59,677 nucleotides of DNA from a virus. Numbering within the stretch: position 1 is the stretch's first letter; every line of letters begins with the position of its first letter. Position numbers and translations under genes: made by a program. Where the stretch lies: the IMG/VR virus record IMGVR_UViG_3300025009_000014, positions 1-59,677 of that record; one strand, written 5' to 3'. Positions 1-59,677 of this stretch are shown piece by piece. Below the pieces are notes generated by a model. The model was not told the origin of the DNA, did not search any database, and saw only the letters and a list, made by a program, of their open reading frames with translations.

Positions 1-127
1 ATCACGGGCTTCCGGGTATTTATTGGAATAATTGTACACCTTTAGCCTTGCATCCATGAGTGCAACAACACCCATGTAAATTTCCTTATGCTTGAATGTG
101 AGTTTTTTTGAACCCGGGTTGATGAAT
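1..127. repeat. Terminal direct repeat, left copy (circular join)
   Basis: These 127 bases are identical to positions 59551-59677. An exact repeat of this length at both contig ends is the usual sign of a circular molecule assembled with a fixed k-mer. A gene reads in frame across the join, which supports circularity. A genuine terminal redundancy is the alternative. Confidence 0.93.
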
Positions 128-249
128 TTACCGGTTTCGTCGAAAAATTGGTTGTTGAATTTTTCGGAAGCCTTCTCGTAGAGTTTGCGGGTTTCGTTCT
201 TTGAAACAGCCGGCTTGAAAAACTTTTGTTTATTAGAAACAATGTTCAT
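1..249 (-). CDS. N-terminal part of junction-spanning winged-helix protein (possible replication initiator)
   Basis: These 83 codons open with ATG at 249 and run off the left end. Overlaying the terminal repeat joins them in frame to the long frame ending at 58222, giving a protein of about 525 residues. The ATG at 59625 is therefore internal (residue 59). This segment is basic and lysine-rich and holds no domain I recognise. Upstream (minus strand) lies a TTGACT / TAATAC pair 18 bases apart, which resembles a sigma-70 type promoter, though Bacteroidota promoters usually differ. Confidence 0.85.
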   Translation of the reverse strand, partial: MNIVSNKQKFFKPAVSKNETRKLYEKASEKFNNQFFDETGKFINPGSKKLTFKHKEIYMGVVALMDARLKVYNYSNKYPEARD

Positions 250-318
250 ACCTTTGTGATTGAGATTTTATGAATGACTGTATTAGAAGTGCGGTTTTTG
301 TAAAGTCAATTTGTTTCG

Positions 319-360
319 CAAGGATAGAATAGGGATCGCAAACCATTATTTCTATCCTTG
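319..360. repeat. 11-bp perfect inverted repeat beside the putative initiator gene
   Basis: Arms at 319-329 (caaggatagaa) and 350-360 (ttctatccttg) are separated by 20 bases. It lies between the end of the gene at 392 and the start of the junction gene at 249. On the plus strand a T-rich stretch follows it. It could be a terminator or part of a replication origin; nothing here decides. Confidence 0.55.
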
Positions 361-391
361 TTTTATTTAGGATAAAAATGTAAAAAGGGTA

Positions 392-733
392 TTAAGCCTC
401 TACGGACTTACCTACCCTTTTTGAAGGTTTTATCCCCCCTTTTTTTTCAAAATAATCTATTTGATTATTACATAACTGCGAATCAATATACTTTACAAGA
501 TCGCCATATTTAATTTTCAATAATTTGCCCTTATTGCCGATTCCTATAAGTTTGAATGAATATGGGATTGTGGGTAAAAGCCTTTTGGCAAGATCAAAAC
601 TTATCCCCATTATTTCAGCAAATTCACGTGTGCCGACCAGGTAATTATAATCTTTTGTTTCAATTTTAGAAAGCAGCGCGGGATTAACCGAATTTTTATC
701 TGATAAACCTTTACTTTTAATTTCTTTTGACAT
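392..733 (-). CDS. Small MerR/excisionase-like HTH protein
   Basis: A 113-residue protein starting at ATG 733. A longer frame from 790 would add 19 residues encoded by the tandem repeats at 744-780, so the shorter start is preferred. Residues about 31-90 follow the pattern of helix-turn-helix excisionase proteins: a segment beginning VGTREFAEIMGIS, then a predicted recognition helix, then a strand and helix ending near KYIDSQL. It is divergent from the repressor gene at 899 and has a good minus-strand promoter at 832-860. I infer a Cro- or Xis-like role in the lysis-lysogeny switch. Its exact class is not certain. Confidence 0.6.
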   Translation of the reverse strand: MSKEIKSKGLSDKNSVNPALLSKIETKDYNYLVGTREFAEIMGISFDLAKRLLPTIPYSFKLIGIGNKGKLLKIKYGDLVKYIDSQLCNNQIDYFEKKGGIKPSKRVGKSVEA

Positions 734-743
734 ATCTTTGTGG

Positions 744-780
744 GTATTTGTGTGTATTATGGTGTATTTGTGTGTATGAT
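744..780. repeat. Tandem direct repeat, period 20
   Basis: Two copies of gtatttgtgtgtat begin at 744 and 764, each followed by a variant of tatg/gatg. They lie in the leader between the minus promoter (832-860) and the HTH gene start at 733. Such repeats at a divergent switch suggest an operator or iteron. Confidence 0.55.
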
Positions 781-831
781 GGCGCAACATTTATTTATAT
801 AAATAGCCCTTATTTTTATAGGGATTCGACA

Positions 832-860
832 CAAATTTAAAACATTTATTAATACGACAA
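832..860 (-). promoter_or_regulatory. Bacteroidota-type promoter for the gene at 733
   Basis: On the minus strand, TTG at 860-858 is followed after 18 bases by TAAATTTG at 839-832. This matches the Bacteroidota -33 / -7 pattern (TTG, about 19, TAnnTTTG). The -7 box lies inside the 12-mer cgacacaaattt at 827-838, which recurs inverted at 10787-10798. Confidence 0.55.
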
Positions 861-898
861 ATACTTTTCTTGTATTTTTTTACACAAATGTTGTTAAT

Positions 899-1285
899 AT
901 GAAAAACAATACTGTCAATCAAAGAATTGTATCACTGATGAAAGAATTTAACCACAACTATAATTCTTTTGCAAAGGAATTGGGTATCAGTTCTGTTGTT
1001 GTAAGCAATATAGCAAAGGGAAGGAACAACCCGTCCTTCGATTTTCTTCAAACCATAAGAAGAAAATACGATTGGTTAAGCTATGATTGGCTTATTGACG
1101 GTGTGGGTGAGATGAAAAGAAATGTTTCGGCCACATCACAGGTAAATGAAATGCAGGCCGAATACGGTAAAGCAAAAATGGTAGATCACGATATAGGATA
1201 CCTTAAAGAAATAATAGAAACACAAAAAATCCTGATAAGGGCATTGCAGGAACAAATCGATTTAATGAAAGGGGATAAAAAATGA
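899..1285 (+). CDS. XRE-family (Cro/CI-like) repressor
   Basis: A 128-residue protein and one of only three clear plus-strand genes. Residues about 8-66 form a lambda-repressor-like HTH: the segment SFAKELGISSVVVSNIAKGR covers helices 2 and 3, followed by the DWLIDGVGEM motif common in Bacteroidota phage regulators. Residues 95-125 look like a coiled coil for dimerisation. The stop overlaps the next gene's start (ATGA at 1282-1285), so the two are coupled. Divergence from the small HTH gene at 733 is the classic layout of a lysogeny switch. I infer it is the main repressor. Confidence 0.8.
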   Translation: MKNNTVNQRIVSLMKEFNHNYNSFAKELGISSVVVSNIAKGRNNPSFDFLQTIRRKYDWLSYDWLIDGVGEMKRNVSATSQVNEMQAEYGKAKMVDHDIGYLKEIIETQKILIRALQEQIDLMKGDKK

Positions 1286-1614
1286 AAAAGGAAGTGTTAC
1301 CCGAAATGCCGGGTATAAATAAAAGGCTGCTTTATGTGATACACATGAAATACGGGACCAACATCAACCGGTTCTGTAACTTTTCGGGGATCGTGCAGCA
1401 GCGTTTGAACAGGCTGTTCATAACCGATAAACGGTCCGACAAATATCCTACCGTTCCTGCAGACATTTTGGCCACCGTTGTCGAATTGTACGATGATGTC
1501 AATTCGGATTGGATATTAACGGGCAGGGGGGAACCGTTTATGACCGATAAAAACAAGGATTATCTGATTCAAATCCAACGTAAAACCATAGATGCATTGA
1601 AGAATAAAAGTTAA
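1282..1614 (+). CDS. Second XRE-like DNA-binding protein of the switch
   Basis: A 110-residue protein translationally coupled to the repressor. It has a degenerate HTH region (residues about 10-45, NRFCNFSGIVQQRLNRLF) followed by WILTGRGEPFM, the same motif class as in the repressor (DWLIDGVGEM), so the two are probably distant relatives. It overlaps by four bases, tail to tail, with the zinc-ribbon gene ending at 1611. A role as co-repressor or modulator is inferred from position only. Confidence 0.7.
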   Translation: MKKEVLPEMPGINKRLLYVIHMKYGTNINRFCNFSGIVQQRLNRLFITDKRSDKYPTVPADILATVVELYDDVNSDWILTGRGEPFMTDKNKDYLIQIQRKTIDALKNKS

Positions 1615-1799
1615 ATCACGAACTCGCTTTCAACGAGTTGGTAAAATTTAGGATCAAGTTTTCTTCTAAAGTCGATCTGCTTTCCACAGTATTTACATTT
1701 AATGCTCAGCTCCGATTGCGGGATCGGTTTCTTACATGCACAATATCTCGGCATTTTTGGTTTTAGGTATTTTCGTCTGGTTTTACTGATTTCGATCAT
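1611..1799 (-). CDS. Small zinc-ribbon protein
   Basis: A 62-residue basic protein with the cysteine pattern CAC..CKYC (YCACKKPI and IKCKYCGK), typical of a zinc ribbon. Its ATG at 1799 overlaps the stop of the upstream 59-residue gene as TGATG, so the two are coupled. An in-frame TTG at 1802 is a weaker alternative start. Function unknown; nucleic-acid binding is plausible. Confidence 0.6.
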   Translation of the reverse strand: MIEISKTRRKYLKPKMPRYCACKKPIPQSELSIKCKYCGKQIDFRRKLDPKFYQLVESEFVI

Positions 1800-1978
1800 C
1801 AAAACGGTGTTTTTTCGTTTTTAGATTTCATTTTAAATTCATCGCATTTTATCTTTAATGCTTCTTCGGATGCACTTCTAATTATGGAAGCGGTATTGAT
1901 CCTGTTGGATTTCAAAAAGTATATATACCCGCTCATTTTATCGCTGATTCGTAACGATATTACTATTCTGTTTTTCAT
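1799..1978 (-). CDS. 59-residue ribbon-helix-helix-like protein
   Basis: A short gene of 59 residues starting at ATG 1978. The opening KNRIVISLRISDKMS looks like the strand and first helix of a ribbon-helix-helix DNA-binding protein, followed by NRINTASIIRSASEEAL as a possible second helix. The stop is fused to the start of the zinc-ribbon gene (TGATG), which argues that both are real and co-translated. Assignment is by pattern only. Confidence 0.55.
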   Translation of the reverse strand: MKNRIVISLRISDKMSGYIYFLKSNRINTASIIRSASEEALKIKCDEFKMKSKNEKTPF

Positions 1979-2040
1979 GATTTTACAATCTTTTGTAATA
2001 CAAAAAGTGCGTTTAGCGATATGTTAGCAACAATAAAAAA

Positions 2041-2187
2041 TTATTGCGTTTGCTCATCTACTATCTTTTGTAATGCTTCGATGTAAGGTTCTATAAACTC
2101 ATTCTTACTATCCTTCATTACATGTATCAACTCTATCATATCAAAATAGAGCATCGAAAATTCAAAAGTTACTACATATTGATCCAT
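2041..2187 (-). CDS. 48-residue hypothetical protein
   Basis: A short open frame from ATG 2187 to TAA at 2041, encoding an acidic, hydrophobic 48-residue peptide (MDQYVVTFEFSMLYFDMIEL at the start). It is bracketed by a 10-bp inverted repeat (tgttagcaac at 2022-2031, gttgctaaca at 2199-2208), so it may be a mobile cassette. No family recognised, and no strong ribosome site is visible. Confidence 0.4.
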   Translation of the reverse strand: MDQYVVTFEFSMLYFDMIELIHVMKDSKNEFIEPYIEALQKIVDEQTQ

Positions 2188-2198
2188 AATTTTTAAAA

Positions 2199-2323
2199 GT
2201 TGCTAACAACAAACATAAGCCATTTTATCGTGCTTTTAATTTGCTGTTATGGTTAATATTAAGTTCATTATTTCAATTTAAGTTTGTGTTAAACGGCTCA
2301 TGTTTGCAGCCGTTAGCGGCAAC
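2199..2323. repeat. 125-bp imperfect inverted repeat resembling an integron attC site
   Basis: The ends pair with bulges. GTTG at 2199-2202 pairs with CAAC at 2320-2323, and CTAAC at 2203-2207 with GTTAG at 2312-2316. Inside, CAAACAT at 2210-2216 pairs with ATGTTTG at 2300-2306, and AGCC at 2218-2221 with GGCT at 2295-2298. Two paired boxes split by unpaired bases, with GCTAAC / GTTAGC ends and a 60-150 bp total, are how attC sites look. An alternative fold (aacggct 2292-2298 / agccgtt 2308-2314) would be a plain hairpin after the YopX gene. Confidence 0.45.
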
Positions 2324-2324
2324 C

Positions 2325-2708
2325 TTAGTCCGCAACATTACCGACAATCTCAAAGTCATTGATATGGTCACTAAAAAAGAATTTGCCATCGCATCTGTGA
2401 CAAGGAATGCAAACATCTTTAGTCGGTACGTCTAATTGAGCAAACTCAAATCCATTGCAGTTATCACACCAAACAATACAATTTCCATCATTATCAAAGT
2501 CGCCTTCAAAAATATTTTTGCCGTTTTTATCTTTTTGGTTTATAAATTGGCTTAATGAATTTGGAACAATGCCAACCCATTTGTTTTCGTCAATTTCCAT
2601 AAACACATCGTCCTTTTTGCGCTTAATAGTACCTTTTGCAATAGTCATACTTTCAACCCATTCGCCAGTATTAACCGATTTTCCTTTAAACAATATTTCT
2701 CTTTTCAT
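2325..2708 (-). CDS. YopX-family phage protein
   Basis: A 127-residue protein. The start MKREILFKGKSVNTGEWVES, the middle DKNGKNIFEGD and the end FEIVGNVAD match the YopX family seen widely in phages and prophages. The family's function is unknown. Two CxxC-like pairs (WCDNC and PCHRC, about residues 80-105) are extra here and suggest an inserted zinc knuckle. It stands alone between intergenic inverted repeats. Confidence 0.75.
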   Translation of the reverse strand: MKREILFKGKSVNTGEWVESMTIAKGTIKRKKDDVFMEIDENKWVGIVPNSLSQFINQKDKNGKNIFEGDFDNDGNCIVWCDNCNGFEFAQLDVPTKDVCIPCHRCDGKFFFSDHINDFEIVGNVAD

Positions 2709-2824
2709 TTATTTGATATTTAATGATTTAACAATAAAAGGCAGCCGATAACACGTAATATAAAAAATTGGCTATCAAACTTTAGTCTAGACATTGATGT
2801 CATGATCAAAGCCAACTTTTAATA
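2709..2824. other. Intergenic region with weak inverted repeat
   Basis: 116 bases with no gene. It holds ttggct at 2768-2773 and agccaa at 2810-2815, a 6-bp inverted repeat around an AT-rich loop. Nearby, ggcagccgataac resembles the ends of the attC-like element at 2199-2323. It may be a terminator for the gene at 2825 or a decayed cassette boundary. Confidence 0.3.
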
Positions 2825-3175
2825 TTACCAACGTTCAAGGCAATGCCGTGAAAAACGGCCGCAAATGTGGAAACCCATCAACTCCGCCAATGACATCATT
2901 ACTATTTCTGCCGCTTCTTTTGATATATTAAAGTTTGTTATTGCAAGTTTCCCGTGTACACATTCACATATAGCATGTGGAGTATAATCGTGGTCAATTG
3001 TCCTGAATTCAAACATAAAACCATCTTCTTTCTTGCCAACTGTAACACGCCTGTTATCAAATTTATAACTGATTGCATTTTTATAATTTCTGCGTTTAAG
3101 TAAAAAAGCATCAGCCGCTAATACAGGCTCAACAGCGGGTTCAGTGTTTTTTGTAAGTTTATCTTTCTTTGCCAT
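2825..3175 (-). CDS. Hypothetical protein, 116 residues
   Basis: No family recognised. After a lysine- and alanine-rich head, the protein has a compact region (about residues 27-105) with alternating strands around VTVGKKEDGFMFEFRTID, and four cysteine/histidine positions (CECVHG, FHICGRFSRHC) that could bind metal. It is a separate unit within a run of small accessory genes, with 57 bases to the gene upstream. Confidence 0.55.
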   Translation of the reverse strand: MAKKDKLTKNTEPAVEPVLAADAFLLKRRNYKNAISYKFDNRRVTVGKKEDGFMFEFRTIDHDYTPHAICECVHGKLAITNFNISKEAAEIVMMSLAELMGFHICGRFSRHCLERW

Positions 3176-3232
3176 ATTCGTTGTATTTTGATTATTAAGT
3201 GATTCAAATTACGCCTCATTTTATCGCTCAGT

Positions 3233-3457
3233 TTAAGAAGCGACTGTCAACAATTCGACAGGTTTAAAAATTCGCATCGGAACTGGATGTTCAAGGAATT
3301 TGTCTTTAATGATTACCTTTATTCCTTTTCCTAAATCACCAAACAATCCGTAAACTTTCCAATCACATTTTTCTTGTGAACATTCGTATGGGTCTGTACT
3401 TTCTTTTTCGCAATTAGGGCAAATATATTTTCCAGTTGCCTTTAAGTTCGATTCCAC
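3233..3457 (-). CDS. Small zinc-ribbon protein
   Basis: A 74-residue protein with CPNC (residues 13-16), then CSQEKC, which fits a four-cysteine zinc ribbon. The C-terminal half (FGDLGKGIKVIIKDKFLEHP) is beta-rich. A short overlapping frame ends at 3414 inside its N-terminal coding sequence. The role is unknown; nucleic-acid binding is a reasonable guess. Confidence 0.6.
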   Translation of the reverse strand: MESNLKATGKYICPNCEKESTDPYECSQEKCDWKVYGLFGDLGKGIKVIIKDKFLEHPVPMRIFKPVELLTVAS

Positions 3458-3512
3458 TTATGGCAGCGTGGTCTATTACTAATCTTTTTGCTTTTTCTAA
3501 ATTAGTTTCCAT
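3414..3512 (-). CDS. Possible 32-residue peptide overlapping the zinc-ribbon gene
   Basis: An open frame from ATG 3512 to TAA at 3414 reads METNLEKAKRLVIDHAAISG and 12 further residues. It overlaps the start of the zinc-ribbon gene by 44 bases. It may be a coupled leader peptide or simply an open frame by chance. No family recognised. Confidence 0.25.
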   Translation of the reverse strand: METNLEKAKRLVIDHAAISGIELKGNWKIYLP

Positions 3513-3578
3513 ATTTTTTAGTATTTCAATTCCGTAAATAAAAACGCTTCATACACTTGGCCTTTATAAATCAGTTTG

Positions 3579-3803
3579 CTATATAAACGCATTACATTTG
3601 GTGCAGTATATTTCACCATCTTTTATTATCAGAGGTCTTGGAAATTTCATGCAATCGCAAACCGTATTTATAACATTCGGGTGGCTTAATTTTTCTACCT
3701 TGTTGGATACTTCCTTTATATAAAAATACAATGTCATTTCTCCTTTTTGAATCTTATACAATTTTGCAAGTAACTTTTTATAAAACTCTAATTTATCAAT
3801 CAT
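3579..3803 (-). CDS. Small protein with C-terminal zinc-binding cysteines
   Basis: A 74-residue protein. The first 45 residues look helical and amphipathic; the end has CDC followed by CTKC, enough for one zinc site. It ends with TAG, which shows that TAG is a normal stop codon in this element. Function unknown. Confidence 0.5.
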   Translation of the reverse strand: MIDKLEFYKKLLAKLYKIQKGEMTLYFYIKEVSNKVEKLSHPNVINTVCDCMKFPRPLIIKDGEIYCTKCNAFI

Positions 3804-3829
3804 TGTGTTTGTATTTTACTTAAAACTAA

Positions 3830-3850
3830 GCCAACCGCAAAAATGTTGGC
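3830..3850. terminator. Short hairpin between small genes
   Basis: gccaac at 3830-3835 pairs with gttggc at 3845-3850 around a 9-base loop, just downstream of the gene ending at 3856 (minus strand). The neighbouring ttgctgccaac resembles the ends of the attC-like element at 2199-2323. It is a weak terminator or a decayed cassette boundary. Confidence 0.35.
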
Positions 3851-3855
3851 AGCAA

Positions 3856-4068
3856 TTAAAAATCGAACCAAGGTCTAAATTCATTATCGCTTTTTAATAA
3901 CTCGGCCTCAATTCGTATTTCATTGACAATTTTATATTTCATTCGTAACCATTCTTCCTCTTTTGTAAATTTATGTTCCTTACAAAAGTTTGCTTTTTGA
4001 CGTAAATCAGTTTCTTTTTGTTTTAAAACTTCAATCAACTTATCTACATTTTGACTTAAATTTTCCAT
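3856..4068 (-). CDS. Small helical hypothetical protein
   Basis: A 70-residue, highly charged protein, probably two or three helices (KLIEVLKQKETDLRQK, then WLRMKYKIVNEIRIEAELL). It has no hydrophobic span and no recognised domain. It lies 27 bases after the HNH gene and may share its transcript. Confidence 0.5.
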   Translation of the reverse strand: MENLSQNVDKLIEVLKQKETDLRQKANFCKEHKFTKEEEWLRMKYKIVNEIRIEAELLKSDNEFRPWFDF

Positions 4069-4095
4069 CTCGTTTAAATATTAACTGCTGCCATA

Positions 4096-4497
4096 TTAAG
4101 ACAGATTTTCAAAATAAAATTTTCCATTAAAAGGACAATCTTCTGAAATACCAAATAGTGAAGCGACTTCTAAAAGATATGCCTTTTTCTTGTGCGACTT
4201 TTCAACCTTTGGATTTTTAGGTAGTTTCTTTAATCTTTCGTGAAGCCCGGCTAAATACCAAGTTCTAAAGGTTTCTAAATCCAAAGAACCTTTATAGTGG
4301 TTTACTATTTTTTGACACGGAACCATATTATCAACGTGGTGTTCTTTTTCAAAAACAGCACCTTTAGAAAACCAATTGCGAATGACAGGTTTAACGTGAT
4401 CAACTTGCCAATCGTCTTTTAATTCAGTTCCGGTATAGGCACATTTGCCACCGAACTTATTTTTAATTATTTCTCTATTTTTTTTTGAAATATACAT
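4096..4497 (-). CDS. HNH endonuclease-like protein
   Basis: A 133-residue protein starting at ATG 4497 (MYISKKNREI); the frame stays open to 4608, but that part overlaps the neighbour at 4511. The HNH core is visible: CAYTGTELKDDWQVDHVKPV supplies the first histidine after the metal-binding loop, and NMVPCQKIVNHYKG supplies the asparagine and last histidine. HNH proteins cut DNA; in phages they act as homing nucleases, in packaging or in host defence. Here it sits among small accessory genes, so a homing or moron role is more likely than packaging. Confidence 0.7.
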   Translation of the reverse strand: MYISKKNREIIKNKFGGKCAYTGTELKDDWQVDHVKPVIRNWFSKGAVFEKEHHVDNMVPCQKIVNHYKGSLDLETFRTWYLAGLHERLKKLPKNPKVEKSHKKKAYLLEVASLFGISEDCPFNGKFYFENLS

Positions 4498-4510
4498 TGT
4501 GAAAGAAATT

Positions 4511-4933
4511 TTACGTAAACAAAACGGCATCACCGCTTTCAAGTAAGCCGAATACATCGTAATGATGCGATAGCAGCCATTGAACGCTGTCATAGGGCAA
4601 ATTTTCAATTTTTAAATCCTGTATTAATTCTATGTCTCCTATCTTTTCCTCGCAAAATAGATCGATTACTTCTTTATCGTGTTGTTTACAGAAGTGAAAG
4701 TTTTGAAACTGTGTGCGGATTTCCGTATCTGCTTCCGAAATCGGTTTTAATATCGGTTTAAACCAATTTGGAGTTGCATTTACGGTATCGTAACATACGA
4801 TCGATCCGTCGGAATAAATCCCACCGACTGTCCCGATCACATAACTGCGGCAAGTTTTTTCATTTTTAAATGGAAGTCTTACCTTTAACCCATATGGTAA
4901 GTATGGGGCCAAATGTTGTACCTTTATTTTCAT
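4511..4933 (-). CDS. Hypothetical protein of Bacteroidota phage type
   Basis: A 140-residue protein opening MKIKVQHLAPYLPYGLKVRL. This kind of start (a beta strand, then a YLPYGL motif) is, from memory, common in uncharacterised proteins of Bacteroides phages and prophages. The middle (YSDGSIVCYDTVNATPNWFK) looks beta-rich and the C-terminus ends in an acidic helix followed by LLESGDAVLFT. It starts 3 bases after the methylase gene ends, so it is probably in the same operon. Function unknown. Confidence 0.65.
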   Translation of the reverse strand: MKIKVQHLAPYLPYGLKVRLPFKNEKTCRSYVIGTVGGIYSDGSIVCYDTVNATPNWFKPILKPISEADTEIRTQFQNFHFCKQHDKEVIDLFCEEKIGDIELIQDLKIENLPYDSVQWLLSHHYDVFGLLESGDAVLFT

Positions 4934-4936
4934 AGC

Positions 4937-6084
4937 TTATAATTGTATTAATTTATTGCCTACTTCCTGCACAACAACGGTTGAAACCGCGTTTCCGATC
5001 ATTTTATAGCGTTGTGTTTTGCATATTTTCTTAACCGTTCCGTCATAATCACCGAATTTCGTCCAATCGTCAGGGAATCCCTGCAACCTTTCGCATTCGA
5101 TTTCGGTTAGCCGTCTTATATTATTTACATACGGAATATTATCACCCCCCGTACCCATTCTGGACGTAAGTGTTCCTACTATTTTTTCGTATATTCTTTC
5201 TTCACCATGCTTATGTTTTGGTTCAGAAACAAAATTATTCTGTTGAAATGCATGTGATGATATTGTCGGACATATCTTGTGCCTGCCTCCTTTGTTGAAA
5301 CCCCTGCCTTTTTGCTGTATAAGTATCGATCCGTTTGATGCGTTGCCTATTTGCGAACTTAACGCGGGTGAAATACCGCTCGATTCATACACACGGTCGC
5401 CTTGCGGTCGGTCGTTGCCGTCGGTATCGGTTCTCTTGATCTGTATCATTGTTCTTTTTCCATCTGGTCCTTTGTGATAATTACTATCGATTGTTCTGCA
5501 GACCACCCGAAATTTTCTTTTTTCTGAATTTTCATTAAACTTGAAATCGCTTTCTCCGATAGGAAATACCCTTGGCTTACTTCGTCCTGCAAGATGTCCG
5601 ACAAAGTAAACCCGCTCTCTATTTTGGGGGAGAAACCAGGCTGTATTAAGCAATTGCCATTCGCACTCATATAGCCCAATGTCGGCAATTGCTCGCAATA
5701 CGAGTTCAAAGTCTTTTCCTTTGTTACTCGATAAAAGACCTTTGACGTTTTCAAAGATAAAAACAGGGGGGTGAACTCTTCGATAATCCTAACTGCTTCA
5801 TAAAAGAGACCGCTTCGTTGACCAGATAAACCTTTTCCTCTGCCAGCAACAGAAAGGTCTTGGCAAGGAAACCCGAACGTAACGATGTCCGGTCGGTCTG
5901 TAATTGTTCTTTTGGAAATAGTTCTAATGTCTCCAACATGTTCAGCGTTTTTAAAGTTATGACGATAATTGGCAACGGCATGTTTGTCAATCTCGGAAAA
6001 ATAATGTTTCGTGAATTTGAACCCGGCCATCTCAAAGCCTTTTGCAAATCCGCCTATGCCTGAAAATAAATCTAAATAAACCAT
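4937..6084 (-). pseudogene. C5-cytosine DNA methyltransferase, frameshifted
   Basis: The first frame (6084 to 5446) has motif I (FSGIGGFAKGF) and motif IV with the catalytic cysteine (GFPCQDLS). The other frame, open upstream and ending at 4937, has motif VIII (QNRERVYFVGHL) and motif X (GNAVSTVVV). They separate at a run of six G on the plus strand (5766-5771, C6 in the gene). One extra base there restores FIFENVKGLLSSNKGKDFEL, including the ENV motif, and gives one enzyme of about 380 residues. As read, the protein is cut off and should be inactive. This may be a real mutation, a phase-variable tract or a sequencing error. The start overlaps the upstream stop as TGATG. Target sequence not predictable. 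Confidence 0.85.
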
Positions 6085-6410
6085 CAGCTCCTCAACTCTC
6101 TCATTTGAACATGATTTTCATACTCCGGGAATTCTTTGGCGAACAACCTCGCGTAACGGCTTCCGTATGCATCGTTTATTTTGAATCTTACGGGTTCTCC
6201 GTCCAACATCACGAAATTGCGGTCGTCGGTTTTCATGAATACCTCCCAACGGATCACGTTCATGATGAGTTTGAACGATATCTTGCGCTTGCCGCTGTGT
6301 ACCGCCTGTAATGCGAATTCCTTGAATTTGGCATATACGTTCGGGTTTTTTCGGTGAAATTCCCTGAATGCCTGATCGATCGATTTTCCTGTTGAATTGA
6401 TAAAGTTCAT
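6084..6410 (-). CDS. Hypothetical phage protein upstream of the methylase
   Basis: A 108-residue protein, coupled to the methylase (TGATG at its end). From its start MNFINSTGKSIDQAFREFHR it looks helical, followed by a beta-rich middle (FVMLDGEPVRFKINDAYGSR) and a helical tail. Similar small proteins occur in Bacteroidota phages as far as I recall, with no known function. A copy of the recurrent near-palindrome lies just upstream at 6431-6450. Confidence 0.6.
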   Translation of the reverse strand: MNFINSTGKSIDQAFREFHRKNPNVYAKFKEFALQAVHSGKRKISFKLIMNVIRWEVFMKTDDRNFVMLDGEPVRFKINDAYGSRYARLFAKEFPEYENHVQMRELRS

Positions 6411-6430
6411 ATTAAATTATGTTTGGTTAA

Positions 6431-6450
6431 TACATATATGTTTGTATGTT
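6431..6450. promoter_or_regulatory. Copy of the recurrent near-palindrome
   Basis: tacatatatgtttgtatgtt lies between the gene ending at 6451 and the start at 6410. It shares atgtttgtatgtt with 28022-28040 and 56186-56203. It is not placed as a -33 box for the gene at 6410. Confidence 0.4.
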
Positions 6451-7047
6451 TTAATATAAGGTAGATGCGATACAGTCAACCGTATCCGCTTTAAGCATGT
6501 AAGAGTAAAACGATTCGATTATTTCGGGTTTCCCGTCGAATGTTTTTTTATTCGGATCGAAAATATACAGTTTGTCCCATTCCCTCAACGGAACCTCCGT
6601 GATATTGTCCTCTTTTGGGTTGAATTCGTCGAACTTCATCTCGGTTTGGTCACAATACCACATGATCGCCTCGAATATTGTCCTTGCACATATCCAGATG
6701 GTTTCGCCCTCCACATGGAATTCGTAAATCTTGAAGTCGTTGTTCGTATATCGGTAGATTTCACGGTCTATACGTTCTTCTATATCGTTCAGTTGATTGC
6801 GATAATGCTTGTCCACACCTATCCATCCCCTTACTTTCTTTGTATTCCCAAGTACAAGCGAATGCGAACAGTTACCTGCTATATATCCGATTTGGGTGAA
6901 CGACATCTTGACTTTCTCGCGAATAAAATAATGGATGATCTGACGGGCCTTGACTACTTCTTCTTTCCTTGATTTGGATTTAACCTTGCTTGCCGGCACT
7001 TTAAAATATCCGCAAACCTTGTCAATGATGATTTCTTCTGTTTCCAT
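6451..7047 (-). CDS. Protein with DnaA domain-IV-like HTH
   Basis: A 198-residue protein. Residues about 5-95 follow the DnaA C-terminal DNA-binding domain: SRKEEVVKARQIIHYFIRE matches its basic-loop helix, and SFTQIGYIAGNCSHSLVLG matches the DHS-type recognition motif, with CSHS for DHST. The rest (about 100-198) is an unknown acidic domain. There is no AAA+ ATPase part, so it is not an initiator by itself. It could bind DnaA boxes or a phage origin. It precedes the small gene and methylase in the same orientation. Confidence 0.7.
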   Translation of the reverse strand: METEEIIIDKVCGYFKVPASKVKSKSRKEEVVKARQIIHYFIREKVKMSFTQIGYIAGNCSHSLVLGNTKKVRGWIGVDKHYRNQLNDIEERIDREIYRYTNNDFKIYEFHVEGETIWICARTIFEAIMWYCDQTEMKFDEFNPKEDNITEVPLREWDKLYIFDPNKKTFDGKPEIIESFYSYMLKADTVDCIASTLY

Positions 7048-7062
7048 GTTGCCAATTGGTTT

Positions 7063-7130
7063 AAAAGCGGTGCAACCATCTCTACACAGTGTTGTTTAGG
7101 CAATATTGCCGTAAAACATGCACCGCTTTT
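7063..7130. repeat. 12-bp inverted repeat with an inner palindrome
   Basis: aaaagcggtgca at 7063-7074 pairs perfectly with tgcaccgctttt at 7119-7130. Inside lies the palindrome ggcaatattgcc at 7099-7110. The whole fills the 90-base gap between the genes at 7047 and 7138. It could be a terminator for the upstream gene or a cruciform binding site. Confidence 0.6.
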
Positions 7131-7137
7131 TAATGTT

Positions 7138-7545
7138 CTACAGTGTTTGTTTGCCGAAAAAATGATTGTGTATATCAATTAAAAAATCTTCTTCTTCTTT
7201 TTGCCCGATCCATTTGCATAAACCTTGTTCCGGATTAAGGGAATATTGATTTTTATCTTTGAACCAGATAACATACGGATAGATATGGTCACGAGAAGCA
7301 GGTTGATTTGGCATAAAAAAATGAACCTCCGGGATAGTATCTTTATCGGTGTGAATAATCATGAAATCAATGCCATCGCATTTGAGCATCAGTATGATGT
7401 CCTTGAATTCTTCGACAAATTCGAGCATCGTGAATTTTCTGATATTATTTTTAATGTAGATGTCCCGCAGTTTTAATTCCGTAGCGATACGCTCTCTTTT
7501 TTCCTTTATGGAATGCACCGTGTCTTTTAATGTAGTTGGTTTCAT
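7138..7545 (-). CDS. Hypothetical protein, 135 residues
   Basis: An unrecognised soluble protein. The first 60 residues are charged and helical; residues 62-125 alternate strands and turns (IDFMIIHTDKDTIPEVHFFM and the following YPYVIWF). The start ATG at 7545 overlaps the stop of the membrane-HTH gene (TGATG), so the pair is co-translated and may act together. It ends with TAG. Confidence 0.6.
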   Translation of the reverse strand: MKPTTLKDTVHSIKEKRERIATELKLRDIYIKNNIRKFTMLEFVEEFKDIILMLKCDGIDFMIIHTDKDTIPEVHFFMPNQPASRDHIYPYVIWFKDKNQYSLNPEQGLCKWIGQKEEEDFLIDIHNHFFGKQTL

Positions 7546-8405
7546 ATTTTATTATTTAGTATCCTGCTTATTTTTGAAGGATGAAGGTTTAATTGTTTGG
7601 CAATTTGGGTTTGGTTCATCCCTGTTTTTTTCAATTCCGTTATCTGTGCTTTTAATCCCTTGGTCTGTTTTTCTTCCTGTAAGGCTTTTTTTTCTTCCCG
7701 GCTTATCTTCGGCTCATGTTTGACCGAACGTTTCTTGTACTCCAGATATGCCGTCAGGAAATTGAAATAAACCACGGCTGACATGATGATGAATGCAAGC
7801 CACCAATATTTTTGCCTGTTATCGGTAAACTTTTGTTCTGCACCCCGTATCTCCATGTCTGCAATAGTCCGCTTATCGGTTTTTTCATCCTGCAATACCT
7901 TTTGCAACCGGCTGATTTCGGATGCGTAGAACCTCAGTTTTTCGGTCTGCATCTCCCTGGCCGTTTTATATTCGTGAAGTTCGGCCTTGGCCAATGAATC
8001 ATAGATGAGTTTATTTTCTTGCAGCAATATGCTTATGCTGTCCTTTTCAGTCTCTATATCCCTGATCAGATCGGCCTGTATTTCTTTTTTGATATCGGTT
8101 TCCTGACGTAGCCACATCACCGCACCGTTGGTTGTCAATATAAAGGTGATGGTCAAAAAACCGAAAGCGGGTATCAGATAAATAAAAGGGAATCTTTTTT
8201 TAAACAGGATGATCCTGAACGACGTATAAACAAAAATGATCGTCCCCGCCTCCAATATCGTGAGCAGGATGGCGGTGATGACAGCCGAATAACCGTTGTC
8301 GATAATGACCGATACCGTTTTTTGTGTGTATATGAACCCTCCGGCAATGGAGAAAAGAGATGCTGTAAACCGTGCAATTTGAGAAAATATATAGACTGCC
8401 TTCAT
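7542..8405 (-). CDS. Membrane protein with coiled coil and C-terminal HTH
   Basis: A 287-residue protein starting at ATG 8405. It has hydrophobic spans near residues 8-25, 38-60 and 68-90, then a long charged coiled coil (about 95-200), a fourth span near 205-225 (WWLAFIIMSAVVYFNFL), and a C-terminal HTH (about 255-287, MNQTQIAKQLNLHPSKISRI). A DNA-binding domain attached to membrane spans suggests a sensor-regulator or a tether that holds phage DNA at the membrane. It is coupled to the gene at 7545. A near-consensus promoter at 8459-8490 carries the recurrent palindrome. Confidence 0.7.
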   Translation of the reverse strand: MKAVYIFSQIARFTASLFSIAGGFIYTQKTVSVIIDNGYSAVITAILLTILEAGTIIFVYTSFRIILFKKRFPFIYLIPAFGFLTITFILTTNGAVMWLRQETDIKKEIQADLIRDIETEKDSISILLQENKLIYDSLAKAELHEYKTAREMQTEKLRFYASEISRLQKVLQDEKTDKRTIADMEIRGAEQKFTDNRQKYWWLAFIIMSAVVYFNFLTAYLEYKKRSVKHEPKISREEKKALQEEKQTKGLKAQITELKKTGMNQTQIAKQLNLHPSKISRILNNKI

Positions 8406-8458
8406 TGTCAATTTGTTTTTTATGTTATTCCGGGATCGCATTCGGAACGTTTGTTATG

Positions 8459-8490
8459 CAAAGTAAAAGAATAATTTTGAATTATGCAAA
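8459..8490 (-). promoter_or_regulatory. Promoter for the membrane-HTH gene, with operator-like -33 box
   Basis: On the minus strand TTTG at 8490-8487 is followed after 21 bases by TACTTTG at 8465-8459, one base short of TAnnTTTG. The -33 box belongs to gcaaacatttgtttg (8486-8500), a variant of the recurrent near-palindrome. Confidence 0.45.
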
Positions 8491-8640
8491 CATTTGTTTG
8501 TTTTTTTTGTCTTTTTGGTGCATTATGATGTTACTAACTTTATTAATCGAACAATGATAAATAGATATGATTATATGTTTCAATTTTTTAATTAAATAAA
8601 AATAATTCACGTTTTTTAACATTATTCAAAAAATAATACA

Positions 8641-8648
8641 TATATTTG
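8641..8648 (+). promoter_or_regulatory. -7 box of the lipoprotein gene
   Basis: TATATTTG fits TAnnTTTG exactly and lies 35 bases before the ATG at 8683. No clear TTG stands 19-21 bases upstream. The region 8500-8640 is very AT-rich and holds no gene. Confidence 0.5.
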
Positions 8649-8682
8649 TTTCTATAAAACAAACCAATTAAATACAGATACA

Positions 8683-9273
8683 ATGAAACATTTACACATT
8701 ACATCGATCGCGCTGCTGATAGTCTTATTCGCGGCCTGTAAGGAAGAACCGAAGGTTATTTCGGTGGATCCTTTAAGTTTTAACCTTACCTACGAGGCAC
8801 AAAACGGGATATTCTCTGTGGAAAGCAATACGGAATGGACGATCAACCCCACTCAGATATGGCTGACCGTGACAAAGACAAGTTCTATTACGGGGGATTA
8901 TTCTGCTGAAATGAACAAAACAAACGAACTTCGGACCGCTTATGCCGAAGTATCGGGACCCGATGCACAGACACAGAACATCACGTTTATACAGGAAGAG
9001 TTTCCGATCTTTAAAGGTTGGATGCGTATGGGTGAAGGGTTCAGGGAATATTTTGATTTTAACGATATCCTGACCGGGAATTATAAATGGTATAATACCG
9101 TTACCTTACAATATGAAGAAGACCGTGACTTTATCTTTGATTTCGATCATGAAAAGATAACCCTCACATTCTTGGATAACTATGATGAATTTATTTATTT
9201 CTATTCGTTCTCTCCCGATCGGTCCGCTCTGACATTGAGTAATTCTTACGGGGATGAATATATTTACAACTAA
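8683..9273 (+). CDS. BACON-domain surface lipoprotein
   Basis: A 196-residue protein with a lipoprotein signal peptide: a hydrophobic core then the lipobox LFAAC, so cysteine 19 or so is lipidated. Residues about 25-105 match the BACON fold of Bacteroidota (VDPLSFNLTYEAQNGIFSVE, then TEWTI, WLTV and a closing ITFIQE strand). The C-terminal part (105-196) is acidic and unrecognised. It stands alone on the plus strand with its own -7 box, opposite the integrase. That arrangement suggests a lysogenic conversion gene expressed from the prophage, perhaps affecting the host surface or superinfection. The role is inferred. Confidence 0.8.
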   Translation: MKHLHITSIALLIVLFAACKEEPKVISVDPLSFNLTYEAQNGIFSVESNTEWTINPTQIWLTVTKTSSITGDYSAEMNKTNELRTAYAEVSGPDAQTQNITFIQEEFPIFKGWMRMGEGFREYFDFNDILTGNYKWYNTVTLQYEEDRDFIFDFDHEKITLTFLDNYDEFIYFYSFSPDRSALTLSNSYGDEYIYN

Positions 9274-9280
9274 ATTTTTT

Positions 9281-10444
9281 TTATAATAAATCGTAAAGCG
9301 AATCATCCACCACCCCTTGCGTATAACGCATGGAAGTCTTGATATCGGAATGACCGGCAATTTTCATTATCAAAAACGGATTGCCGGTTTTTTTGCCTAT
9401 CAATGTCAGACAGGTATGCCGCGAGATATGAAAAGTCAGCGGTTTTTGTATTCCCGCCATTATACGGATCAGTTTCAGGTTTCTGTTGGTTGTTTGGTTT
9501 GGCGGTGCCTCGAATATTTTTTCCGTGTTTTTTTCAAGGTATTCCTTGAAAATCTTTTCCGGTTTGCCGTCAAACAATATCCACAGTTTAAGGTTGATTG
9601 TTTTCTTGACCTTGTGCATCTTTACGAACAGTTCTATCCCTTCGGGCTGCAGCCTTATCTGTTCGCTGTTCAGATTTTCGATGTCGCTGAACCGTAAAGC
9701 GGTGTAGGATGAAAACAAAAACATGTCGCGTACCTTTTTCAGTAACGAATTTTCGGGAAACGCCAGGTTCTCGATCCTCTCTATTTCGCTTTCGGTGAGT
9801 GCCTCTTTTACGTTTTCGCCTTTTTCGACCCTGTAATTCGGGACCGTCGCGATCAGTTCTTCCCTTTGCGCCTCGTACAGAAAGTTTTTAAGCATCTTCA
9901 TCTGGCCGTGTATGCTTATCTGCTGTAAATGCTGCCCCGTTACCGGGTTTACCTCTGCATGCAGGAAACGTTCGAACTCACGCATGAACGCGTAGTTGAT
10001 CTCGCTGAACACCAATTTCGGGTTGAACCTTTCTATCCGTCGGATAAATGTTTCACGGTGCCTCCGCGTGCCGATGGTGATCGTGTTGTTGCCCTCCAAT
10101 ACTTTTCTGGCCCAATCCGTGAAAAGCAAATCCTTGTTGCGTATTTTCCCGGTGGCGAACTTTTGGATCATTTCGGCATTCACATATTCGTCGTTGGCGA
10201 TCAACCGGTACTCGAACCCCTCAAGCTCTTCTATTTTTTTATAAAGGAAAAGGTTTAGCTTGATGTTATGCGGGTTCCTGTTGTTGATTCTTTGTTTCTT
10301 CTCGTCCCATTCGTCCGGGGATATAAAGACTTTGGTGGAAATATACTTCGTGCTTTTTTTTTTCGCTATCCTTATTTCTATCGGTGCCTTCCCGTATTTG
10401 TTGAGCGTGTTCTTACGGTTGTATATAAGCCTTATTTTTGCCAT
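9281..10444 (-). CDS. Tyrosine recombinase / phage integrase
   Basis: A 387-residue protein with the Bacteroidota layout: an arm-type DNA-binding domain (about 1-85, including FISPDEWDEKKQRINNRN), a SAM-like core-binding domain (about 105-205), and the catalytic domain (215-387). Visible catalytic residues are R251 (TALRFSD), a lysine near 278-281, H339 and R342 (HISRH), H365 (AGHSD) and the nucleophile Y374 (MRYTQ). All are intact, so it should be active. It would integrate the element and, with a directionality factor, excise it. The large gap upstream (10445-10820) is a good place for attP. Confidence 0.93.
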   Translation of the reverse strand: MAKIRLIYNRKNTLNKYGKAPIEIRIAKKKSTKYISTKVFISPDEWDEKKQRINNRNPHNIKLNLFLYKKIEELEGFEYRLIANDEYVNAEMIQKFATGKIRNKDLLFTDWARKVLEGNNTITIGTRRHRETFIRRIERFNPKLVFSEINYAFMREFERFLHAEVNPVTGQHLQQISIHGQMKMLKNFLYEAQREELIATVPNYRVEKGENVKEALTESEIERIENLAFPENSLLKKVRDMFLFSSYTALRFSDIENLNSEQIRLQPEGIELFVKMHKVKKTINLKLWILFDGKPEKIFKEYLEKNTEKIFEAPPNQTTNRNLKLIRIMAGIQKPLTFHISRHTCLTLIGKKTGNPFLIMKIAGHSDIKTSMRYTQGVVDDSLYDLL

Positions 10445-10580
10445 GACCTTTATTTTGGTAAATCTTTTCTAAAGCAGGTAATTTTTCGGTAACTCTTTTT
10501 TGATACAAATATACACTTTTATACCCTGTAATACACTATTATTTTTTTAACAATTAATCTCAACCGTTGTATAAATAACG

Positions 10581-10612
10581 AAAGACAGCATTTTTGTTAT
10601 GATGCTGTCTTT
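10581..10612. terminator. 11-bp stem hairpin
   Basis: aaagacagcat at 10581-10591 pairs with atgctgtcttt at 10602-10612 around a 10-base loop. It lies after the ParB-like gene (minus strand) and before the integrase gene, and probably terminates the operon ending at 10821. Confidence 0.65.
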
Positions 10613-10746
10613 GTTGGTGGTGATCCCTCTGATAGTAGAACACAATATTTAATTATTTTATAATATGGTATTTATGAAGTTTGTAAATTATTGGTAAATG
10701 TAAAGGTAAAACTAAATAGTATTTGTAACAAACGTAACAAATCATA

Positions 10747-10784
10747 ATGTTACACCTGTTACAAAATGTTACACCTGTTACAAA
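10747..10784. repeat. Two perfect 19-bp tandem units
   Basis: atgttacacctgttacaaa occurs at 10747-10765 and again at 10766-10784. Each unit holds two GTTAC motifs 9 bases apart. They are followed by aaatttgtgtcg (10787-10798), which recurs inverted at 827-838 in the lysogeny switch. Arm sites for the integrase or operator sites are both possible. Confidence 0.65.
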
Positions 10785-10820
10785 ACAAATTTGTGTCGTA
10801 TTGGTAATATTTTGATATTG

Positions 10821-11549
10821 TTATGTGAGAAGTACACGGTTCTGGAGACCGTCGTTATACAGCCTTTCAATGTTAAGGATATACTGCTTAACATCCGGCT
10901 GCCTGTCCATGATCATCGGTTTTGCCTTTATTTTTGATCCAAGCCTGTCCCAATCTATTACACCCTTGTTGTCGATGGCCTGTACGGCACCTATCAGATA
11001 CCTGTCCTTGGAAAACGTGTACATCCCGAACAGTTTTTCCACGAGTAACAACAATTCACATGTTTCCTTCAGATAATTGCTTTTGAATTCCCCCGATCGA
11101 AAAGCATCCGTGGAATTGCCCTTCACGTTATAAAACATCAGAAGATCCGTGGCTACCTTTATGTTGATTTTGTATTCTTTCATGATATCCGATATATCGT
11201 TGTAATCCTCTATGCCCAGATTGACGTAACAGTTCAGGAAATCACTTGCTTTCCATTTGTCGGAACGGCTGTTGAGCATCGCGATTTGTTTTAGGCTTAT
11301 CTCGTTGCATATCACATAATAGATATGGACATTAAGTTTTTTTGCGGCTTCCAGTCGGTGCTGACCGTCGATCACAAAGTATTTTTCCTGTTTTTCGGAT
11401 ACCACTATGGGGCAGTAGGGAAGCATGTTGAACCCGCCGTTTATGTCGGACGCTATCTTATCCACCTTTGCCGGGCTTAAAACACGGTTGCCGTTTATCA
11501 CGTGGAAATAGTCGTAATCCTTGGTTTTGTAAATGATTGTTTCGTTCAT
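10821..11549 (-). CDS. ParB/Srx-fold protein with DGQHR motif (IbrB-like)
   Basis: A 242-residue protein. The N-terminal half carries the ParB-like core: a strand-rich stretch, VSEKQEKYFVIDGQHRLEAA with the DGQHR nucleotide-binding motif near residue 63, then a helical region. The C-terminal half is helical with no known domain. It follows a PAPS-reductase-like gene 24 bases upstream. This pairing is known from IbrB/IbrA of enterobacterial prophages, whose biochemical role is unclear. It is not paired with ParA, so plasmid partition is unlikely. Confidence 0.7.
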   Translation of the reverse strand: MNETIIYKTKDYDYFHVINGNRVLSPAKVDKIASDINGGFNMLPYCPIVVSEKQEKYFVIDGQHRLEAAKKLNVHIYYVICNEISLKQIAMLNSRSDKWKASDFLNCYVNLGIEDYNDISDIMKEYKINIKVATDLLMFYNVKGNSTDAFRSGEFKSNYLKETCELLLLVEKLFGMYTFSKDRYLIGAVQAIDNKGVIDWDRLGSKIKAKPMIMDRQPDVKQYILNIERLYNDGLQNRVLLT

Positions 11550-11573
11550 TGTCTTGTATTTGTTGTTTTTAAA

Positions 11574-12554
11574 TTACTCGCATAAATGATAGTAGCTTGA
11601 ACATGATACCGCTTCATCTTCAAACAGGTCTAAATTGTTGTTCTTGTCTGTGAGATATTTCTTGACATCTTCTGCCGTCGTATAGCTTTTTCCTGATCGC
11701 GGACATACACCGCTTTGCGCATATTTCGGCACAAAGTCTATTTTGAAGAATGAAGAGCCTATGTTTTTTTCGTGTTGTATGATCTCGTCAAACTTTTCCG
11801 GATACCTGTTCAGTATCTCGAATACTTCCTTATGCCCCGACATGATGCACGGGAAGCAGCCCACCCTTTTAAATCCTTCCTTATACAGTGTGTTCGGCTG
11901 TTGTCCGCTTTTGATGATGTAATCTATCACTTCCTGACCCGTCCAGTCGAATACCGGTCTTAAAATATCATCCGTATATCGTTCCGTCCACTTCTTTACA
12001 TCCTTTTTTCGGTAGGTATGGTATTTTTCGTCTTTGAATCCCTCGGCCAACCTTCTTTGTGCCTTTTCCAACTTTTTGTTTTGTTTGGCTGTCCGTAATT
12101 TAATTTCTGAAAGCCGTTTTATTGTAATTTCATTGCTCTTATACGGTTCAAAATAGTATTTGAAGTACCTGCATTCTTTTTCCATTTGGCTTCTCTTATA
12201 GCTTTCCAATGCCCTGATACCTTGGATGATTATCAGATGCTCTTTGTGATCCAATACGTAATCTATAAACGGTATGGATTTTAGTTCGGATGTGCAGAAT
12301 CTCGCCTGTGTACTCGCAAACCTCCCTTTTTTTGTGGCCAGGCCGATCATCCCGTCGAATTTTTGGCTTTTTACGGTGACTAATTTCACACCGAGATCGC
12401 CTGTCGTTTTTACAATGTGCCTGTATGTTTCCGGATGCTCCCATCCCGTGTCGCAAAAAACCGCCTCCAGATGTTCTTTCCCGAACTTTTCAACCGCCCA
12501 AAGCAAACATGCCTGACTGTCTTTGCCCCCTGAATAAGCCACGAGTATTTTCAT
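11574..12554 (-). CDS. PAPS-reductase-like / ATP-pyrophosphatase family protein (IbrA-like)
   Basis: A 326-residue protein. The N-terminal SGGKDS loop (residues 8-13) is the PPi-binding motif of the ATP-pyrophosphatase / PAPS reductase family, followed by VFCDTGWEHPETY. The C-terminal half has CFPCIMSGHKE and GVCPRSGKSY, cysteines that could hold metal or an Fe-S cluster. No sulfur-assimilation genes are near, so a metabolic role is unlikely. With the ParB-like gene downstream it resembles IbrA/IbrB. It starts just 22 bases past a strong terminator, so some readthrough or an internal promoter must drive it. Confidence 0.8.
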   Translation of the reverse strand: MKILVAYSGGKDSQACLLWAVEKFGKEHLEAVFCDTGWEHPETYRHIVKTTGDLGVKLVTVKSQKFDGMIGLATKKGRFASTQARFCTSELKSIPFIDYVLDHKEHLIIIQGIRALESYKRSQMEKECRYFKYYFEPYKSNEITIKRLSEIKLRTAKQNKKLEKAQRRLAEGFKDEKYHTYRKKDVKKWTERYTDDILRPVFDWTGQEVIDYIIKSGQQPNTLYKEGFKRVGCFPCIMSGHKEVFEILNRYPEKFDEIIQHEKNIGSSFFKIDFVPKYAQSGVCPRSGKSYTTAEDVKKYLTDKNNNLDLFEDEAVSCSSYYHLCE

Positions 12555-12576
12555 TTTGTGTATTTGTCTTTTGGAA

Positions 12577-12605
12577 AAAAAGCAGGTTTTATAGACCTGC
12601 TTTTT
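12577..12605. terminator. Strong bidirectional-looking terminator
   Basis: aaaaagcaggt at 12577-12587 pairs with acctgcttttt at 12595-12605 around a 7-base loop. On the minus strand the stem is followed by a run of seven T. It closes the virion-like operon whose last gene ends at 12647. Confidence 0.85.
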
Positions 12606-12646
12606 AAAATGTAAATAACCTAAATAATAATTATGAAAATCCTTTT

Positions 12647-13117
12647 TTATACTCTTCTGTCGGGCTGAATTCTCCGGGAACGCAGTGTCAGGTTCTTTCG
12701 GTTCTGATCATGGTTATATAGTAAGATAAGCGGGTAATCGACCACAATGGCGTTTATATTATCCCGTGTCTCCTCATTCAGTCTCATATCGGTATTTATA
12801 TTACAGTATCGACCTATCTGTGAAGGTGAATCTATGTTTATGTTTGTTTCGTTGTAAGATTCGATGTCCGATCCATAACATTTCAGAATATCGCTTTCCC
12901 GATACCCCCCGGCTGCCGTTGTAAAGGTTTCCCCAAAGTTCTTTTCCGTTGCGCTGATGTCTATGGCTTGCAGGATATAATCCGTTCCGGTCATCTGATC
13001 GGATACCTGCAGCAACACAATTTTGTTTTGATGCATATTGTCCGCTTTTACGGGAATCATGGTTCCCGCCATTAAAATAAATGCGAACGACATCAACAAT
13101 AAATAAATTTTCTTCAT
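12647..13117 (-). CDS. Secreted hypothetical protein
   Basis: A 156-residue protein with a clear signal peptide (a lysine head, a hydrophobic core to about residue 20, then a likely cut near VKA-DN). The mature part is acidic in the middle with no known domain. It has an unusually strong Shine-Dalgarno site (GGAGGT, 5 bases before the ATG) for a Bacteroidota-type gene, and its own consensus promoter at 13178-13209. It is the last gene of the virion-like block but separately controlled, so it may be an exported factor rather than a virion protein. Confidence 0.7.
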   Translation of the reverse strand: MKKIYLLLMSFAFILMAGTMIPVKADNMHQNKIVLLQVSDQMTGTDYILQAIDISATEKNFGETFTTAAGGYRESDILKCYGSDIESYNETNINIDSPSQIGRYCNINTDMRLNEETRDNINAIVVDYPLILLYNHDQNRKNLTLRSRRIQPDRRV

Positions 13118-13177
13118 GTTTTACCTCCTTTTTTAAAGTTTTTAAAAGTTTATCCCGTTTATCGGTTTTTAGAGTAT

Positions 13178-13209
13178 CAAAGATACGATCTTTTTTTTTA
13201 ATTTACAAA
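13178..13209 (-). promoter_or_regulatory. Consensus promoter with operator-like palindrome on the -33 box
   Basis: On the minus strand TTTG at 13209-13206 is followed after 20 bases by TATCTTTG at 13185-13178, an exact TAnnTTTG. The TTTG lies inside acaaacatgtatgtat (13205-13220), a copy of the recurrent near-palindrome. It drives the secreted protein gene at 13117. Confidence 0.7.
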
Positions 13210-13247
13210 CATGTATGTATTTTTTTTTAACTTTTTTTTATCATCCC

Positions 13248-13505
13248 TTATTTTTTGCGCTTTCGGGCTTTCCGTTTTTTATCACAGGTCTGCCTGTGCC
13301 TGCCGTAATTCACATACGGTGTTTCTTTACGGATATACGGCCGCGGCATATCGGGAATCCTTGTGATCAGGAACGGCCACGGTTCTTGTATATCGGGAAA
13401 TTCATTGTCTAAAATATCGTGTATGACACACATGTGGTTGCCGTTTTTCGCCAATGCCGCTGTTGTTTTACCGATGTTTTGTGATCCGAGTACCGCTATG
13501 TTCAA
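13248..13505 (-). CDS. Small basic protein with P-loop-like start
   Basis: An 85-residue protein. It opens MNIAVLGSQNIGKTTAALAK, which resembles a GxxxxGKT phosphate-binding loop, but it is too short to be a P-loop ATPase. The tail is strongly basic (KKRKARKRKK), suggesting nucleic-acid or membrane binding. No family recognised. TAAATTTG, a possible -7 box, stands upstream near 13535. Confidence 0.5.
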   Translation of the reverse strand: MNIAVLGSQNIGKTTAALAKNGNHMCVIHDILDNEFPDIQEPWPFLITRIPDMPRPYIRKETPYVNYGRHRQTCDKKRKARKRKK

Positions 13506-13554
13506 CGTTAAATATTTTTTTTAATTTTTGGTTAAACAAATTTACAAAAATTAC

Positions 13555-14340
13555 TTACATGTTTGTATCTTTTTTCATGTATTTTATGAACTTTTTTTCT
13601 ATCTCACCGTTGAAGTTCTTGAACACCTTGTCTGCCTTGATGATCGACTGCGTGATGATCGAGTTCAGCAGTTCCAAAAAGTAATAGTTCCTCTCGTTGT
13701 TGGAATGAAACGTTATGCTGTCCCTGATCATCTCCATGTTCTCTATCAATACCTCGTATCTGCCGTCCCTCTGCGTCTCGTAGCCCCCAGGCCCGTACAT
13801 CACGTGGTCGTGGACTTCTTTCGCGCACCTCGACTTACCCGCGAGCGCGTTGTCCCTGTCTGTGACCTCCGCGATCTCACGTTCGCATATCTTCTCCAAT
13901 TCTGCCATGATCCGTTCGTTGAACGTCGTCTTCATGCTTTCTATCAGCTCGTTCTGTTTCTGGAACAGCCCGTTGGCATCCATATCCTTGTAATCCCCCT
14001 GCACGAACTCTTTTACCTTTTCCATGTCGGTTGTCAGCTTGACGTTGAAGAACGCCTTGAACACTTCTGTCTTGTACGGTGCCTCCGGAAAATCGATCTG
14101 CGCGATCTTGTACTTTAACCTGGGCTGCGTATTGAAGAACGGGTGTGTCTTTATCCTGCTTTCGTTGATCTTGTACGCCCGCGACTTGAACCAATACGAT
14201 ATCGCCTCCCTCACTTCCGGCTGTTTCAGGGTGCGCCATGCCAATATGAACAGCATCACGAGTATCATGACCGCCAATCCCTGCCAAAACCCGAAATCAA
14301 AAGCCTTTCCTATAATCTCAACAAAATTTGGTTCTTCCAT
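13555..14340 (-). CDS. Membrane-anchored putative virion protein
   Basis: A 261-residue protein with one membrane span near residues 19-35 (FWQGLAVMILVMLFILAW). The remaining 220 residues are soluble, helical and charged, with IEKKFIKYMKK near the end. It has no recognised domain. The layout (short N-terminal outside part, one span, long body) matches several neighbours in the block 13555-27220. I infer a virion membrane or injection protein. Confidence 0.65.
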   Translation of the reverse strand: MEEPNFVEIIGKAFDFGFWQGLAVMILVMLFILAWRTLKQPEVREAISYWFKSRAYKINESRIKTHPFFNTQPRLKYKIAQIDFPEAPYKTEVFKAFFNVKLTTDMEKVKEFVQGDYKDMDANGLFQKQNELIESMKTTFNERIMAELEKICEREIAEVTDRDNALAGKSRCAKEVHDHVMYGPGGYETQRDGRYEVLIENMEMIRDSITFHSNNERNYYFLELLNSIITQSIIKADKVFKNFNGEIEKKFIKYMKKDTNM

Positions 14341-14368
14341 TTTTTCTTTCTTTTTAAAAGTTTATATT

Positions 14369-15124
14369 TTATTGAAAATTTTCATATGCATATCCGGAGC
14401 CCCCGTTGTATAATTTCAGAATTTCAGATGCGGTCAAAACCCTGCTCCAAATTCCGACTTCATCTATTTTTCCGTTCATATACTGTGTTGTTGCCGTAGG
14501 TCTTGCCCCAAGACAAAAATTAGAGGCATTGGCTATTGTATCGGTCAGATTATTAGTATATATATCGTTTGTTTCATGTTGCCCGTTTACATACATATCA
14601 ACACCTGATGCATTTGAACTGCCGTCATAGGTCACGGCAATATGATACCAATTCCCTGTTTCAATGGGATACAATGATCCGAAAATAGAGAAATCATTCC
14701 CTGATGTATTATTTCTTAATGCAAAGTGCAATTTATAGGGTTGTAACCCCGCCCCCGAATTTCGGAGCATAAAAAGAAATCCTCTTGCATCCCCTGTTGA
14801 TTCCATTTTGCTGATAACCGTATCCAATGTATCTGCAGAATCCCTGTACACCCATGCCGAAAATGAAAATGCATCTGTTCTTTCAAAACCTAAAATATTG
14901 CCGAATGATGCATATTGGGTGCCGTCACATGCTATACAACCGTTTAATTTACCTGTGGTAGTGGTCGTGGTATTCCCGGCACTGTCATAATTATTCGTAT
15001 GTGCATCCATTAATTGTGCGCCACCTGCTTCATCCAATTTCCAATATGCCTCTAAATTAGTGAGTAGAATATTAGGAATAGGTGTTGAACCCGATGCTTT
15101 ATTTAATCCGAAAAATAACCCCAT
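14369..15124 (-). CDS. LamG (concanavalin-like) domain protein, likely adhesin or spike
   Basis: A 251-residue protein. Residues about 25-245 match a LamG / concanavalin-A-like jelly-roll: AYWKLDEAGG at the start, FSFSAWVYRDS, ETGNWYHIAVTYDGSS, VDMYVNGQ and the closing KIDEVGIWSRVLTASEI, all hallmark motifs. Such domains bind glycans. It sits directly after the sialidase-like gene (8-base gap), so the two probably form the host-recognition complex. It has no signal peptide or membrane span, which fits a virion surface protein better than a secreted one. Confidence 0.85.
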   Translation of the reverse strand: MGLFFGLNKASGSTPIPNILLTNLEAYWKLDEAGGAQLMDAHTNNYDSAGNTTTTTTGKLNGCIACDGTQYASFGNILGFERTDAFSFSAWVYRDSADTLDTVISKMESTGDARGFLFMLRNSGAGLQPYKLHFALRNNTSGNDFSIFGSLYPIETGNWYHIAVTYDGSSNASGVDMYVNGQHETNDIYTNNLTDTIANASNFCLGARPTATTQYMNGKIDEVGIWSRVLTASEILKLYNGGSGYAYENFQ

Positions 15125-15132
15125 AATTTTAA

Positions 15133-16893
15133 TTAAACAGATTCTGAAAACTTTCCGTAGGTAACATACAAAAACAAACCTATCCTTTTATAACTGACAA
15201 CAGAGTGTGCATTTGCCCCCGCATTAATATTTGCTGCAATGGGAGGGTTCCCGTCGATATACTTTGTCGTTAAACCTGAATTTTCAACCGCAGCAATCCC
15301 AAATCCACCGGTACCGTCTTGTATTATAACAATTTCACCGCTTTCCTGATCCGGTATGTTATTAATGCTTAACAATGTTACATCTGCCGTTAACGTAATC
15401 TGTGCCGATTTTGATTTACCGTGATCCATGACGGATTCTGTCGCATCGAATGTAATCGTTTTATTGATGTTGATACCTGTTTGATAATAGGCATTTACCA
15501 TATTGTTCAATATATTGCCGCTGATAAATGCATACGATAATTCCGTTTCGCCTCCTGCCGATCCTTCCGTTTCCTGATTGTAGTTAACAAGAAGCAGCTC
15601 ATTGTTGATCACTACCGCACACCCGTTTCCACCGTTCACATATCCTGCCCCGTTATGAGCATAATCGTGTAACAGGTATGGTAAATGATAACCGTCTGTT
15701 TTTATTGAATCAACCCCCGTTAGCAGGTAATCACGCAAATTTATCAATGTCAGCCTCCAATCCTGAATGTTCGTTCCGTCATTACGTATCCAATAATTGA
15801 TTGCAAGCCACTTTTCATTTTGAATCTCGATCACGTTCATCTGTGGCAAAACAGAACATGAATTCGTTACGGTACCCATTGTTATACCCACACCGTGCAG
15901 GTATGCATAGCCGCTTAAATGCTCTTTGTTGTTGATATTTGTCTGTGTGAGTGTTTCCGTGCCGTCTGCCCATGTTCTCCCGTAATCTTTCGATGTCATC
16001 ATAACAGGTACGTTATGGCCTGCCGGGTTCTCGACGGAAGACAATCTCATGATCATGATGAAGATACCGTCACCGCAATCCACCATAGATTGTTCCCCGA
16101 ACTCTTTCATGTCACCGGTATCGTTTATAAATGCCACCGAATAATCGGGATCCCATGTTTCCCCGTCATCCGTGCTTTCGGCCAGACAAACCGCACACCT
16201 TCCGACTTCCGATATCCTTACCCAATACGGTGTGACTAAATTCCCTGAATCGTTGTAAATCGCCTTGTTGTCAAAAAAGTATGGTTGATAAACAATATTC
16301 GGTATATCCGGGTTTACAATTTCATAAGGATCAGACCACGTGGTGCCTAAATCATCCGTATAGAGTATTTTTGATTTTGTTGCGGTAACATCGGGTTCGG
16401 TCCTATATTGATAAAACACCAATAAACGTCCCGTATTTGTGAACATTGCCGTCCAATTCCTACCGTAATCGGTTGTCGCCACTTTTGTCTGCGTCCCGGT
16501 TCCGTCCAATCCCGTCCATGTTTTTCCTTTATCCGTGGACTTCCTTAAAAAGAAGAATTGTGTCGCGGTCGTATGCGATGAATAAATACCGTAGCATGTG
16601 ATCAACGTACCGTCTTTCGGATTTCTTGTCACCCGCGGGATCATCAGATACTGGTTATCTCCGTCGGCTTGTGAATCATCCCAAAATGCAAGTGTGTCGG
16701 GGATGATATTTTCTTGGTATCCGGAAGTTAAATCGTACCAAACCCCGTCGATATACATCTGAACGGTATTTGTCGTACTGTTGTTGATCGTGTAATTATT
16801 CGTAATGTTTGTTAAATCATCCCTTTCATCTGTCGTGTATGTGGGATATGGAAATGAATTCGACGATGTTTTTTGCCATCCGTTGTTGCTCAT
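15133..16893 (-). CDS. Sialidase-like beta-propeller, likely receptor-binding spike
   Basis: A 586-residue protein. Four Asp-box motifs (SxDxGxTW type) stand at residues 119-126 (STDKGKTW), 179-186, 240-247 and 301-308, which marks a six-bladed sialidase-type propeller over about 65-460. The usual RIP motif is MIP here (LMIPRV, near 83-88), so the first catalytic arginine appears to be missing; it may bind rather than cut sialic acids or related glycans. The last 110 residues are a separate beta domain. An N-terminal stretch (1-60) rich in T and N could attach it to the virion. It lies beside the LamG protein. Confidence 0.82.
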   Translation of the reverse strand: MSNNGWQKTSSNSFPYPTYTTDERDDLTNITNNYTINNSTTNTVQMYIDGVWYDLTSGYQENIIPDTLAFWDDSQADGDNQYLMIPRVTRNPKDGTLITCYGIYSSHTTATQFFFLRKSTDKGKTWTGLDGTGTQTKVATTDYGRNWTAMFTNTGRLLVFYQYRTEPDVTATKSKILYTDDLGTTWSDPYEIVNPDIPNIVYQPYFFDNKAIYNDSGNLVTPYWVRISEVGRCAVCLAESTDDGETWDPDYSVAFINDTGDMKEFGEQSMVDCGDGIFIMIMRLSSVENPAGHNVPVMMTSKDYGRTWADGTETLTQTNINNKEHLSGYAYLHGVGITMGTVTNSCSVLPQMNVIEIQNEKWLAINYWIRNDGTNIQDWRLTLINLRDYLLTGVDSIKTDGYHLPYLLHDYAHNGAGYVNGGNGCAVVINNELLLVNYNQETEGSAGGETELSYAFISGNILNNMVNAYYQTGININKTITFDATESVMDHGKSKSAQITLTADVTLLSINNIPDQESGEIVIIQDGTGGFGIAAVENSGLTTKYIDGNPPIAANINAGANAHSVVSYKRIGLFLYVTYGKFSESV

Positions 16894-16916
16894 CGGCTGT
16901 TATTTATGGATTAATA

Positions 16917-17210
16917 TTATGGTGTTGTAATACTGATATTGGCATTTTCAAAGGTTGCCTCCACTACCGTTCCCGTCGCATCGATCACGAATTTTCCCCA
17001 TTCCCTTCCGTCGTTGCTTTCGCCTAAATTATAGCTTGATCCCGCCGGAAGGCTCCACGATCCCGTTTCCACGTTGCTGTCGTTGTAGCTTTTTATCGTG
17101 GCCGTCGCACTGCCCGTATTCAGGAACGAAACCCATGCCTGCCCTTTGTATAACGTGTATATGCCGTTGGTCACCGTCCTTGAATATACTGATTTGCTTT
17201 TAAAGTCCAT
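16917..17210 (-). CDS. Small beta-rich putative virion protein
   Basis: A 97-residue protein of alternating strands (GIYTLYKGQAWVSFL, then TATIKSYNDSNVETGSWSLP) with no membrane span. Its start overlaps the end of the muramidase gene by 11 bases. By position before the spike genes, it could be a spike base or a decoration protein. No family recognised. Confidence 0.6.
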   Translation of the reverse strand: MDFKSKSVYSRTVTNGIYTLYKGQAWVSFLNTGSATATIKSYNDSNVETGSWSLPAGSSYNLGESNDGREWGKFVIDATGTVVEATFENANISITTP

Positions 17211-17898
17211 TTGCTATTTTTTTAATGATTCCTTTCTTGTACATGATATATACCGCCGCTGCCGTCAGTATTATGATTGCAGTTATTATGGCAGCCTTCT
17301 TACCGCTTCCTGCTTTCGGCACTTCCGACATCAGTTTTTCTATCTTTGCCCCTCCCTGTCTGATCAGCGAGTTCGCATTATCCGTGCGCATCTCCACGGC
17401 AACGTCCACGAGTTTGTTCCTGTTGGTGATCCCGCTTTCTACCGCTTCGTTGAACTGTTCCGCGAACTTCTTGAACCATCCCGATCCGTTCCATGTCGAA
17501 TACACATAATTGAAAAACAACCTATTGTCTTTTTCTATTATTTTCTTCGATTTCTCGCTTAAATACCGTTCCGACAGTTTCTCATATTGCGGGTACATCA
17601 TTTCTGCAACCAATGCCTTCAGCTTCGGTCCGTAGCTCCCGCCCTTGTAGTTCCACTTCCATGTCTTTCTCGCTCCCGCTCCGTCGATGATCCCCCAAAA
17701 CTTCCTGCCTGCTTCCGTCGTGTTGATCGTGCCTCCGTTCAGACGGTCTATACCGAACATGGTTTCTCCCGATGCCCCGTAACGGCTGTCTTTTACCCTG
17801 CCGTCGTTCAGCATGTCGGGATGGTAATACCCTCCCTCCAGGTTGTCGATTATAAACGCGACTATGCGTGCGTAGTTATTTTTGGATAATACCTTCAT
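17200..17898 (-). CDS. Membrane-anchored muramidase (GH108-like)
   Basis: A 232-residue protein. The start FIIDNLEGGYYHPD followed by YGASGETMFGID matches the E-GGY...GGxTxxGI motif of GH108-type N-acetylmuramidases; the glutamate of LEGGY is the expected catalytic acid. Residues about 1-180 form the enzyme. A single span near 202-219 (IITAIIILTAAAVYIMY) and a basic tail follow. Known GH108 lysins are soluble; a C-terminal anchor instead suggests a virion enzyme held in a viral membrane that opens the wall at entry. It also could serve lysis. Confidence 0.82.
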   Translation of the reverse strand: MKVLSKNNYARIVAFIIDNLEGGYYHPDMLNDGRVKDSRYGASGETMFGIDRLNGGTINTTEAGRKFWGIIDGAGARKTWKWNYKGGSYGPKLKALVAEMMYPQYEKLSERYLSEKSKKIIEKDNRLFFNYVYSTWNGSGWFKKFAEQFNEAVESGITNRNKLVDVAVEMRTDNANSLIRQGGAKIEKLMSEVPKAGSGKKAAIITAIIILTAAAVYIMYKKGIIKKIANGL

Positions 17899-17900
17899 AT

Positions 17901-18083
17901 TTATTTTGCGAATACCCGGTTGATTAACGTGTTGATCAGGTTGCCTATCACCACTCCCGCGGTGATTGCCGCGAATATGTAGAGATAGTTCGACGGGTGA
18001 AGGTCACCCGTGACGTACATCTTTACCCCTTCTTCACCAACCAGGTTGTCCACGTATTCCATCACGCCTTTTTTCTTTTCCAT
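17901..18083 (-). CDS. 60-residue membrane protein
   Basis: A short protein with one span near residues 33-52 (LYIFAAITAGVVIGNLINTL) and a soluble N-terminal half. It is packed between the muramidase and the peptidoglycan-binding gene, sharing one base with the latter. A virion membrane protein or holin are both possible. Confidence 0.65.
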   Translation of the reverse strand: MEKKKGVMEYVDNLVGEEGVKMYVTGDLHPSNYLYIFAAITAGVVIGNLINTLINRVFAK

Positions 18084-18541
18084 TATGCTACCGTTGTTAG
18101 GTTAAACTGTTGTTTCATGTTATCGACATTGTACTTGATACGTTGGTAATAGTCTTCTTCCGTGTACGATGTCTTTAATCCCAATGTTTTCAGGGCTGTC
18201 TCTGTCTGTGATCCCCAATTGCCGTCTATTCCTATAAACCGCTTGTTGTTTTGGTCTTTTATCCAGAACGCGAGGTTGATATACTCTTGAAGCACTTTCA
18301 CTTCATCCCCCCTGCTGCCCTTGCTTAACGGGAATTTTGCGTTCCCGCTTCCGGTGTTGACGATCAATCCCGTCGGCCTGTTGTAAACGTCTTCCGTAGC
18401 GGAATCGCCCGTTTCTTTGCTGCCTCCCTTGAACCTGTTCAGCAATCCGGACAGTTTGTTGGATGTGTAAAGCCAAAATCCCCCTGCTATCGTCGCAAGG
18501 ATCAGCATCAGTACCAATGTGGTTTTTGTTGATTTTTGCAT
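18083..18541 (-). CDS. Membrane-anchored peptidoglycan-binding protein
   Basis: A 152-residue protein starting at ATG 18541; the frame continues upstream but that part overlaps another small gene. One span lies near residues 9-26. Residues about 72-125 match the PG_binding_1 fold: FPLSKGSRGDEVKVLQEYIN, then IGIDGNWGSQTETALKTLG. It should bind cell-wall peptidoglycan, next to the muramidase and the CHAP enzyme. I infer a virion part that docks to the wall during entry. Confidence 0.8.
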   Translation of the reverse strand: MQKSTKTTLVLMLILATIAGGFWLYTSNKLSGLLNRFKGGSKETGDSATEDVYNRPTGLIVNTGSGNAKFPLSKGSRGDEVKVLQEYINLAFWIKDQNNKRFIGIDGNWGSQTETALKTLGLKTSYTEEDYYQRIKYNVDNMKQQFNLTTVA

Positions 18542-18555
18542 ATCTTTTTTTTTAT

Positions 18556-18717
18556 TTATTGTGCCTTTTCTTCTTGGATTTCGCCCATCCGCTTCCCTTC
18601 TTTTTCTTCCGGGTTGAACTCTTTGGCCGTTTTTTTCTTTACCGCCCTGAAATACAGATACCCGCCTATTGCGGCCACTGCCAATACCGATCCCCAAATG
18701 ATTAATTTTCGTTTCAT
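18556..18717 (-). CDS. 53-residue membrane protein
   Basis: ATG at 18717 to TAA at 18556. One span near residues 5-23 (LIIWGSVLAVAAIGGYLYF), then a highly charged tail (KKKTAKEFNPEEKEG). The same layout as its neighbours and the tight packing (15 bases to the next gene either side) support it as a real virion-type membrane protein. Confidence 0.6.
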   Translation of the reverse strand: MKRKLIIWGSVLAVAAIGGYLYFRAVKKKTAKEFNPEEKEGKRMGEIQEEKAQ

Positions 18718-18732
18718 TGTCTCTGTTTTAGT

Positions 18733-19275
18733 TTATATAATTTGATTCAATTGTGTTAATTTCCGTCTCAATGTTTCGGGATCGATCAGTCTTACTTTCC
18801 TGAAATCTATGTAATCCCCCTTATACGGCCATATCACTTCATACTTCCTGTTGACCGTCGAAGGAGGGAGCATCATTGCTTCCGGCCGTCCGTTTTCGTC
18901 TATCCCCTTCACTTCTATCACCCCGTTTTTTTTCGGTATCTGCAGGCTCTTTACCGGAACGTGTGTCAGGTAATGCACGTGGAACCCGTTGTGCTTTCCC
19001 CCGCTTTTCACGATCACCGTGTCCGAACAGACCTGTTTTGCCGTTTCCAATACCTTGGGATATCGTGAAAGATCGAAATCAAAATCCAATACGACCGAGA
19101 ACGTGTTCCTGAACACCTGTGTACCCGCCAACATCGCAAGGTTGTCCCTCGGCCCTATGTCTCGGGGTGCGTATTTCCGATAATTCCAGAATACTTCGGT
19201 TGCGGCCTTTTGCCCCGCTTTGCACGGAAAAAACGACAGCATCCCGTAGTATTGCCGGATATCGGTCTGGTTCAT
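18733..19275 (-). CDS. Stand-alone Prim-Pol (AEP) domain protein
   Basis: A 180-residue protein matching the bifunctional primase-polymerase N-terminal domain. Visible motifs: VVLDFDFD (62-68, catalytic acids), KSGGKHNGFHVHY (90-102, nucleotide binding), VIEVKG (119-124, third acid) and MMLPPSTVNRKYEVIWPY (135-150). Usually this domain is joined to a helicase; here it stands alone. Its place inside the virion-like block, between CHAP and membrane-protein genes, is odd. It could prime replication or be carried in the particle. The key residues seem intact. Confidence 0.78.
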   Translation of the reverse strand: MNQTDIRQYYGMLSFFPCKAGQKAATEVFWNYRKYAPRDIGPRDNLAMLAGTQVFRNTFSVVLDFDFDLSRYPKVLETAKQVCSDTVIVKSGGKHNGFHVHYLTHVPVKSLQIPKKNGVIEVKGIDENGRPEAMMLPPSTVNRKYEVIWPYKGDYIDFRKVRLIDPETLRRKLTQLNQII

Positions 19276-19278
19276 GGC

Positions 19279-19383
19279 TTAAACTTCTTGGGTTTGAGCT
19301 TTCTTGTGCTTTTTGGCATACATGTAACCTGCAACCACTAACGCGAGCAACACCGCATACAGAATCATTTTTTTGTTTTTCAT
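19279..19383 (-). CDS. 34-residue membrane peptide
   Basis: ATG at 19383 overlaps the stop of the CHAP gene (ATGA), and the frame ends at TAA 19279. One span near residues 6-22 (MILYAVLLALVVAGYMY), then a basic tail KKHKKAQ. The coupling and the shared layout argue that it is real despite its size. Confidence 0.6.
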   Translation of the reverse strand: MKNKKMILYAVLLALVVAGYMYAKKHKKAQTQEV

Positions 19384-20018
19384 ATCGCTTTTTTTATGTG
19401 AATAAATCCTCTTAATCTTAACCCGTTCGTATTTGTCCAATCGTATTTTCTTTCCATCTGCCCCACTTCTATTCCTTCCCTGCCTCCCGAATCGTTCGTG
19501 TTGCCTTCTATCGTCGCGAACGTGTCTTTGTTTGTTTTTTCTACTATCCCTATGTGTCCCTGATACGTAGGCATCCCGTTCTGATACTTTTGCCAGATCA
19601 CGAGATCGCCTTTTTTGGGTGCTTTCGTGATCTCGAACAGCCCAGATCCGTCCTTTGCAAAATTGTCAAAGGTTGCCTGTGTGCTTGGCGTGATCAGCCT
19701 GTCCACCAATTCTTCGTGCCGTCTGCCTACTTTCTTCATTACCACCATTTTTACAAACGATGCGCACCATGCAGCCGAATTCCTGAAATCACCGTACTCG
19801 CGCATCAGCCTGTCGAACTCTTCGTTCTCGAATCCCATGTTGCCGGCTATCTCCCTTTCTCCCGTCCACTTTTTCGCAAACCTTACGAACTTGTTTTTGC
19901 GGATCATGTAATAAACGAGCATTGCCGCACCCAATGCCGAGAATATCGCGAAACCGACGGCTATCTGCGGGTGCTTCTTTACCGTTCCGACTATATTTTT
20001 TGAGAACTCTTTTATCAT
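19380..20018 (-). CDS. Membrane-anchored CHAP amidase/endopeptidase
   Basis: A 212-residue protein. One span lies near residues 18-38. Residues about 78-205 form a CHAP-like NlpC/P60-fold domain: catalytic Cys85 in AAWCASF, GDLVIW strand near 137-142, His155 in QGHIGIVE, and IEGN near 170-173 as the third residue. The enzyme would cut peptide parts of peptidoglycan. It is the second wall enzyme of the virion-like block after the muramidase, again with a membrane anchor. Confidence 0.82.
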   Translation of the reverse strand: MIKEFSKNIVGTVKKHPQIAVGFAIFSALGAAMLVYYMIRKNKFVRFAKKWTGEREIAGNMGFENEEFDRLMREYGDFRNSAAWCASFVKMVVMKKVGRRHEELVDRLITPSTQATFDNFAKDGSGLFEITKAPKKGDLVIWQKYQNGMPTYQGHIGIVEKTNKDTFATIEGNTNDSGGREGIEVGQMERKYDWTNTNGLRLRGFIHIKKAI

Positions 20019-20022
20019 CCCC

Positions 20023-20739
20023 TTATCTCAAACCCAATTTTAAAAACCGTGCCTTCAACTCTTTGTCGAGGTCGATGCTCCACGAATCGTCCGCTATCTC
20101 TTGCGCCAATGAATCTTCCTTGCCGTCGGCATGTTGATAGTCGCTGAACTTGTGGTACACGTATTCAAAATCTTGATCCGACAATCCGTAAAGCTCGTCA
20201 TACAAAGCATCATCCGCTCTCCCCAACGCATGCACGTCCTTGAATATGGAATAGGCGAGGTTGTCGAGTTTGCGGTTGTACATTTCGGGGTTGTCTATCA
20301 CGGTCTGCTTGTTCTGGATGATGTCGTCGAACTTCGTGAAGTCTTCATCCAGCCGTTCCTGTAAATCCAACAACAGGTCGGAACCGTACAAGCCTTTGTA
20401 TGCTTTCGCTATTTTCTTGAAATTCTCGGCTTTCACATAATCCCTTCCGACGGACAATACCTTCGATACGTCCGCGCTCGATTTTAAAGCCCCCCGAACC
20501 GTATTCACGGCACTCGAAAACGGTTTGAATATCGAAAACTTGGAATCGATCCTTCCTTCGGGGTACAATGCGTTGAACAGCCTTTGGGCAGCCGTGATGT
20601 TTTCGTCACCGTATGCCTGTCTCGCAAGTTTCGCACGCCTCATGTCCGCGAGTTTTTTTCCCATGTAGGTCAAAAAGATTGCCGTCGCGATCCCGATCAG
20701 GATCAGGTGCTTTGTCTTTAGGTTAAACCTGTTCTCCAT
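20023..20739 (-). CDS. Membrane-anchored helical protein
   Basis: A 238-residue protein with an N-terminal span near residues 11-25 (LILIGIATAIFLTYMG) and a long charged helical body. No enzyme motif or known family. It overlaps the next upstream gene by 17 bases and ends 4 bases before the CHAP gene. Probably a virion membrane-associated protein, judged by company. Confidence 0.6.
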   Translation of the reverse strand: MENRFNLKTKHLILIGIATAIFLTYMGKKLADMRRAKLARQAYGDENITAAQRLFNALYPEGRIDSKFSIFKPFSSAVNTVRGALKSSADVSKVLSVGRDYVKAENFKKIAKAYKGLYGSDLLLDLQERLDEDFTKFDDIIQNKQTVIDNPEMYNRKLDNLAYSIFKDVHALGRADDALYDELYGLSDQDFEYVYHKFSDYQHADGKEDSLAQEIADDSWSIDLDKELKARFLKLGLR

Positions 20740-20992
20740 TGTCGTCCCTTTTTATTTGCTGCATCCCGATAAGCAGTTTCTTGATACCGGCTATCTCCGT
20801 CTTTTGCTTTCCGAACGTCCTGTTCATCGAACGTATGACGATAAACGTCACCACTCCCAATAACACGAGCGTGACTATGATCGTCCCCTTGGCCATTCCC
20901 AATGCGAACTTTCCCGTGTCGGTCTTCTCCAATTTGGCCACATCGTCACCGATGCTACCGGCCATGCCGATTCTTAACAGTTGTGCTATCAT
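20723..20992 (-). CDS. Small membrane protein
   Basis: An 89-residue protein. A small head contains GMAGSIGDDVAKLEKTDTGK, one span lies near residues 36-55 (IIVTLVLLGVVTFIVIRSM), and a basic tail follows. It overlaps both neighbours (4 and 17 bases), a sign of a compact co-translated operon. Confidence 0.6.
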   Translation of the reverse strand: MIAQLLRIGMAGSIGDDVAKLEKTDTGKFALGMAKGTIIVTLVLLGVVTFIVIRSMNRTFGKQKTEIAGIKKLLIGMQQIKRDDNGEQV

Positions 20993-21261
20993 GATACGAT
21001 GTGGTTTACTATTTGTTCATAGTTCGTCAGGTCATCTGCCGTCATTTCGTCGGATTTGTACCTGTAATGCACGCTCTCGATCAGATCGAAGACCTTGATC
21101 TTGATCCGTTCGATTTTGTCCGTGTTTACTTTTTGGCTTGCCGGCTGTGCGGATGCCCTGTACTTTTCGACGGCTTTCTTCTCGAAGTGTTTCTTCAAAA
21201 AGTAACCTGCAGTCAATCCGACGAGTATCCAGATTACGGTTTTACGATTGAGATTCATCAT
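20989..21261 (-). CDS. Small membrane protein
   Basis: A 90-residue protein with a span near residues 7-22 (VIWILVGLTAGYFL) followed by a basic stretch (KKHFEKKAVEKYR) and a helical soluble domain of about 50 residues. It overlaps the small gene upstream by 20 bases. No family recognised. Confidence 0.6.
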   Translation of the reverse strand: MMNLNRKTVIWILVGLTAGYFLKKHFEKKAVEKYRASAQPASQKVNTDKIERIKIKVFDLIESVHYRYKSDEMTADDLTNYEQIVNHIVS

Positions 21262-21397
21262 TTTTCAAGAGTTTTCTTTGTACCTTGATCGAATAATAGG
21301 CGTTCACCGCCAATAATACTGCCGTCACTACGGTCAATACGGACATTGCTATCCTGACTTTTTTGTTTTCCAATAAATCGGTGATGTTCAGTTTCAT
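21242..21397 (-). CDS. 51-residue membrane protein
   Basis: ATG 21397 to TAA 21242. One span near residues 16-32 (IAMSVLTVVTAVLLAVN), with charged ends. It sits one base after the gene at 21399 and overlaps the next by 20 bases. It fits the pattern of tiny virion membrane proteins. Confidence 0.6.
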   Translation of the reverse strand: MKLNITDLLENKKVRIAMSVLTVVTAVLLAVNAYYSIKVQRKLLKNDESQS

Positions 21398-21398
21398 C

Positions 21399-21851
21399 TT
21401 ACTGCTTTTTTTTGATGACTAATTTTGATAATGTTATGCCGGCAAGCATCCCTGCCAGTGTGTAACCGATCAGTCCCGTCGGCTGTTGGTTCGTCCTTTT
21501 GGCCGCCCAAAAACCTGCCGCGCCCAATCCCAATGAGATCAGGATGTCTTTTGTCGTAAGCCCCACTCCCATAAGGTTGATGCTTTTGTCAAAAAACTTC
21601 TTGGTTTGCTCTGCCGTTACCTTCGCGCCTTCTTCGTCGGGCCATCCGCCCCCGCCTCCGCTTGTGACGGGTGCATCTACGACGGGTTCGTTTTCGTTCA
21701 CGTCGGCTGTTGCCGATGTATCCACGGGTATGTCCGTATTGACATCATCCCTTGCGGTATCACCGCCCGTGGATGTATCTGCTATCGGATCAACCGTCAC
21801 AGGTTCGTCGTTTACAACGACGGAACCCGTATTGATGTCGGTTGTTGGCAT
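21399..21851 (-). CDS. Membrane protein with acidic disordered head
   Basis: A 150-residue protein. Residues 1-70 are acidic and low in complexity (T, D, V, P repeats and a GGGGG linker near 65-69). Two spans lie near 100-117 and 126-145, ending in KLVIKKKQ. The acidic head may contact a basic partner on one face of the membrane. It is followed 4 bases later by another membrane gene. Confidence 0.62.
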   Translation of the reverse strand: MPTTDINTGSVVVNDEPVTVDPIADTSTGGDTARDDVNTDIPVDTSATADVNENEPVVDAPVTSGGGGGWPDEEGAKVTAEQTKKFFDKSINLMGVGLTTKDILISLGLGAAGFWAAKRTNQQPTGLIGYTLAGMLAGITLSKLVIKKKQ

Positions 21852-21854
21852 GGC

Positions 21855-22088
21855 TTATTTCCCCATATTGATGTACCCTTTTTTCTTTGCCCACAAAAAG
21901 GCCAAGGTACCGAGTACCCCTATGATTGCTCCCCATACAAAACCCTTGGCGATTTTTTGGTTTTGTGTCATGCCGATTTTTTCGGTTGCCGCCATGAAAC
22001 GTTGTTTCACGCCTTTCGGCTCGATCTTCACTTCTTCGGGCATCGTGGTATCTACCACGGTTTCGTTTACATTGATGTCTTCTTCCAT
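21855..22088 (-). CDS. Small membrane protein
   Basis: A 77-residue protein with an acidic head (MEEDINVNETVVDTTMPEEV), one span near residues 49-67 (GFVWGAIIGVLGTLAFLWA) and a lysine tail. The head resembles that of the preceding gene product in composition (VNE, VVD), so they may share an interaction surface. Confidence 0.6.
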   Translation of the reverse strand: MEEDINVNETVVDTTMPEEVKIEPKGVKQRFMAATEKIGMTQNQKIAKGFVWGAIIGVLGTLAFLWAKKKGYINMGK

Positions 22089-22093
22089 TTTTT

Positions 22094-22753
22094 CTATTTT
22101 TTAAGGTTGATAATTAAATGATACGTGTTCCTGATAAAGCATGACGAGACAAACCCGCCATCCTGTTCGTTGTATATCGATAAGCCCGACAATATCTCGC
22201 TTGTCACGGCCATCAGTTTTTTGTTGTAGTTGCCGTCTTCCTGTAAATTTGTTTCTGCAAGGATGTTGAATATTCTTTTGAGCATGTTGGTTTCCGTCGA
22301 TTTGTCGCCCTTGCGGATCCCTTCGTCCCCGCAGTTCGATCCCGTTACTTCCCTGAAATCCCTGTTGCCCCGGCTTCTCGCAAACATGATGTTGAAGTTG
22401 CGGATAAAGGTCCTGTTCACGGCATTGTCGTAAAATATGTTGTCGGTGTCTTCATCCAATCCCGCGGCAACCCTGAAAAAATAATCGTCTGCCGCGCCCA
22501 CTCCCGCGAAATATTTTATTCCCGCTATCTCGTTGCAGTTTTCCTCGAATTCCCGCAAATCGTCGTCGGTTTCGTTGAAAGAGATGGTCTGTCTCCCTTC
22601 CGGTTCGGGTTGCGGTTGCGGTTGGTTGTCCGGTAACGGTTCGGGTTGCGGTTCATCGCCTTTTGCAGGTTTTACCCTGTTGCGGTACCACATGACCGCG
22701 ATCGCGATCAATACGCCTATGATTAAACCTTTGATGAATTTTTTGTCTGTCAT
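22094..22753 (-). CDS. Membrane-anchored protein with proline-rich linker
   Basis: A 219-residue protein. An N-terminal span (about residues 8-22, IKGLIIGVLIAIAVMW) is followed by a P/E/Q linker (PQPEPLPDNQPQPQPEPEG) and a compact soluble domain (about 60-219) with two cysteines. No known fold recognised. The rod-like linker suggests that the domain stands away from the membrane. It overlaps the jelly-roll paralogue gene by 4 bases. Confidence 0.62.
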   Translation of the reverse strand: MTDKKFIKGLIIGVLIAIAVMWYRNRVKPAKGDEPQPEPLPDNQPQPQPEPEGRQTISFNETDDDLREFEENCNEIAGIKYFAGVGAADDYFFRVAAGLDEDTDNIFYDNAVNRTFIRNFNIMFARSRGNRDFREVTGSNCGDEGIRKGDKSTETNMLKRIFNILAETNLQEDGNYNKKLMAVTSEILSGLSIYNEQDGGFVSSCFIRNTYHLIINLKK

Positions 22754-23811
22754 TTTATCCTTCTTATTAAATAAACCAATAATGATATTGTCCCTATGGT
22801 TGTCGTGATGATCTTGATTTGTTTCAGTATGTCTTTTCGTTTGAATTCGGCTATGTACTCCCCTTTTACGATCTTTTGTTTTACATTTTCATACATGTTT
22901 GTAATCTGTTTGCCCATTGTCTGCCTTTCTTCCGGTTTCTGATACGAGAACAGCATCGTGACTTCCGTGTTCGGCTCTATCTCGTACTCAAAACTGTCAA
23001 CCCCTATCAACACCGGCTGTTTGAAATAAATGATCGTCTGGTTGTTGAAATCTTTTGTCGTTATGAAATCAAACGCGTTGATCGTGCTTTCTTCCGTTAC
23101 GAGGTTCAAGATATCCCTGGTGATCACTTTCATCATCTTCTGCCTTTGCACCGCGTTCGTGCTGTCTATCCTGATCACGTTGTAATATTGCGGATCCTGA
23201 CGTAAACTCTGTACCAATGCCGTGTATGAAGGCCCCGTGTTTTCGGGTGTCGGTTCGGGTGTGCCGCTTCCGCTTCCGTATGTTCCGGTGATCGTGAATA
23301 CGGATACGTAATTTGGTGATTCCGATCCTTCTACCATCATGTTCCCGTCGTCATAATCGGATGTAGAATTCAATGTTAATCGTAATCCTATCTGTCCCGA
23401 ATCTGCCCTTTGCAGTTCATACGTGTAATTAACCCCTGCCGTTACGTTCACATCCACGGTGTAGGTGCAGCTCTGGTTTTTTATCCCCGTCAATCCCGTA
23501 TAGGTTGCGATGGTTGCCCCCGTATCTTTGTTTTTGATGGTCAGGATGAAATTGGTGCCGTCGTTTCCCGCTTCGTTGTTATCGAATATTACCGTTATCG
23601 ACGATATTTTACCCGTATATGGCTGCAGCCATGCCTGTCCCAAAGATACCGCGTTGAAATAACTTCCAGTGTTGACCGTTTGTTGTACCGTGAAAGGTGT
23701 GGTCGGTGTCGAAGGGGTGCTTTTTGAAGTCGTGCCGATATCGAACATGGTCACTGTCTGTGCCGTGCTTTCCGTATTCGATATTTTAACTGCAAACCCG
23801 CTCATAATCAT
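22750..23811 (-). CDS. Membrane-anchored paralogue of the putative capsid protein, with inserted domain
   Basis: A 353-residue protein. Two parts align by eye with the putative capsid protein at 27285. Residues about 6-25 (VKISNTES and on) match its residues 37-57 (ITVQNTNT), and residues 197-289 match its 82-174 without gaps of note: DPQYY vs DPFRI, MKVITRD vs LKVVEED, TKDFNNQ vs NKDYNGY, and EPNTEVTMLF vs NAGETLTFIF. Between them, residues about 30-195 hold an extra beta domain ending in a GSGSGTPEPTPE linker. A span near 333-349 and a basic tail end the protein. I infer a vertex or spike-base protein that ties the shell to the membrane. An ATG at 23805 is an alternative start. Confidence 0.65.
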   Translation of the reverse strand: MIMSGFAVKISNTESTAQTVTMFDIGTTSKSTPSTPTTPFTVQQTVNTGSYFNAVSLGQAWLQPYTGKISSITVIFDNNEAGNDGTNFILTIKNKDTGATIATYTGLTGIKNQSCTYTVDVNVTAGVNYTYELQRADSGQIGLRLTLNSTSDYDDGNMMVEGSESPNYVSVFTITGTYGSGSGTPEPTPENTGPSYTALVQSLRQDPQYYNVIRIDSTNAVQRQKMMKVITRDILNLVTEESTINAFDFITTKDFNNQTIIYFKQPVLIGVDSFEYEIEPNTEVTMLFSYQKPEERQTMGKQITNMYENVKQKIVKGEYIAEFKRKDILKQIKIITTTIGTISLLVYLIRRIK

Positions 23812-24563
23812 TCGTCAAACATTAATTTCGATTCATAGGCATCCAACCATTCCTCCGCATTCTTCTGCCTCTCTTTGCTGTATATCCCCGGTGTGAGCAT
23901 CTGGAACGCGTACCAACCCTCTATCACGGGATATTTCATATCCAAAAAAAGTTTCAGGCTGTTGATATCCGCTTCGAATTCGTCGTCGATATTTCTGTTC
24001 ATGGCTTTGTGCGCATATTCGTGACTGATCAATATCGTCCGGATGGGTACCGAAACCAAATCAAAAGCGGCCTTGCTCACCTCGATCACATCCGCCACGC
24101 TCGCATATCTTGCCGGCGTGTCCGTGATCTCTTCAACGATCTTTATCCTGAACTGCTTCTTTTTGTCGGTATATGTGCCGGGCATGTAGTTGAAGAACTC
24201 GAACGAAAACTTCTTTACAAATGCCTGAAACTCTTCTGTTTTTTTGTCAAACTTGAAATCAAGGCTCTTAAATTCCGTTATCGGGCTGACTTCTACCTTG
24301 AAGACATCGAAATCGTATTGCGGCTTTTCCGAAAAAATCAATACTGTTAAGAACTTTCCTGTCATCGGCACCCCGAACCTGTACGCTTTTTTTTCGCCCG
24401 GTTCGGCATCCCTCGAAAACAACATGGTGTTCGGGCTGTTTTCGTTGAACCCGTTTATGCTCAAAACATTCGCGGGGGACGTTCCCACCGTTATATTTAT
24501 CGCCACGGGCCTGTTGTCGGTCTTTATCCTTACCTCGTAAGGTTTATTTCCCTTTACCCGCAT
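23808..24563 (-). CDS. Putative virion zinc metallopeptidase (HExxH)
   Basis: A 251-residue protein. Residues 1-95 form a beta-sandwich-like N-terminal part. Residues 181-185 are HEYAH, the zincin motif, and DDEFEAD at 193-199 can supply the third ligand, 12-14 residues on. The enzyme could mature virion proteins or act on the host envelope at entry. No signal peptide or membrane span is present. It overlaps its jelly-roll neighbour by 4 bases and the next gene upstream by 20. No close family recognised. Confidence 0.65.
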   Translation of the reverse strand: MRVKGNKPYEVRIKTDNRPVAINITVGTSPANVLSINGFNENSPNTMLFSRDAEPGEKKAYRFGVPMTGKFLTVLIFSEKPQYDFDVFKVEVSPITEFKSLDFKFDKKTEEFQAFVKKFSFEFFNYMPGTYTDKKKQFRIKIVEEITDTPARYASVADVIEVSKAAFDLVSVPIRTILISHEYAHKAMNRNIDDEFEADINSLKLFLDMKYPVIEGWYAFQMLTPGIYSKERQKNAEEWLDAYESKLMFDE

Positions 24564-24957
24564 TTTTTTTCTTCATGATCACAAGAACAAGTATGACGAG
24601 TGCGACAATTATCCCGGTTGCGATCAGCCATGTACGCAGTTTCTTGTTGTACTTCTCGCTGTCTTTGTCTTCGGGGTATATCTCATACGCATCCCCTTCG
24701 TCGTACACCTTTGCACCGTTTTTCAACTTGCCGTACACATCCGCGCCTTTCTCGCCCCATGTCAGTATGGAATCGATCCATGTTTTCAGTTTTTCGCCCT
24801 TTTGTGCCGTCCCGTCTTCTTCTACGTCCTCTATCAATATCGGATCGAGTTCTTCCATCTCGTTGATGTCGAGATCACGGGTATTTGTCCCGGATTGTGT
24901 CGTGGTCGTCTCGTAATTGAAATACTTTTCGTTCCTTACTTTTTTGCGAATATCCAT
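24544..24957 (-). CDS. C-terminally anchored membrane protein
   Basis: A 137-residue protein. The soluble part (1-105) is acidic (ELDPILIEDVEEDG) with a central helix; one span near 110-128 (WLIATGIIVALVILVLVIM) is followed by KKKNAGKGK. Tail-anchored topology shared with several neighbours. Function unknown. Confidence 0.62.
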   Translation of the reverse strand: MDIRKKVRNEKYFNYETTTTQSGTNTRDLDINEMEELDPILIEDVEEDGTAQKGEKLKTWIDSILTWGEKGADVYGKLKNGAKVYDEGDAYEIYPEDKDSEKYNKKLRTWLIATGIIVALVILVLVIMKKKNAGKGK

Positions 24958-25193
24958 TTTTTCGTTTTTTTAAGGTATATAAATAATCCTGCCAATACGA
25001 CAACCGATATCCCTGCCGCGATCATCCACTTCTTTCGGTTCGCGTTTGCCTGTGCGTTCATGTTCCCGTCGTAGTTCTCTTTGTACTTCACACCGTATTT
25101 CTCGGCATCTTTCCTGATCTCCTCGCGGTAATCGTCTTCGTTGTACGATGAAACCTCGCTTAAATATTGGTTTGCTATGTCTTTTGCGCCCAT
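24936..25193 (-). CDS. C-terminally anchored small membrane protein
   Basis: An 85-residue protein: a charged helical head, one span near residues 56-73 (WMIAAGISVVVLAGLFIY) and the basic tail KKTKKWIFAKK. It overlaps the next gene by 22 bases. Confidence 0.62.
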   Translation of the reverse strand: MGAKDIANQYLSEVSSYNEDDYREEIRKDAEKYGVKYKENYDGNMNAQANANRKKWMIAAGISVVVLAGLFIYLKKTKKWIFAKK

Positions 25194-26105
25194 TTATTTC
25201 TTTTTTAACCGTTTGTACATATAATATCCGATTGCCGCAACCGCCAATGCCCCCAAAACATAATAGATTTTTTTGTTGTCGGTGATGTTGTTCACAACAG
25301 TTGCACCGAAAGTCCCGCTGTTGTTGATCTTTTTTTCCTCTGTTTCGAGTTTGGATATCTCGGCTGCCTGTTTGGCAATCTCTATCTTGATGTTTTGCAG
25401 CGAAAGCCCTTCCGCTTTCAGGTCTGCCTCGTGCATTTCCTGTTGCCTCAGTTCCTCTGACCGTGCCTCGGCTTCACGTGCATCCTGCATCTGTTGTTCC
25501 ACGAACCGGTCGTCTTCCGATATCATGTTGTCGTATTTGGCTTTCAGGGTGGTGTAATTGGTGACTGCCGCGCCTAATGCCGTAGATGAGGCGGCCACGG
25601 CATCCCTCCAAGACGTATAGGATGAAAGCACGTTGTTTTTATGCACGTTGCACAAGTATTTTCTCTTGCATTCGAAGTATTTCTTTTCGGCCATCGAATA
25701 GTTCAGCAGGTCCGAATTGTGTTTTGCCTGCAACCGTGTTTTTTCGGTCAGTGCCGCTGTTACGGCCGCTTCCTGTGCCGCTATTTCGGCTGCGGTATAT
25801 ATGTGTTGGTATCCGCCGTCGAAGTTTTTGAACTTTTCTTTTTTCTTCAATCTCAACCGTTCGATCGATATCTTTTTTTCCTCGATCTTCCTTCTGTTGC
25901 TCTCCAATATGCGGGTAAGCATCAGTTTTTTGTCCATTGTCGTCAGCGTTTTGTCCGCATCCATCTGCGAAAATAATACGTTCGGGGATTGGATGTTGAC
26001 AAGGGGAAGTTCTTTCCCTTCTTTCATGGCCTTTGCAAATCGGGCGACAACGGTAAGCTGCTTTTCCGATTTTATGTTGTAACGGTTTGTTTTTGGCTTG
26101 ATCAT
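25194..26105 (-). CDS. Long coiled-coil, tail-anchored membrane protein
   Basis: A 303-residue protein. Residues about 60-110 and 190-262 are strongly coiled coil (QQMQDAREAEARSEELRQQE region), with an alanine-rich helical middle. One span near 280-296 (IYYVLGALAVAAIGYYMY) is followed by KRLKKK. It is the largest of the tail-anchored set and could be a scaffold or a membrane-to-capsid spacer. Confidence 0.65.
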   Translation of the reverse strand: MIKPKTNRYNIKSEKQLTVVARFAKAMKEGKELPLVNIQSPNVLFSQMDADKTLTTMDKKLMLTRILESNRRKIEEKKISIERLRLKKKEKFKNFDGGYQHIYTAAEIAAQEAAVTAALTEKTRLQAKHNSDLLNYSMAEKKYFECKRKYLCNVHKNNVLSSYTSWRDAVAASSTALGAAVTNYTTLKAKYDNMISEDDRFVEQQMQDAREAEARSEELRQQEMHEADLKAEGLSLQNIKIEIAKQAAEISKLETEEKKINNSGTFGATVVNNITDNKKIYYVLGALAVAAIGYYMYKRLKKK

Positions 26106-26395
26106 GCTTTTTTCTTTTTATAGATGACTATTAGTGCTATGGTTGACAGTATCGCCACTCCCGCGATGATGTAGGGTGCCTTGCTTGTTTCCGGCTGTGC
26201 CGTGTATTGTTGTTCCAACATGCCCGTGAGTTTGTCCTGGTATTGATCCCTCAATTCGTTTGTCATCGTGTTTTCCGCTTTCTTCTTTTGCAAAAAACTG
26301 TACAATGCGCCTCCCGGATTGAGTACGGCAAATATGCCTTTCCCTTCCTTGAACTTTTGTCCGAACGTTACGGCTGTGGTCTTTAAATCTGCCAT
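26102..26395 (-). CDS. C-terminally anchored small membrane protein
   Basis: A 97-residue protein with a soluble head including FAVLNPGGALYSFLQKKKAE, one span near residues 77-92 (IIAGVAILSTIALIVIY) and a KKKKA tail. Overlaps the coiled-coil gene by 4 bases. Confidence 0.62.
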   Translation of the reverse strand: MADLKTTAVTFGQKFKEGKGIFAVLNPGGALYSFLQKKKAENTMTNELRDQYQDKLTGMLEQQYTAQPETSKAPYIIAGVAILSTIALIVIYKKKKA

Positions 26396-26396
26396 G

Positions 26397-26873
26397 TTAC
26401 TTCTTTTTGTTTTTGAATATCAATATGCCCGCAACCGCCATAAATGCCAAAACGGATGCTATCACGATCATGGTCTGCAGACGCTTTTGTCTGGCCTGTG
26501 CCTCTTTCTCTGCGGCTATCGCCTTTAACAGTTCTTTTGTCTGTTCGTCTTCTGCCGCTTCCTTGCTTTGTTTTTTCTTGATGATGTTGGATGCGACACC
26601 CGCTACCGCGCTCACGATGCCGACGATGGCCGTCACGAAGTTCTTGTGTCCGCTTTCCGATACCACGAGTGTTTTTTTGCTTTTCATCAGTTCGGTGAAC
26701 TCCGTCGCGAACGCCTCGTTCTCCGACAACTGTGTCAATACGGTGTCGATCAGTTCCCGGTTGCTTATTTTTGGCGGCACGGGATGATACTTTTTTAGGA
26801 TGATCACGGTTTCCCTGCCGTGTCTTACGATTGTCTTGGCTATTGCCCTTGATATGTTGGTTTCCGTGTTCAC
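26397..26873 (-). CDS. Membrane protein with two spans
   Basis: A 158-residue protein. A helical head (1-70), a moderate span near 76-94 (FVTAIVGIVSAVAGVASNII), a basic and alanine-rich linker, and a second span near 137-153 ending FKNKKK. Same tail type as its neighbours. Confidence 0.62.
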   Translation of the reverse strand: MNTETNISRAIAKTIVRHGRETVIILKKYHPVPPKISNRELIDTVLTQLSENEAFATEFTELMKSKKTLVVSESGHKNFVTAIVGIVSAVAGVASNIIKKKQSKEAAEDEQTKELLKAIAAEKEAQARQKRLQTMIVIASVLAFMAVAGILIFKNKKK

Positions 26874-26875
26874 GT

Positions 26876-27220
26876 TTATGATTTTAAGAATTTGAGTATT
26901 GCGATGATGCCTATAATTAACAAAGCGACCTGAACCATGTTCATGTCGATCTCTATCGGTTTCATTTTGGAGGTGTCTGTTGTTACGGGCAGTTGTGTGA
27001 TACGGACGTTGGAAAAATGCGCGAGCAGTGCGTTTTTATCCGGATGCAGGTTCAATACCTGCTTTTCTCCGTCGTTGGTTTCGTCGATAAACAGTTCGGC
27101 ACTTTCTATAAGCTCGTCGAACGATTGCGGCTTGTTATACCCGTTCGACATCAACAGCCTTTCCAATCCTGCCGTGTTGCTTAACGCGATGTATTCGAGA
27201 TAACTCATTGAGTTGTTCAT
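26876..27220 (-). CDS. C-terminally anchored membrane protein next to the capsid gene
   Basis: A 114-residue protein starting at ATG 27220 (MNNSMSYLEY); the longer frame to 27274 would run through the terminator hairpin at 27236-27259, so it is not preferred. The soluble head is acidic; a span near 96-112 (VQVALLIIGIIAILKFL) ends the protein. It is the first gene after the capsid-like gene. Confidence 0.62.
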   Translation of the reverse strand: MNNSMSYLEYIALSNTAGLERLLMSNGYNKPQSFDELIESAELFIDETNDGEKQVLNLHPDKNALLAHFSNVRITQLPVTTDTSKMKPIEIDMNMVQVALLIIGIIAILKFLKS

Positions 27221-27235
27221 AGTCTGATGTTTAAA

Positions 27236-27259
27236 AGAAGGGATATAAATATCCCTTCT
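27236..27259 (-). terminator. Terminator or attenuator after the capsid-like gene
   Basis: agaagggatat at 27236-27246 pairs with atatcccttct at 27249-27259; read on the minus strand, a T4 run follows. Placed between the capsid-like gene and the rest of the operon, it would let the first gene be made in excess. Confidence 0.75.
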
Positions 27260-27284
27260 AAACAAATACAACACTTACAAATAC

Positions 27285-27887
27285 TTACAGGTTTTTGTAG
27301 GGGTCTTCGCTTTTGAGGGTTGCTCTTCCGGAAAGTTCGTTTCCTCTCGACAACATGTCACTTATGTTGAAGATGAAGGTCAAAGTTTCGCCGGCGTTTA
27401 CAGATACCTCGATGTATGAAGTCTTTTGAACCTTCATCGAGAAATCTCTCGCTTCAACCAAATATCCGTTATAATCCTTGTTGGACTTGTAGTTCAACGG
27501 GTGGATGGTGGTTTCGGTCTTCTTTCCGAACGCGTCTTCTTCGACAACCTTTAAACTGTTTGCGAACTGTGCCGTACTCAAAGTCGTTTGGTATTTCATA
27601 CCTTTGATTCTGAACGGATCGGCAAGGATCGTATCCAACAATTCTTGATGGTTTGCGTTTGCAGGGGTTACAACGATCTCGTTGGCGAGGTTGTTTACTG
27701 CGGTTGCGGTACCGATTGCACCAAAAATACGTGCGGTCTTTGCAGATGCGGTATTGGTGTTTTGAACGGTGATCGATAACGTAGATGCGTTGGGGTCGAG
27801 TTTTTCAACAGCGGTTTGGCTTCCGGTAATATTGAAATATTTTTCGGCTGCCTGTCTTTTTCGTGCAATTGTTTGTTTGAAGTTCAT
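27285..27887 (-). CDS. Putative major capsid protein (beta-rich, single jelly-roll size)
   Basis: A 200-residue soluble protein with no signal peptide or membrane span. After a basic N-terminal arm (1-30) it appears to be nearly all beta strands (TLSITVQNTNT, NEIVVTP, YIEVSVNAGETLTFIFN). Several facts point to a capsid protein. It is first in the virion-like operon; it has a good ribosome site (AGGAGA) and its own promoter region; a terminator right after it would raise its dose; and a membrane-anchored neighbour (22750-23811) shares its domain. Single jelly-roll capsid proteins of membrane phages such as P23-77 have about this size. No direct family match was made, so the call is inference. 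Confidence 0.55.
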   Translation of the reverse strand: MNFKQTIARKRQAAEKYFNITGSQTAVEKLDPNASTLSITVQNTNTASAKTARIFGAIGTATAVNNLANEIVVTPANANHQELLDTILADPFRIKGMKYQTTLSTAQFANSLKVVEEDAFGKKTETTIHPLNYKSNKDYNGYLVEARDFSMKVQKTSYIEVSVNAGETLTFIFNISDMLSRGNELSGRATLKSEDPYKNL

Positions 27888-27910
27888 GGTAATGTCTCCT
27901 AATTAAATAT

Positions 27911-27926
27911 TAACAAATGTTTGCAC
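27911..27926. promoter_or_regulatory. Copy of the recurrent near-palindrome in the capsid-gene leader
   Basis: taacaaatgtttgcac lies 24 bases before the capsid-like ATG at 27887, near its ribosome site. A second copy stands at 28022-28040. Binding here could block expression of the first virion gene. Confidence 0.45.
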
Positions 27927-27975
27927 TTATCCTAATTACGCTGCTGTAAAAATAAATACTTTGTTGCTTGTTTTC

Positions 27976-27983
27976 CAAATATA
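27976..27983 (-). promoter_or_regulatory. -7 box of the capsid-gene promoter
   Basis: TATATTTG on the minus strand (27983-27976) matches TAnnTTTG. No TTTG is seen 19-21 bases upstream, where the arms of a hairpin (27986-28017) lie instead. The leader to the ATG at 27887 is about 80 bases. Confidence 0.5.
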
Positions 27984-27985
27984 TA

Positions 27986-28017
27986 AAGGGCATAAAACTG
28001 CCGTGTTTTATGCCCTT
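27986..28017. terminator. 13-bp stem hairpin upstream of the capsid gene
   Basis: aagggcataaaac at 27986-27998 pairs perfectly with gttttatgccctt at 28005-28017 around a 6-base loop. It probably ends the transcript of the gene at 28103 and insulates the capsid promoter. Confidence 0.75.
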
Positions 28018-28021
28018 GTAT

Positions 28022-28040
28022 AAACAAATGTTTGTATGTT
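28022..28040. promoter_or_regulatory. Copy of the recurrent near-palindrome upstream of the virion operon
   Basis: aaacaaatgtttgtatgtt. It shares atgtttgtatgtt with 6431-6450 and 56186-56203. It stands just beyond the hairpin at 27986-28017. Confidence 0.5.
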
Positions 28041-28102
28041 AATGGTTTATTTTGTCATATATCCGTGTTTTTTAGTGACTTATTTAAATTTTGTTTATCT
28101 AT

Positions 28103-28567
28103 TTATCTGTTGAACGTGATTTCGTTAAACTTACGTATGAGTTTTTCTATAACTGAATCTACTTCCTCAATCGTTTTTTTCGCAAATAATGTTTCTCTCG
28201 CAAACAATAATTCATATTTAGAATTGTCAATCACCGTTTTGTTATTCAGAATAGGCATATATGGAAGGCATACGATAACCCTTATTTTTTCTTCGTTGCT
28301 GTATAGTACGATTGCGGTGATTTTTAAACTACAGTCTTCCATGATCTGTTTAAATGTGATCTGCTCATTTGTTAACTTTTTGCGTACCATATCCATGTAC
28401 CGTCCATAGGATTCCGCATCCCTTTTAAATTTAACCTCCAATTCGTCGATTTCATGTTCTTTTAATCTTATGGAATCACTTTTTCTCGGTACGATTGGCA
28501 GATCGATGTCGGTATATACATCAACGGCATTTAATAGCGGGGTTAGGAATAATCTGCATTTATACAT
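28103..28567 (-). CDS. Hypothetical protein, 154 residues
   Basis: Starts at ATG 28567 (MYKCRLFLTP); an earlier ATG at 28591 is less likely. A mixed alpha/beta soluble protein (IKITAIVLYSNEEKIRVIV-type strands after two charged helices). It ends just before the hairpin that insulates the capsid promoter. No family recognised. Confidence 0.55.
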   Translation of the reverse strand: MYKCRLFLTPLLNAVDVYTDIDLPIVPRKSDSIRLKEHEIDELEVKFKRDAESYGRYMDMVRKKLTNEQITFKQIMEDCSLKITAIVLYSNEEKIRVIVCLPYMPILNNKTVIDNSKYELLFARETLFAKKTIEEVDSVIEKLIRKFNEITFNR

Positions 28568-28615
28568 AATATTTATTTTTTCCCGAAGCATTTATTTGTA
28601 TGATTATAGGCAATG

Positions 28616-28804
28616 CTAAGACTGCTGTTTACGCTTGTTATTCATCAATATCCATTTATCGTTTGGATGAAACCATGTGCAACCACATTGACCTTCTTTT
28701 GGATGCCCCGAACCGTGACACCAACCGCCTCTATAATGGTCTTTAATTGTATGCCCACAGTTGCACTTTACATTCTTGGGAACTTTAGGAACACTGCTAC
28801 ACAT
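28616..28804 (-). CDS. Small cysteine/histidine-rich protein
   Basis: A 62-residue protein starting at ATG 28804. CNCGHTIKDHYRGGWCHGSG and CGCTWFH give a CxCxH...C...CxC pattern, so it probably binds zinc. It overlaps the gene at 28797 by 8 bases and ends with TAG. Confidence 0.6.
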   Translation of the reverse strand: MCSSVPKVPKNVKCNCGHTIKDHYRGGWCHGSGHPKEGQCGCTWFHPNDKWILMNNKRKQQS

Positions 28805-29384
28805 CACAATCAAATTCTAATTCTTTTAAAATAACCGGTAAATAGTCTTTGTATTCGTTATACTTTAATTCTGCTTCATTTTTATCTTCAAAAAAATGTG
28901 CATTGATAATTCCTGCTGACCATACCTCTAAAGTATTTCCGTCTATTAATGTTCTTGAATAAAAAGAAACTTGCTTACCTTCTCCTAATCCGAATGGTTG
29001 ATAAATTACATAGTATTTTTTCATGTTATTTATTTCGCGGTAATAAATCCTGAACTTTGGAACATTTGAAATAAAGCTGAATGCATCTGTTTTTTCTTTT
29101 CCAAATAAAGGAATATTATTAATTCTTCCCTCATTTTCATCTTTTTTTATCTTTTTTTTCACACCTTTAATTAGAATTTTAATTCTGTTTAAAATGTCTT
29201 TTTTAAACAACATGCAAAATTCCTTATTTTTATTGGTAAAATTCCAAAGTATAGTCCCATTTTCTTGATCATATACATCATATAATAAATTATACTTAGG
29301 ATTTCCATAAATGTCAAAAATGTGTGCTAAATATGGTAAGTTTTCTTTGTTTTTATAACATTTTAAAGTCAGGGATGCTTTCAT
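28797..29384 (-). CDS. Hypothetical protein, AT-rich gene
   Basis: A 195-residue protein with strands and lysine-rich helices (ILIKGVKKKIKKDENE), and YYREINNMKKYYVIYQPFG in the middle. The gene is visibly richer in A and T than the virion block, which hints at separate acquisition. It overlaps the radical-SAM-like gene by 4 bases. Function unknown. Confidence 0.6.
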   Translation of the reverse strand: MKASLTLKCYKNKENLPYLAHIFDIYGNPKYNLLYDVYDQENGTILWNFTNKNKEFCMLFKKDILNRIKILIKGVKKKIKKDENEGRINNIPLFGKEKTDAFSFISNVPKFRIYYREINNMKKYYVIYQPFGLGEGKQVSFYSRTLIDGNTLEVWSAGIINAHFFEDKNEAELKYNEYKDYLPVILKELEFDCDV

Positions 29385-30034
29385 TTCATTATCCTTTTTA
29401 AATTTGTTTTTTGATGTACTTTGGTAAATCTGCTCAACTCCGATATCAATTCCTCTATCTTTTCTTTTCCGGGTTCGGGCAGTTTGTTATTCCCGCTGTC
29501 TGCCCCTATGTTTACCTGAACAGGTCCGCAATATTTGATCATCTCGACGAATTCATACAAATCGAAATCCATTATCGGCTCTATCGTTATATGAAGGGGA
29601 TGCCTGATGTATTTTTGATACCTTACCCTTTCTTCGGGCGTAAAACAGTTTTTCATGACTTCCGGATAATGCCTGTTGGTTTCCAAAGTAATGCACACGG
29701 TCGAATTATAAGGTAATATCCGTCTGATGTTGGCGGGGTTCTTTGTTTGGAACAAATATTTGTTTTCGGGATATTTGCCGCAGTGTTTAAGCGTTTTTAT
29801 GATCCATTCTTCCGGTATGTCCTTTGCAAACATGTCGCAGCTAGAACCGACAAATATAAAATTCCCCGTACCAAGGTCTGTTTTCAGTTCTTTCTCATCA
29901 AAACGGACGGGTTTTTGATTTTTGTACCGCTTCATATAACAATAGGAACAATCGTGTGAACATTTACCCTTTACCGTGTTCCATGTATGGGTGACGAACC
30001 CGTACATATTGCCTTTTGATTCGTTTAATGCCAT
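29381..30034 (-). CDS. Phage Gp37/Gp68-like (DUF5131) radical-SAM-type protein
   Basis: A 217-residue protein. CSHDCSYCYMKRY (about residues 24-36) is a CxxxCxxC iron-sulfur motif, and NFIFVGSSCDMFAKDIPEEW and LFQTKNPANI are typical of the Gp37/Gp68 family, found in phages and prophages. It probably binds a 4Fe-4S cluster and SAM; the substrate is unknown. The usual family length is about 220-260 residues, so it looks complete. Confidence 0.8.
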   Translation of the reverse strand: MALNESKGNMYGFVTHTWNTVKGKCSHDCSYCYMKRYKNQKPVRFDEKELKTDLGTGNFIFVGSSCDMFAKDIPEEWIIKTLKHCGKYPENKYLFQTKNPANIRRILPYNSTVCITLETNRHYPEVMKNCFTPEERVRYQKYIRHPLHITIEPIMDFDLYEFVEMIKYCGPVQVNIGADSGNNKLPEPGKEKIEELISELSRFTKVHQKTNLKRIMK

Positions 30035-30036
30035 TG

Positions 30037-30336
30037 TCAGGTTTTTACTTGTGTGAATTTTTTAGATGCTTCTTTCTCTGCCTGTTCTGCCTTTAAAGTG
30101 CAAAATGCCGCGTTCAGCAATGCCATTTTATCTACCGTGTATTCAAACCCTCCCTTAACGTATGCATCATAATCGGAAAGGTCAAGTTCCATCAGTTCAC
30201 AAAATCTTTCTTTGCTGACGTTGAAATCCGATATGATTTTTCTGGCATCGTTGGCCAATGATATCTGAATACGGATAAACCTGTATTCGTGATCGGTCAG
30301 GTTCCCTAAAAATTCTCTTATCTTTTTTGCTTCCAT
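30037..30336 (-). CDS. Small XRE-like helical protein
   Basis: A 99-residue protein starting at ATG 30336 (MEAKKIREF). An all-helical pattern with KIISDFNVSKERFCELMELD and YDAYVKGGFEYTVDKMALLN, similar to the spacing of a lambda-repressor-like HTH. DNA binding is possible but not certain. It ends 2 bases before the radical-SAM-like gene. Confidence 0.5.
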   Translation of the reverse strand: MEAKKIREFLGNLTDHEYRFIRIQISLANDARKIISDFNVSKERFCELMELDLSDYDAYVKGGFEYTVDKMALLNAAFCTLKAEQAEKEASKKFTQVKT

Positions 30337-30366
30337 GATAATTTGTTTTTTTTTAAAATTAAAATT

Positions 30367-30418
30367 AAGGGACACCGGTATGCCATGAACCGGCATCCCA
30401 CATTTTTAGTGTTCCCTT
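30367..30418 (-). terminator. Hairpin at the end of the 30406 gene
   Basis: On the minus strand the stem AAGGGAACAC / GTGTCCCTT, with an inner CCGGT / ACCGG stem, overlaps the stop codon of the gene at 30406 and is followed by AATTTTAATTTT. The paralogue at 57094 has its own hairpin in the same place. Confidence 0.65.
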
Positions 30419-30879
30419 ATTTTTACCAATTTTTTGATTTTCTTCATCATATCCCTTACGGCACGGTATGAAAAAATGATCTCTATCATTTCTTCCCTCG
30501 GAATCACTTCGTTGTAAGAAATAAAAGCGAGCATTACGTCATGAAAATTTTCCATGATGTTTTCAGGGCTGTCGTGTTCGAGAAGTTCGTTGATGATCCG
30601 TTCCGGAGTTAAGGCATTTGCACATGTCGTGCCGCTGTCATTTTTTGCTTGCATAATAAAATGATTAAAATTAAACAAAGAAGGGAGGTCTCTGCAAGCA
30701 AAATCCATGCGGTGCATAGAATTGACTCGGAACTTACATCCGTTAGCCTCCCCCTGTTTATTTGGTCGTCCTTTGTTTGTGGTAAATACACCATTGGATT
30801 CTACTTGCACCACAAACATACAGAATATTATGGAAACAGATACCAAAACAAGGATAATATTTTTAATTTTTTTATTCAT
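30406..30879 (-). CDS. Secreted/membrane small protein, paralogue A
   Basis: A 157-residue protein from ATG 30879 (MNKKIKNII). An N-terminal hydrophobic segment (about 7-26) acts as a signal or anchor. Its last 54 or so residues (from LLEHDSPENIMENFHDV) are almost identical to those of the gene at 57094, and the DNA there is 97.5% identical over 162 bases, while the N-terminal halves have diverged. It stands directly after the packaging-type ATPase gene. Function unknown. Confidence 0.7.
   Translation of the reverse strand: MNKKIKNIILVLVSVSIIFCMFVVQVESNGVFTTNKGRPNKQGEANGCKFRVNSMHRMDFACRDLPSLFNFNHFIMQAKNDSGTTCANALTPERIINELLEHDSPENIMENFHDVMLAFISYNEVIPREEMIEIIFSYRAVRDMMKKIKKLVKIREH
30427..30588. 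repeat. 162-bp duplicated segment, copy 1
   Basis: Matches 57103-57264 with four mismatches in 162 bases by my count. It encodes the conserved C-terminal module of the paralogous genes at 30406 and 57094. Recent duplication or gene conversion is the likely cause. Confidence 0.9.
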
Positions 30880-30896
30880 TATTATTTTATAAGCCT

Positions 30897-31736
30897 TTAT
30901 GAGAAATACATTTTTGCCTTTTCTATATAGAAATTTTGAAATACTTCTTCTTCCGATGCATAAATCAATTTTCCGTTCTGATCGCGCTGCATCTTTATGT
31001 TCCTGAACTGTGATTGGTTTTCCGAAAGATACAATGCACATGCTTTTTTGAACTGTTCCTGTGTGACGTTCAGTATCTTTCTTTCGCGCAGGTTCAGGTA
31101 ACAATAATACCGTATGTTTCCTTTCAGATACTCGTCTTTGACCACATGCTCGCATATCCTGAACATTTCATAATGGTCTTTATACTTATCGGTTGAGAAC
31201 GTGATCACGCTGTCGCCTGTTTTATGCAGCCTTACAACGGTCGTGTTTTTTAGGATTTTCGGGTGCGGATCCCCGATGTTCTGATAATGGATGATGATAT
31301 CCACCCCGCTGTGCCTTGCCCTTGTCAAACGCGAGTAGAATCCCTTCGGAACGGATGAAGTGATGTAGGCGTTGATATCTTCCAACAGGAATAATCCGTT
31401 GCGAAAGTTCATAAAGATATCCACGGCTGCACGTACCATATCTTCGTCCTCGTATTCCAAGCCGTTCTTATATCTGGCCAATATCCTGTAAATAGCGGGT
31501 TTTTTTATGTTGCGGATGTATTTTACCCTCTCCGCTTCGTTCTCTTCATCCACGTCGTAGGCTATGGCCTTATACGGTCCGAAATCTCCCGTTCCGTTGA
31601 ACTCGTTGTTCACATCAAGGATCAGCACCGGGCGTTTTTGCATCTCGACATACTTCTCTATCACGTTTTTTAACGTGAAATAGGTCTTTCCCACTCCTGT
31701 CATTCCGAATACGAGACTGATAAACGGGTCTCTCAT
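30897..31736 (-). CDS. FtsK/HerA/A32-type genome-packaging ATPase
   Basis: A 279-residue soluble ATPase. Walker A is GMTGVGKT (11-18); Walker B is LFLLED (115-120); RHSGVDIIIHYQ (141-152) matches the conserved region before the sensor in packaging ATPases of the PRD1-adenovirus type and in HerA. KTYFTLKNVI and LILDVNNEF (39-46) also fit. It lacks the membrane spans of Zot, VirD4 and FtsK and the nuclease domain of terminases. I infer that it pumps DNA into a preformed capsid. It overlaps the Cys-rich gene upstream by 4 bases. Confidence 0.8.
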   Translation of the reverse strand: MRDPFISLVFGMTGVGKTYFTLKNVIEKYVEMQKRPVLILDVNNEFNGTGDFGPYKAIAYDVDEENEAERVKYIRNIKKPAIYRILARYKNGLEYEDEDMVRAAVDIFMNFRNGLFLLEDINAYITSSVPKGFYSRLTRARHSGVDIIIHYQNIGDPHPKILKNTTVVRLHKTGDSVITFSTDKYKDHYEMFRICEHVVKDEYLKGNIRYYCYLNLRERKILNVTQEQFKKACALYLSENQSQFRNIKMQRDQNGKLIYASEEEVFQNFYIEKAKMYFS

Positions 31737-32101
31737 TTTTGATGCTCTTTACATTTATAAATATCGGGAAGTTTTTGATCGTTTAAATTCAAAACTTTCC
31801 CGCAAACGGTACATTTTTTAATCATATGATAAACATGATATTCTATGTGCGCCTTGCATAACCATGAAAAACTGTTTATCGCATAACAAAACCTGATCAT
31901 TCTTTTGGTTAATTTTTTCCCGCATACCGCGCATTTTTTGTCTTCTTCCTCCTTTAGTTTCAAGGTTTCTTTTATATAATCCCTTTGAAATTTGTATCGG
32001 TATTTAGAATGCTTGTGGCAACAGATATTGAAGGAACGTGAAGCATCAGCATCCCACTTTTCGTCGTTCGTCAATTCCTTGCCGCAAATCTGACAGTTCA
32101 T
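31733..32101 (-). CDS. Multi-zinc-ribbon protein
   Basis: A 122-residue protein with three CxxCGK knuckles (CQICGKEL, CAVCGKKL, CTVCGKVL) each followed by C/H positions, so about three small zinc sites. Its stop overlaps the packaging ATPase start. A DNA-binding partner for packaging or a regulator is possible; nothing proves either. Confidence 0.65.
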   Translation of the reverse strand: MNCQICGKELTNDEKWDADASRSFNICCHKHSKYRYKFQRDYIKETLKLKEEEDKKCAVCGKKLTKRMIRFCYAINSFSWLCKAHIEYHVYHMIKKCTVCGKVLNLNDQKLPDIYKCKEHQK

Positions 32102-32580
32102 TTTTTTCTGGCTTTGTAGTTTTCAATCATTTGTATCTCGCTTTTAAGCATCAGATAGTAAGTGATCATCTGTGCATCGTTCAGTTTTTTGAAATCAAAT
32201 TGCAGCATGTCTTTTAAATGGGTTCTTATCTGTTTTGGCAACCTGAAATCTCCCTTATAACGGTCTGCTTTTTGGTAGGTTGCCCAGAACGTTTCTTTCA
32301 CTTCCTTCTTTTCAAGTTCGTTGTCCCTGGTTTCCACTTCCAAACGTGCCTTGTACTCATCCAAAAGCCGTTGTTTGGATTCTATCTCTACCTCCGTTTC
32401 TGCTATCAGGACCTTTACTGCCGCCAATTCCTGCAGACCATCTTTCGTCCGGTCGTTTTTGAGCAAAAGTTCTCCATGTTCTATGCTTAACGATCTTTCA
32501 TAATCTTTCATCCCGGAAAGATGCATTTCCAAATTGGCGTACAGGTGCGAAAAATCTACTTTTTTTGGGTGTCGTACCAT
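32098..32580 (-). CDS. Coiled-coil hypothetical protein
   Basis: A 160-residue charged protein; residues about 20-105 are a coiled coil, followed by a folded end with KADRYKGDFRLPKQI. It overlaps the zinc-ribbon gene by 4 bases. No family recognised. Confidence 0.6.
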   Translation of the reverse strand: MVRHPKKVDFSHLYANLEMHLSGMKDYERSLSIEHGELLLKNDRTKDGLQELAAVKVLIAETEVEIESKQRLLDEYKARLEVETRDNELEKKEVKETFWATYQKADRYKGDFRLPKQIRTHLKDMLQFDFKKLNDAQMITYYLMLKSEIQMIENYKARKK

Positions 32581-32596
32581 CTTTTATATATTTGTT

Positions 32597-32788
32597 TTAT
32601 AATTTAATTACATCTTTTTTTTTATAATCAACAAACTTCATTTTGTGTTTTATATTTAATCTTAAAAAACCAAATGATATAATTGTTTCTAAATGTTGCC
32701 AAATTTCTTCTTCCGGATTCGAAAAACAGTTTCCTAAAACTCTCCATTTAGCGAAATGCCATACGTTTGAAAATTTAATGTGTATCAT
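32597..32788 (-). CDS. Small hypothetical protein, 63 residues
   Basis: A basic protein with aromatic residues (NVWHFAKWRVLGNCF). No domain or span recognised. It lies 16 bases before the coiled-coil gene and 11 after the glycosyltransferase. Confidence 0.45.
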   Translation of the reverse strand: MIHIKFSNVWHFAKWRVLGNCFSNPEEEIWQHLETIISFGFLRLNIKHKMKFVDYKKKDVIKL

Positions 32789-32799
32789 ACTTTTATAAT

Positions 32800-33507
32800 T
32801 TATTTATATTTTAAATCAAAATTCAATCCCCAATCCGAATTATGGTGGCATACGATCATCGATGTGTCGATATAATTCATGATTTTTAGCTTATACAGCA
32901 AATCCTCATAAAAATAGGTATCGGAATGCCCCTTGCGGTTTAAATCGTAGCGGAACGGCAACTGCTCGATAATGGAACGGTGAATAAGGCTGCATCCGAT
33001 CCCGTTGGCTGCCGATTGTAACAGTTTTCCGTTATAATCCTGAAATGCTTTTTGCAAACTCGGCACAAAGCTCTTGATCGTCATGTTGTCAACCGTGAAC
33101 TGCTCGTAATACAGATAGGATTCTTCGGCTAACCAAATGAAGTACGGCACCGATACGATCTCTTTTTTATCCGACAACAGTTTTTCGATCACGTTTCTTG
33201 GCGGAAAAATATCAACCTCCAATGAAAACAGATAATCGTAATCATTCTCCAAAAACTTTTTGCGTATCAGATTTTGGCTTTCCGTTATATACACACGGCT
33301 GTCCTTACCGGAAGGGTTCACATACGCTACATCGATTCCCAAATCCTTTAATTCCTGATGGTATTTATCGTCAATCGAATTATCCACTATGAAAATATCA
33401 TAGTTTTTATACGTCAGGTTTTTGGCATACAGATACCACGTAAGGAATATGTATTCCTTATGGATGCTCGTGGGTGCGGCAAGCAGTATTTTAGGATTTC
33501 GGAGCAT
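32800..33507 (-). CDS. GT-A-fold glycosyltransferase
   Basis: A 235-residue protein. KILLAAPTSIHKEYI at the start, YDIFIVDNSIDD in the nucleotide-sugar region, SLEVDIFPP (acid motif near 95-100) and ANGIGCSLIHRSI suggest a family-2-like glycosyltransferase. It is the last gene of the glycan island and overlaps the small membrane gene by 17 bases. The sugar is not predictable. Confidence 0.75.
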   Translation of the reverse strand: MLRNPKILLAAPTSIHKEYIFLTWYLYAKNLTYKNYDIFIVDNSIDDKYHQELKDLGIDVAYVNPSGKDSRVYITESQNLIRKKFLENDYDYLFSLEVDIFPPRNVIEKLLSDKKEIVSVPYFIWLAEESYLYYEQFTVDNMTIKSFVPSLQKAFQDYNGKLLQSAANGIGCSLIHRSIIEQLPFRYDLNRKGHSDTYFYEDLLYKLKIMNYIDTSMIVCHHNSDWGLNFDLKYK

Positions 33508-33742
33508 CTTTTTTTGTTTCCGGTTCGGGTTTTTTGTCTTCTTCCTGTTTTTCCGCTTCTGCTTTTTTCAGACGGTCTTCCACCGATTGTAACAATTGTG
33601 CCGCAGTTTCTATATTCTGGTTATCCTGCAACAAACGTTTTATGGTTTGCTTTTTCTTTCTGTTTTGAATCAGCAATGTTACCAATATGGCTGTAAATAA
33701 TAAGCCTCCACCTAAATAAATAATAATCTGTTTTTTTGTCAT
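33491..33742 (-). CDS. Small membrane-anchored charged protein
   Basis: An 83-residue protein: one span near 6-24 (IIIYLGGGLLFTAILVTLL), then a coiled coil and a K/E/P-rich tail. It resembles the virion-type membrane proteins more than a glycan enzyme, yet it sits within the island. Confidence 0.6.
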   Translation of the reverse strand: MTKKQIIIYLGGGLLFTAILVTLLIQNRKKKQTIKRLLQDNQNIETAAQLLQSVEDRLKKAEAEKQEEDKKPEPETKKDAPKS

Positions 33743-33754
33743 ATCTTTTTTTTA

Positions 33755-34378
33755 TTAACTTTTCAAATAAAATGCATCGCTCCATCCCTGGTTGTTATGG
33801 TTCGGTCCCGTGGCGATCCTTTCAAATCCGTAATCTTTAAGATAGGCATCCAACTGTTCGATCAAAACGCAACCCTCGTACATCTCGATAAAATTGACCT
33901 CCGTATAAATACAGTCGATGTATGTCAAAAGATTTCCCGCCCCTATCAAGGCATTGAGTTCGTTACCCTGCAAATCCATAACGAGACAGTTGTATTTACT
34001 TCTGTCAAACACCAAATTCTCTATCAATTCCACTTTTACGGTTTCTTTCTTTGAAAACAGTATCGTAGGATATTTGACCAGATGTTCTTTGGCAGTCAAC
34101 AAAGAACTGCTTTGTCCCTGGTTGGTTTCGTCGCATTGCATTTCAAATTCACCCTCTACATCGGAGACGGCTACATTGTATAAAATAGCATGTTCCAATC
34201 CCTTCACCCGTTCCTGTAAAACCGCAAATGCATGTTTCAATGGTTCTATCAATACAAACTGATTAAAACCGCAAGCGATGAATGTTTCCTTTTCCTGAAA
34301 ATAATGCGCACCCAACTGTATTATCCCTTTCGGGTTTATCTTATGTGTCTGTATGAGTTGTTTGAAATCTAACATCAT
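33755..34378 (-). CDS. FkbM-family methyltransferase
   Basis: A 207-residue protein. GIIQLGAHYFQE is the SAM-binding start, IEPL the acidic loop, VMDLQGNELNALIG the family's DVQGAE-type motif, and NNQGWSDAFYL the usual end. FkbM enzymes methylate sugars or polyketides; here a glycan hydroxyl is most likely. It overlaps the next gene by 4 bases. Confidence 0.85.
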   Translation of the reverse strand: MMLDFKQLIQTHKINPKGIIQLGAHYFQEKETFIACGFNQFVLIEPLKHAFAVLQERVKGLEHAILYNVAVSDVEGEFEMQCDETNQGQSSSLLTAKEHLVKYPTILFSKKETVKVELIENLVFDRSKYNCLVMDLQGNELNALIGAGNLLTYIDCIYTEVNFIEMYEGCVLIEQLDAYLKDYGFERIATGPNHNNQGWSDAFYLKS

Positions 34379-35049
34379 GATAATTCTATTTTATGTGATT
34401 TGAACTGTTTATGTATCATGTACCCGTCGAAAAACTTATATTTCAACGAATGCATGGATGCATATAGGTTTACCGCCCGTTCATGTATATGCGGATGGTT
34501 TTTGATCGAAAGTATTTTCGGCACGTATTGTTTGTACCAAACGACGAACATATCCAGAAATACTATGGGAAGGATGCAGTTTGTCGTCGCGTTCCAAAAT
34601 TCATACCCGTTTTTTGCAGACTCCAAAAGCCCTTTAGGCATAAGTTCGCAAAATTCGGGTATGCTGTCGAGATAAAGAGGTGACTTTACGGGGTATCGAA
34701 AAAATCCACCGAATGTCCTGTAATCCATCTCTTTTTCCAATTCAAAAAGATCGCGGTGTATCACTACATCGTATTCAAACAAACCTATGTATTTTGCCCT
34801 TGCCTTACAGTTGGACAACAATGCATACCAAGCGGTATAGGTCAATAATGTGGGGTACTTTTCGATATTGTTCTTAAACAGGTTCGGCACTATCGTACCT
34901 TTCGGCATATAATCGGGTACTTCTGAATGATCACCCACCAGAACGTATTTGTATTTGTCAAAATTACCGTTGATGTTACGGTTGTTATTCACAAACCACT
35001 CGTAACTTGCCCTGTCGTGACATATGATGTATATTTCAAGATTATCCAT
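34375..35049 (-). CDS. Putative glycosyltransferase (DUF4422-like)
   Basis: A 224-residue protein. LEIYIICHDRASYEWF at the start, YIGLFEYDVVIHRDLFELE with an acid motif (near 97-103), and a region of aromatic residues suggest a GT-A-type transferase. The similarity is weaker than for its neighbours, and the context of the island carries much weight. Confidence 0.55.
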   Translation of the reverse strand: MDNLEIYIICHDRASYEWFVNNNRNINGNFDKYKYVLVGDHSEVPDYMPKGTIVPNLFKNNIEKYPTLLTYTAWYALLSNCKARAKYIGLFEYDVVIHRDLFELEKEMDYRTFGGFFRYPVKSPLYLDSIPEFCELMPKGLLESAKNGYEFWNATTNCILPIVFLDMFVVWYKQYVPKILSIKNHPHIHERAVNLYASMHSLKYKFFDGYMIHKQFKSHKIELS

Positions 35050-35060
35050 TTATTGTTACT

Positions 35061-35399
35061 TTAAAGTTCATACTCATAACAAAGCGCATCAAACATTAAT
35101 TGAGAAAATGGTTTTTTAAATGAATGCAAAACCTTTTGCCCCATCCACATTAAACAACTTATCGGCTCACCATACCATTCTTCTTCACAATTCAAGAAAG
35201 TTATTTCAATTGGTTTATAAAAGTCATATATTTTATCCCAATCTAATCTTATCTCAAATCTATAAATGCCTTTTACAAAAGAATAAAACCTCGTTTCATC
35301 ATGTTTTTTCTCCCAACCCCTATCGTTTTTAAACCCTTTTTCTTCTAATTGCTTAATAAGTTCATCACAAAAACTATATATGTTATCGGTTTTATCCAT
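35061..35399 (-). CDS. Hypothetical protein in the glycan island
   Basis: A 112-residue acidic/aromatic soluble protein (FYSFVKGIYRFEIRLDWDKI). AT-rich relative to the neighbouring transferases. No domain recognised; it may be an insert. Overlaps the next gene by 8 bases. Confidence 0.5.
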   Translation of the reverse strand: MDKTDNIYSFCDELIKQLEEKGFKNDRGWEKKHDETRFYSFVKGIYRFEIRLDWDKIYDFYKPIEITFLNCEEEWYGEPISCLMWMGQKVLHSFKKPFSQLMFDALCYEYEL

Positions 35400-36099
35400 T
35401 TATGTTTTTTACTTTATTCAACCAAAAATTGATGAGTTTCATATTGATATCGGTATTGGCAAGAAAACAACTGCCTTCATGCACCCTGTGAAAATACTGC
35501 ATGTCATTTACAACGAATATCGATTTGCCGTCTTTTATCCAATTGTAGGCAAAGAATATCCCGTCGGCTCCTTTTATGTTTTTGTCGTAAACATAGGATT
35601 CCATATAACTTTCCACGTTGACAAAGTAGTTGTTGGTATTGAGCAGTGTCATAAAAATAGGATCGCTGCAAAATGTTTTGGCCGTTTCTTTACGGATTAC
35701 TTTACCTCCGAAGTGTCTGTAATTAAAATTCGGGTATGCAAAATCGGGATGATAGATTGTGTTTTCATACCAAACTGCGTATTCATAAAGTTTATCAATA
35801 AAATCCGTTGTTACGACATTGTCGTTATCCAATATGATTGCCCACTCGTTTTTGGCGAATGAAAGACATGCCTTTTTGTTGTGTTGGTTTCCAAAATTGT
35901 CGCAATTACGCAATACCCTTACTTTAGGACTGCTTTCTGTAAATTTCAACAACTTTTGAAAATCATCCGGCTTGCTCCTGTCGTCGCAAAGCACTATATC
36001 GTCGATCCTGTTATCAATCAATAACGGGGCCAGTGTTTCTTTTATCAGGTCCGACCTGTTGTAATAGGGTATCACAACCGATATTTTACGTCCGTTCAT
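35392..36099 (-). CDS. Family-2 glycosyltransferase
   Basis: A 235-residue protein with the GT2 start ISVVIPYYNRSDLIKETL, DIVLCDDRSKP and the acid motif WAIILDNDNVV. Soluble and single-domain, so it adds one sugar rather than polymerising. It ends 8 bases inside the small unknown gene. Confidence 0.85.
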   Translation of the reverse strand: MNGRKISVVIPYYNRSDLIKETLAPLLIDNRIDDIVLCDDRSKPDDFQKLLKFTESSPKVRVLRNCDNFGNQHNKKACLSFAKNEWAIILDNDNVVTTDFIDKLYEYAVWYENTIYHPDFAYPNFNYRHFGGKVIRKETAKTFCSDPIFMTLLNTNNYFVNVESYMESYVYDKNIKGADGIFFAYNWIKDGKSIFVVNDMQYFHRVHEGSCFLANTDINMKLINFWLNKVKNING

Positions 36100-37202
36100 A
36101 CCGTCAGTGTTTTAATGATGTTGTGGAAACAACTTGAATAAACGAAGTAATTTTCGTACACACAGTTCAATTTTCTTTGCAAATCCTCGATGTTTGCATC
36201 GGCCAAAATCGAAGGGATGTCCTTTATACGGTTCGGTTTTATTTTGATCCCGTAGTCAAACGGCAGGTTGAACGGTTCCCAAAATTTGTCGGATATGTAA
36301 ACCGGGATGCACCCGTAATGCATGGCCTCGTACATCCTGAACGATGTTATGCCGTAGCCCCTCGGTGACAAAACGAATACGGACCGTTTCAAAATGTCGT
36401 AATAGTCTTTGATGTTCATCCCGTCAAAGGTGACATATCCGTTTTTCAATGTCTTGACAAGTTCTGTCCTTATCTTGTGCGTTTCTGCACCGTGGAACGA
36501 ATACAGTATGTCCTTTTTGATCGGGATTTCGGAAGGTGTGTTGTTTAACGGGGATGAAACCAAAGGAATCGGGTAGTATCCTTTTTTGTTGCAACCCATC
36601 GAATAAACCAACAAATCAAGTCCGCGCACGTTGTTCAATATCCCGTCGTCGTACTGTATGACCGTGAAATATTTTTTGCTTCTGTCAAGCCCGTCAAGTT
36701 CTTCTTGAAGTTTTTCGAGCGCATACGTATCTGCCCCGTATTTGTTGTTGACATAGTAGGCGGTCCAATGGATCGGAAGATATCTTCGGAATGTTTGCGG
36801 TTTCAGTTCGTCGAATTTCTTTTCAAAATACCTTTCGAACGGCAAATTGTTTCCCGACGGATATTCAAGCATCTGGACGGGTTTGAATGCTTTCGAGACT
36901 TCGCATTTGTTTAAGGGGATTTCCTTTTGCGGTACTTCTTTGTATTTATCTCCCTTCAATGTCAGATGATCGCTCCACCCTTGATTCTTGGCTTCTATCT
37001 CTTTCACTACATCTTTGCCTATCACTTCCCCGCTTTCATCCAAAAAACGTGCCTCACGGCCTTCTTTCTTGCCTGTTACGGTATAATGATGGAGCCCGTC
37101 TTTAAACCACTTCTTGTTAGCCACGGCATCCCTTACGTCGGGATAAAGCCCGTAATAATATTCGTTGTCGAATTTTCCTTCTTCCATATCCATTTTTACC
37201 AA
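36096..37202 (-). CDS. Exostosin-like (GT47-type) glycosyltransferase
   Basis: A 368-residue protein. The C-terminal SPRGYGITSFRMYEAMHYGC followed by IPVYISDKFWEPF is the exostosin donor-binding signature. An N-terminal module (about 10-60: YYGLYPDVRDAVAN, HYTVTGKKEGREA) resembles the short repeats attached to many bacterial glycosyltransferases. Exostosin-like enzymes are unusual in bacterial phages. It overlaps both neighbours. Confidence 0.75.
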   Translation of the reverse strand: MVKMDMEEGKFDNEYYYGLYPDVRDAVANKKWFKDGLHHYTVTGKKEGREARFLDESGEVIGKDVVKEIEAKNQGWSDHLTLKGDKYKEVPQKEIPLNKCEVSKAFKPVQMLEYPSGNNLPFERYFEKKFDELKPQTFRRYLPIHWTAYYVNNKYGADTYALEKLQEELDGLDRSKKYFTVIQYDDGILNNVRGLDLLVYSMGCNKKGYYPIPLVSSPLNNTPSEIPIKKDILYSFHGAETHKIRTELVKTLKNGYVTFDGMNIKDYYDILKRSVFVLSPRGYGITSFRMYEAMHYGCIPVYISDKFWEPFNLPFDYGIKIKPNRIKDIPSILADANIEDLQRKLNCVYENYFVYSSCFHNIIKTLTV

Positions 37203-37759
37203 TTTTTGATTAAATAAACCAGATGCAACGGGCAGATAACAAGCCGTGCATGATGTTCGGCAACAAACTCGTTGATCGCGACGGTCAATTCGGGAAAGTA
37301 CGGATGGTTGTAATCGTGCATGGAGATAACCCCGCCTTCGCGTATTATTTGGCTGTAATTCTCCATATCCCGTTTCAGTTGTTCGTAGGTATGCAATCCG
37401 TCGATGAACACGAAATCAAACATCTGTTCTTTCAGCACCTCGAATGCCTGATCGCTTGTCATGCGCATATGCGTGTAATTGCCTTTGAGCCTTTCCATGA
37501 CTTTCTCATAAAGCATTTGCCAATCGCTTTGAGAATCCATTAACGGCATACCGGGTTGGTACATTTCATAGGTATCTATACCGATAAGTTCTGCACCCGT
37601 TTCAAGTATTTTCTTTGCATGTCCCCCGCAAAATACCCCTATCTCGATTCCCCTCTTGTAATTGTTGGTACGGATCAGGTTCGGGATGGATGAATAATAC
37701 GGGTTGTAGTTCTTATCCGTGTCCGCTATGATGTAATCTATTTTTTCCTCTTGTGTCAT
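37196..37759 (-). CDS. Class I SAM-dependent methyltransferase
   Basis: A 187-residue protein. RGIEIGVFCGGHAKKIL is motif I, ELIGIDTYEM motif II, FDFVFIDGLHTYEQLKRD matches the Methyltransf_24 type, and GGVISMHDY follows. Sugar methylation is likely by context. Overlaps the exostosin-like gene by 7 bases. Confidence 0.82.
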   Translation of the reverse strand: MTQEEKIDYIIADTDKNYNPYYSSIPNLIRTNNYKRGIEIGVFCGGHAKKILETGAELIGIDTYEMYQPGMPLMDSQSDWQMLYEKVMERLKGNYTHMRMTSDQAFEVLKEQMFDFVFIDGLHTYEQLKRDMENYSQIIREGGVISMHDYNHPYFPELTVAINEFVAEHHARLVICPLHLVYLIKNW

Positions 37760-37783
37760 GATTATTTTTTAATGTTTTTCATT

Positions 37784-38479
37784 TTAAATACCTATCCATT
37801 CATTTGGACAAATTTCATAACCCGTCCGTCCGCTTGTTTTACTGAACCAATGCAGCGGAAAAAATATGGTCCGCTTTCTCATGCTTAAATAGGCACCCCA
37901 AAATGAGAACGTGGAATTGCTCATCACGACGGCATCACAATTTGCCATGAAAAATATATCGTCGATCGGGTTGGTATGTTCCCTGAAATGTATGTTCCGG
38001 ATATGTCCGAAATTGTCTTTGCACCACTTGATATCATCGGAGCAAAAAACAACTCGTTTATTCTCATGAACCAGGCGTTTTAATGCAGTCATGTAATATT
38101 CGACGGGTTGTACGGGAAAGTTTTCGGTATCGTTCAAAAAATCCCCCCTCCTTACATGACAGGCTATGGTATTCGGATGCCAATCCACGGGTACCTTAAA
38201 GATATCTTTGATCAGTTGTTCCTTGATATCGTCAAAATACTCATGTCTTTGAAAAAAACCGACTATGGAAAGGTTTACCCGTTTAGGGATGTCGAATACG
38301 GAATTGTTGCCTTGCGGCTGAACAAACGTGTTTTCTATTTTTTGGGACCGTTCGGGAAGTTCGAAATACGGCTGCCATGCAAATTCCGGTTTGTCGTTGA
38401 ACTTTTTGGCCAAAGCATAAACCACCGCTATCTGAAACATATTGTTTCCCAACCTGCCCATCCATTCACATGTGATCAT
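37784..38479 (-). CDS. Alpha-1,2-fucosyltransferase-like protein (GT11)
   Basis: A 231-residue protein with all the family marks: WMGRLGNNMFQIAVVYALAK at the start, CHVRRGDF (the HxRRGD donor motif), VFCSDDIKWCK, and SNSTFSFWGAYLS. GT11 enzymes add fucose in alpha-1,2 linkage in bacterial and animal glycans. It is slightly shorter than typical (about 270-300). First gene of the island in transcription order. Confidence 0.9.
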   Translation of the reverse strand: MITCEWMGRLGNNMFQIAVVYALAKKFNDKPEFAWQPYFELPERSQKIENTFVQPQGNNSVFDIPKRVNLSIVGFFQRHEYFDDIKEQLIKDIFKVPVDWHPNTIACHVRRGDFLNDTENFPVQPVEYYMTALKRLVHENKRVVFCSDDIKWCKDNFGHIRNIHFREHTNPIDDIFFMANCDAVVMSNSTFSFWGAYLSMRKRTIFFPLHWFSKTSGRTGYEICPNEWIGI

Positions 38480-38485
38480 AGTAGT

Positions 38486-38713
38486 CTAATAAATTATACC
38501 CGTGGCGTACAACAGGATTAACCAAAAAAATACATTCGTCACAAACATCATTATAGATACCATAATCGATGCAATAATAGCTTGTAATGTACTTTTTTTG
38601 AATTCTTTCCATTTATAAATAGTGGCAATAATAGAAACCACAAATCCAAAATATAAATTCAATAATATTAAAGCTATTGCTTTGATAATTATATAAATAA
38701 CATTTTTTTTCAT
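38486..38713 (-). CDS. Small membrane protein with two spans
   Basis: A 75-residue protein, hydrophobic almost throughout, with spans near 4-32 and 44-72 and a short charged loop (YKWKEFKKST). Its ATG overlaps the stop of the upstream 48-residue gene (ATGA). Confidence 0.6.
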   Translation of the reverse strand: MKKNVIYIIIKAIALILLNLYFGFVVSIIATIYKWKEFKKSTLQAIIASIMVSIMMFVTNVFFWLILLYATGIIY

Positions 38714-38856
38714 AATTTATCTGTATTTGTTTTGTTGATTTTTTCTATTACTTTATCCGCAACCGAATTGACAACAGATTCGTAAATAACCGATAATATT
38801 TTAACCGGAACGGTTATCAATAACACGCTGAATACAATATGTATGATTGCAGACAT
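38710..38856 (-). CDS. 48-residue membrane protein
   Basis: ATG 38856 to TGA 38710, coupled to the next gene. One span near residues 3-25 (IIHIVFSVLLITVPVKILSV), then a charged tail. Real by its coupling and shape; function unknown. Confidence 0.5.
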   Translation of the reverse strand: MSAIIHIVFSVLLITVPVKILSVIYESVVNSVADKVIEKINKTNTDKL

Positions 38857-38865
38857 TTTTTTCTG

Positions 38866-39966
38866 TTAGATCGTCATTACTTTGTTTTGAAATCGGGCGA
38901 AAAAATCTTTGGGTGCGATCAGATCGGCCACGGGTTCATAAAATGAAAGCATCAGTTCTCCGACCTTTTCTTGATCTGTAACCATTGAAGCGGGTGTCAA
39001 TTCACCGCTGTCGATTTTATCGGTAAAATCTTGTAGTAAAAGTCCTATCTGCTTGTCGATCTTTTGTTCGTCGGTAAGTTCTTCGGTTGTTTCCTTTTCG
39101 GGATATAACGGGATTGTTTTTGGTTCAACCGTTTCGTTTTGAAGTTCTTCTTGTTCTTGTTTCATGTTGTCGGATGTATTTTCGGTTTGTTTCGTTTCTT
39201 CCGGGAAATCCATATTTTTCATGAATAATTTCTCATATAGCAAAGATTTGTTTGTATCATTAAACTTGATTATTGAACAAATGTTATCGAATTCTTTGTC
39301 CATGTCGTATTTGTTGATCTCGTTTTGATCCCTGAAAAAGAAATTATAATAAGCAAAACTATCATATTTTTTTGAATTTACAAACATTTGTGTAAGAATT
39401 ATTCCGACTGCATCGATGTGGCCGTAAATATCAAACATTTGTTTGTATAACTCGATTGAAAAAACGAATGAAGGATCAGGGTAGATACGCCAAACGAAAT
39501 TCCTTTCCATCTTATTTTCGTTGATCAATCCGTTCTTTGCGTTTTTCAACATCTTTTCCTCGATGGCATTGAGCATAAGAGATGTCTTGTGCATGATCAC
39601 ATCCACTGATTTTTTAAGGAATGTTTCCGCTAAAAACACGTTGAAATCCGATACCGACAGATTTTCATCGGTCAATACCAATAACCCGAATTTTGTCTGG
39701 TAGGTCATGAAATCAAGGCATTCACCGTCTGTCTTGCCTTTTTTGTCTATCCCGCAAATGATCCCCCTCTTTGAACTCGCCAAACCCCCTATGCCTATCT
39801 TTTTGGCTACATCTTCAAATTCGGGCAATACAAATACTTTTTTCCGTGCATCTTTCTGCACATATTTTATAGCAGACACCACCGAATCCGTGATCGATCC
39901 GTTGTCCGTTTTATTCACAAAAATATGGTTGATGCGCCTTTTGTAATCTTGTTCCGTTATGTTCAT
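38866..39966 (-). CDS. Hypothetical protein, 366 residues
   Basis: No family recognised. Residues about 1-240 look like a folded alpha/beta domain (GIICGIDKKGKTDGECLDFM, FGLLVLTDENLSVSDF); 250-300 is an acidic, low-complexity linker; a helical end follows. It stands between small membrane genes and other unknown soluble genes; it could be a virion internal or scaffold protein. Confidence 0.6.
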   Translation of the reverse strand: MNITEQDYKRRINHIFVNKTDNGSITDSVVSAIKYVQKDARKKVFVLPEFEDVAKKIGIGGLASSKRGIICGIDKKGKTDGECLDFMTYQTKFGLLVLTDENLSVSDFNVFLAETFLKKSVDVIMHKTSLMLNAIEEKMLKNAKNGLINENKMERNFVWRIYPDPSFVFSIELYKQMFDIYGHIDAVGIILTQMFVNSKKYDSFAYYNFFFRDQNEINKYDMDKEFDNICSIIKFNDTNKSLLYEKLFMKNMDFPEETKQTENTSDNMKQEQEELQNETVEPKTIPLYPEKETTEELTDEQKIDKQIGLLLQDFTDKIDSGELTPASMVTDQEKVGELMLSFYEPVADLIAPKDFFARFQNKVMTI

Positions 39967-39986
39967 GTCGTTTTGTTTAGTGTTTG

Positions 39987-40715
39987 TTATTTAATGCCGT
40001 AATGTGTGAATAATTTTTGCCACCGTGCCTGTTGTTTTGCAGCCTCGCTTATTGCTACCTCTGTTTTTGCCAAAAATACCATTGCCACCGTTCCCCAGAA
40101 CGCGGTTGCGGGATTCGCTGCCTTGATTTGTGCATATTGAGCGTAATCGGCAAATGCCGTCTTGATCATGTTCAGTTCTTCCTCCGACAACTTCAACTTT
40201 TGATGAAGGTCTATTTCATCTTTTTTGTAATTGTCGTAAAATTCTGCGGGGATGCTGTGTGTTACATTCGTATAGTAATAGATTTCGGAATCTTTTACCT
40301 TTGATATCAATTTGGATCCGTGGATGAAGAGTTTCGGCAATAACATGTCAACCCCGTAACCGAGCATGTTGGCAAATGATTTTGCCTGATCCTTTGTCAC
40401 CTTCACCTCCCGTTGGTCCGCATCGTTCAACTCTGCATCTGCAGCCGCCTGTTCTGCTTCTTTGTTCTGCTTTTCCGCTTCCGAATTGATTTTGTCGAAC
40501 ATACTTTCAACCCCGTCGTTCTCATAGTTTTTCCCTATGTTGCTTTTTTCCTGCTTAATTTCGGGTTCGGGTTGTTGTGCTTCTTCTTTTACGGTTTTTT
40601 CTTCCGAAAAAGATGATTCGGCAGAGAATAGATTATCGGAGTATTGTTTCACGTTCACTTGTTCCGACAATAAAGGATCAATCACTTGACCTTGTGTTGT
40701 GCTGTTTTCCGTCAT
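39987..40715 (-). CDS. Hypothetical protein with acidic head
   Basis: A 242-residue protein. Residues 1-100 are acidic, glutamine- and glutamate-rich and probably disordered; residues 105-242 are helical with a hydrophobic patch near 205-220 (ATAFWGTVAMVFLA) that could touch a membrane. It overlaps the HTH-like gene by 4 bases. Confidence 0.6.
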   Translation of the reverse strand: MTENSTTQGQVIDPLLSEQVNVKQYSDNLFSAESSFSEEKTVKEEAQQPEPEIKQEKSNIGKNYENDGVESMFDKINSEAEKQNKEAEQAAADAELNDADQREVKVTKDQAKSFANMLGYGVDMLLPKLFIHGSKLISKVKDSEIYYYTNVTHSIPAEFYDNYKKDEIDLHQKLKLSEEELNMIKTAFADYAQYAQIKAANPATAFWGTVAMVFLAKTEVAISEAAKQQARWQKLFTHYGIK

Positions 40716-41146
40716 GATTTTTCGTTTATTTTATTTTTAATAGTTTCGATGATGTGTTTCGACATGTCGATGAATTCCTTGTTTGCCTTGTAGTAATACG
40801 AATTTTCGGGAGTTGTAAGGTATTCCCTTATCTTTTGCTTGTATCTGTACAGTTGTCGGCTCGAAATGGCCTCTACCTTGGCAATATGCTTGTTTGAAAT
40901 CCGCGCAAGATCGGATATGAGATACACAAACAATCCCTTTATTTCCTTGTCTCTTCCGGTTGCGGGTTTTTTTAGCGTTTTTTCGCTTATGTCGAACGTT
41001 TGGAGTATTTCGGTCTGGATGATGCCGACGGCTGAATATTGTTCGGTCTTTTGTTCTGATTTTATCAGTAAATCCAAAATCAGTTCGGTTCGGTCCTTCC
41101 CGTATAGGGATTCCAATGTTTGTAATTTGTCGTATGTTTTGCTCAT
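40712..41146 (-). CDS. Helical HTH-like protein
   Basis: A 144-residue protein. GRDKEIKGLFVYLISDLARI followed by SNKHIAKVEAISSRQLYRYK resembles the HTH layout of DnaA domain IV-type proteins. DNA binding is probable. The upstream DNA (41147-41245) is AT-rich and holds no gene. Confidence 0.55.
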   Translation of the reverse strand: MSKTYDKLQTLESLYGKDRTELILDLLIKSEQKTEQYSAVGIIQTEILQTFDISEKTLKKPATGRDKEIKGLFVYLISDLARISNKHIAKVEAISSRQLYRYKQKIREYLTTPENSYYYKANKEFIDMSKHIIETIKNKINEKS

Positions 41147-41245
41147 GTATGTATTTGTTTATAAAACAAAGAGCGACGTATATGTGGGCGTAAATCAGAT
41201 AAGCGTAAATCAAATCTTCACAAGCATCGCTCTTTTGTTTATACC

Positions 41246-41443
41246 TTATTCAAGAAAATCATCTATGGACATGATCGGATGCGTTGTATTGTTATAGTGC
41301 GGTATTACCTGCACCTTGCCTGTTTTGTCAAGTTTTAACGCATACGTCACCGATGTCGGTTCGATTTCATTCTTACTTGCCGTATCATTTATTATTTTTG
41401 CGATACGGTCGTGTACCTTTTGTTTTATTAAATTTTCAAACAT
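41246..41443 (-). CDS. Small hypothetical protein, 65 residues
   Basis: A soluble 65-residue protein (helix, then VTYALKLDKTGKVQVIPHY as a beta hairpin). Its start codon lies inside the palindrome caaacatgtttgta (41437-41450), so binding of a protein there could block translation or transcription. Confidence 0.5.
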   Translation of the reverse strand: MFENLIKQKVHDRIAKIINDTASKNEIEPTSVTYALKLDKTGKVQVIPHYNNTTHPIMSIDDFLE

Positions 41444-41450
41444 GTTTGTA
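41437..41450. promoter_or_regulatory. Perfect copy of the recurrent palindrome over a start codon
   Basis: caaacatgtttgta contains the 12-base palindrome caaacatgtttg (41437-41448). The central ATG, read on the minus strand, is the start of the gene at 41443. Confidence 0.5.
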
Positions 41451-41477
41451 AATATTAAGTAAGTGTTGTTTTTGTTT

Positions 41478-42257
41478 TTAGTCTAAAATACATCCACCGC
41501 CGGCAAACTTTACAACCGAAAGTTCTTTGTGTTTTTTCGCTATTTCCTTTATTTTCGCCCGTCCGTCGTATTTAAACGAAAAATCATTCTCATGCGATTT
41601 TTTGATCAGATCGATCAACCAATTGTTTATGGTTTTGACGTTTTTCTCGCTTTCGGTCAAAATGATCAAATCCAGATCGTTCATGAAGATGGTCAAAAAG
41701 TCTTTCATCCTTTCTACTTCCGAAATCAATCCCTTGTTTTTTTCCTTTTTGTCGCTTTTTGAAATTTCAACCGTGGCCGGACGGAAGATAACCGGAACAT
41801 TTTCAATGATCCTTTTGGCATGTTTATATGATTGCGAGTGATCTTTAACTCTGGTCATGCGTTTATCCGGTTGGCCTTTTCGTTTTACGATCACATAATT
41901 GGCTTTTTTCAAAACGGCATATACTTCTTTTACCCGTTGCAACTCTGAAGGGGTGAGCGTGTCGGAAGGAATGATTTCCTTTTTTTCGTCCTTTTTAGGT
42001 TCTGCATCTTTTTCTGCTTTAGCCGGTTCTTCCTTCTTTTCCTCTTTAGGTTCTTTTTTTACAGGTTCTTCCTTTTTAGGGGTTTCTGTTTTTTCTTCTT
42101 TTTTTGCTTCGGCCGGTTTTTCCGTTCCTTCCATATCAGCCAATTGTTTTTTCGCATTGGCAAGTGATTTTCTGACCATTTCTTTTTCTTCGGCATTCAG
42201 GTCATTCATACCGGCCTCAATATCGGCTATTTCTTTTTTTAATTCTTCTTTTGTCAT
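41478..42257 (-). CDS. Protein with lysine/glutamate low-complexity region
   Basis: A 259-residue protein. An N-terminal helix (1-40), then about 60 residues of K/E/P repeats (EEKKEEPAKAEKD and similar), then a folded basic region (about 110-259) ending VKFAGGGCILD. The end cysteine is unusual. No known domain; possible DNA- or membrane-bound scaffold. Confidence 0.6.
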   Translation of the reverse strand: MTKEELKKEIADIEAGMNDLNAEEKEMVRKSLANAKKQLADMEGTEKPAEAKKEEKTETPKKEEPVKKEPKEEKKEEPAKAEKDAEPKKDEKKEIIPSDTLTPSELQRVKEVYAVLKKANYVIVKRKGQPDKRMTRVKDHSQSYKHAKRIIENVPVIFRPATVEISKSDKKEKNKGLISEVERMKDFLTIFMNDLDLIILTESEKNVKTINNWLIDLIKKSHENDFSFKYDGRAKIKEIAKKHKELSVVKFAGGGCILD

Positions 42258-42279
42258 GATTCAAGGGTTTTGATTGTTA

Positions 42280-42654
42280 TTAATTGCCGGTTTCAAATTT
42301 GATTGCGGTTTCAAATGTTTTGATCTTTCGTTCAAGTACCTGTCTGTCTTGATCCGTTGCGGCATATTTCAATGCCATTTTGAACGTTTCCAATTTTTTG
42401 CGCAAAGGTGACTTGATAATCGTACTCGGATATTTTTCAGGGAGTTGCTCAAAAAACAATCCCATGATATCCTGAACTTCCTGTGGAAATTCCCCTTCGT
42501 GCGGTTGTACGTCATCGTCGGCCTGTTTCCCGACAACTTCCGGTGAAACTGCTATCGTAAACGATTTCAATGCACTTTCCATTTTAGGATTAAGCCTTTT
42601 GAGTTCTTCAAAATTCACTTTCTTAATCTCGGTTTTAAATTGATCTTTTTTCAT
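42280..42654 (-). CDS. Small helical hypothetical protein
   Basis: A 124-residue protein from ATG 42654 (MKKDQFKTEI). Helical, with an acidic middle (GKQADDDVQPHEGEFPQEV) and a basic end. No domain recognised. It follows the helicase giant after a 96-base gap. Confidence 0.55.
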   Translation of the reverse strand: MKKDQFKTEIKKVNFEELKRLNPKMESALKSFTIAVSPEVVGKQADDDVQPHEGEFPQEVQDIMGLFFEQLPEKYPSTIIKSPLRKKLETFKMALKYAATDQDRQVLERKIKTFETAIKFETGN

Positions 42655-42750
42655 ATTCAAGGTTTTTTTATTTTTTACGTTTATAATCCCACCCGACAAC
42701 CATCATTTTCATTTTCAAATCCATGCATAGTTCCGTCAGTTTCTCATCCG

Positions 42751-45700
42751 TTACTCTTTTTTTTTTATTTCAATAACATTTTTAATGTTGGCTTCGGGAA
42801 TGAGATATTTACTGTTAATCCAATAGAATTGCTCATTTGTAATGTCATTGAATTGGGTTGCCGTGATATGTCCGATTTTTTCTTTTCCCCATCCGTCATA
42901 AAATTCTACGGTTTGATTGACTCTATACTTGGTATTTGTTAGTTTACCTCCTTTTTCTTTTACATCGATCCATTGTTCTTCAAACATGGCATCTTTCAAT
43001 TCTCTTGCGTATGTGATAAGGGATTGGTCTTTTTTATACCTGTCTTCTTTGAACCAAAAGCGTTCGTGTGGCAGTTGTGCGCCCTCTTGTTCGGTTATCT
43101 TGCCCGTTATCCCGTCGATTGTCATATAGCCGTCAACCATTGATTTCAATTCATGATATACCTGCTTATCGGTTTTAGCGGAATTTTCAATTACATAATT
43201 GGGGACATATCGGCCTGTTTCGGCATATCTCTTTAATACACGTTCTTTTGCAACATTGATAGGAATATCCAAAAAGATAATGAATGTACGATATCCAAGG
43301 CGTTTTAACTGATTGATCAAAGGTTTGTAGTTCTTTGACTTGTTCATCGTACCGTCGTACAAAATATCCGTTACACAAGGGGTACCGACTTCTTCCAAAA
43401 TTTCGGATACCAAACGAGATGATTCCTTATGCGTTGCACTCGCATTCCAACCCCTGTATTCGGGTAATTTTGCACGTATGGAATCGGCATCTATTTTAAG
43501 GATCGATTCGTCGTTCATGTAGGGTGCATACTTTTTAAGGAAGAAAGTTTTCCCGGATCCGGGAAGACCTCCCGTGATAACGGCTATCGGCTTTTCCTGC
43601 GGGTTGATGCACAGTACGTTTCTTCGAATGTCTGCTTTAATCCTTTCATGCAGTTCTTTTCGTTCAGGCGTGAAATTACCATACGCATCCGTATATAATT
43701 CCTCTGTCTGCTGCATTTTTTCGCTGATCAGTTCAAGCTCTTCCAATGTTTGTTTATCGGTAGCATACAAACCGTCGCTTGTCATAACGGGCATCTTTGC
43801 GATCAGTTCTTCCAATGAAGGTGCTTTGGTTTCTTCATCGATTCTTATTTCGCTGAATTTTTCCGAGAATTGATTTTTAAAATCCGCAATAATCTGGTCA
43901 GAACTTTGTGCGTTTATTTGATTTTTTTCTTTTACCTCGATTACTATTTCTGTGCGTTCTTTCAAAAATTCAGGACTATTCAACCGATTGATTTCAATTT
44001 CCACTTTTTGAATATCAAAAGTCAACCTATCGATCTCTTTCATCAAAAGTTTGGGATCCGAATAAATTTCTTTTTCTTTTGACTTTCGGTTGATGTAATA
44101 CAATGCCGACTTGAATTTCTCATACCAATGTGGTAATTCAAAATACAATCGGTTATTTCTGTACGATCTCGTCAAAAATTTATATCTCTCTTGATTTTGT
44201 GACCACCTCTGCCAATCAAACTCACCGTAACTTTCAAAAAGTTTACCTTCCGCATCTTTTTGGTCTTTAGCTATTTCATCCATTTTTATCAACAGGGTTT
44301 CAATCTTTCTTTCTTGAACGGTCCCATCCTTGAATACCTGTGGCGGTCTTAAATTATCGACAATATCTTTTAAATCTTTTTTATATGCATCGATAGTGTC
44401 AAAATCACTTTGTATTTTTTTACAGGTTTCAACTTGGGCTTTCATACTTGAAAGATCATCCTTCATGCGAACCTGCAAATCTTCTATTTCAATTTTTGCA
44501 ATCACTTCCGGGTTTTCAATCAGCTCGTATTTTATTTGTTCCGGGTCGAAATCTTTCACATCCAAAACATTTGTTTCACCGTCCAAATCCCAAATCGCAT
44601 TGATACGCTGTGTTTTTTCCTGCAATTTTTGCATCATGAAAATATCGATAGAATTTATCATTAGCGGGGTGACGGCAAAACAATACCTGTGTTTGTTACC
44701 CTGTCTGTGGATGCGCCCTAAAAGTTGAATCCTGTCTGTCGGATTCCACGCAGGAAACAGGTCGTATAATACGATCGAATGTTTCTGCAGGTTCATTCCC
44801 TCTCTCATCGATGAAGAACCTATCAATATTTTCATCCTTTCTTCATCAGGTATATTTACAACAACACCCGTATCTTTGTCGTAGTCTATTCCCAAGAATT
44901 TATTCTGAACATACTGTTTTGCATCTTTTGATGATACTCCTTTCGGACTTTTCATACCTGAATATATCATTCCGATCTCATGCTCCTTAAACCCGATTTC
45001 TTTTATAAGATATTCTTTGACAAGCGGAAAAAATTCCTTTCCCCTGTCCATATAAATCAATTGTCCGCTTACGGGTTCGTTCTTGCTCTCATAATATTCC
45101 TTAAACATCTTCACCATATCCATAGTGAATTTTAATTTGGTCGATGTTTCTATATATTCTTTGTATGTCGGTCTGCCGAGTGCATATCCCAATACCTCGT
45201 TTTCATCTTCTAATCTTAACAAATACGGTGACAAAGCAATCGAACGGTTCATATTTACCGATCGTAACAGTGTTACGCCTCTTTTTTCTTCTTTTGACAG
45301 TGAATTTTCATTTACTGTTTCACCTGCTATATTTTGGGCTATTTCTTCTTCATCTTCTTCTTCCGGTAAAAGTGTTCCGTTGACATCGATCATGGCCTGA
45401 AATTTTTCCTTTTTTTCTTCCGGCATAAAATCAATTGCTTTTAATTGATCGTAGGATATCGTACCTTCGGCATACATTACGACGTTTTTCATAATGAATT
45501 CCTGCAACGGGGTTAAAGGCAATATAGAATTGATCCTGTTTTCAGCTCCTTCCGGCATCGGTATTTCTATTTTATCCGGTCTGACAATCGGAACGGATTC
45601 GGGTTTTTTATAATTAGAATAACGATAAAGCAAACGTTGTAACGAAGACAAATTTTTCCATCCTATGAAAATATCCCTACGCTCAAATTTCATGGTTGCG

Positions 45701-48105
45701 GTAAATACAAAATCATTGGTTACATCAGCGAAATTGTCAAAGAAATTAACCACGTTGTTCAATTTCTTTTTTACATTATCATCAAAAACAAAACCTTCCG
45801 ACATTTGTTTATAAGCAATCAATGACAATATTGAATATACCTCCAACGGACTGTTCGTAATCGGTGTAGCGGTAAGCAGCATGACGTTTCGTTGCTTATT
45901 ATTTTTAAGGATATAATGTGATAATCCGAATCCCTTTATTGCAGTTGCACTCGGAGATCCTGAACTGATTGCATATTTGGATTCTTTTTCTTCATCATTT
46001 GAAACAACTCTCGTGAATATTTTTTTCAGCGCATGAGCTTCATCAAAACCGATAAAATCAAAACCTAATTCTTCAATATCGACAACAGTGTTTTTATTTG
46101 CATAACCTAACATGAAAAGCACTTTTTGTCTTAATGTGTTCGCATCTTTAGCATCCGCAATTGTACCCTGCTGTAATATTTCGAATAGTTCTTCATATAA
46201 TTTGAATGCCGATGTTTCATAAATATTCTTATCGGTATTATGTCCTTCAAAATGGCCGTACAAATCATTTGCACCTCTAAATCCGATGCGTTCCATACCT
46301 TCATAAGTAAGGAATGTGATTGAATTTTCAGGTAATTCTTTTATTTTATTATTTACATCATACAATTCATTCAAATAGCTTTCGGATAAATTGTATAAAT
46401 CATTTATTTTGATATGAGGCAGAATGCCTTTTGTTTCCGATAACCATTGCTTATAAGTCTGGTTAGGTACAACCATTACGGGACGTTTGGCATGTCCTAT
46501 CTCAATCTTTTGCGCCATTGCCATAATACCCGACCATGTTTTACCGAATCCCACACCGTCAGGTATCAATCCTGATCCTTGTGCTACCATGAATGCGACA
46601 TTGCTCCTTTTTTCCGGACGGATTTCAAGTTGTTTGTTTCCGGGATAAAATTTACCTGCCGTGAAAGCAACGGGTATCTTCTCATAATCAGGACTGATGT
46701 AAGAGTTTAATTTTTTATTGAATATGGTTTCAATTTTAATTTTGTCGGATGATTTGATATGATTAGCAAGAAAATAAGAAAACAACCGATCTCCCTCTGC
46801 TCTGCTTCTGGATTTTATTTTATTGAATTCCTCCTTATCTACATCCTTAGTCCTTTTCTTGTTATTGATGTAATAATAATAGATTTCTTCCCACGATGTA
46901 CCTCTTTTGAAATTGATGGTGTTCTTATTCATTTTCATCCAATACACAAAAGCATCCGTCAAGTTCATGCTTTCGTATTTTTTCATGTGCCAACTCTCAT
47001 AACCGGTATCTTTGCTAAAATCAATACGCCCTACCACTTTTTTCTTAACATTGGCCTGATTATCTCTAAATGCCGTACCACTAAACGGTTTTTCGTCGTC
47101 GAGTGTTTCAATTTTTATAATCCTTGCAAGTTCGTGTGTCGGTGAAAATTTCAATCGTTTATCTTCATCTGCATCAAGCAGTAGCCTTTTATCGTAAACC
47201 TGTTTAAAAATACTTAGTATTTCCTCTGATTGATTTAGATATACCTTTTCACCGTATTTTTCAATGATTGTTTTTTTATCTTCTTCAAGGTATTGCTTAC
47301 GTAAATAGACATTGTCGGACAAATAGATTACTTTTGGTAAAAGCTCCCCGTGCATGTAGTATAAAACTCCTTTATCGATCCAATCTTTAATATAAACAGT
47401 GCGTTCGGATTCAGATAAAGACGAAGGATCAAACATTTTTTGAAACAACCCTTCCCACATATCACCGTTGACATACTGATACCAAAGGAATGATTCCAAT
47501 TCGTCTTTTGATATTTTTGGGTTGTATTTCTCGAATATTTGACGGGCCGTAAATAATTCGGCATCGTGTTTGCCGGACGTTTCGATGCTGACCTTCTTGA
47601 CGTTCCTTTGTTTAATTGCTGTTACAATCTCTTCTTTGGATTTTTCAAGCAACAATTCATCGGTTTCTTTTGCCTCCGGTTCAGACTGATCGATAATTGC
47701 AGGGGCGGGTGCTTCTGCCGGGATGATATCCGATTCTGGTAAATCCAACCGTTCAAGTAAATCAAAACTGCCATCGTATTTTGTAATTTCCTTCCCGTGC
47801 ATGTCGGTATATGGTTTGCCTTTTGAGTTTAATTTTTTTGGCGTACCGAGTACATTTTCCGGATGCAGTTCATAATAATTGCCGTTTACCCATATGTCAT
47901 TTTCAATTTTTCTGTCTTCTTTTTTCATTCCGCTTTCATTTACATTGTCTGCATCGTTCCAATTATCACCTATGAATAAATAAGTACCTGGATTCCCTTC
48001 ATCTATTGAAATTACTTTACCCGGATGCTCTTTTCCGGTCGTATTTGAAGTCCAAACAACCCTATCGCCAGGTTTGAATTTTGGGGTATATACTGTTTTT
48101 TCCAT
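42751..48105 (-). CDS. Giant SNF2-like helicase fused to a zeta-toxin-like kinase
   Basis: A 1784-residue protein, the largest in the element. The N-terminus (1-60: YTPKFKPGDRVVWTSN) is a KOW/SH3-like fold. The helicase has Walker A GVGFGKT (near 518), a DEAH box FDEAHAL (near 688), LLTATPITN and QLLGRIHRQGN (near 1135). A long coiled coil follows, then a P-loop kinase (ITGGLPGSGKT, near 1515; later KIDADSIR and TDILYDGTM) of the zeta-toxin/PNK type. It lies with a ParB-domain protein and an N6-methylase. It resembles the helicase part of P1 DarB, an antirestriction protein injected with the DNA. That role is inferred. Confidence 0.82.
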   Translation of the reverse strand: MEKTVYTPKFKPGDRVVWTSNTTGKEHPGKVISIDEGNPGTYLFIGDNWNDADNVNESGMKKEDRKIENDIWVNGNYYELHPENVLGTPKKLNSKGKPYTDMHGKEITKYDGSFDLLERLDLPESDIIPAEAPAPAIIDQSEPEAKETDELLLEKSKEEIVTAIKQRNVKKVSIETSGKHDAELFTARQIFEKYNPKISKDELESFLWYQYVNGDMWEGLFQKMFDPSSLSESERTVYIKDWIDKGVLYYMHGELLPKVIYLSDNVYLRKQYLEEDKKTIIEKYGEKVYLNQSEEILSIFKQVYDKRLLLDADEDKRLKFSPTHELARIIKIETLDDEKPFSGTAFRDNQANVKKKVVGRIDFSKDTGYESWHMKKYESMNLTDAFVYWMKMNKNTINFKRGTSWEEIYYYYINNKKRTKDVDKEEFNKIKSRSRAEGDRLFSYFLANHIKSSDKIKIETIFNKKLNSYISPDYEKIPVAFTAGKFYPGNKQLEIRPEKRSNVAFMVAQGSGLIPDGVGFGKTWSGIMAMAQKIEIGHAKRPVMVVPNQTYKQWLSETKGILPHIKINDLYNLSESYLNELYDVNNKIKELPENSITFLTYEGMERIGFRGANDLYGHFEGHNTDKNIYETSAFKLYEELFEILQQGTIADAKDANTLRQKVLFMLGYANKNTVVDIEELGFDFIGFDEAHALKKIFTRVVSNDEEKESKYAISSGSPSATAIKGFGLSHYILKNNKQRNVMLLTATPITNSPLEVYSILSLIAYKQMSEGFVFDDNVKKKLNNVVNFFDNFADVTNDFVFTATMKFERRDIFIGWKNLSSLQRLLYRYSNYKKPESVPIVRPDKIEIPMPEGAENRINSILPLTPLQEFIMKNVVMYAEGTISYDQLKAIDFMPEEKKEKFQAMIDVNGTLLPEEEDEEEIAQNIAGETVNENSLSKEEKRGVTLLRSVNMNRSIALSPYLLRLEDENEVLGYALGRPTYKEYIETSTKLKFTMDMVKMFKEYYESKNEPVSGQLIYMDRGKEFFPLVKEYLIKEIGFKEHEIGMIYSGMKSPKGVSSKDAKQYVQNKFLGIDYDKDTGVVVNIPDEERMKILIGSSSMREGMNLQKHSIVLYDLFPAWNPTDRIQLLGRIHRQGNKHRYCFAVTPLMINSIDIFMMQKLQEKTQRINAIWDLDGETNVLDVKDFDPEQIKYELIENPEVIAKIEIEDLQVRMKDDLSSMKAQVETCKKIQSDFDTIDAYKKDLKDIVDNLRPPQVFKDGTVQERKIETLLIKMDEIAKDQKDAEGKLFESYGEFDWQRWSQNQERYKFLTRSYRNNRLYFELPHWYEKFKSALYYINRKSKEKEIYSDPKLLMKEIDRLTFDIQKVEIEINRLNSPEFLKERTEIVIEVKEKNQINAQSSDQIIADFKNQFSEKFSEIRIDEETKAPSLEELIAKMPVMTSDGLYATDKQTLEELELISEKMQQTEELYTDAYGNFTPERKELHERIKADIRRNVLCINPQEKPIAVITGGLPGSGKTFFLKKYAPYMNDESILKIDADSIRAKLPEYRGWNASATHKESSRLVSEILEEVGTPCVTDILYDGTMNKSKNYKPLINQLKRLGYRTFIIFLDIPINVAKERVLKRYAETGRYVPNYVIENSAKTDKQVYHELKSMVDGYMTIDGITGKITEQEGAQLPHERFWFKEDRYKKDQSLITYARELKDAMFEEQWIDVKEKGGKLTNTKYRVNQTVEFYDGWGKEKIGHITATQFNDITNEQFYWINSKYLIPEANIKNVIEIKKKE

Positions 48106-48157
48106 ATTTATCTTTTTTTTTACTCTATCGTTTGATTTTTAAGAACCGTGTCAGGTT

Positions 48158-50038
48158 CTATAAGTTCTTTAATTTTTCCGCTAATTTTATCAAATCCTGA
48201 TCTTTCATTGATATCCCTTCATCCTGTTTTTTTACGGGTTCAGGTGCAGATTGAGAAAATAAATCCATCACCGGTGCTTTGGTTGCTTCTTTAATTTGAT
48301 TTGACAAGATGTTTTTCTTTTCGACTTTTGCCTCCAATGTTTTAAGGATGTTTTGATTTTCGGATATTTTCTTTTCGGCTAATTCGGAATTTCTGGATTT
48401 TTGAGCATCTATTTTAATTTCAATGTTATGGACCAATTGAGAAAATAACCATTCGATCGAACCGTCCAATTCCTCGATGCTTTTGTCGATATCGCCTATG
48501 GTTCTTGAAACCTTTATGTTTTCAAGGTTCAAAGGTTTTGTCTTATCAAAATCCAAGGTTGCAAATTTCTTTTCGATCAGGTGAAAGAACTTTTGTTTGT
48601 TTATCCCGTATTGCGGCTTTCCTTTTTTGGGTTTCCAAAAGAATTCGAATATTTCGGTTTCATGTTGATCGGTGAATTTTTCGGGATATGATTTACGTAT
48701 AATCCCAACCCAACGTGCATTCCGTTCAATAAAAGGAAATGATGTTTCCTCGCTTTTGCCGAGATATTGAAAGAACATCCCGTTCGTATTAAGGAATGAA
48801 AGATCTCGCAATTTTGCAATACGGCTTTCTGGCGCAAAGAATCCCATTAATCGTTCTTTGTTCCATCCGTTCTTAACCGCAAGTTTGTAGGCCAACACAT
48901 CCGACAACAGACTTTCGGGATCCGCACCGCGGTTTGATTCGATCACGGCATACTCTATCGCATCCTCTTTACTGCCGTTAAATAATTTTACGGGCATATT
49001 TGAAAGGCTCGTGTCACCTTTCTTATACAAAATTTCGGATGCCTCCCAACGGCTGTGTCCGGATATAACGATGTATTTCTCGTCTTTTTTTGAAAACCAC
49101 ACAACAATCGGATCGGCACTTTTATCAAATCCCTCGTTTACTATTTTGTCAACCGTTTTTTGTGAAAATTTTACCTGACGGCCCTGAAATAATTCCGGCT
49201 TTACAATTATTGTATTCCTATCCATTAATTGCACATCGGAAAAACGTTTTCTTTTTGCAATTTGTTCGTCGCTCAAATTTCCACCGTCCTGCAATATCAA
49301 TTTTTCTGCATACAATGTTGCATCGCTGTCCATCAACAATTGCAAGGGTATTGCTTTTTGTGATTGCGTTGCAACATTTGTTGCAATAATTTCAGCGGGT
49401 GCAATTTTGTCAATTTTATACAGACAATAATTTGCAATACTGTTGCACCATTTGAATATGTAATCTCCGACTTGCATATCCTGCGTTCGGAATAATTTAT
49501 GCGGGTGCAATTTTGCAAGAATCGATGCAAACTTTGTTCGTGCAATAAAATATTTATCTTTTTTATCGGCACAATCACCACATTCTTCAATATTGCCACC
49601 TGTTTTCATAAAATCATGCTTTTTTAAATATCGGTAAAGTTTCCATCCGGATATTTCGCGTTCCCCTTCCGGAAATTTTACTTTATATTTTCCGTCGGGC
49701 ATCTTATCGTATTTCAGCGTGATGCTGTTGTCTTCGTTATGCACGGTCCCGCCTGCCCCGAACCAATCCTCCACTTCGCCTCCGTTCTTGAATATAGGAA
49801 CGCCCCCACCTGCCTGATTCAGATCGGATAGTATCTCTTTGGGGGTTTTCATGTTTCCTTCAAATTCAAATTTATCGGGCATTTGAACCGTTTTTTTATT
49901 GATAATCACTTCCTCTGCCTCCAATTCGACGGGACGGTTGTTATCCGTTACGACAACTGCCTGTATGCCTCCGTCGTCATGGCTTTTACCTTTTAGTAAA
50001 CCGCCTTTTTTTCCGTTATATGTTTCTTCTTTACTCAT
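48158..50038 (-). CDS. ParB-domain protein of the helicase/methylase set
   Basis: A 626-residue protein. The N-terminus (KKGGLLKGKSHDDGGIQAVV, then VELEAEEVIINKK) carries a SHxxGGI...ELE motif that I recall from other Bacteroidota phage and element proteins. Residues about 275-385 form a ParB/Srx domain: VQLMDRNTIIVKP, YIVISGHSRWEASEIL with the GHSR motif, and NRGADPESLL. The last 200 residues are helical, with a coiled coil near 540-590. It starts inside the end of the gene at 50031. I infer a DNA-associated partner of the helicase and methylase. Confidence 0.78.
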   Translation of the reverse strand: MSKEETYNGKKGGLLKGKSHDDGGIQAVVVTDNNRPVELEAEEVIINKKTVQMPDKFEFEGNMKTPKEILSDLNQAGGGVPIFKNGGEVEDWFGAGGTVHNEDNSITLKYDKMPDGKYKVKFPEGEREISGWKLYRYLKKHDFMKTGGNIEECGDCADKKDKYFIARTKFASILAKLHPHKLFRTQDMQVGDYIFKWCNSIANYCLYKIDKIAPAEIIATNVATQSQKAIPLQLLMDSDATLYAEKLILQDGGNLSDEQIAKRKRFSDVQLMDRNTIIVKPELFQGRQVKFSQKTVDKIVNEGFDKSADPIVVWFSKKDEKYIVISGHSRWEASEILYKKGDTSLSNMPVKLFNGSKEDAIEYAVIESNRGADPESLLSDVLAYKLAVKNGWNKERLMGFFAPESRIAKLRDLSFLNTNGMFFQYLGKSEETSFPFIERNARWVGIIRKSYPEKFTDQHETEIFEFFWKPKKGKPQYGINKQKFFHLIEKKFATLDFDKTKPLNLENIKVSRTIGDIDKSIEELDGSIEWLFSQLVHNIEIKIDAQKSRNSELAEKKISENQNILKTLEAKVEKKNILSNQIKEATKAPVMDLFSQSAPEPVKKQDEGISMKDQDLIKLAEKLKNL

Positions 50039-50255
50039 CGTTTAATACTTCGTATTCTGGTTCGATAACTGTATTCCCCTCTGTAATTATTTCAGCTTTT
50101 TCGCCTATGGAGTTCCATAATTTCATGTCGGCATAAATCAATGCAACGAATGTAAATATTGCACCTATGACGGCACCCCTTATTTTTTGACTGTCGATGT
50201 GATAGCCTATGAATGCACCTGCAGCTATCACCGGTATTGTAAGATTAGTCCCCAT
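50031..50255 (-). CDS. Small membrane protein
   Basis: A 74-residue protein with hydrophobic stretches near 5-17 and 27-45 (GAVIGAIFTFVALIYADM) and an acidic tail. It overlaps both neighbours (8 and 11 bases). Function unknown. Confidence 0.55.
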   Translation of the reverse strand: MGTNLTIPVIAAGAFIGYHIDSQKIRGAVIGAIFTFVALIYADMKLWNSIGEKAEIITEGNTVIEPEYEVLNDE

Positions 50256-50436
50256 ATCTTTTTTCCATTTCGTAAATTGCGGCCTGTATGCTTTTTTCGG
50301 GCAATCTCAAAGCTATCTGATAAACTTCGTCGATTACCTTTTCTTTTTCTGCCGAATACATGGAGAATACCGTGGGGCATTGCTCCGCTTCAGCTTCTAT
50401 TAAAGTAATGATATTCTCTTTTAATTCCGTGTTCAT
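50245..50436 (-). CDS. Small helical hypothetical protein
   Basis: A 63-residue acidic, helical protein (ENIITLIEAEAEQCPTVF). Its start overlaps the stop of the 44-residue gene upstream (TAATG). Confidence 0.55.
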   Translation of the reverse strand: MNTELKENIITLIEAEAEQCPTVFSMYSAEKEKVIDEVYQIALRLPEKSIQAAIYEMEKRYGD

Positions 50437-50570
50437 TATTTCAGTTTTATGAATTTGCGTTTTTTACCTGTTTGATACCAAATGATAATATGGTTATCCG
50501 TCGTGTCTATCCATATATCTATTGCCACTGCCGCGCACACTATTAAAAGGATGATCAATAAAATTATCAT
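50436..50570 (-). CDS. 44-residue membrane protein
   Basis: ATG 50570 to TAA 50436. One span near residues 2-19 (IILLIILLIVCAAVAIDI), then a hydrophilic, basic tail. Coupled to genes on both sides, which supports it. Confidence 0.55.
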   Translation of the reverse strand: MIILLIILLIVCAAVAIDIWIDTTDNHIIIWYQTGKKRKFIKLK

Positions 50571-50710
50571 GTCAGTTCCTTTAGTTTTCTGTTGATCTCT
50601 TTTTTCGCACCCTTTCGTTCACTTTTTTTCTTGCTGCGATCCCTGTTTTTAATCGGTCTTCCAAAATCACGGTCATCCGATTTTTTGTTTTTTTGGCTGT
50701 AAGGTTTCAT
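50567..50710 (-). CDS. 47-residue very basic protein
   Basis: ATG 50710 to TGA 50567. About half of the residues are K or R (RDRSKKKSERKGAKKEINRK), so it probably binds DNA or RNA. It begins 14 bases after the methylase stop and its own stop overlaps the next start (ATGA). Confidence 0.55.
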   Translation of the reverse strand: MKPYSQKNKKSDDRDFGRPIKNRDRSKKKSERKGAKKEINRKLKELT

Positions 50711-50724
50711 AAATATCCTATTCT

Positions 50725-52656
50725 CTATTTTTTCCTAAAAACAAGTATTTCAGTCATAACCTCAGTACGGGCGAATGCACCCTGCCACAGTTTTATGGCA
50801 TCCACTAAATCGGCTTTTTCTTTTATCAATTCCTTTGTTTTGTACATGCTTTTTTCGGTAAACAGTTTGCCTCCGCTTGCAGGTTCGGCACCGACAACGA
50901 ATATTAACAGGCCACCGCTTTTTGTTACATCCAGACCTCTAAAAATGAAATAATCAATATAATTTTCGGCATGTGAATACTCTTGTTCACCGTAACCGGC
51001 CAATACGTTTCCGTAACTACCGTATGGCGGGTTGCCTATTACCAGATCATATTTTTTTAATCCTCCAACGTTGCCTCTTAACGAAGTCCTTCCTTTTGCA
51101 CCGCCAAGGAATAATGTTTCAAAAGCAGCGTTTATATGGTTGGCAAGCGGGTAGAGTATTTTTGCAATCAAATGTTGGACGGGATTTACCTCGTAAGTTG
51201 TTATCGGTGTACCCGCTTTAAAGAATTTTAAGAACACTCCGATACCGCTCGACGGTTCCAATACACTGCCACCAGAAGGATAACCGTGTTTTTTGGCTAA
51301 TTTTACCATTATTTCGGCAATCGATTCGGGTGTAAAAAATTCATAGCGGAATTTATCCTTATAACTTTCCCCTGCTTTTTCTGCTTCTCTGCGTAAACCA
51401 CCGTAACCCGTAAAATGTGAGATGAAGTCCTTTTCTTCTTTGGTAAGATTGTCTTTTTTCAGTTGAAGCAATTCTTCCACCGCTTTATTGTATAGGTATT
51501 GATTGATATATTTACGAGTAATGATATCATTTGTATTGACATCAATAAATTTTATATTATCAATTTTTATTTTTTCAGGCTTTATTTTAATAGCCAAATC
51601 ATCAAACTCTTCGCTTGATATCTCTTTATTAGCTAAACGATCATATAAATCTCTATATTCTTTGGTTTTTGTAATTTCAATCGGTATATTTTCTTTATAA
51701 TGTGAATCTAAAAATTCTTGGTTTGGTAAAACAGCATCGGTATCATTTTCTATAAAATCAATTTTTTTATTAACCCTGCTTTCCTTTATCTCGGCAATGC
51801 TCTTCGGTGTCCAATACAAATCCAAATCGCAAAACAATATCCCTTTGGTAATGTCCTTTATTTCTTCGATGGATATATAGCCCATTTCGGACATTTGCCA
51901 ATCACCGTTCAACACACTCAATCCGTATGCCTGTAATTGCTCTTTTCCCATGTCTTTTTCGGTAATGTAGAAGTCCGAACCACCAATAAAATAGTGCAGG
52001 TATGCAATTGCTTTGTCGCCTTGCCCGTCGGTTTGGTATGTATGCGGCATTTTACGGATCCGTTCGGAAAGTTCAAAAATCATTTCTCTAAAAAATTCAT
52101 GTTCTTCCGAATCGTCCTTTAATAATGGTATCAGTGCCGCTTTTTGTTTTTTAGGGATGAACCTATTGATATCCTCAAGATTCTTTAAAGCAAACTTATA
52201 ATCGTTGACAGAGCCTCCCTCTTTGTAAATACCCATTTGTCGCAGCATGGTGTAATATTCCGGGTGAAGTTTTAAATGATCCTGTGCTATTTTCAATGCA
52301 TTGTCAGGATTATCTGTATGTTCCCTCTCGTCGAACGTCCCGATCAGCTCTTGATAGTTGAATGTTTTTCGGTTGTCTGTTTTGACCGTTTTTTTGACTG
52401 TTTTTTTGACCGGTCTTTTTTTATTGGAAATGCATTGTTTTCTGGCTGCTGCAATCAATTCTGATTCCGTCAGGTTTAATTCAGAAAACATCTTTTTAAT
52501 CCTGTCCGAATTTGACAGTTTATAATACTCTTTTTTAATAGGGCTGTATTTATAGAATCTCAATTTGTTTTGCCATGTCGCCATGTATTTGTCTTTTCCG
52601 AGCTTCTGATCAATGATGAGATTGATCTCTTTAGCGATTTGTTGTTTAGAATCCAT
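50725..52656 (-). CDS. N6-adenine DNA methyltransferase
   Basis: A 643-residue protein. An unrecognised N-terminal half (1-400) is followed by the methylase: FFTPESIAEIMVKLAKKHGY, SVLEPSSGIGVFLKFF (motif I), YDLVIGNPPYGSYG (catalytic NPPY) and SGGLLIFVVGAEP. It fits the Eco57I/type-I-like N6-adenine class. With the helicase giant downstream this looks like a split DarB: methylase plus helicase protecting incoming DNA. It stands alone without a cognate nuclease. Confidence 0.85.
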   Translation of the reverse strand: MDSKQQIAKEINLIIDQKLGKDKYMATWQNKLRFYKYSPIKKEYYKLSNSDRIKKMFSELNLTESELIAAARKQCISNKKRPVKKTVKKTVKTDNRKTFNYQELIGTFDEREHTDNPDNALKIAQDHLKLHPEYYTMLRQMGIYKEGGSVNDYKFALKNLEDINRFIPKKQKAALIPLLKDDSEEHEFFREMIFELSERIRKMPHTYQTDGQGDKAIAYLHYFIGGSDFYITEKDMGKEQLQAYGLSVLNGDWQMSEMGYISIEEIKDITKGILFCDLDLYWTPKSIAEIKESRVNKKIDFIENDTDAVLPNQEFLDSHYKENIPIEITKTKEYRDLYDRLANKEISSEEFDDLAIKIKPEKIKIDNIKFIDVNTNDIITRKYINQYLYNKAVEELLQLKKDNLTKEEKDFISHFTGYGGLRREAEKAGESYKDKFRYEFFTPESIAEIMVKLAKKHGYPSGGSVLEPSSGIGVFLKFFKAGTPITTYEVNPVQHLIAKILYPLANHINAAFETLFLGGAKGRTSLRGNVGGLKKYDLVIGNPPYGSYGNVLAGYGEQEYSHAENYIDYFIFRGLDVTKSGGLLIFVVGAEPASGGKLFTEKSMYKTKELIKEKADLVDAIKLWQGAFARTEVMTEILVFRKK

Positions 52657-52705
52657 GAAAAAAGGCTTTAATTCTGATTTTAAAGCCTAAAAATAATCAT
52701 GTATT

Positions 52706-52720
52706 ACAAACATGTGTGTA
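52706..52720. promoter_or_regulatory. Copy of the recurrent near-palindrome upstream of the methylase
   Basis: acaaacatgtgtgta lies 50 bases before the methylase ATG at 52656. It supplies a TTTG on the minus strand, but no good TAnnTTTG stands 19-21 bases on. Confidence 0.45.
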
Positions 52721-52770
52721 TTTACTCCATACAATGCCGTATAACTCCGTTAAATTCCGTTAATTTGTGC

Positions 52771-53106
52771 TTATTTCGAATAAATATCGGCATTTTCTAT
52801 ATCTTCTTCCGAAACGAATTTCTTCTGTATTATAAACTGTCTGTTTTCTTTGTTAAGGTCTGGATATCCTATGAACTCGAATATAATTTCACATTGAACC
52901 TTGGTCAGTTGTCTGCTTTTTTCGGTATAACCCGTTTCTTTGAGTTGATCAGTCAAAAAAACGTTTTTTTGACCGATCATTTTCTTTGCGTTTTTATAGA
53001 GTTTCTGCCATGTATCCACATTTATATTAAGCATCTTCAACACATCCGATTTATAATAAGCGGCAGGCGGAACATAACCTTTTGTTAAACATTCATAAAA
53101 ATTCAT
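52771..53106 (-). CDS. Hypothetical protein, probably DNA-binding
   Basis: A 111-residue helical protein (SDVLKMLNINVDTWQKLYKN could be an HTH). Two tandem copies of the recurrent near-palindrome lie just before its start (53111-53145). Role as a regulator is inferred. Confidence 0.5.
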   Translation of the reverse strand: MNFYECLTKGYVPPAAYYKSDVLKMLNINVDTWQKLYKNAKKMIGQKNVFLTDQLKETGYTEKSRQLTKVQCEIIFEFIGYPDLNKENRQFIIQKKFVSEEDIENADIYSK

Positions 53107-53110
53107 AAAG

Positions 53111-53145
53111 AAATGTTTGTATTTTAAAAATATGTTTGTATTTTT
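53111..53145. repeat. Two tandem copies of the recurrent element
   Basis: atgtttgtatttt occurs at 53113-53125 and 53132-53144, a spacing of 19. They lie directly upstream of the gene at 53106 and suggest cooperative operator sites. Confidence 0.55.
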
Positions 53146-53190
53146 GCCATACCATATCTTATGTGTAGCGCAACTACTCTCCGTATGCAG

Positions 53191-53208
53191 CCCTTCAAAA
53201 TTGAAGGG
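53191..53208. terminator. Hairpin downstream of the 53217 gene
   Basis: cccttcaa at 53191-53198 pairs with ttgaaggg at 53201-53208. The T-run follows on the plus strand, so as a terminator it points right; on the minus strand it would only pause transcription. Confidence 0.5.
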
Positions 53209-53216
53209 TTTCTTTT

Positions 53217-53759
53217 TTATAACCCGTAGAACATGATATCTTTTATATTTTGTATAACCACAAGATCGGAAGTATCATAATTTCCGCTCAATGAAAAGGT
53301 ATTGAATCCCCCTTTATGTTCGTCATGAAATAGAATCTGTCCTTTCTTCAATACGATGTCTTTTCCTGTTATTGTCTTTGCCTCGGTTTCTTTCAGAACC
53401 TCGTATGTTTTATTGTCTATGCTGAACTCTTTCAGGTGTGGAAATTTCTCGAATATCTTATCCTTTATATCTGTCGTTTCTTTGTTTAACGCATCCCCTA
53501 TATATTCTTCCGCATAACATAGATATTCAAGGATTTTACGGCATTCCCTGTGGTCAAACTGTAACAACGGATTAATCTTTACATGTGTTTTTACCGCAAA
53601 CATTAATTTTTCTTTTTTGTCGGACCTGTATTGTTTTGACTTTTTGTTTTGACAGGTTTTACAATAGGATGAATAGTAAATCTTGTTTTCGTCATTCCGA
53701 ACAGGATAAAAATCGGAGACGGGAAGTTCTGAATTGCATATCCTACATGTCTTTTTCAT
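53217..53759 (-). CDS. Protein with N-terminal zinc finger
   Basis: A 180-residue protein from ATG 53759 (an extra ATG stands at 53762). CRICNSELPVSDFYP, then YCKTCQNKKSKQYR, form a CxxC...CxxC knuckle like those at the front of HNH and phage proteins, but no HNH core follows. The rest is mixed alpha/beta (ITGKDIVLKKGQILFHDEH). It overlaps the small membrane gene. Confidence 0.6.
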   Translation of the reverse strand: MKKTCRICNSELPVSDFYPVRNDENKIYYSSYCKTCQNKKSKQYRSDKKEKLMFAVKTHVKINPLLQFDHRECRKILEYLCYAEEYIGDALNKETTDIKDKIFEKFPHLKEFSIDNKTYEVLKETEAKTITGKDIVLKKGQILFHDEHKGGFNTFSLSGNYDTSDLVVIQNIKDIMFYGL

Positions 53760-53946
53760 CATTTTTTTTCAATTTTTTATAAAGTATCTGAACAAAAGGG
53801 CCGACCATCAATCCTGCAGCAATCGAAAATATGACTGCCATATATTCGTTGAACCCGTATCTGAATAAAAACATCAGTATCAATATGTAAAACCACAGGT
53901 ATAATATGATGAACATTAAAATGATCGGGTATTTGATAAATTTCAT
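53743..53946 (-). CDS. Small membrane protein with two spans
   Basis: A 67-residue protein with spans near 5-28 and 34-55 and a KKLKKNDEKDM tail. It overlaps both neighbours. A holin-like role cannot be excluded. Confidence 0.6.
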   Translation of the reverse strand: MKFIKYPIILMFIILYLWFYILILMFLFRYGFNEYMAVIFSIAAGLMVGPFVQILYKKLKKNDEKDM

Positions 53947-54296
53947 ACAAGGTATTCTTTATAGTTAAAATCGGCAGGTAATATTCCCTGTGATTTCCAA
54001 TTTTCCAATTCACCGATCCAACATACATAGCCTGTTGTTTCGCGATGTTCTTTATTTTTATCGTTTGGCCATAAATTTGAATATGCCTTCCAAATGATAT
54101 CGCTGCCTTTTTCGTTGATGAATATTTCGCCGGTGATATTATAGTCTTCGTCGTGTTCGATTACTTTATATACCTGTTTGCATTTTGCGTTTTGTACCAA
54201 TGGACATGATTCACATGATGCATGCCAATGTACCTTTGAGGCACCACAATTGATGCACTCGTCGTCTTGTCCTATCGAATCGCAGATCACATACAT
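53943..54296 (-). CDS. Cysteine-rich hypothetical protein
   Basis: A 117-residue protein. Seven cysteines in the first half (CINCGASKVHWHASCESCPL) suggest a zinc site or iron-sulfur cluster. The C-terminal half is aromatic (WKAYSNLWPND). No family recognised. Confidence 0.55.
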   Translation of the reverse strand: MYVICDSIGQDDECINCGASKVHWHASCESCPLVQNAKCKQVYKVIEHDEDYNITGEIFINEKGSDIIWKAYSNLWPNDKNKEHRETTGYVCWIGELENWKSQGILPADFNYKEYLV

Positions 54297-54297
54297 A

Positions 54298-54708
54298 TCA
54301 TTTCATTAAAGCAAGCGTGTAACTGTCTTTTTGGAGTTTTGACAATATCTGTTCGAATAATTGTTGGAGTACGGGAAACTCACGGTATAAAAACGGATCC
54401 CTTTCATAAATCATCCTGTCGTTATGAAAATTGAAGGTCTTGAATTCCTCATACATCCTGAACGTATACCCTTTTTTCATCCGGATGAGCGTTTTGTCCC
54501 CGTCTTCCTTCAATGTCATAAGAAACAACTGTGTATCGCTTATCTTGATGGTTTCAACGAAATTCAGGATGGACAATGCCGCAAACTTTTTGGCGTTGTC
54601 GTTTGATGTTTCATAAACGGTGGTCACTTCTTTAATAAGAAAATCCAGATTCATGGTTTGGATGATCTCTTTATTTACTTGTTCCATAAGCATTGATTTT
54701 GTTTCCAT
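54298..54708 (-). CDS. Hypothetical protein, 136 residues
   Basis: From ATG 54708 (METKSMLMEQ). Helical and soluble, with FLMTLKEDGDKTLIRMKKGY as a beta hairpin in the middle. It overlaps the lipoprotein gene by 38 bases. No family recognised. Confidence 0.5.
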   Translation of the reverse strand: METKSMLMEQVNKEIIQTMNLDFLIKEVTTVYETSNDNAKKFAALSILNFVETIKISDTQLFLMTLKEDGDKTLIRMKKGYTFRMYEEFKTFNFHNDRMIYERDPFLYREFPVLQQLFEQILSKLQKDSYTLALMK

Positions 54709-54940
54709 GTTGTTTGTTTGTAGTGAATATAACGGTATCACCCACCTTGAATTTATTTATGCTGTCGGTGAACGAAAAATAAACCGTTTCTTTTTCAAAT
54801 TTTGTAAAGCAGAAATACTTTGTTTTTCCTTTTGTATGATGTATGGAATACACCTGTGGAAGACTTTCGGTATCGGCTATATACGAATGGCAGGATGTAA
54901 AAAAAACGATGGCCAGGCTAAACACTTTGAGTTTGTTCAT
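54671..54940 (-). CDS. Small lipoprotein
   Basis: An 89-residue protein with a lipoprotein signal: a hydrophobic core and the lipobox VFFTSC (lipidated Cys near residue 17). The mature part is beta-rich (YFCFTKFEKETVYFSFTDS). Near the lysis genes, it could be an outer-membrane spanin part or a conversion lipoprotein. Confidence 0.6.
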   Translation of the reverse strand: MNKLKVFSLAIVFFTSCHSYIADTESLPQVYSIHHTKGKTKYFCFTKFEKETVYFSFTDSINKFKVGDTVIFTTNKQHGNKINAYGTSK

Positions 54941-55421
54941 GAAATTTACCTTTTCCGGTGAGTTGATTTTTTTCGTTGAGTTTGAACTGACCTATAATAT
55001 TGTCGAACCTGTCATAAATACGGGCAAATTGCACCCGGTTTCTTATTTCTTTTGCCTTTATGCAAGTGTTGACCAGATACCAATAGGTTTGCTCTTCGTT
55101 TTTATAAATTTGCCTTACGATATTTGTGGTCCCGTCTTTAAGCAGTACCCAACATTTAAGCACTTCCGAAGGAATGTTGAAACTTCGTACCTCGTTGCCG
55201 TCGATAAAATAATTAAGCGGCTGCTTGGTATAATTGTCATAAATGATCGCGTATTTATGCTCATCCTTCTTTCTTCTGATGATATGAGAAAAAAGCATCT
55301 GCTTTCCTTTTTGTTTTTTGTCGTATGCAGGTAGGGAATAAAACGGATGGTTAAATGTCATATGAAAATTTTCATCGAACAATACCGCATAAAACATAGC
55401 ATTTTGAGCCAGATAAGACAT
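54918..55421 (-). CDS. Hypothetical protein, 167 residues
   Basis: Soluble, beta-rich protein with many aromatic residues (FYAVLFDENFHMTFNHPFYS). It begins 7 bases after the amidase gene and overlaps the lipoprotein gene by 23 bases. No family recognised. Confidence 0.5.
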   Translation of the reverse strand: MSYLAQNAMFYAVLFDENFHMTFNHPFYSLPAYDKKQKGKQMLFSHIIRRKKDEHKYAIIYDNYTKQPLNYFIDGNEVRSFNIPSEVLKCWVLLKDGTTNIVRQIYKNEEQTYWYLVNTCIKAKEIRNRVQFARIYDRFDNIIGQFKLNEKNQLTGKGKFHEQTQSV

Positions 55422-55428
55422 AGGTGTA

Positions 55429-56136
55429 TTATTTGATGAGTTTGTTGTATTTCTCTTCTATATGGATAAGCATTTCAACCAATTCGGGTTGCGGATGCGC
55501 ATCCGATTTGTCGGTCCTATAACTTGTATGCGACCATATACCGGGTTCTCCCCGTACCGCCCGTTCCGAAAATTCCCACATGTCGTCGTGATATTTGAGC
55601 GATATGCCGTCTTTTTGTGCATGGTACATCATTAAATTTTCAAGCGACCTGATCTCTTCGGGTGTATATCTTTCAAACCACTTATACCCGTGATATCCTT
55701 CCGGGTAATGGATTATTTTATCGATATGTACTTCTATGTTGGCCCATGAATAAAACTTTCCGTTTTTTTCTATAAGACCTCCCCAATTGCAAAGTTCGAC
55801 CTGTATTGCCTGTTCGTTTAAAAAAACATCCTGTTTGCCGGTTTTCAGGTGCAGAAGCCTTTGTGGAAAATTGTTGCCTTTTGCGTTCAGATATATGGCA
55901 TATCCGTGGTATTTGGTATCAAATCCCCGGTATATCGTTCCGTTATCCGTGATCCCGTATGCCGTGGCTACCCGCCCTAATTTGTCCGTTGCCCACCCGT
56001 GAAACATGTTTCTGGCATTATCCCAACCGCCCGAATGATGTATGACAAATGCTTTCTTTTCAGTGACTTTCTGAACATATTGGTTGCCCGGAAAATCAAT
56101 CTTCGTAATATCTGTACTTGGATTTAAAAAATTCAT
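55429..56136 (-). CDS. N-acetylmuramoyl-L-alanine amidase (endolysin)
   Basis: A 235-residue protein of the amidase_2 / PGRP fold. AFVIHHSGGWDN supplies the first zinc histidine (33-34), then GRVATAYGITDNGTIYRGFD is the hallmark stretch. QVELCNWGGL and the region near RAVRGEPGIWSHTSYRTDKS (with the last ligands H and D/K) follow. It would cleave peptides from wall glycan strands. With a consensus promoter right upstream (56159-56189) and spanin and holin-like genes beside it, it is the probable lysis enzyme. Confidence 0.9.
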   Translation of the reverse strand: MNFLNPSTDITKIDFPGNQYVQKVTEKKAFVIHHSGGWDNARNMFHGWATDKLGRVATAYGITDNGTIYRGFDTKYHGYAIYLNAKGNNFPQRLLHLKTGKQDVFLNEQAIQVELCNWGGLIEKNGKFYSWANIEVHIDKIIHYPEGYHGYKWFERYTPEEIRSLENLMMYHAQKDGISLKYHDDMWEFSERAVRGEPGIWSHTSYRTDKSDAHPQPELVEMLIHIEEKYNKLIK

Positions 56137-56158
56137 AGGTCTTTAATTTTTGGTTGAA

Positions 56159-56189
56159 CAAATATACACAAAAATATGTATTAATCAAA
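56159..56189 (-). promoter_or_regulatory. Consensus promoter of the amidase, with palindrome on the -33 box
   Basis: On the minus strand TTTG at 56189-56186 is followed after exactly 19 bases by TATATTTG at 56166-56159. The TTTG is one half of caaacatgtttgtatgtt (56186-56203), a perfect caaacatgtttg palindrome with the longer recurrent extension. A repressor bound there would block transcription. Confidence 0.75.
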
Positions 56190-56201
56190 CATGTTTGTAT
56201 G

Positions 56202-56624
56202 TTATTTTAGAATAACGGTCAAAAAAATGATGTTCATGATCAGGGATGAAGCCATAACCGCTTTCTTTATGGAATTGGAACGGGTCAAACGGACGGTTTC
56301 TTCAAGATAGAATTCTTTCTGTTTCCTGCATGAATTGTATTGGGCAGTCCTTTCAGAAATAATCTGCATGTTCAGTTCGTTTTGTTTTTCGAGCTGCAGG
56401 TTGATGCCTTTTAAAAGAACGACTTCTTTTTTCAGGGTATCGATCTGTGTATCGTAAATGAGCAGCATGTCTTTACAATTTCTTTCGCTTGCCTCGAGCA
56501 GCCTTATTTGTTTGAGTTGATCCGAATCTATGGTGTACTTACCGTTGTTTTGGGAAACGGCCTGTGAACCACTTCCAATCATCAGAATCGGAAGCAGCAA
56601 TAATATCATTCTTGATTTTTTCAT
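56202..56624 (-). CDS. Spanin-like protein with signal peptide, coiled coil and C-terminal span
   Basis: A 140-residue protein: signal peptide (about 1-22), a coiled coil (30-110) and a span near 121-139 (AVMASSLIMNIIFLTVIL). It overlaps the i-spanin-like gene by 86 bases, the nested layout of Rz/Rz1-type gene pairs. It probably joins inner to outer membrane disruption. The order of parts is unusual for a classic o-spanin. Confidence 0.65.
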   Translation of the reverse strand: MKKSRMILLLLPILMIGSGSQAVSQNNGKYTIDSDQLKQIRLLEASERNCKDMLLIYDTQIDTLKKEVVLLKGINLQLEKQNELNMQIISERTAQYNSCRKQKEFYLEETVRLTRSNSIKKAVMASSLIMNIIFLTVILK

Positions 56625-56892
56625 AATCTGAATTTAATTTACGTTTTTGTTTTTCAATAATTTCAAGGTTCTTTTCAAGTATTACGATCTTTTGTCGATC
56701 GAGGCGTAAGGTGGTTTCAAGCGAATCTATTTCTTCTTGCTTTTGATCGATCGCGGATTCCCGGACGGAATCCAACTCGTTCATCAACCTGATCACCTGC
56801 CTGTCGCTTGTTTTTCTCTGAAACAACATGCCGGCAAATAAAAAAAGCAACCCGACGGCAATGTTCAACAATAAAATAGGGAATTTTTTCAT
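56539..56892 (-). CDS. i-spanin-like protein
   Basis: A 117-residue protein: one N-terminal span (about 6-24, ILLLNIAVGLLFLFAGMLF) and a long coiled coil (30-95), the topology of inner-membrane spanins. The end (DSDDWKWFTGRFPKQR) resembles Bacteroides phage spanin-like proteins as I recall them. It is coupled to the holin-like gene upstream (ATGA). Confidence 0.7.
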   Translation of the reverse strand: MKKFPILLLNIAVGLLFLFAGMLFQRKTSDRQVIRLMNELDSVRESAIDQKQEEIDSLETTLRLDRQKIVILEKNLEIIEKQKRKLNSDYEKIKNDIIAASDSDDWKWFTGRFPKQR

Positions 56893-57044
56893 GATATGTT
56901 TTCTTTATTTTCTTTTGAATTTTCTGTATTCCACATCGTCCAGGCGATGTTTATGACGGTCCAAAGACAAAACAGCACAAAGATAACAATGGCTATCCAT
57001 ATCCGTCCGAAACATTCGTTATAATAAACCGTATAGTCTGCCAT
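56889..57044 (-). CDS. 51-residue holin-like membrane protein
   Basis: ATG 57044 to TGA 56889. One strong span near residues 14-36 (IWIAIVIFVLFCLWTVIN), short soluble head and charged tail. Its position at the front of the spanin pair and amidase fits a single-span holin. Coupled to the next gene by ATGA. Confidence 0.6.
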   Translation of the reverse strand: MADYTVYYNECFGRIWIAIVIFVLFCLWTVINIAWTMWNTENSKENKENIS

Positions 57045-57057
57045 GTGTTTAATTTAA

Positions 57058-57089
57058 AATGTGGACGGCAAATAGATACCGCCCACATT
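57058..57089 (-). terminator. Terminator after paralogue B
   Basis: aatgtgg at 57058-57064 pairs with ccacatt at 57083-57089, with a further CGG / CCG pair inside. On the minus strand it is followed by TTTTAAATT. It ends the gene at 57094. Confidence 0.7.
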
Positions 57090-57093
57090 GATT

Positions 57094-57525
57094 TTAATTG
57101 AACAATTTTTTGATTTTCTTCAACATATCCCTTACGGCACGGTATGAAAAAATAATCTCTATCATTTCTTCCCTCGGGATCACTTCGTTGTAAGAAATAA
57201 AAGCAAGCATTACGTCATGAAAATTTTCCATGATGTTTTCAGGGCTGTCGTGTTCGAGAAGTTCTCTGATGATTTTTTCTGCCTTTAAGGCTTTTGCAAT
57301 TGCTGTGTTGTTGTCGTTTGTGGTTGGCATACCAAATAATTTAGGATTAAAATAAAGAGGGAAGTCACCGCCAACCAATTCCATGCGGAGCATAGAAACG
57401 ACTTCGGGACTTTCACCCGTTTGCTTCCCAAATAATGTTTCCGAGTTGTTTGTGGAGTATGCTCCATAGAATATAAAATTGATTGGCACCACAAACATAT
57501 ATAATATTATGAATACTGACTTCAT
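57094..57525 (-). CDS. Secreted/membrane small protein, paralogue B
   Basis: A 143-residue protein with an N-terminal hydrophobic segment (about 4-22). Its C-terminal 54 residues are nearly the same as those of the gene at 30406, while the first 85 align only loosely. In both, a hairpin follows the gene. Fast change in the exposed part with a constant tail suggests selection on the N-terminal half, or conversion of the tail. Function unknown. Confidence 0.7.
   Translation of the reverse strand: MKSVFIILYMFVVPINFIFYGAYSTNNSETLFGKQTGESPEVVSMLRMELVGGDFPLYFNPKLFGMPTTNDNNTAIAKALKAEKIIRELLEHDSPENIMENFHDVMLAFISYNEVIPREEMIEIIFSYRAVRDMLKKIKKLFN
57103..57264. repeat. 162-bp duplicated segment, copy 2
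   Basis: Matches 30427-30588 at 158 of 162 positions by my count. It encodes the constant C-terminal module of this gene pair. Confidence 0.9.
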
Positions 57526-57539
57526 TTTTTGTATTTTTT

Positions 57540-58190
57540 TTAAAACAATTCCATAACAATCGGTTGGTTAAAGACATGCTGCAATACTTCTTTCGGGTAC
57601 ACATTTACTTTGCCGAACCTCGGATCAAATGTTTCATCTATATTGTATCCTTTTTGCTTGCATATCATCGATGCCCTTTGTCCCAACAAAGCGGCCAATT
57701 TCAAACCTACCTTTATATTTTGTACCGATGCCCACCCGGCTATCGTGTAATATTCAGGCCGGGTAATGCTTTTTGCCTTTAATTCGGTCACGTCGCTTTT
57801 GATTTCATCGAGTTCTGCCTGTTGTTCCCTCATGTTCTTGATCGTGAGTTCCAATATATCGATCGTTTTTAAAGGCTTTTCCGATTCTTTCAGTTTCTTT
57901 TCGACATCGATAAAGTATTTTCTTATCTTTTCACCTGTTTCGGTTCTGGCCAACATGCTTAATTTCTTTGCAAAATCAATTGAAAGTGCAAAATCATATG
58001 TTTCATTTCCCCTCATACTTAGTATGAAGGTAACCCAATCTTCATTTTCAATTGCAAATTGGTTGTCAACAATATTTTTCTTATACCATTTAGCCTAATT
58101 AGCTTTATTGTAGCCCAATTTTTCATATAGTTCTCTGGCTGAAACAGCCTTTCTCCCGTTGTGTTCCGTAATTTTGATTAATTCATTCAT
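57540..58190 (-). pseudogene. AntA-type antirepressor with an in-frame TAG
   Basis: The full frame runs from ATG 58190 (MNELIKITE) to 57540, 217 codons, with a single TAG at codon 32 (58097-58095). The text on both sides fits AntA: VSARELYEKLGYNKAN before it, then AKWYKKNIVDNQFAIENEDW and YDFALSIDFAKKLSMLARTE after. The residue at the stop is usually tryptophan (NKxxW-type), so TGG to TAG is the likely change. Downstream starts such as ATG 58016 would give a 158-residue product lacking the N-terminal core. TAG ends other genes here, so recoding is unlikely. Antirepressors lift phage repression, so the loss could favour lysogeny. Confidence 0.8.
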
Positions 58191-58221
58191 GGCATTTGTA
58201 TTTGTTAAAATGTTAGATATT

Positions 58222-59677
58222 TCATTTATCTCCCACTTGGTGGGAGTTGGTTAATAAAAAGTTATTCTTTTTATAATCAACATTATAAATCTTGATAAAA
58301 TACTGCAAAAACCTGTAATTGTCTGAATTATGCTCCGAACGGATGCGCATCAACCCCTCTTTGTCTAAATATACCCTGCAATGTGCCTGAAATTCTTTGG
58401 TCATGTGAAGTCCGAAATTAGCTTTGATATTGATCAGTTTTTCCACGATCTTTATAGCGGATCCGAACTGCTTTTCGCTTATGGTCCTCTGTGCTTTCAC
58501 GTGCATCTCGTTTTTTTCGTGCTGCTTTTTGGTAAAATAATCCACGGACTTTTCGAATTTCAGATTTTTATATCCCCCTGAAAGATAGACATTCGGTGCA
58601 ACAAATTGAAAATTGAAGTCAGGGTGCGCCCTCAACCACCTGTTTTTGATATGCATGACCACGTTCTGTAAAAATTGTCTTTGATGTTCAAAATGTTGTA
58701 TTGTACGGCATTTCCCGAAGTATTTAGGATTGGTCACAAGCTCTTGGATCGATTGTAAGACGTATATACGGTAGGGACTGTCAAAATCACGCGGACCGTA
58801 GGATTTTGCCTTGTCCGGAAAGATCACGTTCAACAGGAAGATATAAAACGCTGTCACTGTGTTTTTCTTGAAATGATAAAAATCATGGTCTTTTTTCAGT
58901 TCTTCCGGTGAAAAAGAAGGGGTTTTACGAACCGGCCAAAGCATTTTGTTGATCCTGTTACGGATTTCCCCGTTCATTTGTTCGTCTGCACAAGCGGAAG
59001 CCTTGAAAATTTCGCCGGCAACCTGTTCTTTTTGGTTTTTCTTTTCCTTAACCGATCGGTTGTCGATGATTTTATCAAATTTTTGTCCCGATATGATCAA
59101 ATCGATCTGCTTTTCGCCCTCAACATCCGGTGCGGGGTTTCCATCTTCCCTGTTCTTTTTTAAGTCTATTTGATCAGAAACAAAATTTGCTTGCAAATTT
59201 TCCATTCGATTAAAATCCGAAGGATTTGTTTTATTATTTTTTATAGAAGTATTATATATAGTATAAAAAGAACAGTCTGTTTTTTTACTATTATTAATAT
59301 CTGATTCTAAAGGACTTAGTAAATCGGTTGCGATCTCGCGTAACACCATTAAATCGGGATCGATCAATACGTCGTATTTCATTTTACCCCTCCTCCATTG
59401 GAAGGTTTTTAAGATACCGGCATCCCTCAGCCTATAAAGATATCTTTTGATAGAGGATGCATCCGAACATCTCTTAAACTCTTCGTTTTGCATCGTCATG
59501 TTGATCAAATCCTGTATGGTGATCGAAAACATAAAGGGATGTTTGATAACATCACGGGCTTCCGGGTATTTATTGGAATAATTGTACACCTTTAGCCTTG
59601 CATCCATGAGTGCAACAACACCCATGTAAATTTCCTTATGCTTGAATGTGAGTTTTTTTGAACCCGGGTTGATGAAT
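58222..59677 (-). CDS. Main part of junction-spanning winged-helix protein (possible replication initiator)
   Basis: Continues from the left end (ATG at 249) through the terminal repeat to the stop at 58222, about 525 residues in all. A winged-helix segment is visible soon after the internal MGVVAL: SITIQDLINMTMQNEEF, then SIKRYLYRLRDAGILKTFQW and a wing ending KYDVLIDP. The middle is acidic and loose; the last 250 residues are a second folded basic region with FHFEHQ-like and HNSDNYRFLQYF parts. The wHTH plus location beside an inverted repeat fits a phage or plasmid replication initiator, but no known family was identified. Confidence 0.7.
   Translation of the reverse strand, partial: FINPGSKKLTFKHKEIYMGVVALMDARLKVYNYSNKYPEARDVIKHPFMFSITIQDLINMTMQNEEFKRCSDASSIKRYLYRLRDAGILKTFQWRRGKMKYDVLIDPDLMVLREIATDLLSPLESDINNSKKTDCSFYTIYNTSIKNNKTNPSDFNRMENLQANFVSDQIDLKKNREDGNPAPDVEGEKQIDLIISGQKFDKIIDNRSVKEKKNQKEQVAGEIFKASACADEQMNGEIRNRINKMLWPVRKTPSFSPEELKKDHDFYHFKKNTVTAFYIFLLNVIFPDKAKSYGPRDFDSPYRIYVLQSIQELVTNPKYFGKCRTIQHFEHQRQFLQNVVMHIKNRWLRAHPDFNFQFVAPNVYLSGGYKNLKFEKSVDYFTKKQHEKNEMHVKAQRTISEKQFGSAIKIVEKLINIKANFGLHMTKEFQAHCRVYLDKEGLMRIRSEHNSDNYRFLQYFIKIYNVDYKKNNFLLTNSHQVGDK
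59551..59677. repeat. Terminal direct repeat, right copy (circular join)
   Basis: Identical to 1-127. Removing one copy leaves a 59,550-bp circle. It lies wholly inside the coding region of the junction gene. Confidence 0.93.

Follow-up and report, generated by a model that had tools for sequence, protein, structure and literature searches.

The window analysed here is the whole 59,677-nucleotide stretch of IMG/VR record IMGVR_UViG_3300025009_000014. Its ends repeat each other over 127 bp (an unstranded feature; copy 1, 1..127; copy 2, 59551-59677), and this terminal overlap indicates a circular, complete genome with a unique length of 59,550 bp. All genes given with coordinates below lie on the minus strand. 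Both open reading frames on which the earlier note was based are present. One encodes a 200-aa putative major capsid protein (27285..27887), single-jelly-roll-like in its AlphaFold model and recognised by a capsid profile and by alignment with relatives. The other encodes a 353-aa paralogue (22750..23811), identified by profile searches, which is a putative vertex or spike protein with a split jelly-roll-like core, an inserted domain and a C-terminal hydrophobic span. Reading from the capsid-like gene, the intervening block encodes three proteins, each predicted to be C-terminally anchored, of 132 aa (26876..27274; conserved directly after the capsid gene, 6e-8), 158 aa (26397..26873; conserved as the third block gene, 1e-9) and 97 aa (26102..26395), a 303-aa coiled-coil-like protein with a weakly hydrophobic C-terminus (25194..26105; conserved in relatives, 5e-5), two predicted membrane-anchored proteins of 85 aa (24936..25193) and 137 aa (24544..24957), and a 251-aa HExxH protein (23808..24563). 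The last is a putative metallopeptidase carrying ISHEYAH, and its gene overlaps the start of the 353-aa gene.

Elsewhere in the window, a HerA/FtsK-type ATPase with a putative role in genome packaging (30897..31736; DUF87 match above cut-off, 1.1e-6) is encoded, which is present in most relatives with sufficient flanking DNA. A membrane-anchored CHAP peptidase (19380..20018; 5.9e-11) may act in entry or lysis. Also present are a membrane-anchored, probable peptidoglycan-binding protein (18083..18613, the listed ORF opening at 18697), a 60-aa membrane protein (17901..18083; conserved in relatives, 1e-7) and a C-terminally anchored protein (17200..17898) that is lysozyme-like by inspection, has no Pfam match and is matched at 3e-54 in the related element L084. 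A tyrosine integrase (9281..10444; phrog_1, 1e-25) indicates that the element is temperate. A ParB-like gene is also present. A PHROGs scan of 30 proteins of this circular, complete genome found no portal, HK97-capsid, terminase or tail families, the set of genes that marks Duplodnaviria; the ATPase alone weakly matches a family labelled terminase (1.8e-8). The abundance of small anchored proteins suggests an internal membrane, and a lipid membrane probably lies beneath the particle shell.

The 200-aa protein has no membrane span. Its AlphaFold model shows a single-jelly-roll-like strand order (pTM 0.62, mean pLDDT 64), with the loop at residues 57-68 and both tails at pLDDT <50. The strands suffice for one jelly-roll only, and the double jelly-roll of Varidnaviria (Bamfordvirae) is not found. 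Compared with PDB folds, the model had no match under E=0.001, the weak top matches including jelly-roll coat proteins, and a further search returned unspecific viral matches only. Across elements of 10-109 kb, no structural protein is better conserved than the 200-aa family. We consider it the shell candidate by exclusion, because no other conserved block protein is a soluble beta protein; no other shell candidate was seen in the conserved gene block. It is unlikely that this protein and its paralogue both serve as surface adhesins or minor components of the virion, with another protein as the true capsid protein; the weak fold match to known capsids and the frequent use of beta-sandwich proteins as fibres or adhesins would agree with such a role, but the conservation of the 200-aa family, its standing as the sole soluble beta protein of the conserved block and the coat proteins among its weak PDB matches argue for a shell protein.

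Members of the 200-aa family were found in at least 14 Bacteroidota genomes. Most carriers share the block order of capsid-like gene, small membrane-anchored proteins, HExxH protein and larger paralogue, and the HExxH gene is immediately upstream of the vertex-type gene in 9/9 relatives having both. The capsid-type gene, small membrane proteins, HExxH gene and ATPase are kept together across relatives. No relatives of the window were found in phage and plasmid collections, in IMG/VR pattern scans (200-aa protein, ATPase and alignments) or in a contig scan of genomes, and neither sequence nor profile comparison matched the capsid-like protein to any of 50,697 phage records or to PDB sequences. 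Several candidate relatives were rejected. A DNA-motif scan matched seven contigs, none convincingly linked; genome matches L042-L046 and L048 were weak, with L043-L046 resembling DUF4143-like ATPases by inspection; L051 (L042) sits among housekeeping genes and L073 among chromosomal genes. The scarcity of relatives in viral collections, the circular genome and the ParB-like and integrase genes would also suit an element that is not a virus but a plasmid, or is carried in vesicles, and that displays these proteins. We regard this as very improbable, as IMG/VR lists the window itself as viral and as relatives keep the ATPase and the capsid-like protein in company with small anchored proteins and cell-wall-active proteins.

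The earlier note had aligned residues 82-174 of the 200-aa protein with 197-289 of the 353-aa protein by hand, close to the computed alignment of 77-175 with 193-290. Pairwise BLASTP gave a weak match between the two (22.7 bits; E=0.006, calculated for a single comparison), as expected at about 20-26% identity. Profile searches were stronger tests: with a capsid profile lacking any window sequence, the 200-aa protein ranked first among 241 window ORFs (3e-31), the 353-aa protein second (0.016) and the next ORF scored 1.5. A second profile, made from the 200-aa protein plus two relatives and containing no paralogue, was searched against 284 ORFs from the window and two related elements. It matched residues 187-288 of the 353-aa protein at 2.2e-5, and only the orthologues and a positional orthologue of 216 aa ranked higher. 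The full capsid profile scored 17.8 bits against the 353-aa protein, while shuffled sequences reached at most 13.7 (n=5000). The matching C-terminal part of the core covers residues 193-292 (22936..23235) and corresponds to residues 77-175, approximately, in the 200-aa protein. The proposed match of the first strands also held: when a profile of the first strand pair, built without window sequences, was run over 27,570 positions in window ORFs, residues 6-24 of the 353-aa protein (FAVKISNTESTAQTVTMFD; 23740..23796) gave the top score, and the equivalent residues 37-55 of the 200-aa protein ranked third. Since residues 6-24 and the C-terminal core both match, both sides of the insert are related to the capsid protein. 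When the 353-aa protein was aligned with capsid proteins over their full length, the first strand fell at the wrong end of the insert; this alignment was discarded, as were unstable split alignments.

These searches support the conclusion that the two proteins are paralogues, as the duplication proposed earlier requires; a tree is compatible with either one or several duplications behind the vertex-type copies. A jelly-roll-like fold is predicted at moderate confidence from AlphaFold, with weak matches to known capsids. Chance similarity between two beta-rich proteins would fit the low identity and modest E-values (0.006 pairwise, 0.016 window-free), but is extremely unlikely given that whole-genome scans place the 353-aa protein first or second for each side of the insert, that a 216-aa intermediate exists and that the gene positions are orthologous. 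The proposed tie to the membrane is weakened. Residues 331-349 (22765..22821), with K/R on both flanks, form a hydrophobic span that is a borderline membrane anchor by hydropathy (1.57 over 19 residues, 1.70 over 17), but neither its position nor its presence is conserved: the predicted span is C-terminal in the window and N-terminal in the orthologues of L077 and L078, and none was seen in the 216-aa protein of G035 or at either end of the L081 and L096 orthologues.

Between the matching parts of the 353-aa protein lie the roughly 165 extra residues that had been noticed by eye, at about residues 27-192 (23236..23733; boundaries approximate, placed by the profile matches on both sides). The protein thereby has the penton- or spike-type feature of a shell-domain paralogue with an inserted extra domain. 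The insert has a weak match to the Kre9_KNH Ig-like family (E=0.019, residues 71-139), and we found no family match and no homologues in 198 Bacteroidales genomes or PDB sequences. In syntenic orthologues, the same loop holds either a YVTN beta-propeller of ~310 residues or nothing. Propeller orthologues lie directly 3' of the HExxH gene in L075, L077, L078, L081 and L096-L099; the propeller matches Pfam families Lactonase (7.9e-9) and YNCE (1.8e-6) and, in the PDB, the YVTN propeller of an archaeal surface-layer protein (4.6e-18). Structures were modelled for the 200-aa protein and one propeller orthologue. In the latter the propeller occupies residues 210-499, mostly at pLDDT >80, and the strand order of the capsid protein flanks, and is split by, the propeller, this jelly-roll part being modelled at pLDDT about 43-65. 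In G035:C48, a circular 109-kb relative, a 216-aa protein without insert occupies the position of the 353-aa gene and matches the capsid profiles at E=2.7e-9 and 7.4e-12. The contents of the loop have thus been exchanged between relatives, which suggests that the loop works as a socket.

Taken together, the data are best explained by a shell protein and a vertex or spike paralogue whose insert is exchangeable and probably binds a receptor, in a temperate, tailless, probably membrane-containing dsDNA phage of Bacteroidota. We give this reading as a whole, including the nature of the element, a probability of about 60%. The 200-aa single-jelly-roll protein would build the shell, and the 353-aa protein, derived from a copy of the shell domain, would probably sit at the fivefold vertices. 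Its jelly-roll core (residues 6-24 and 193-292) would fit the lattice while the C-terminal span would help to hold it to the membrane. Inserted in the loop that follows the second strand, the ~165-residue domain would point away from the core and bind the host, the loop serving as a socket for interchangeable receptor-binding domains. If B and C are the strands that precede it, the insert occupies the CD loop, which in vertical jelly-rolls may face inward.

Helvetiavirae, now Singelaviria, include Thermus phage P23-77 and the haloarchaeal viruses HCIV-1 and HHIV-2. These tailless viruses resemble the window in having a pair of jelly-roll proteins (predicted in the window), the larger with an extra outer part, together with many membrane proteins and an ATPase of packaging type. 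Of the traits of this group, the window has an FtsK-HerA-class ATPase, kept in relatives. Its 200-aa protein has a predicted jelly-roll-like strand order with no significant PDB match, and no sequence or profile match links the window to their capsid proteins. In HCIV-1, a jelly-roll penton is joined to a membrane protein (PMC6414509), and genomes of P23-77/HCIV-1-type viruses are about 16-30 kb versus up to 109 kb here (PMC12642351, PMC12643093). The window lineage differs in that its paralogy is visible in sequence, the predicted anchor is within the vertex-type protein itself and the hosts are Bacteroidota. The resemblance raises a doubtful but still appreciable alternative, that both proteins are major shell proteins, the larger alternating with the smaller in capsomers and bearing a tower, like VP16/VP17 of P23-77 or VP7/VP4 of HCIV-1. 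Besides the two jelly-roll-like proteins, ATPase and many membrane proteins, this agrees with HCIV-1, where VP7 has one jelly-roll and VP4 a second on top (PMC6414509), and with the second copy in G035, which has neither insert nor anchor. However, L095 and L084 have one recognisable copy only (these contigs may be incomplete), and a membrane anchor and exchange of the whole outer domain would better suit a vertex protein of low copy number.

The tectivirus shell is formed by double jelly-rolls. In tectiviruses PRD1 and PR772, P31 resembles the N-terminal domain of P5, so that a penton and an extended paralogue share the vertex, and P2, the receptor protein, contains a beta-propeller motif (PMC6750898). 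In tectiviruses the extension lies at the C-terminus and a separate protein carries the propeller, whereas in the window lineage the domain lies inside the jelly-roll-like core. The adenovirus penton base has a jelly-roll domain and, distal to it, an insertion domain responsible for binding the host receptor (PMC7248032). No sequence link between it and the window was seen, and hosts and shell differ. We know of no exchange of the adenovirus insert for unrelated domains and of no sequence link. Charybdis elements are circular, were overlooked by databases and encode jelly-roll-like proteins and variable protrusion genes (PMC12324425). As circular, overlooked elements with jelly-roll-like proteins they recall the window, but their jelly-roll proteins are much smaller (~100-170 aa), their putative capsid fold and archaeal host differ, and no link was seen.

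To our knowledge, kinship between shell and penton in known tailless viruses is mostly visible in structures only, whereas in the window lineage kinship of shell and vertex protein would still be readable in sequence. With an intermediate lacking the insert and orthologues carrying another one, duplication, insertion and exchange are open to direct study. We tentatively suggest, at somewhat less than even odds, that these elements (10-109 kb) form an undescribed lineage, of order level or higher, of tailless membrane phages of Bacteroidota with their own single-jelly-roll shell protein and a vertex protein that is a recognisable copy of it, one loop of the latter acting as a socket into which unrelated receptor-binding domains fit. 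The lineage, which turned up in roughly 1-6% of the Bacteroidia genomes sampled but in none of the named phage records searched, is a candidate for a large overlooked group, and the exchange of loop contents suggests how this almost unseen group of phages may change its binding target.

Both open reading frames described in the earlier note were located in the window, the 200-aa putative major capsid protein at 27285-27887 (-) and its 353-aa paralogue at 22750-23811 (-). Pairwise BLASTP between the two proteins was marginal (E=0.006), and the profile-profile comparison that the note had called for returned E=1.4e-4 and 5.9e-4, each from a single comparison, in agreement with its claim of paralogy. 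Paralogy was also examined by profile ranking among 284 ORFs, by ranking with a window-free profile among 241 window ORFs, and by shuffles; for the first strand pair, residues 6-24 of the 353-aa protein were the best of 27,570 positions. Taken together with a fixed gene position and a 216-aa intermediate, these individually modest tests leave little doubt, as judged from sequence, that the two proteins are paralogous.

No Pfam or PHROG family matched either protein significantly, and no relative emerged when phage records, IMG/VR patterns and genome contigs were searched directly. With the 200-aa protein as query, a sensitive search across 393 Bacteroidales genomes recovered two true relatives, L040 (E 4.5e-7) and L041 (1.4e-6), both confirmed by their surrounding genes. 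A profile of these three proteins (A1) then matched a shorter second copy (E=2.7e-9) in contig 48 of genome G035, which already held one relative. With this copy added (profile A2), matches in Bacteroidia genomes were strong (2.5e-16 to 1e-23), and a larger alignment built later gave further ones. Besides the window, no fewer than 14 genomes carry the 200-aa family, and since matches occurred in 4/393, about 9/395 and 5/87 genomes of the samples searched, the phage group carrying it is not rare. The capsid-like proteins of loci L075-L099 have a long acidic N-terminal region and an Arg-rich C-terminal tail, both absent from the window's 200-aa protein.

Where the flanking DNA of the relatives was long enough to judge conservation, the block ran in the order capsid-like protein, small membrane-anchored proteins, HExxH protein and larger paralogue, the last lying directly after the HExxH gene in nine elements. 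The window's HExxH protein (23808-24563, -) has a beta-rich N-terminal part, is kept in every large relative and is possibly a maturation protease. The G035 contig is circular (127-bp overlap, 109,076 bp). Repeated duplications mark it (L060-L064, L050): the jelly-roll-like protein occurs in three copies or more, small anchored proteins recur several times and the ATPase is present twice. In its 272-aa jelly-roll-like copy (L060:4404-5222), which has a span at the N-terminus, the insert is acidic and probably disordered, and it occupies a loop other than the one used in the 353-aa protein. The second ATPase (L063:5957-6736) has lost its Walker A motif, GMNESIKV replacing GMTGVGKT, and is thus probably a non-catalytic partner.

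AlphaFold modelled the 200-aa protein with a mean pLDDT of 64 (75-86 in the best blocks) and a pTM of 0.62, placing strands at 35-43, 50-54 and 71-75, a helix at 80-89, and strands at 92-101, 112-117, 123-128, 143-153, 158-163 and 168-178. This predicted strand order resembles a single jelly roll; the fold is jelly-roll-like, not proven. A PDB fold search with the model found nothing below 0.001; among its best but weak matches were jelly-roll coat proteins of CMV, STMV and picorna-like viruses (TM-scores about 0.2-0.3), and matches in a viral structure library were unspecific.

The proposal that the larger protein carries a domain within the fold was borne out, with about 165 residues separating the first strand pair from the remaining core of the 353-aa protein. 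The G035 216-aa copy has no insert, and orthologues at L075, L077, L081 and L096-L099 hold 308-316 residues in the same place, identified by Pfam as a beta-propeller (Lactonase 7.9e-9, YNCE 1.8e-6). The propeller finds a match in the YVTN propeller that an archaeal surface-layer protein carries (4.6e-18). AlphaFold places the propeller of the L077 protein at residues 210-499, with most blocks at pLDDT >80; strands 153-159, 165-169 and 189-196 come before it, and a helix (511-521) and strands 524-533, 542-548, 551-554, 571-575, 587-593 and 597-608 come after. Strands and helix follow each other in the modelled L077 core as they do in the 200-aa protein, and the propeller falls after the third strand, ahead of the helix. 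On either side of the propeller the core has a pLDDT of only about 43-65, so the correspondence is one of order and does not amount to a demonstrated superposition. The membrane tie, which the earlier note had made a trait of the larger paralogue, varies among relatives and is unsuited as a defining feature.

The best reading is that the 200-aa protein would be a shell protein and its larger paralogue a vertex or spike protein, one loop of which would serve as a socket for receptor-binding domains. In its working this resembles the P31/P5 pair and propeller-bearing P2 of tectiviruses (PMC6750898), the adenovirus penton base with its insertion domain (PMC7248032), and HCIV-1 with its penton and two-protein shell (PMC6414509); the likeness to all three is claimed for the working only, not for membership. 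The chief competing reading is a shell built jointly by both jelly-roll-like proteins. The small relative L095 (10.8 kb) encodes an integrase, an ATPase, an HExxH protein and a capsid-like protein, and shows one jelly-roll copy only. This suggests that one protein is enough to form the shell and that the second copy is an added vertex or spike part; the contig may be incomplete. Locus L084 (11.4 kb) has the same hallmark genes, and the capsid-like proteins of both loci start with a signal-like or membrane segment.

The first and last 127 bases of the window (1-127, 59551-59677), which is the entire IMG/VR record, are identical; this is a mark of a circular contig, so that the likeliest reading of the window is a circular genome, complete at 59,550 bp. 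Beside the capsid-like block are encoded an integrase, a HerA-type ATPase, a CHAP peptidase, and proteins of the lysozyme-like and peptidoglycan-binding kinds, of which many have one membrane span. LamG and BNR/sialidase-like proteins close to cell-wall-active genes (14369-16893) may bind or cleave host glycans. The window also has a DarB-like helicase and methylase pair (42751-52656), the helicase bearing a C-terminal zeta-toxin-like kinase domain and the methylase being separate. Sugar-modifying genes were seen by inspection, among them a glycosyltransferase-like cluster with an FkbM-type methyltransferase and a GT11-like fucosyltransferase (32800-38479), one gene of which has a homologue in G035 (2e-40). 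ORFs 30406-31155 and 57094-57525 have a nearly identical C-terminal stretch, ELLEHDSPENIMENFHDVMLAFISYNEVIPREEMIEIIFSYRAVRDM, which reads as a recent duplication.

A PHROGs scan of 30 window proteins turned up no family for a portal, an HK97 capsid or a tail that would mark a tailed phage; for a complete genome this speaks for a tailless virus, and the abundance of predicted membrane anchors speaks for a membrane-containing one. No match to members of known systems was found, nor any description of such Bacteroidota phages in the open-access literature, a scope that makes this weak evidence of absence. The lineage stands a fair chance of being new at a high rank.
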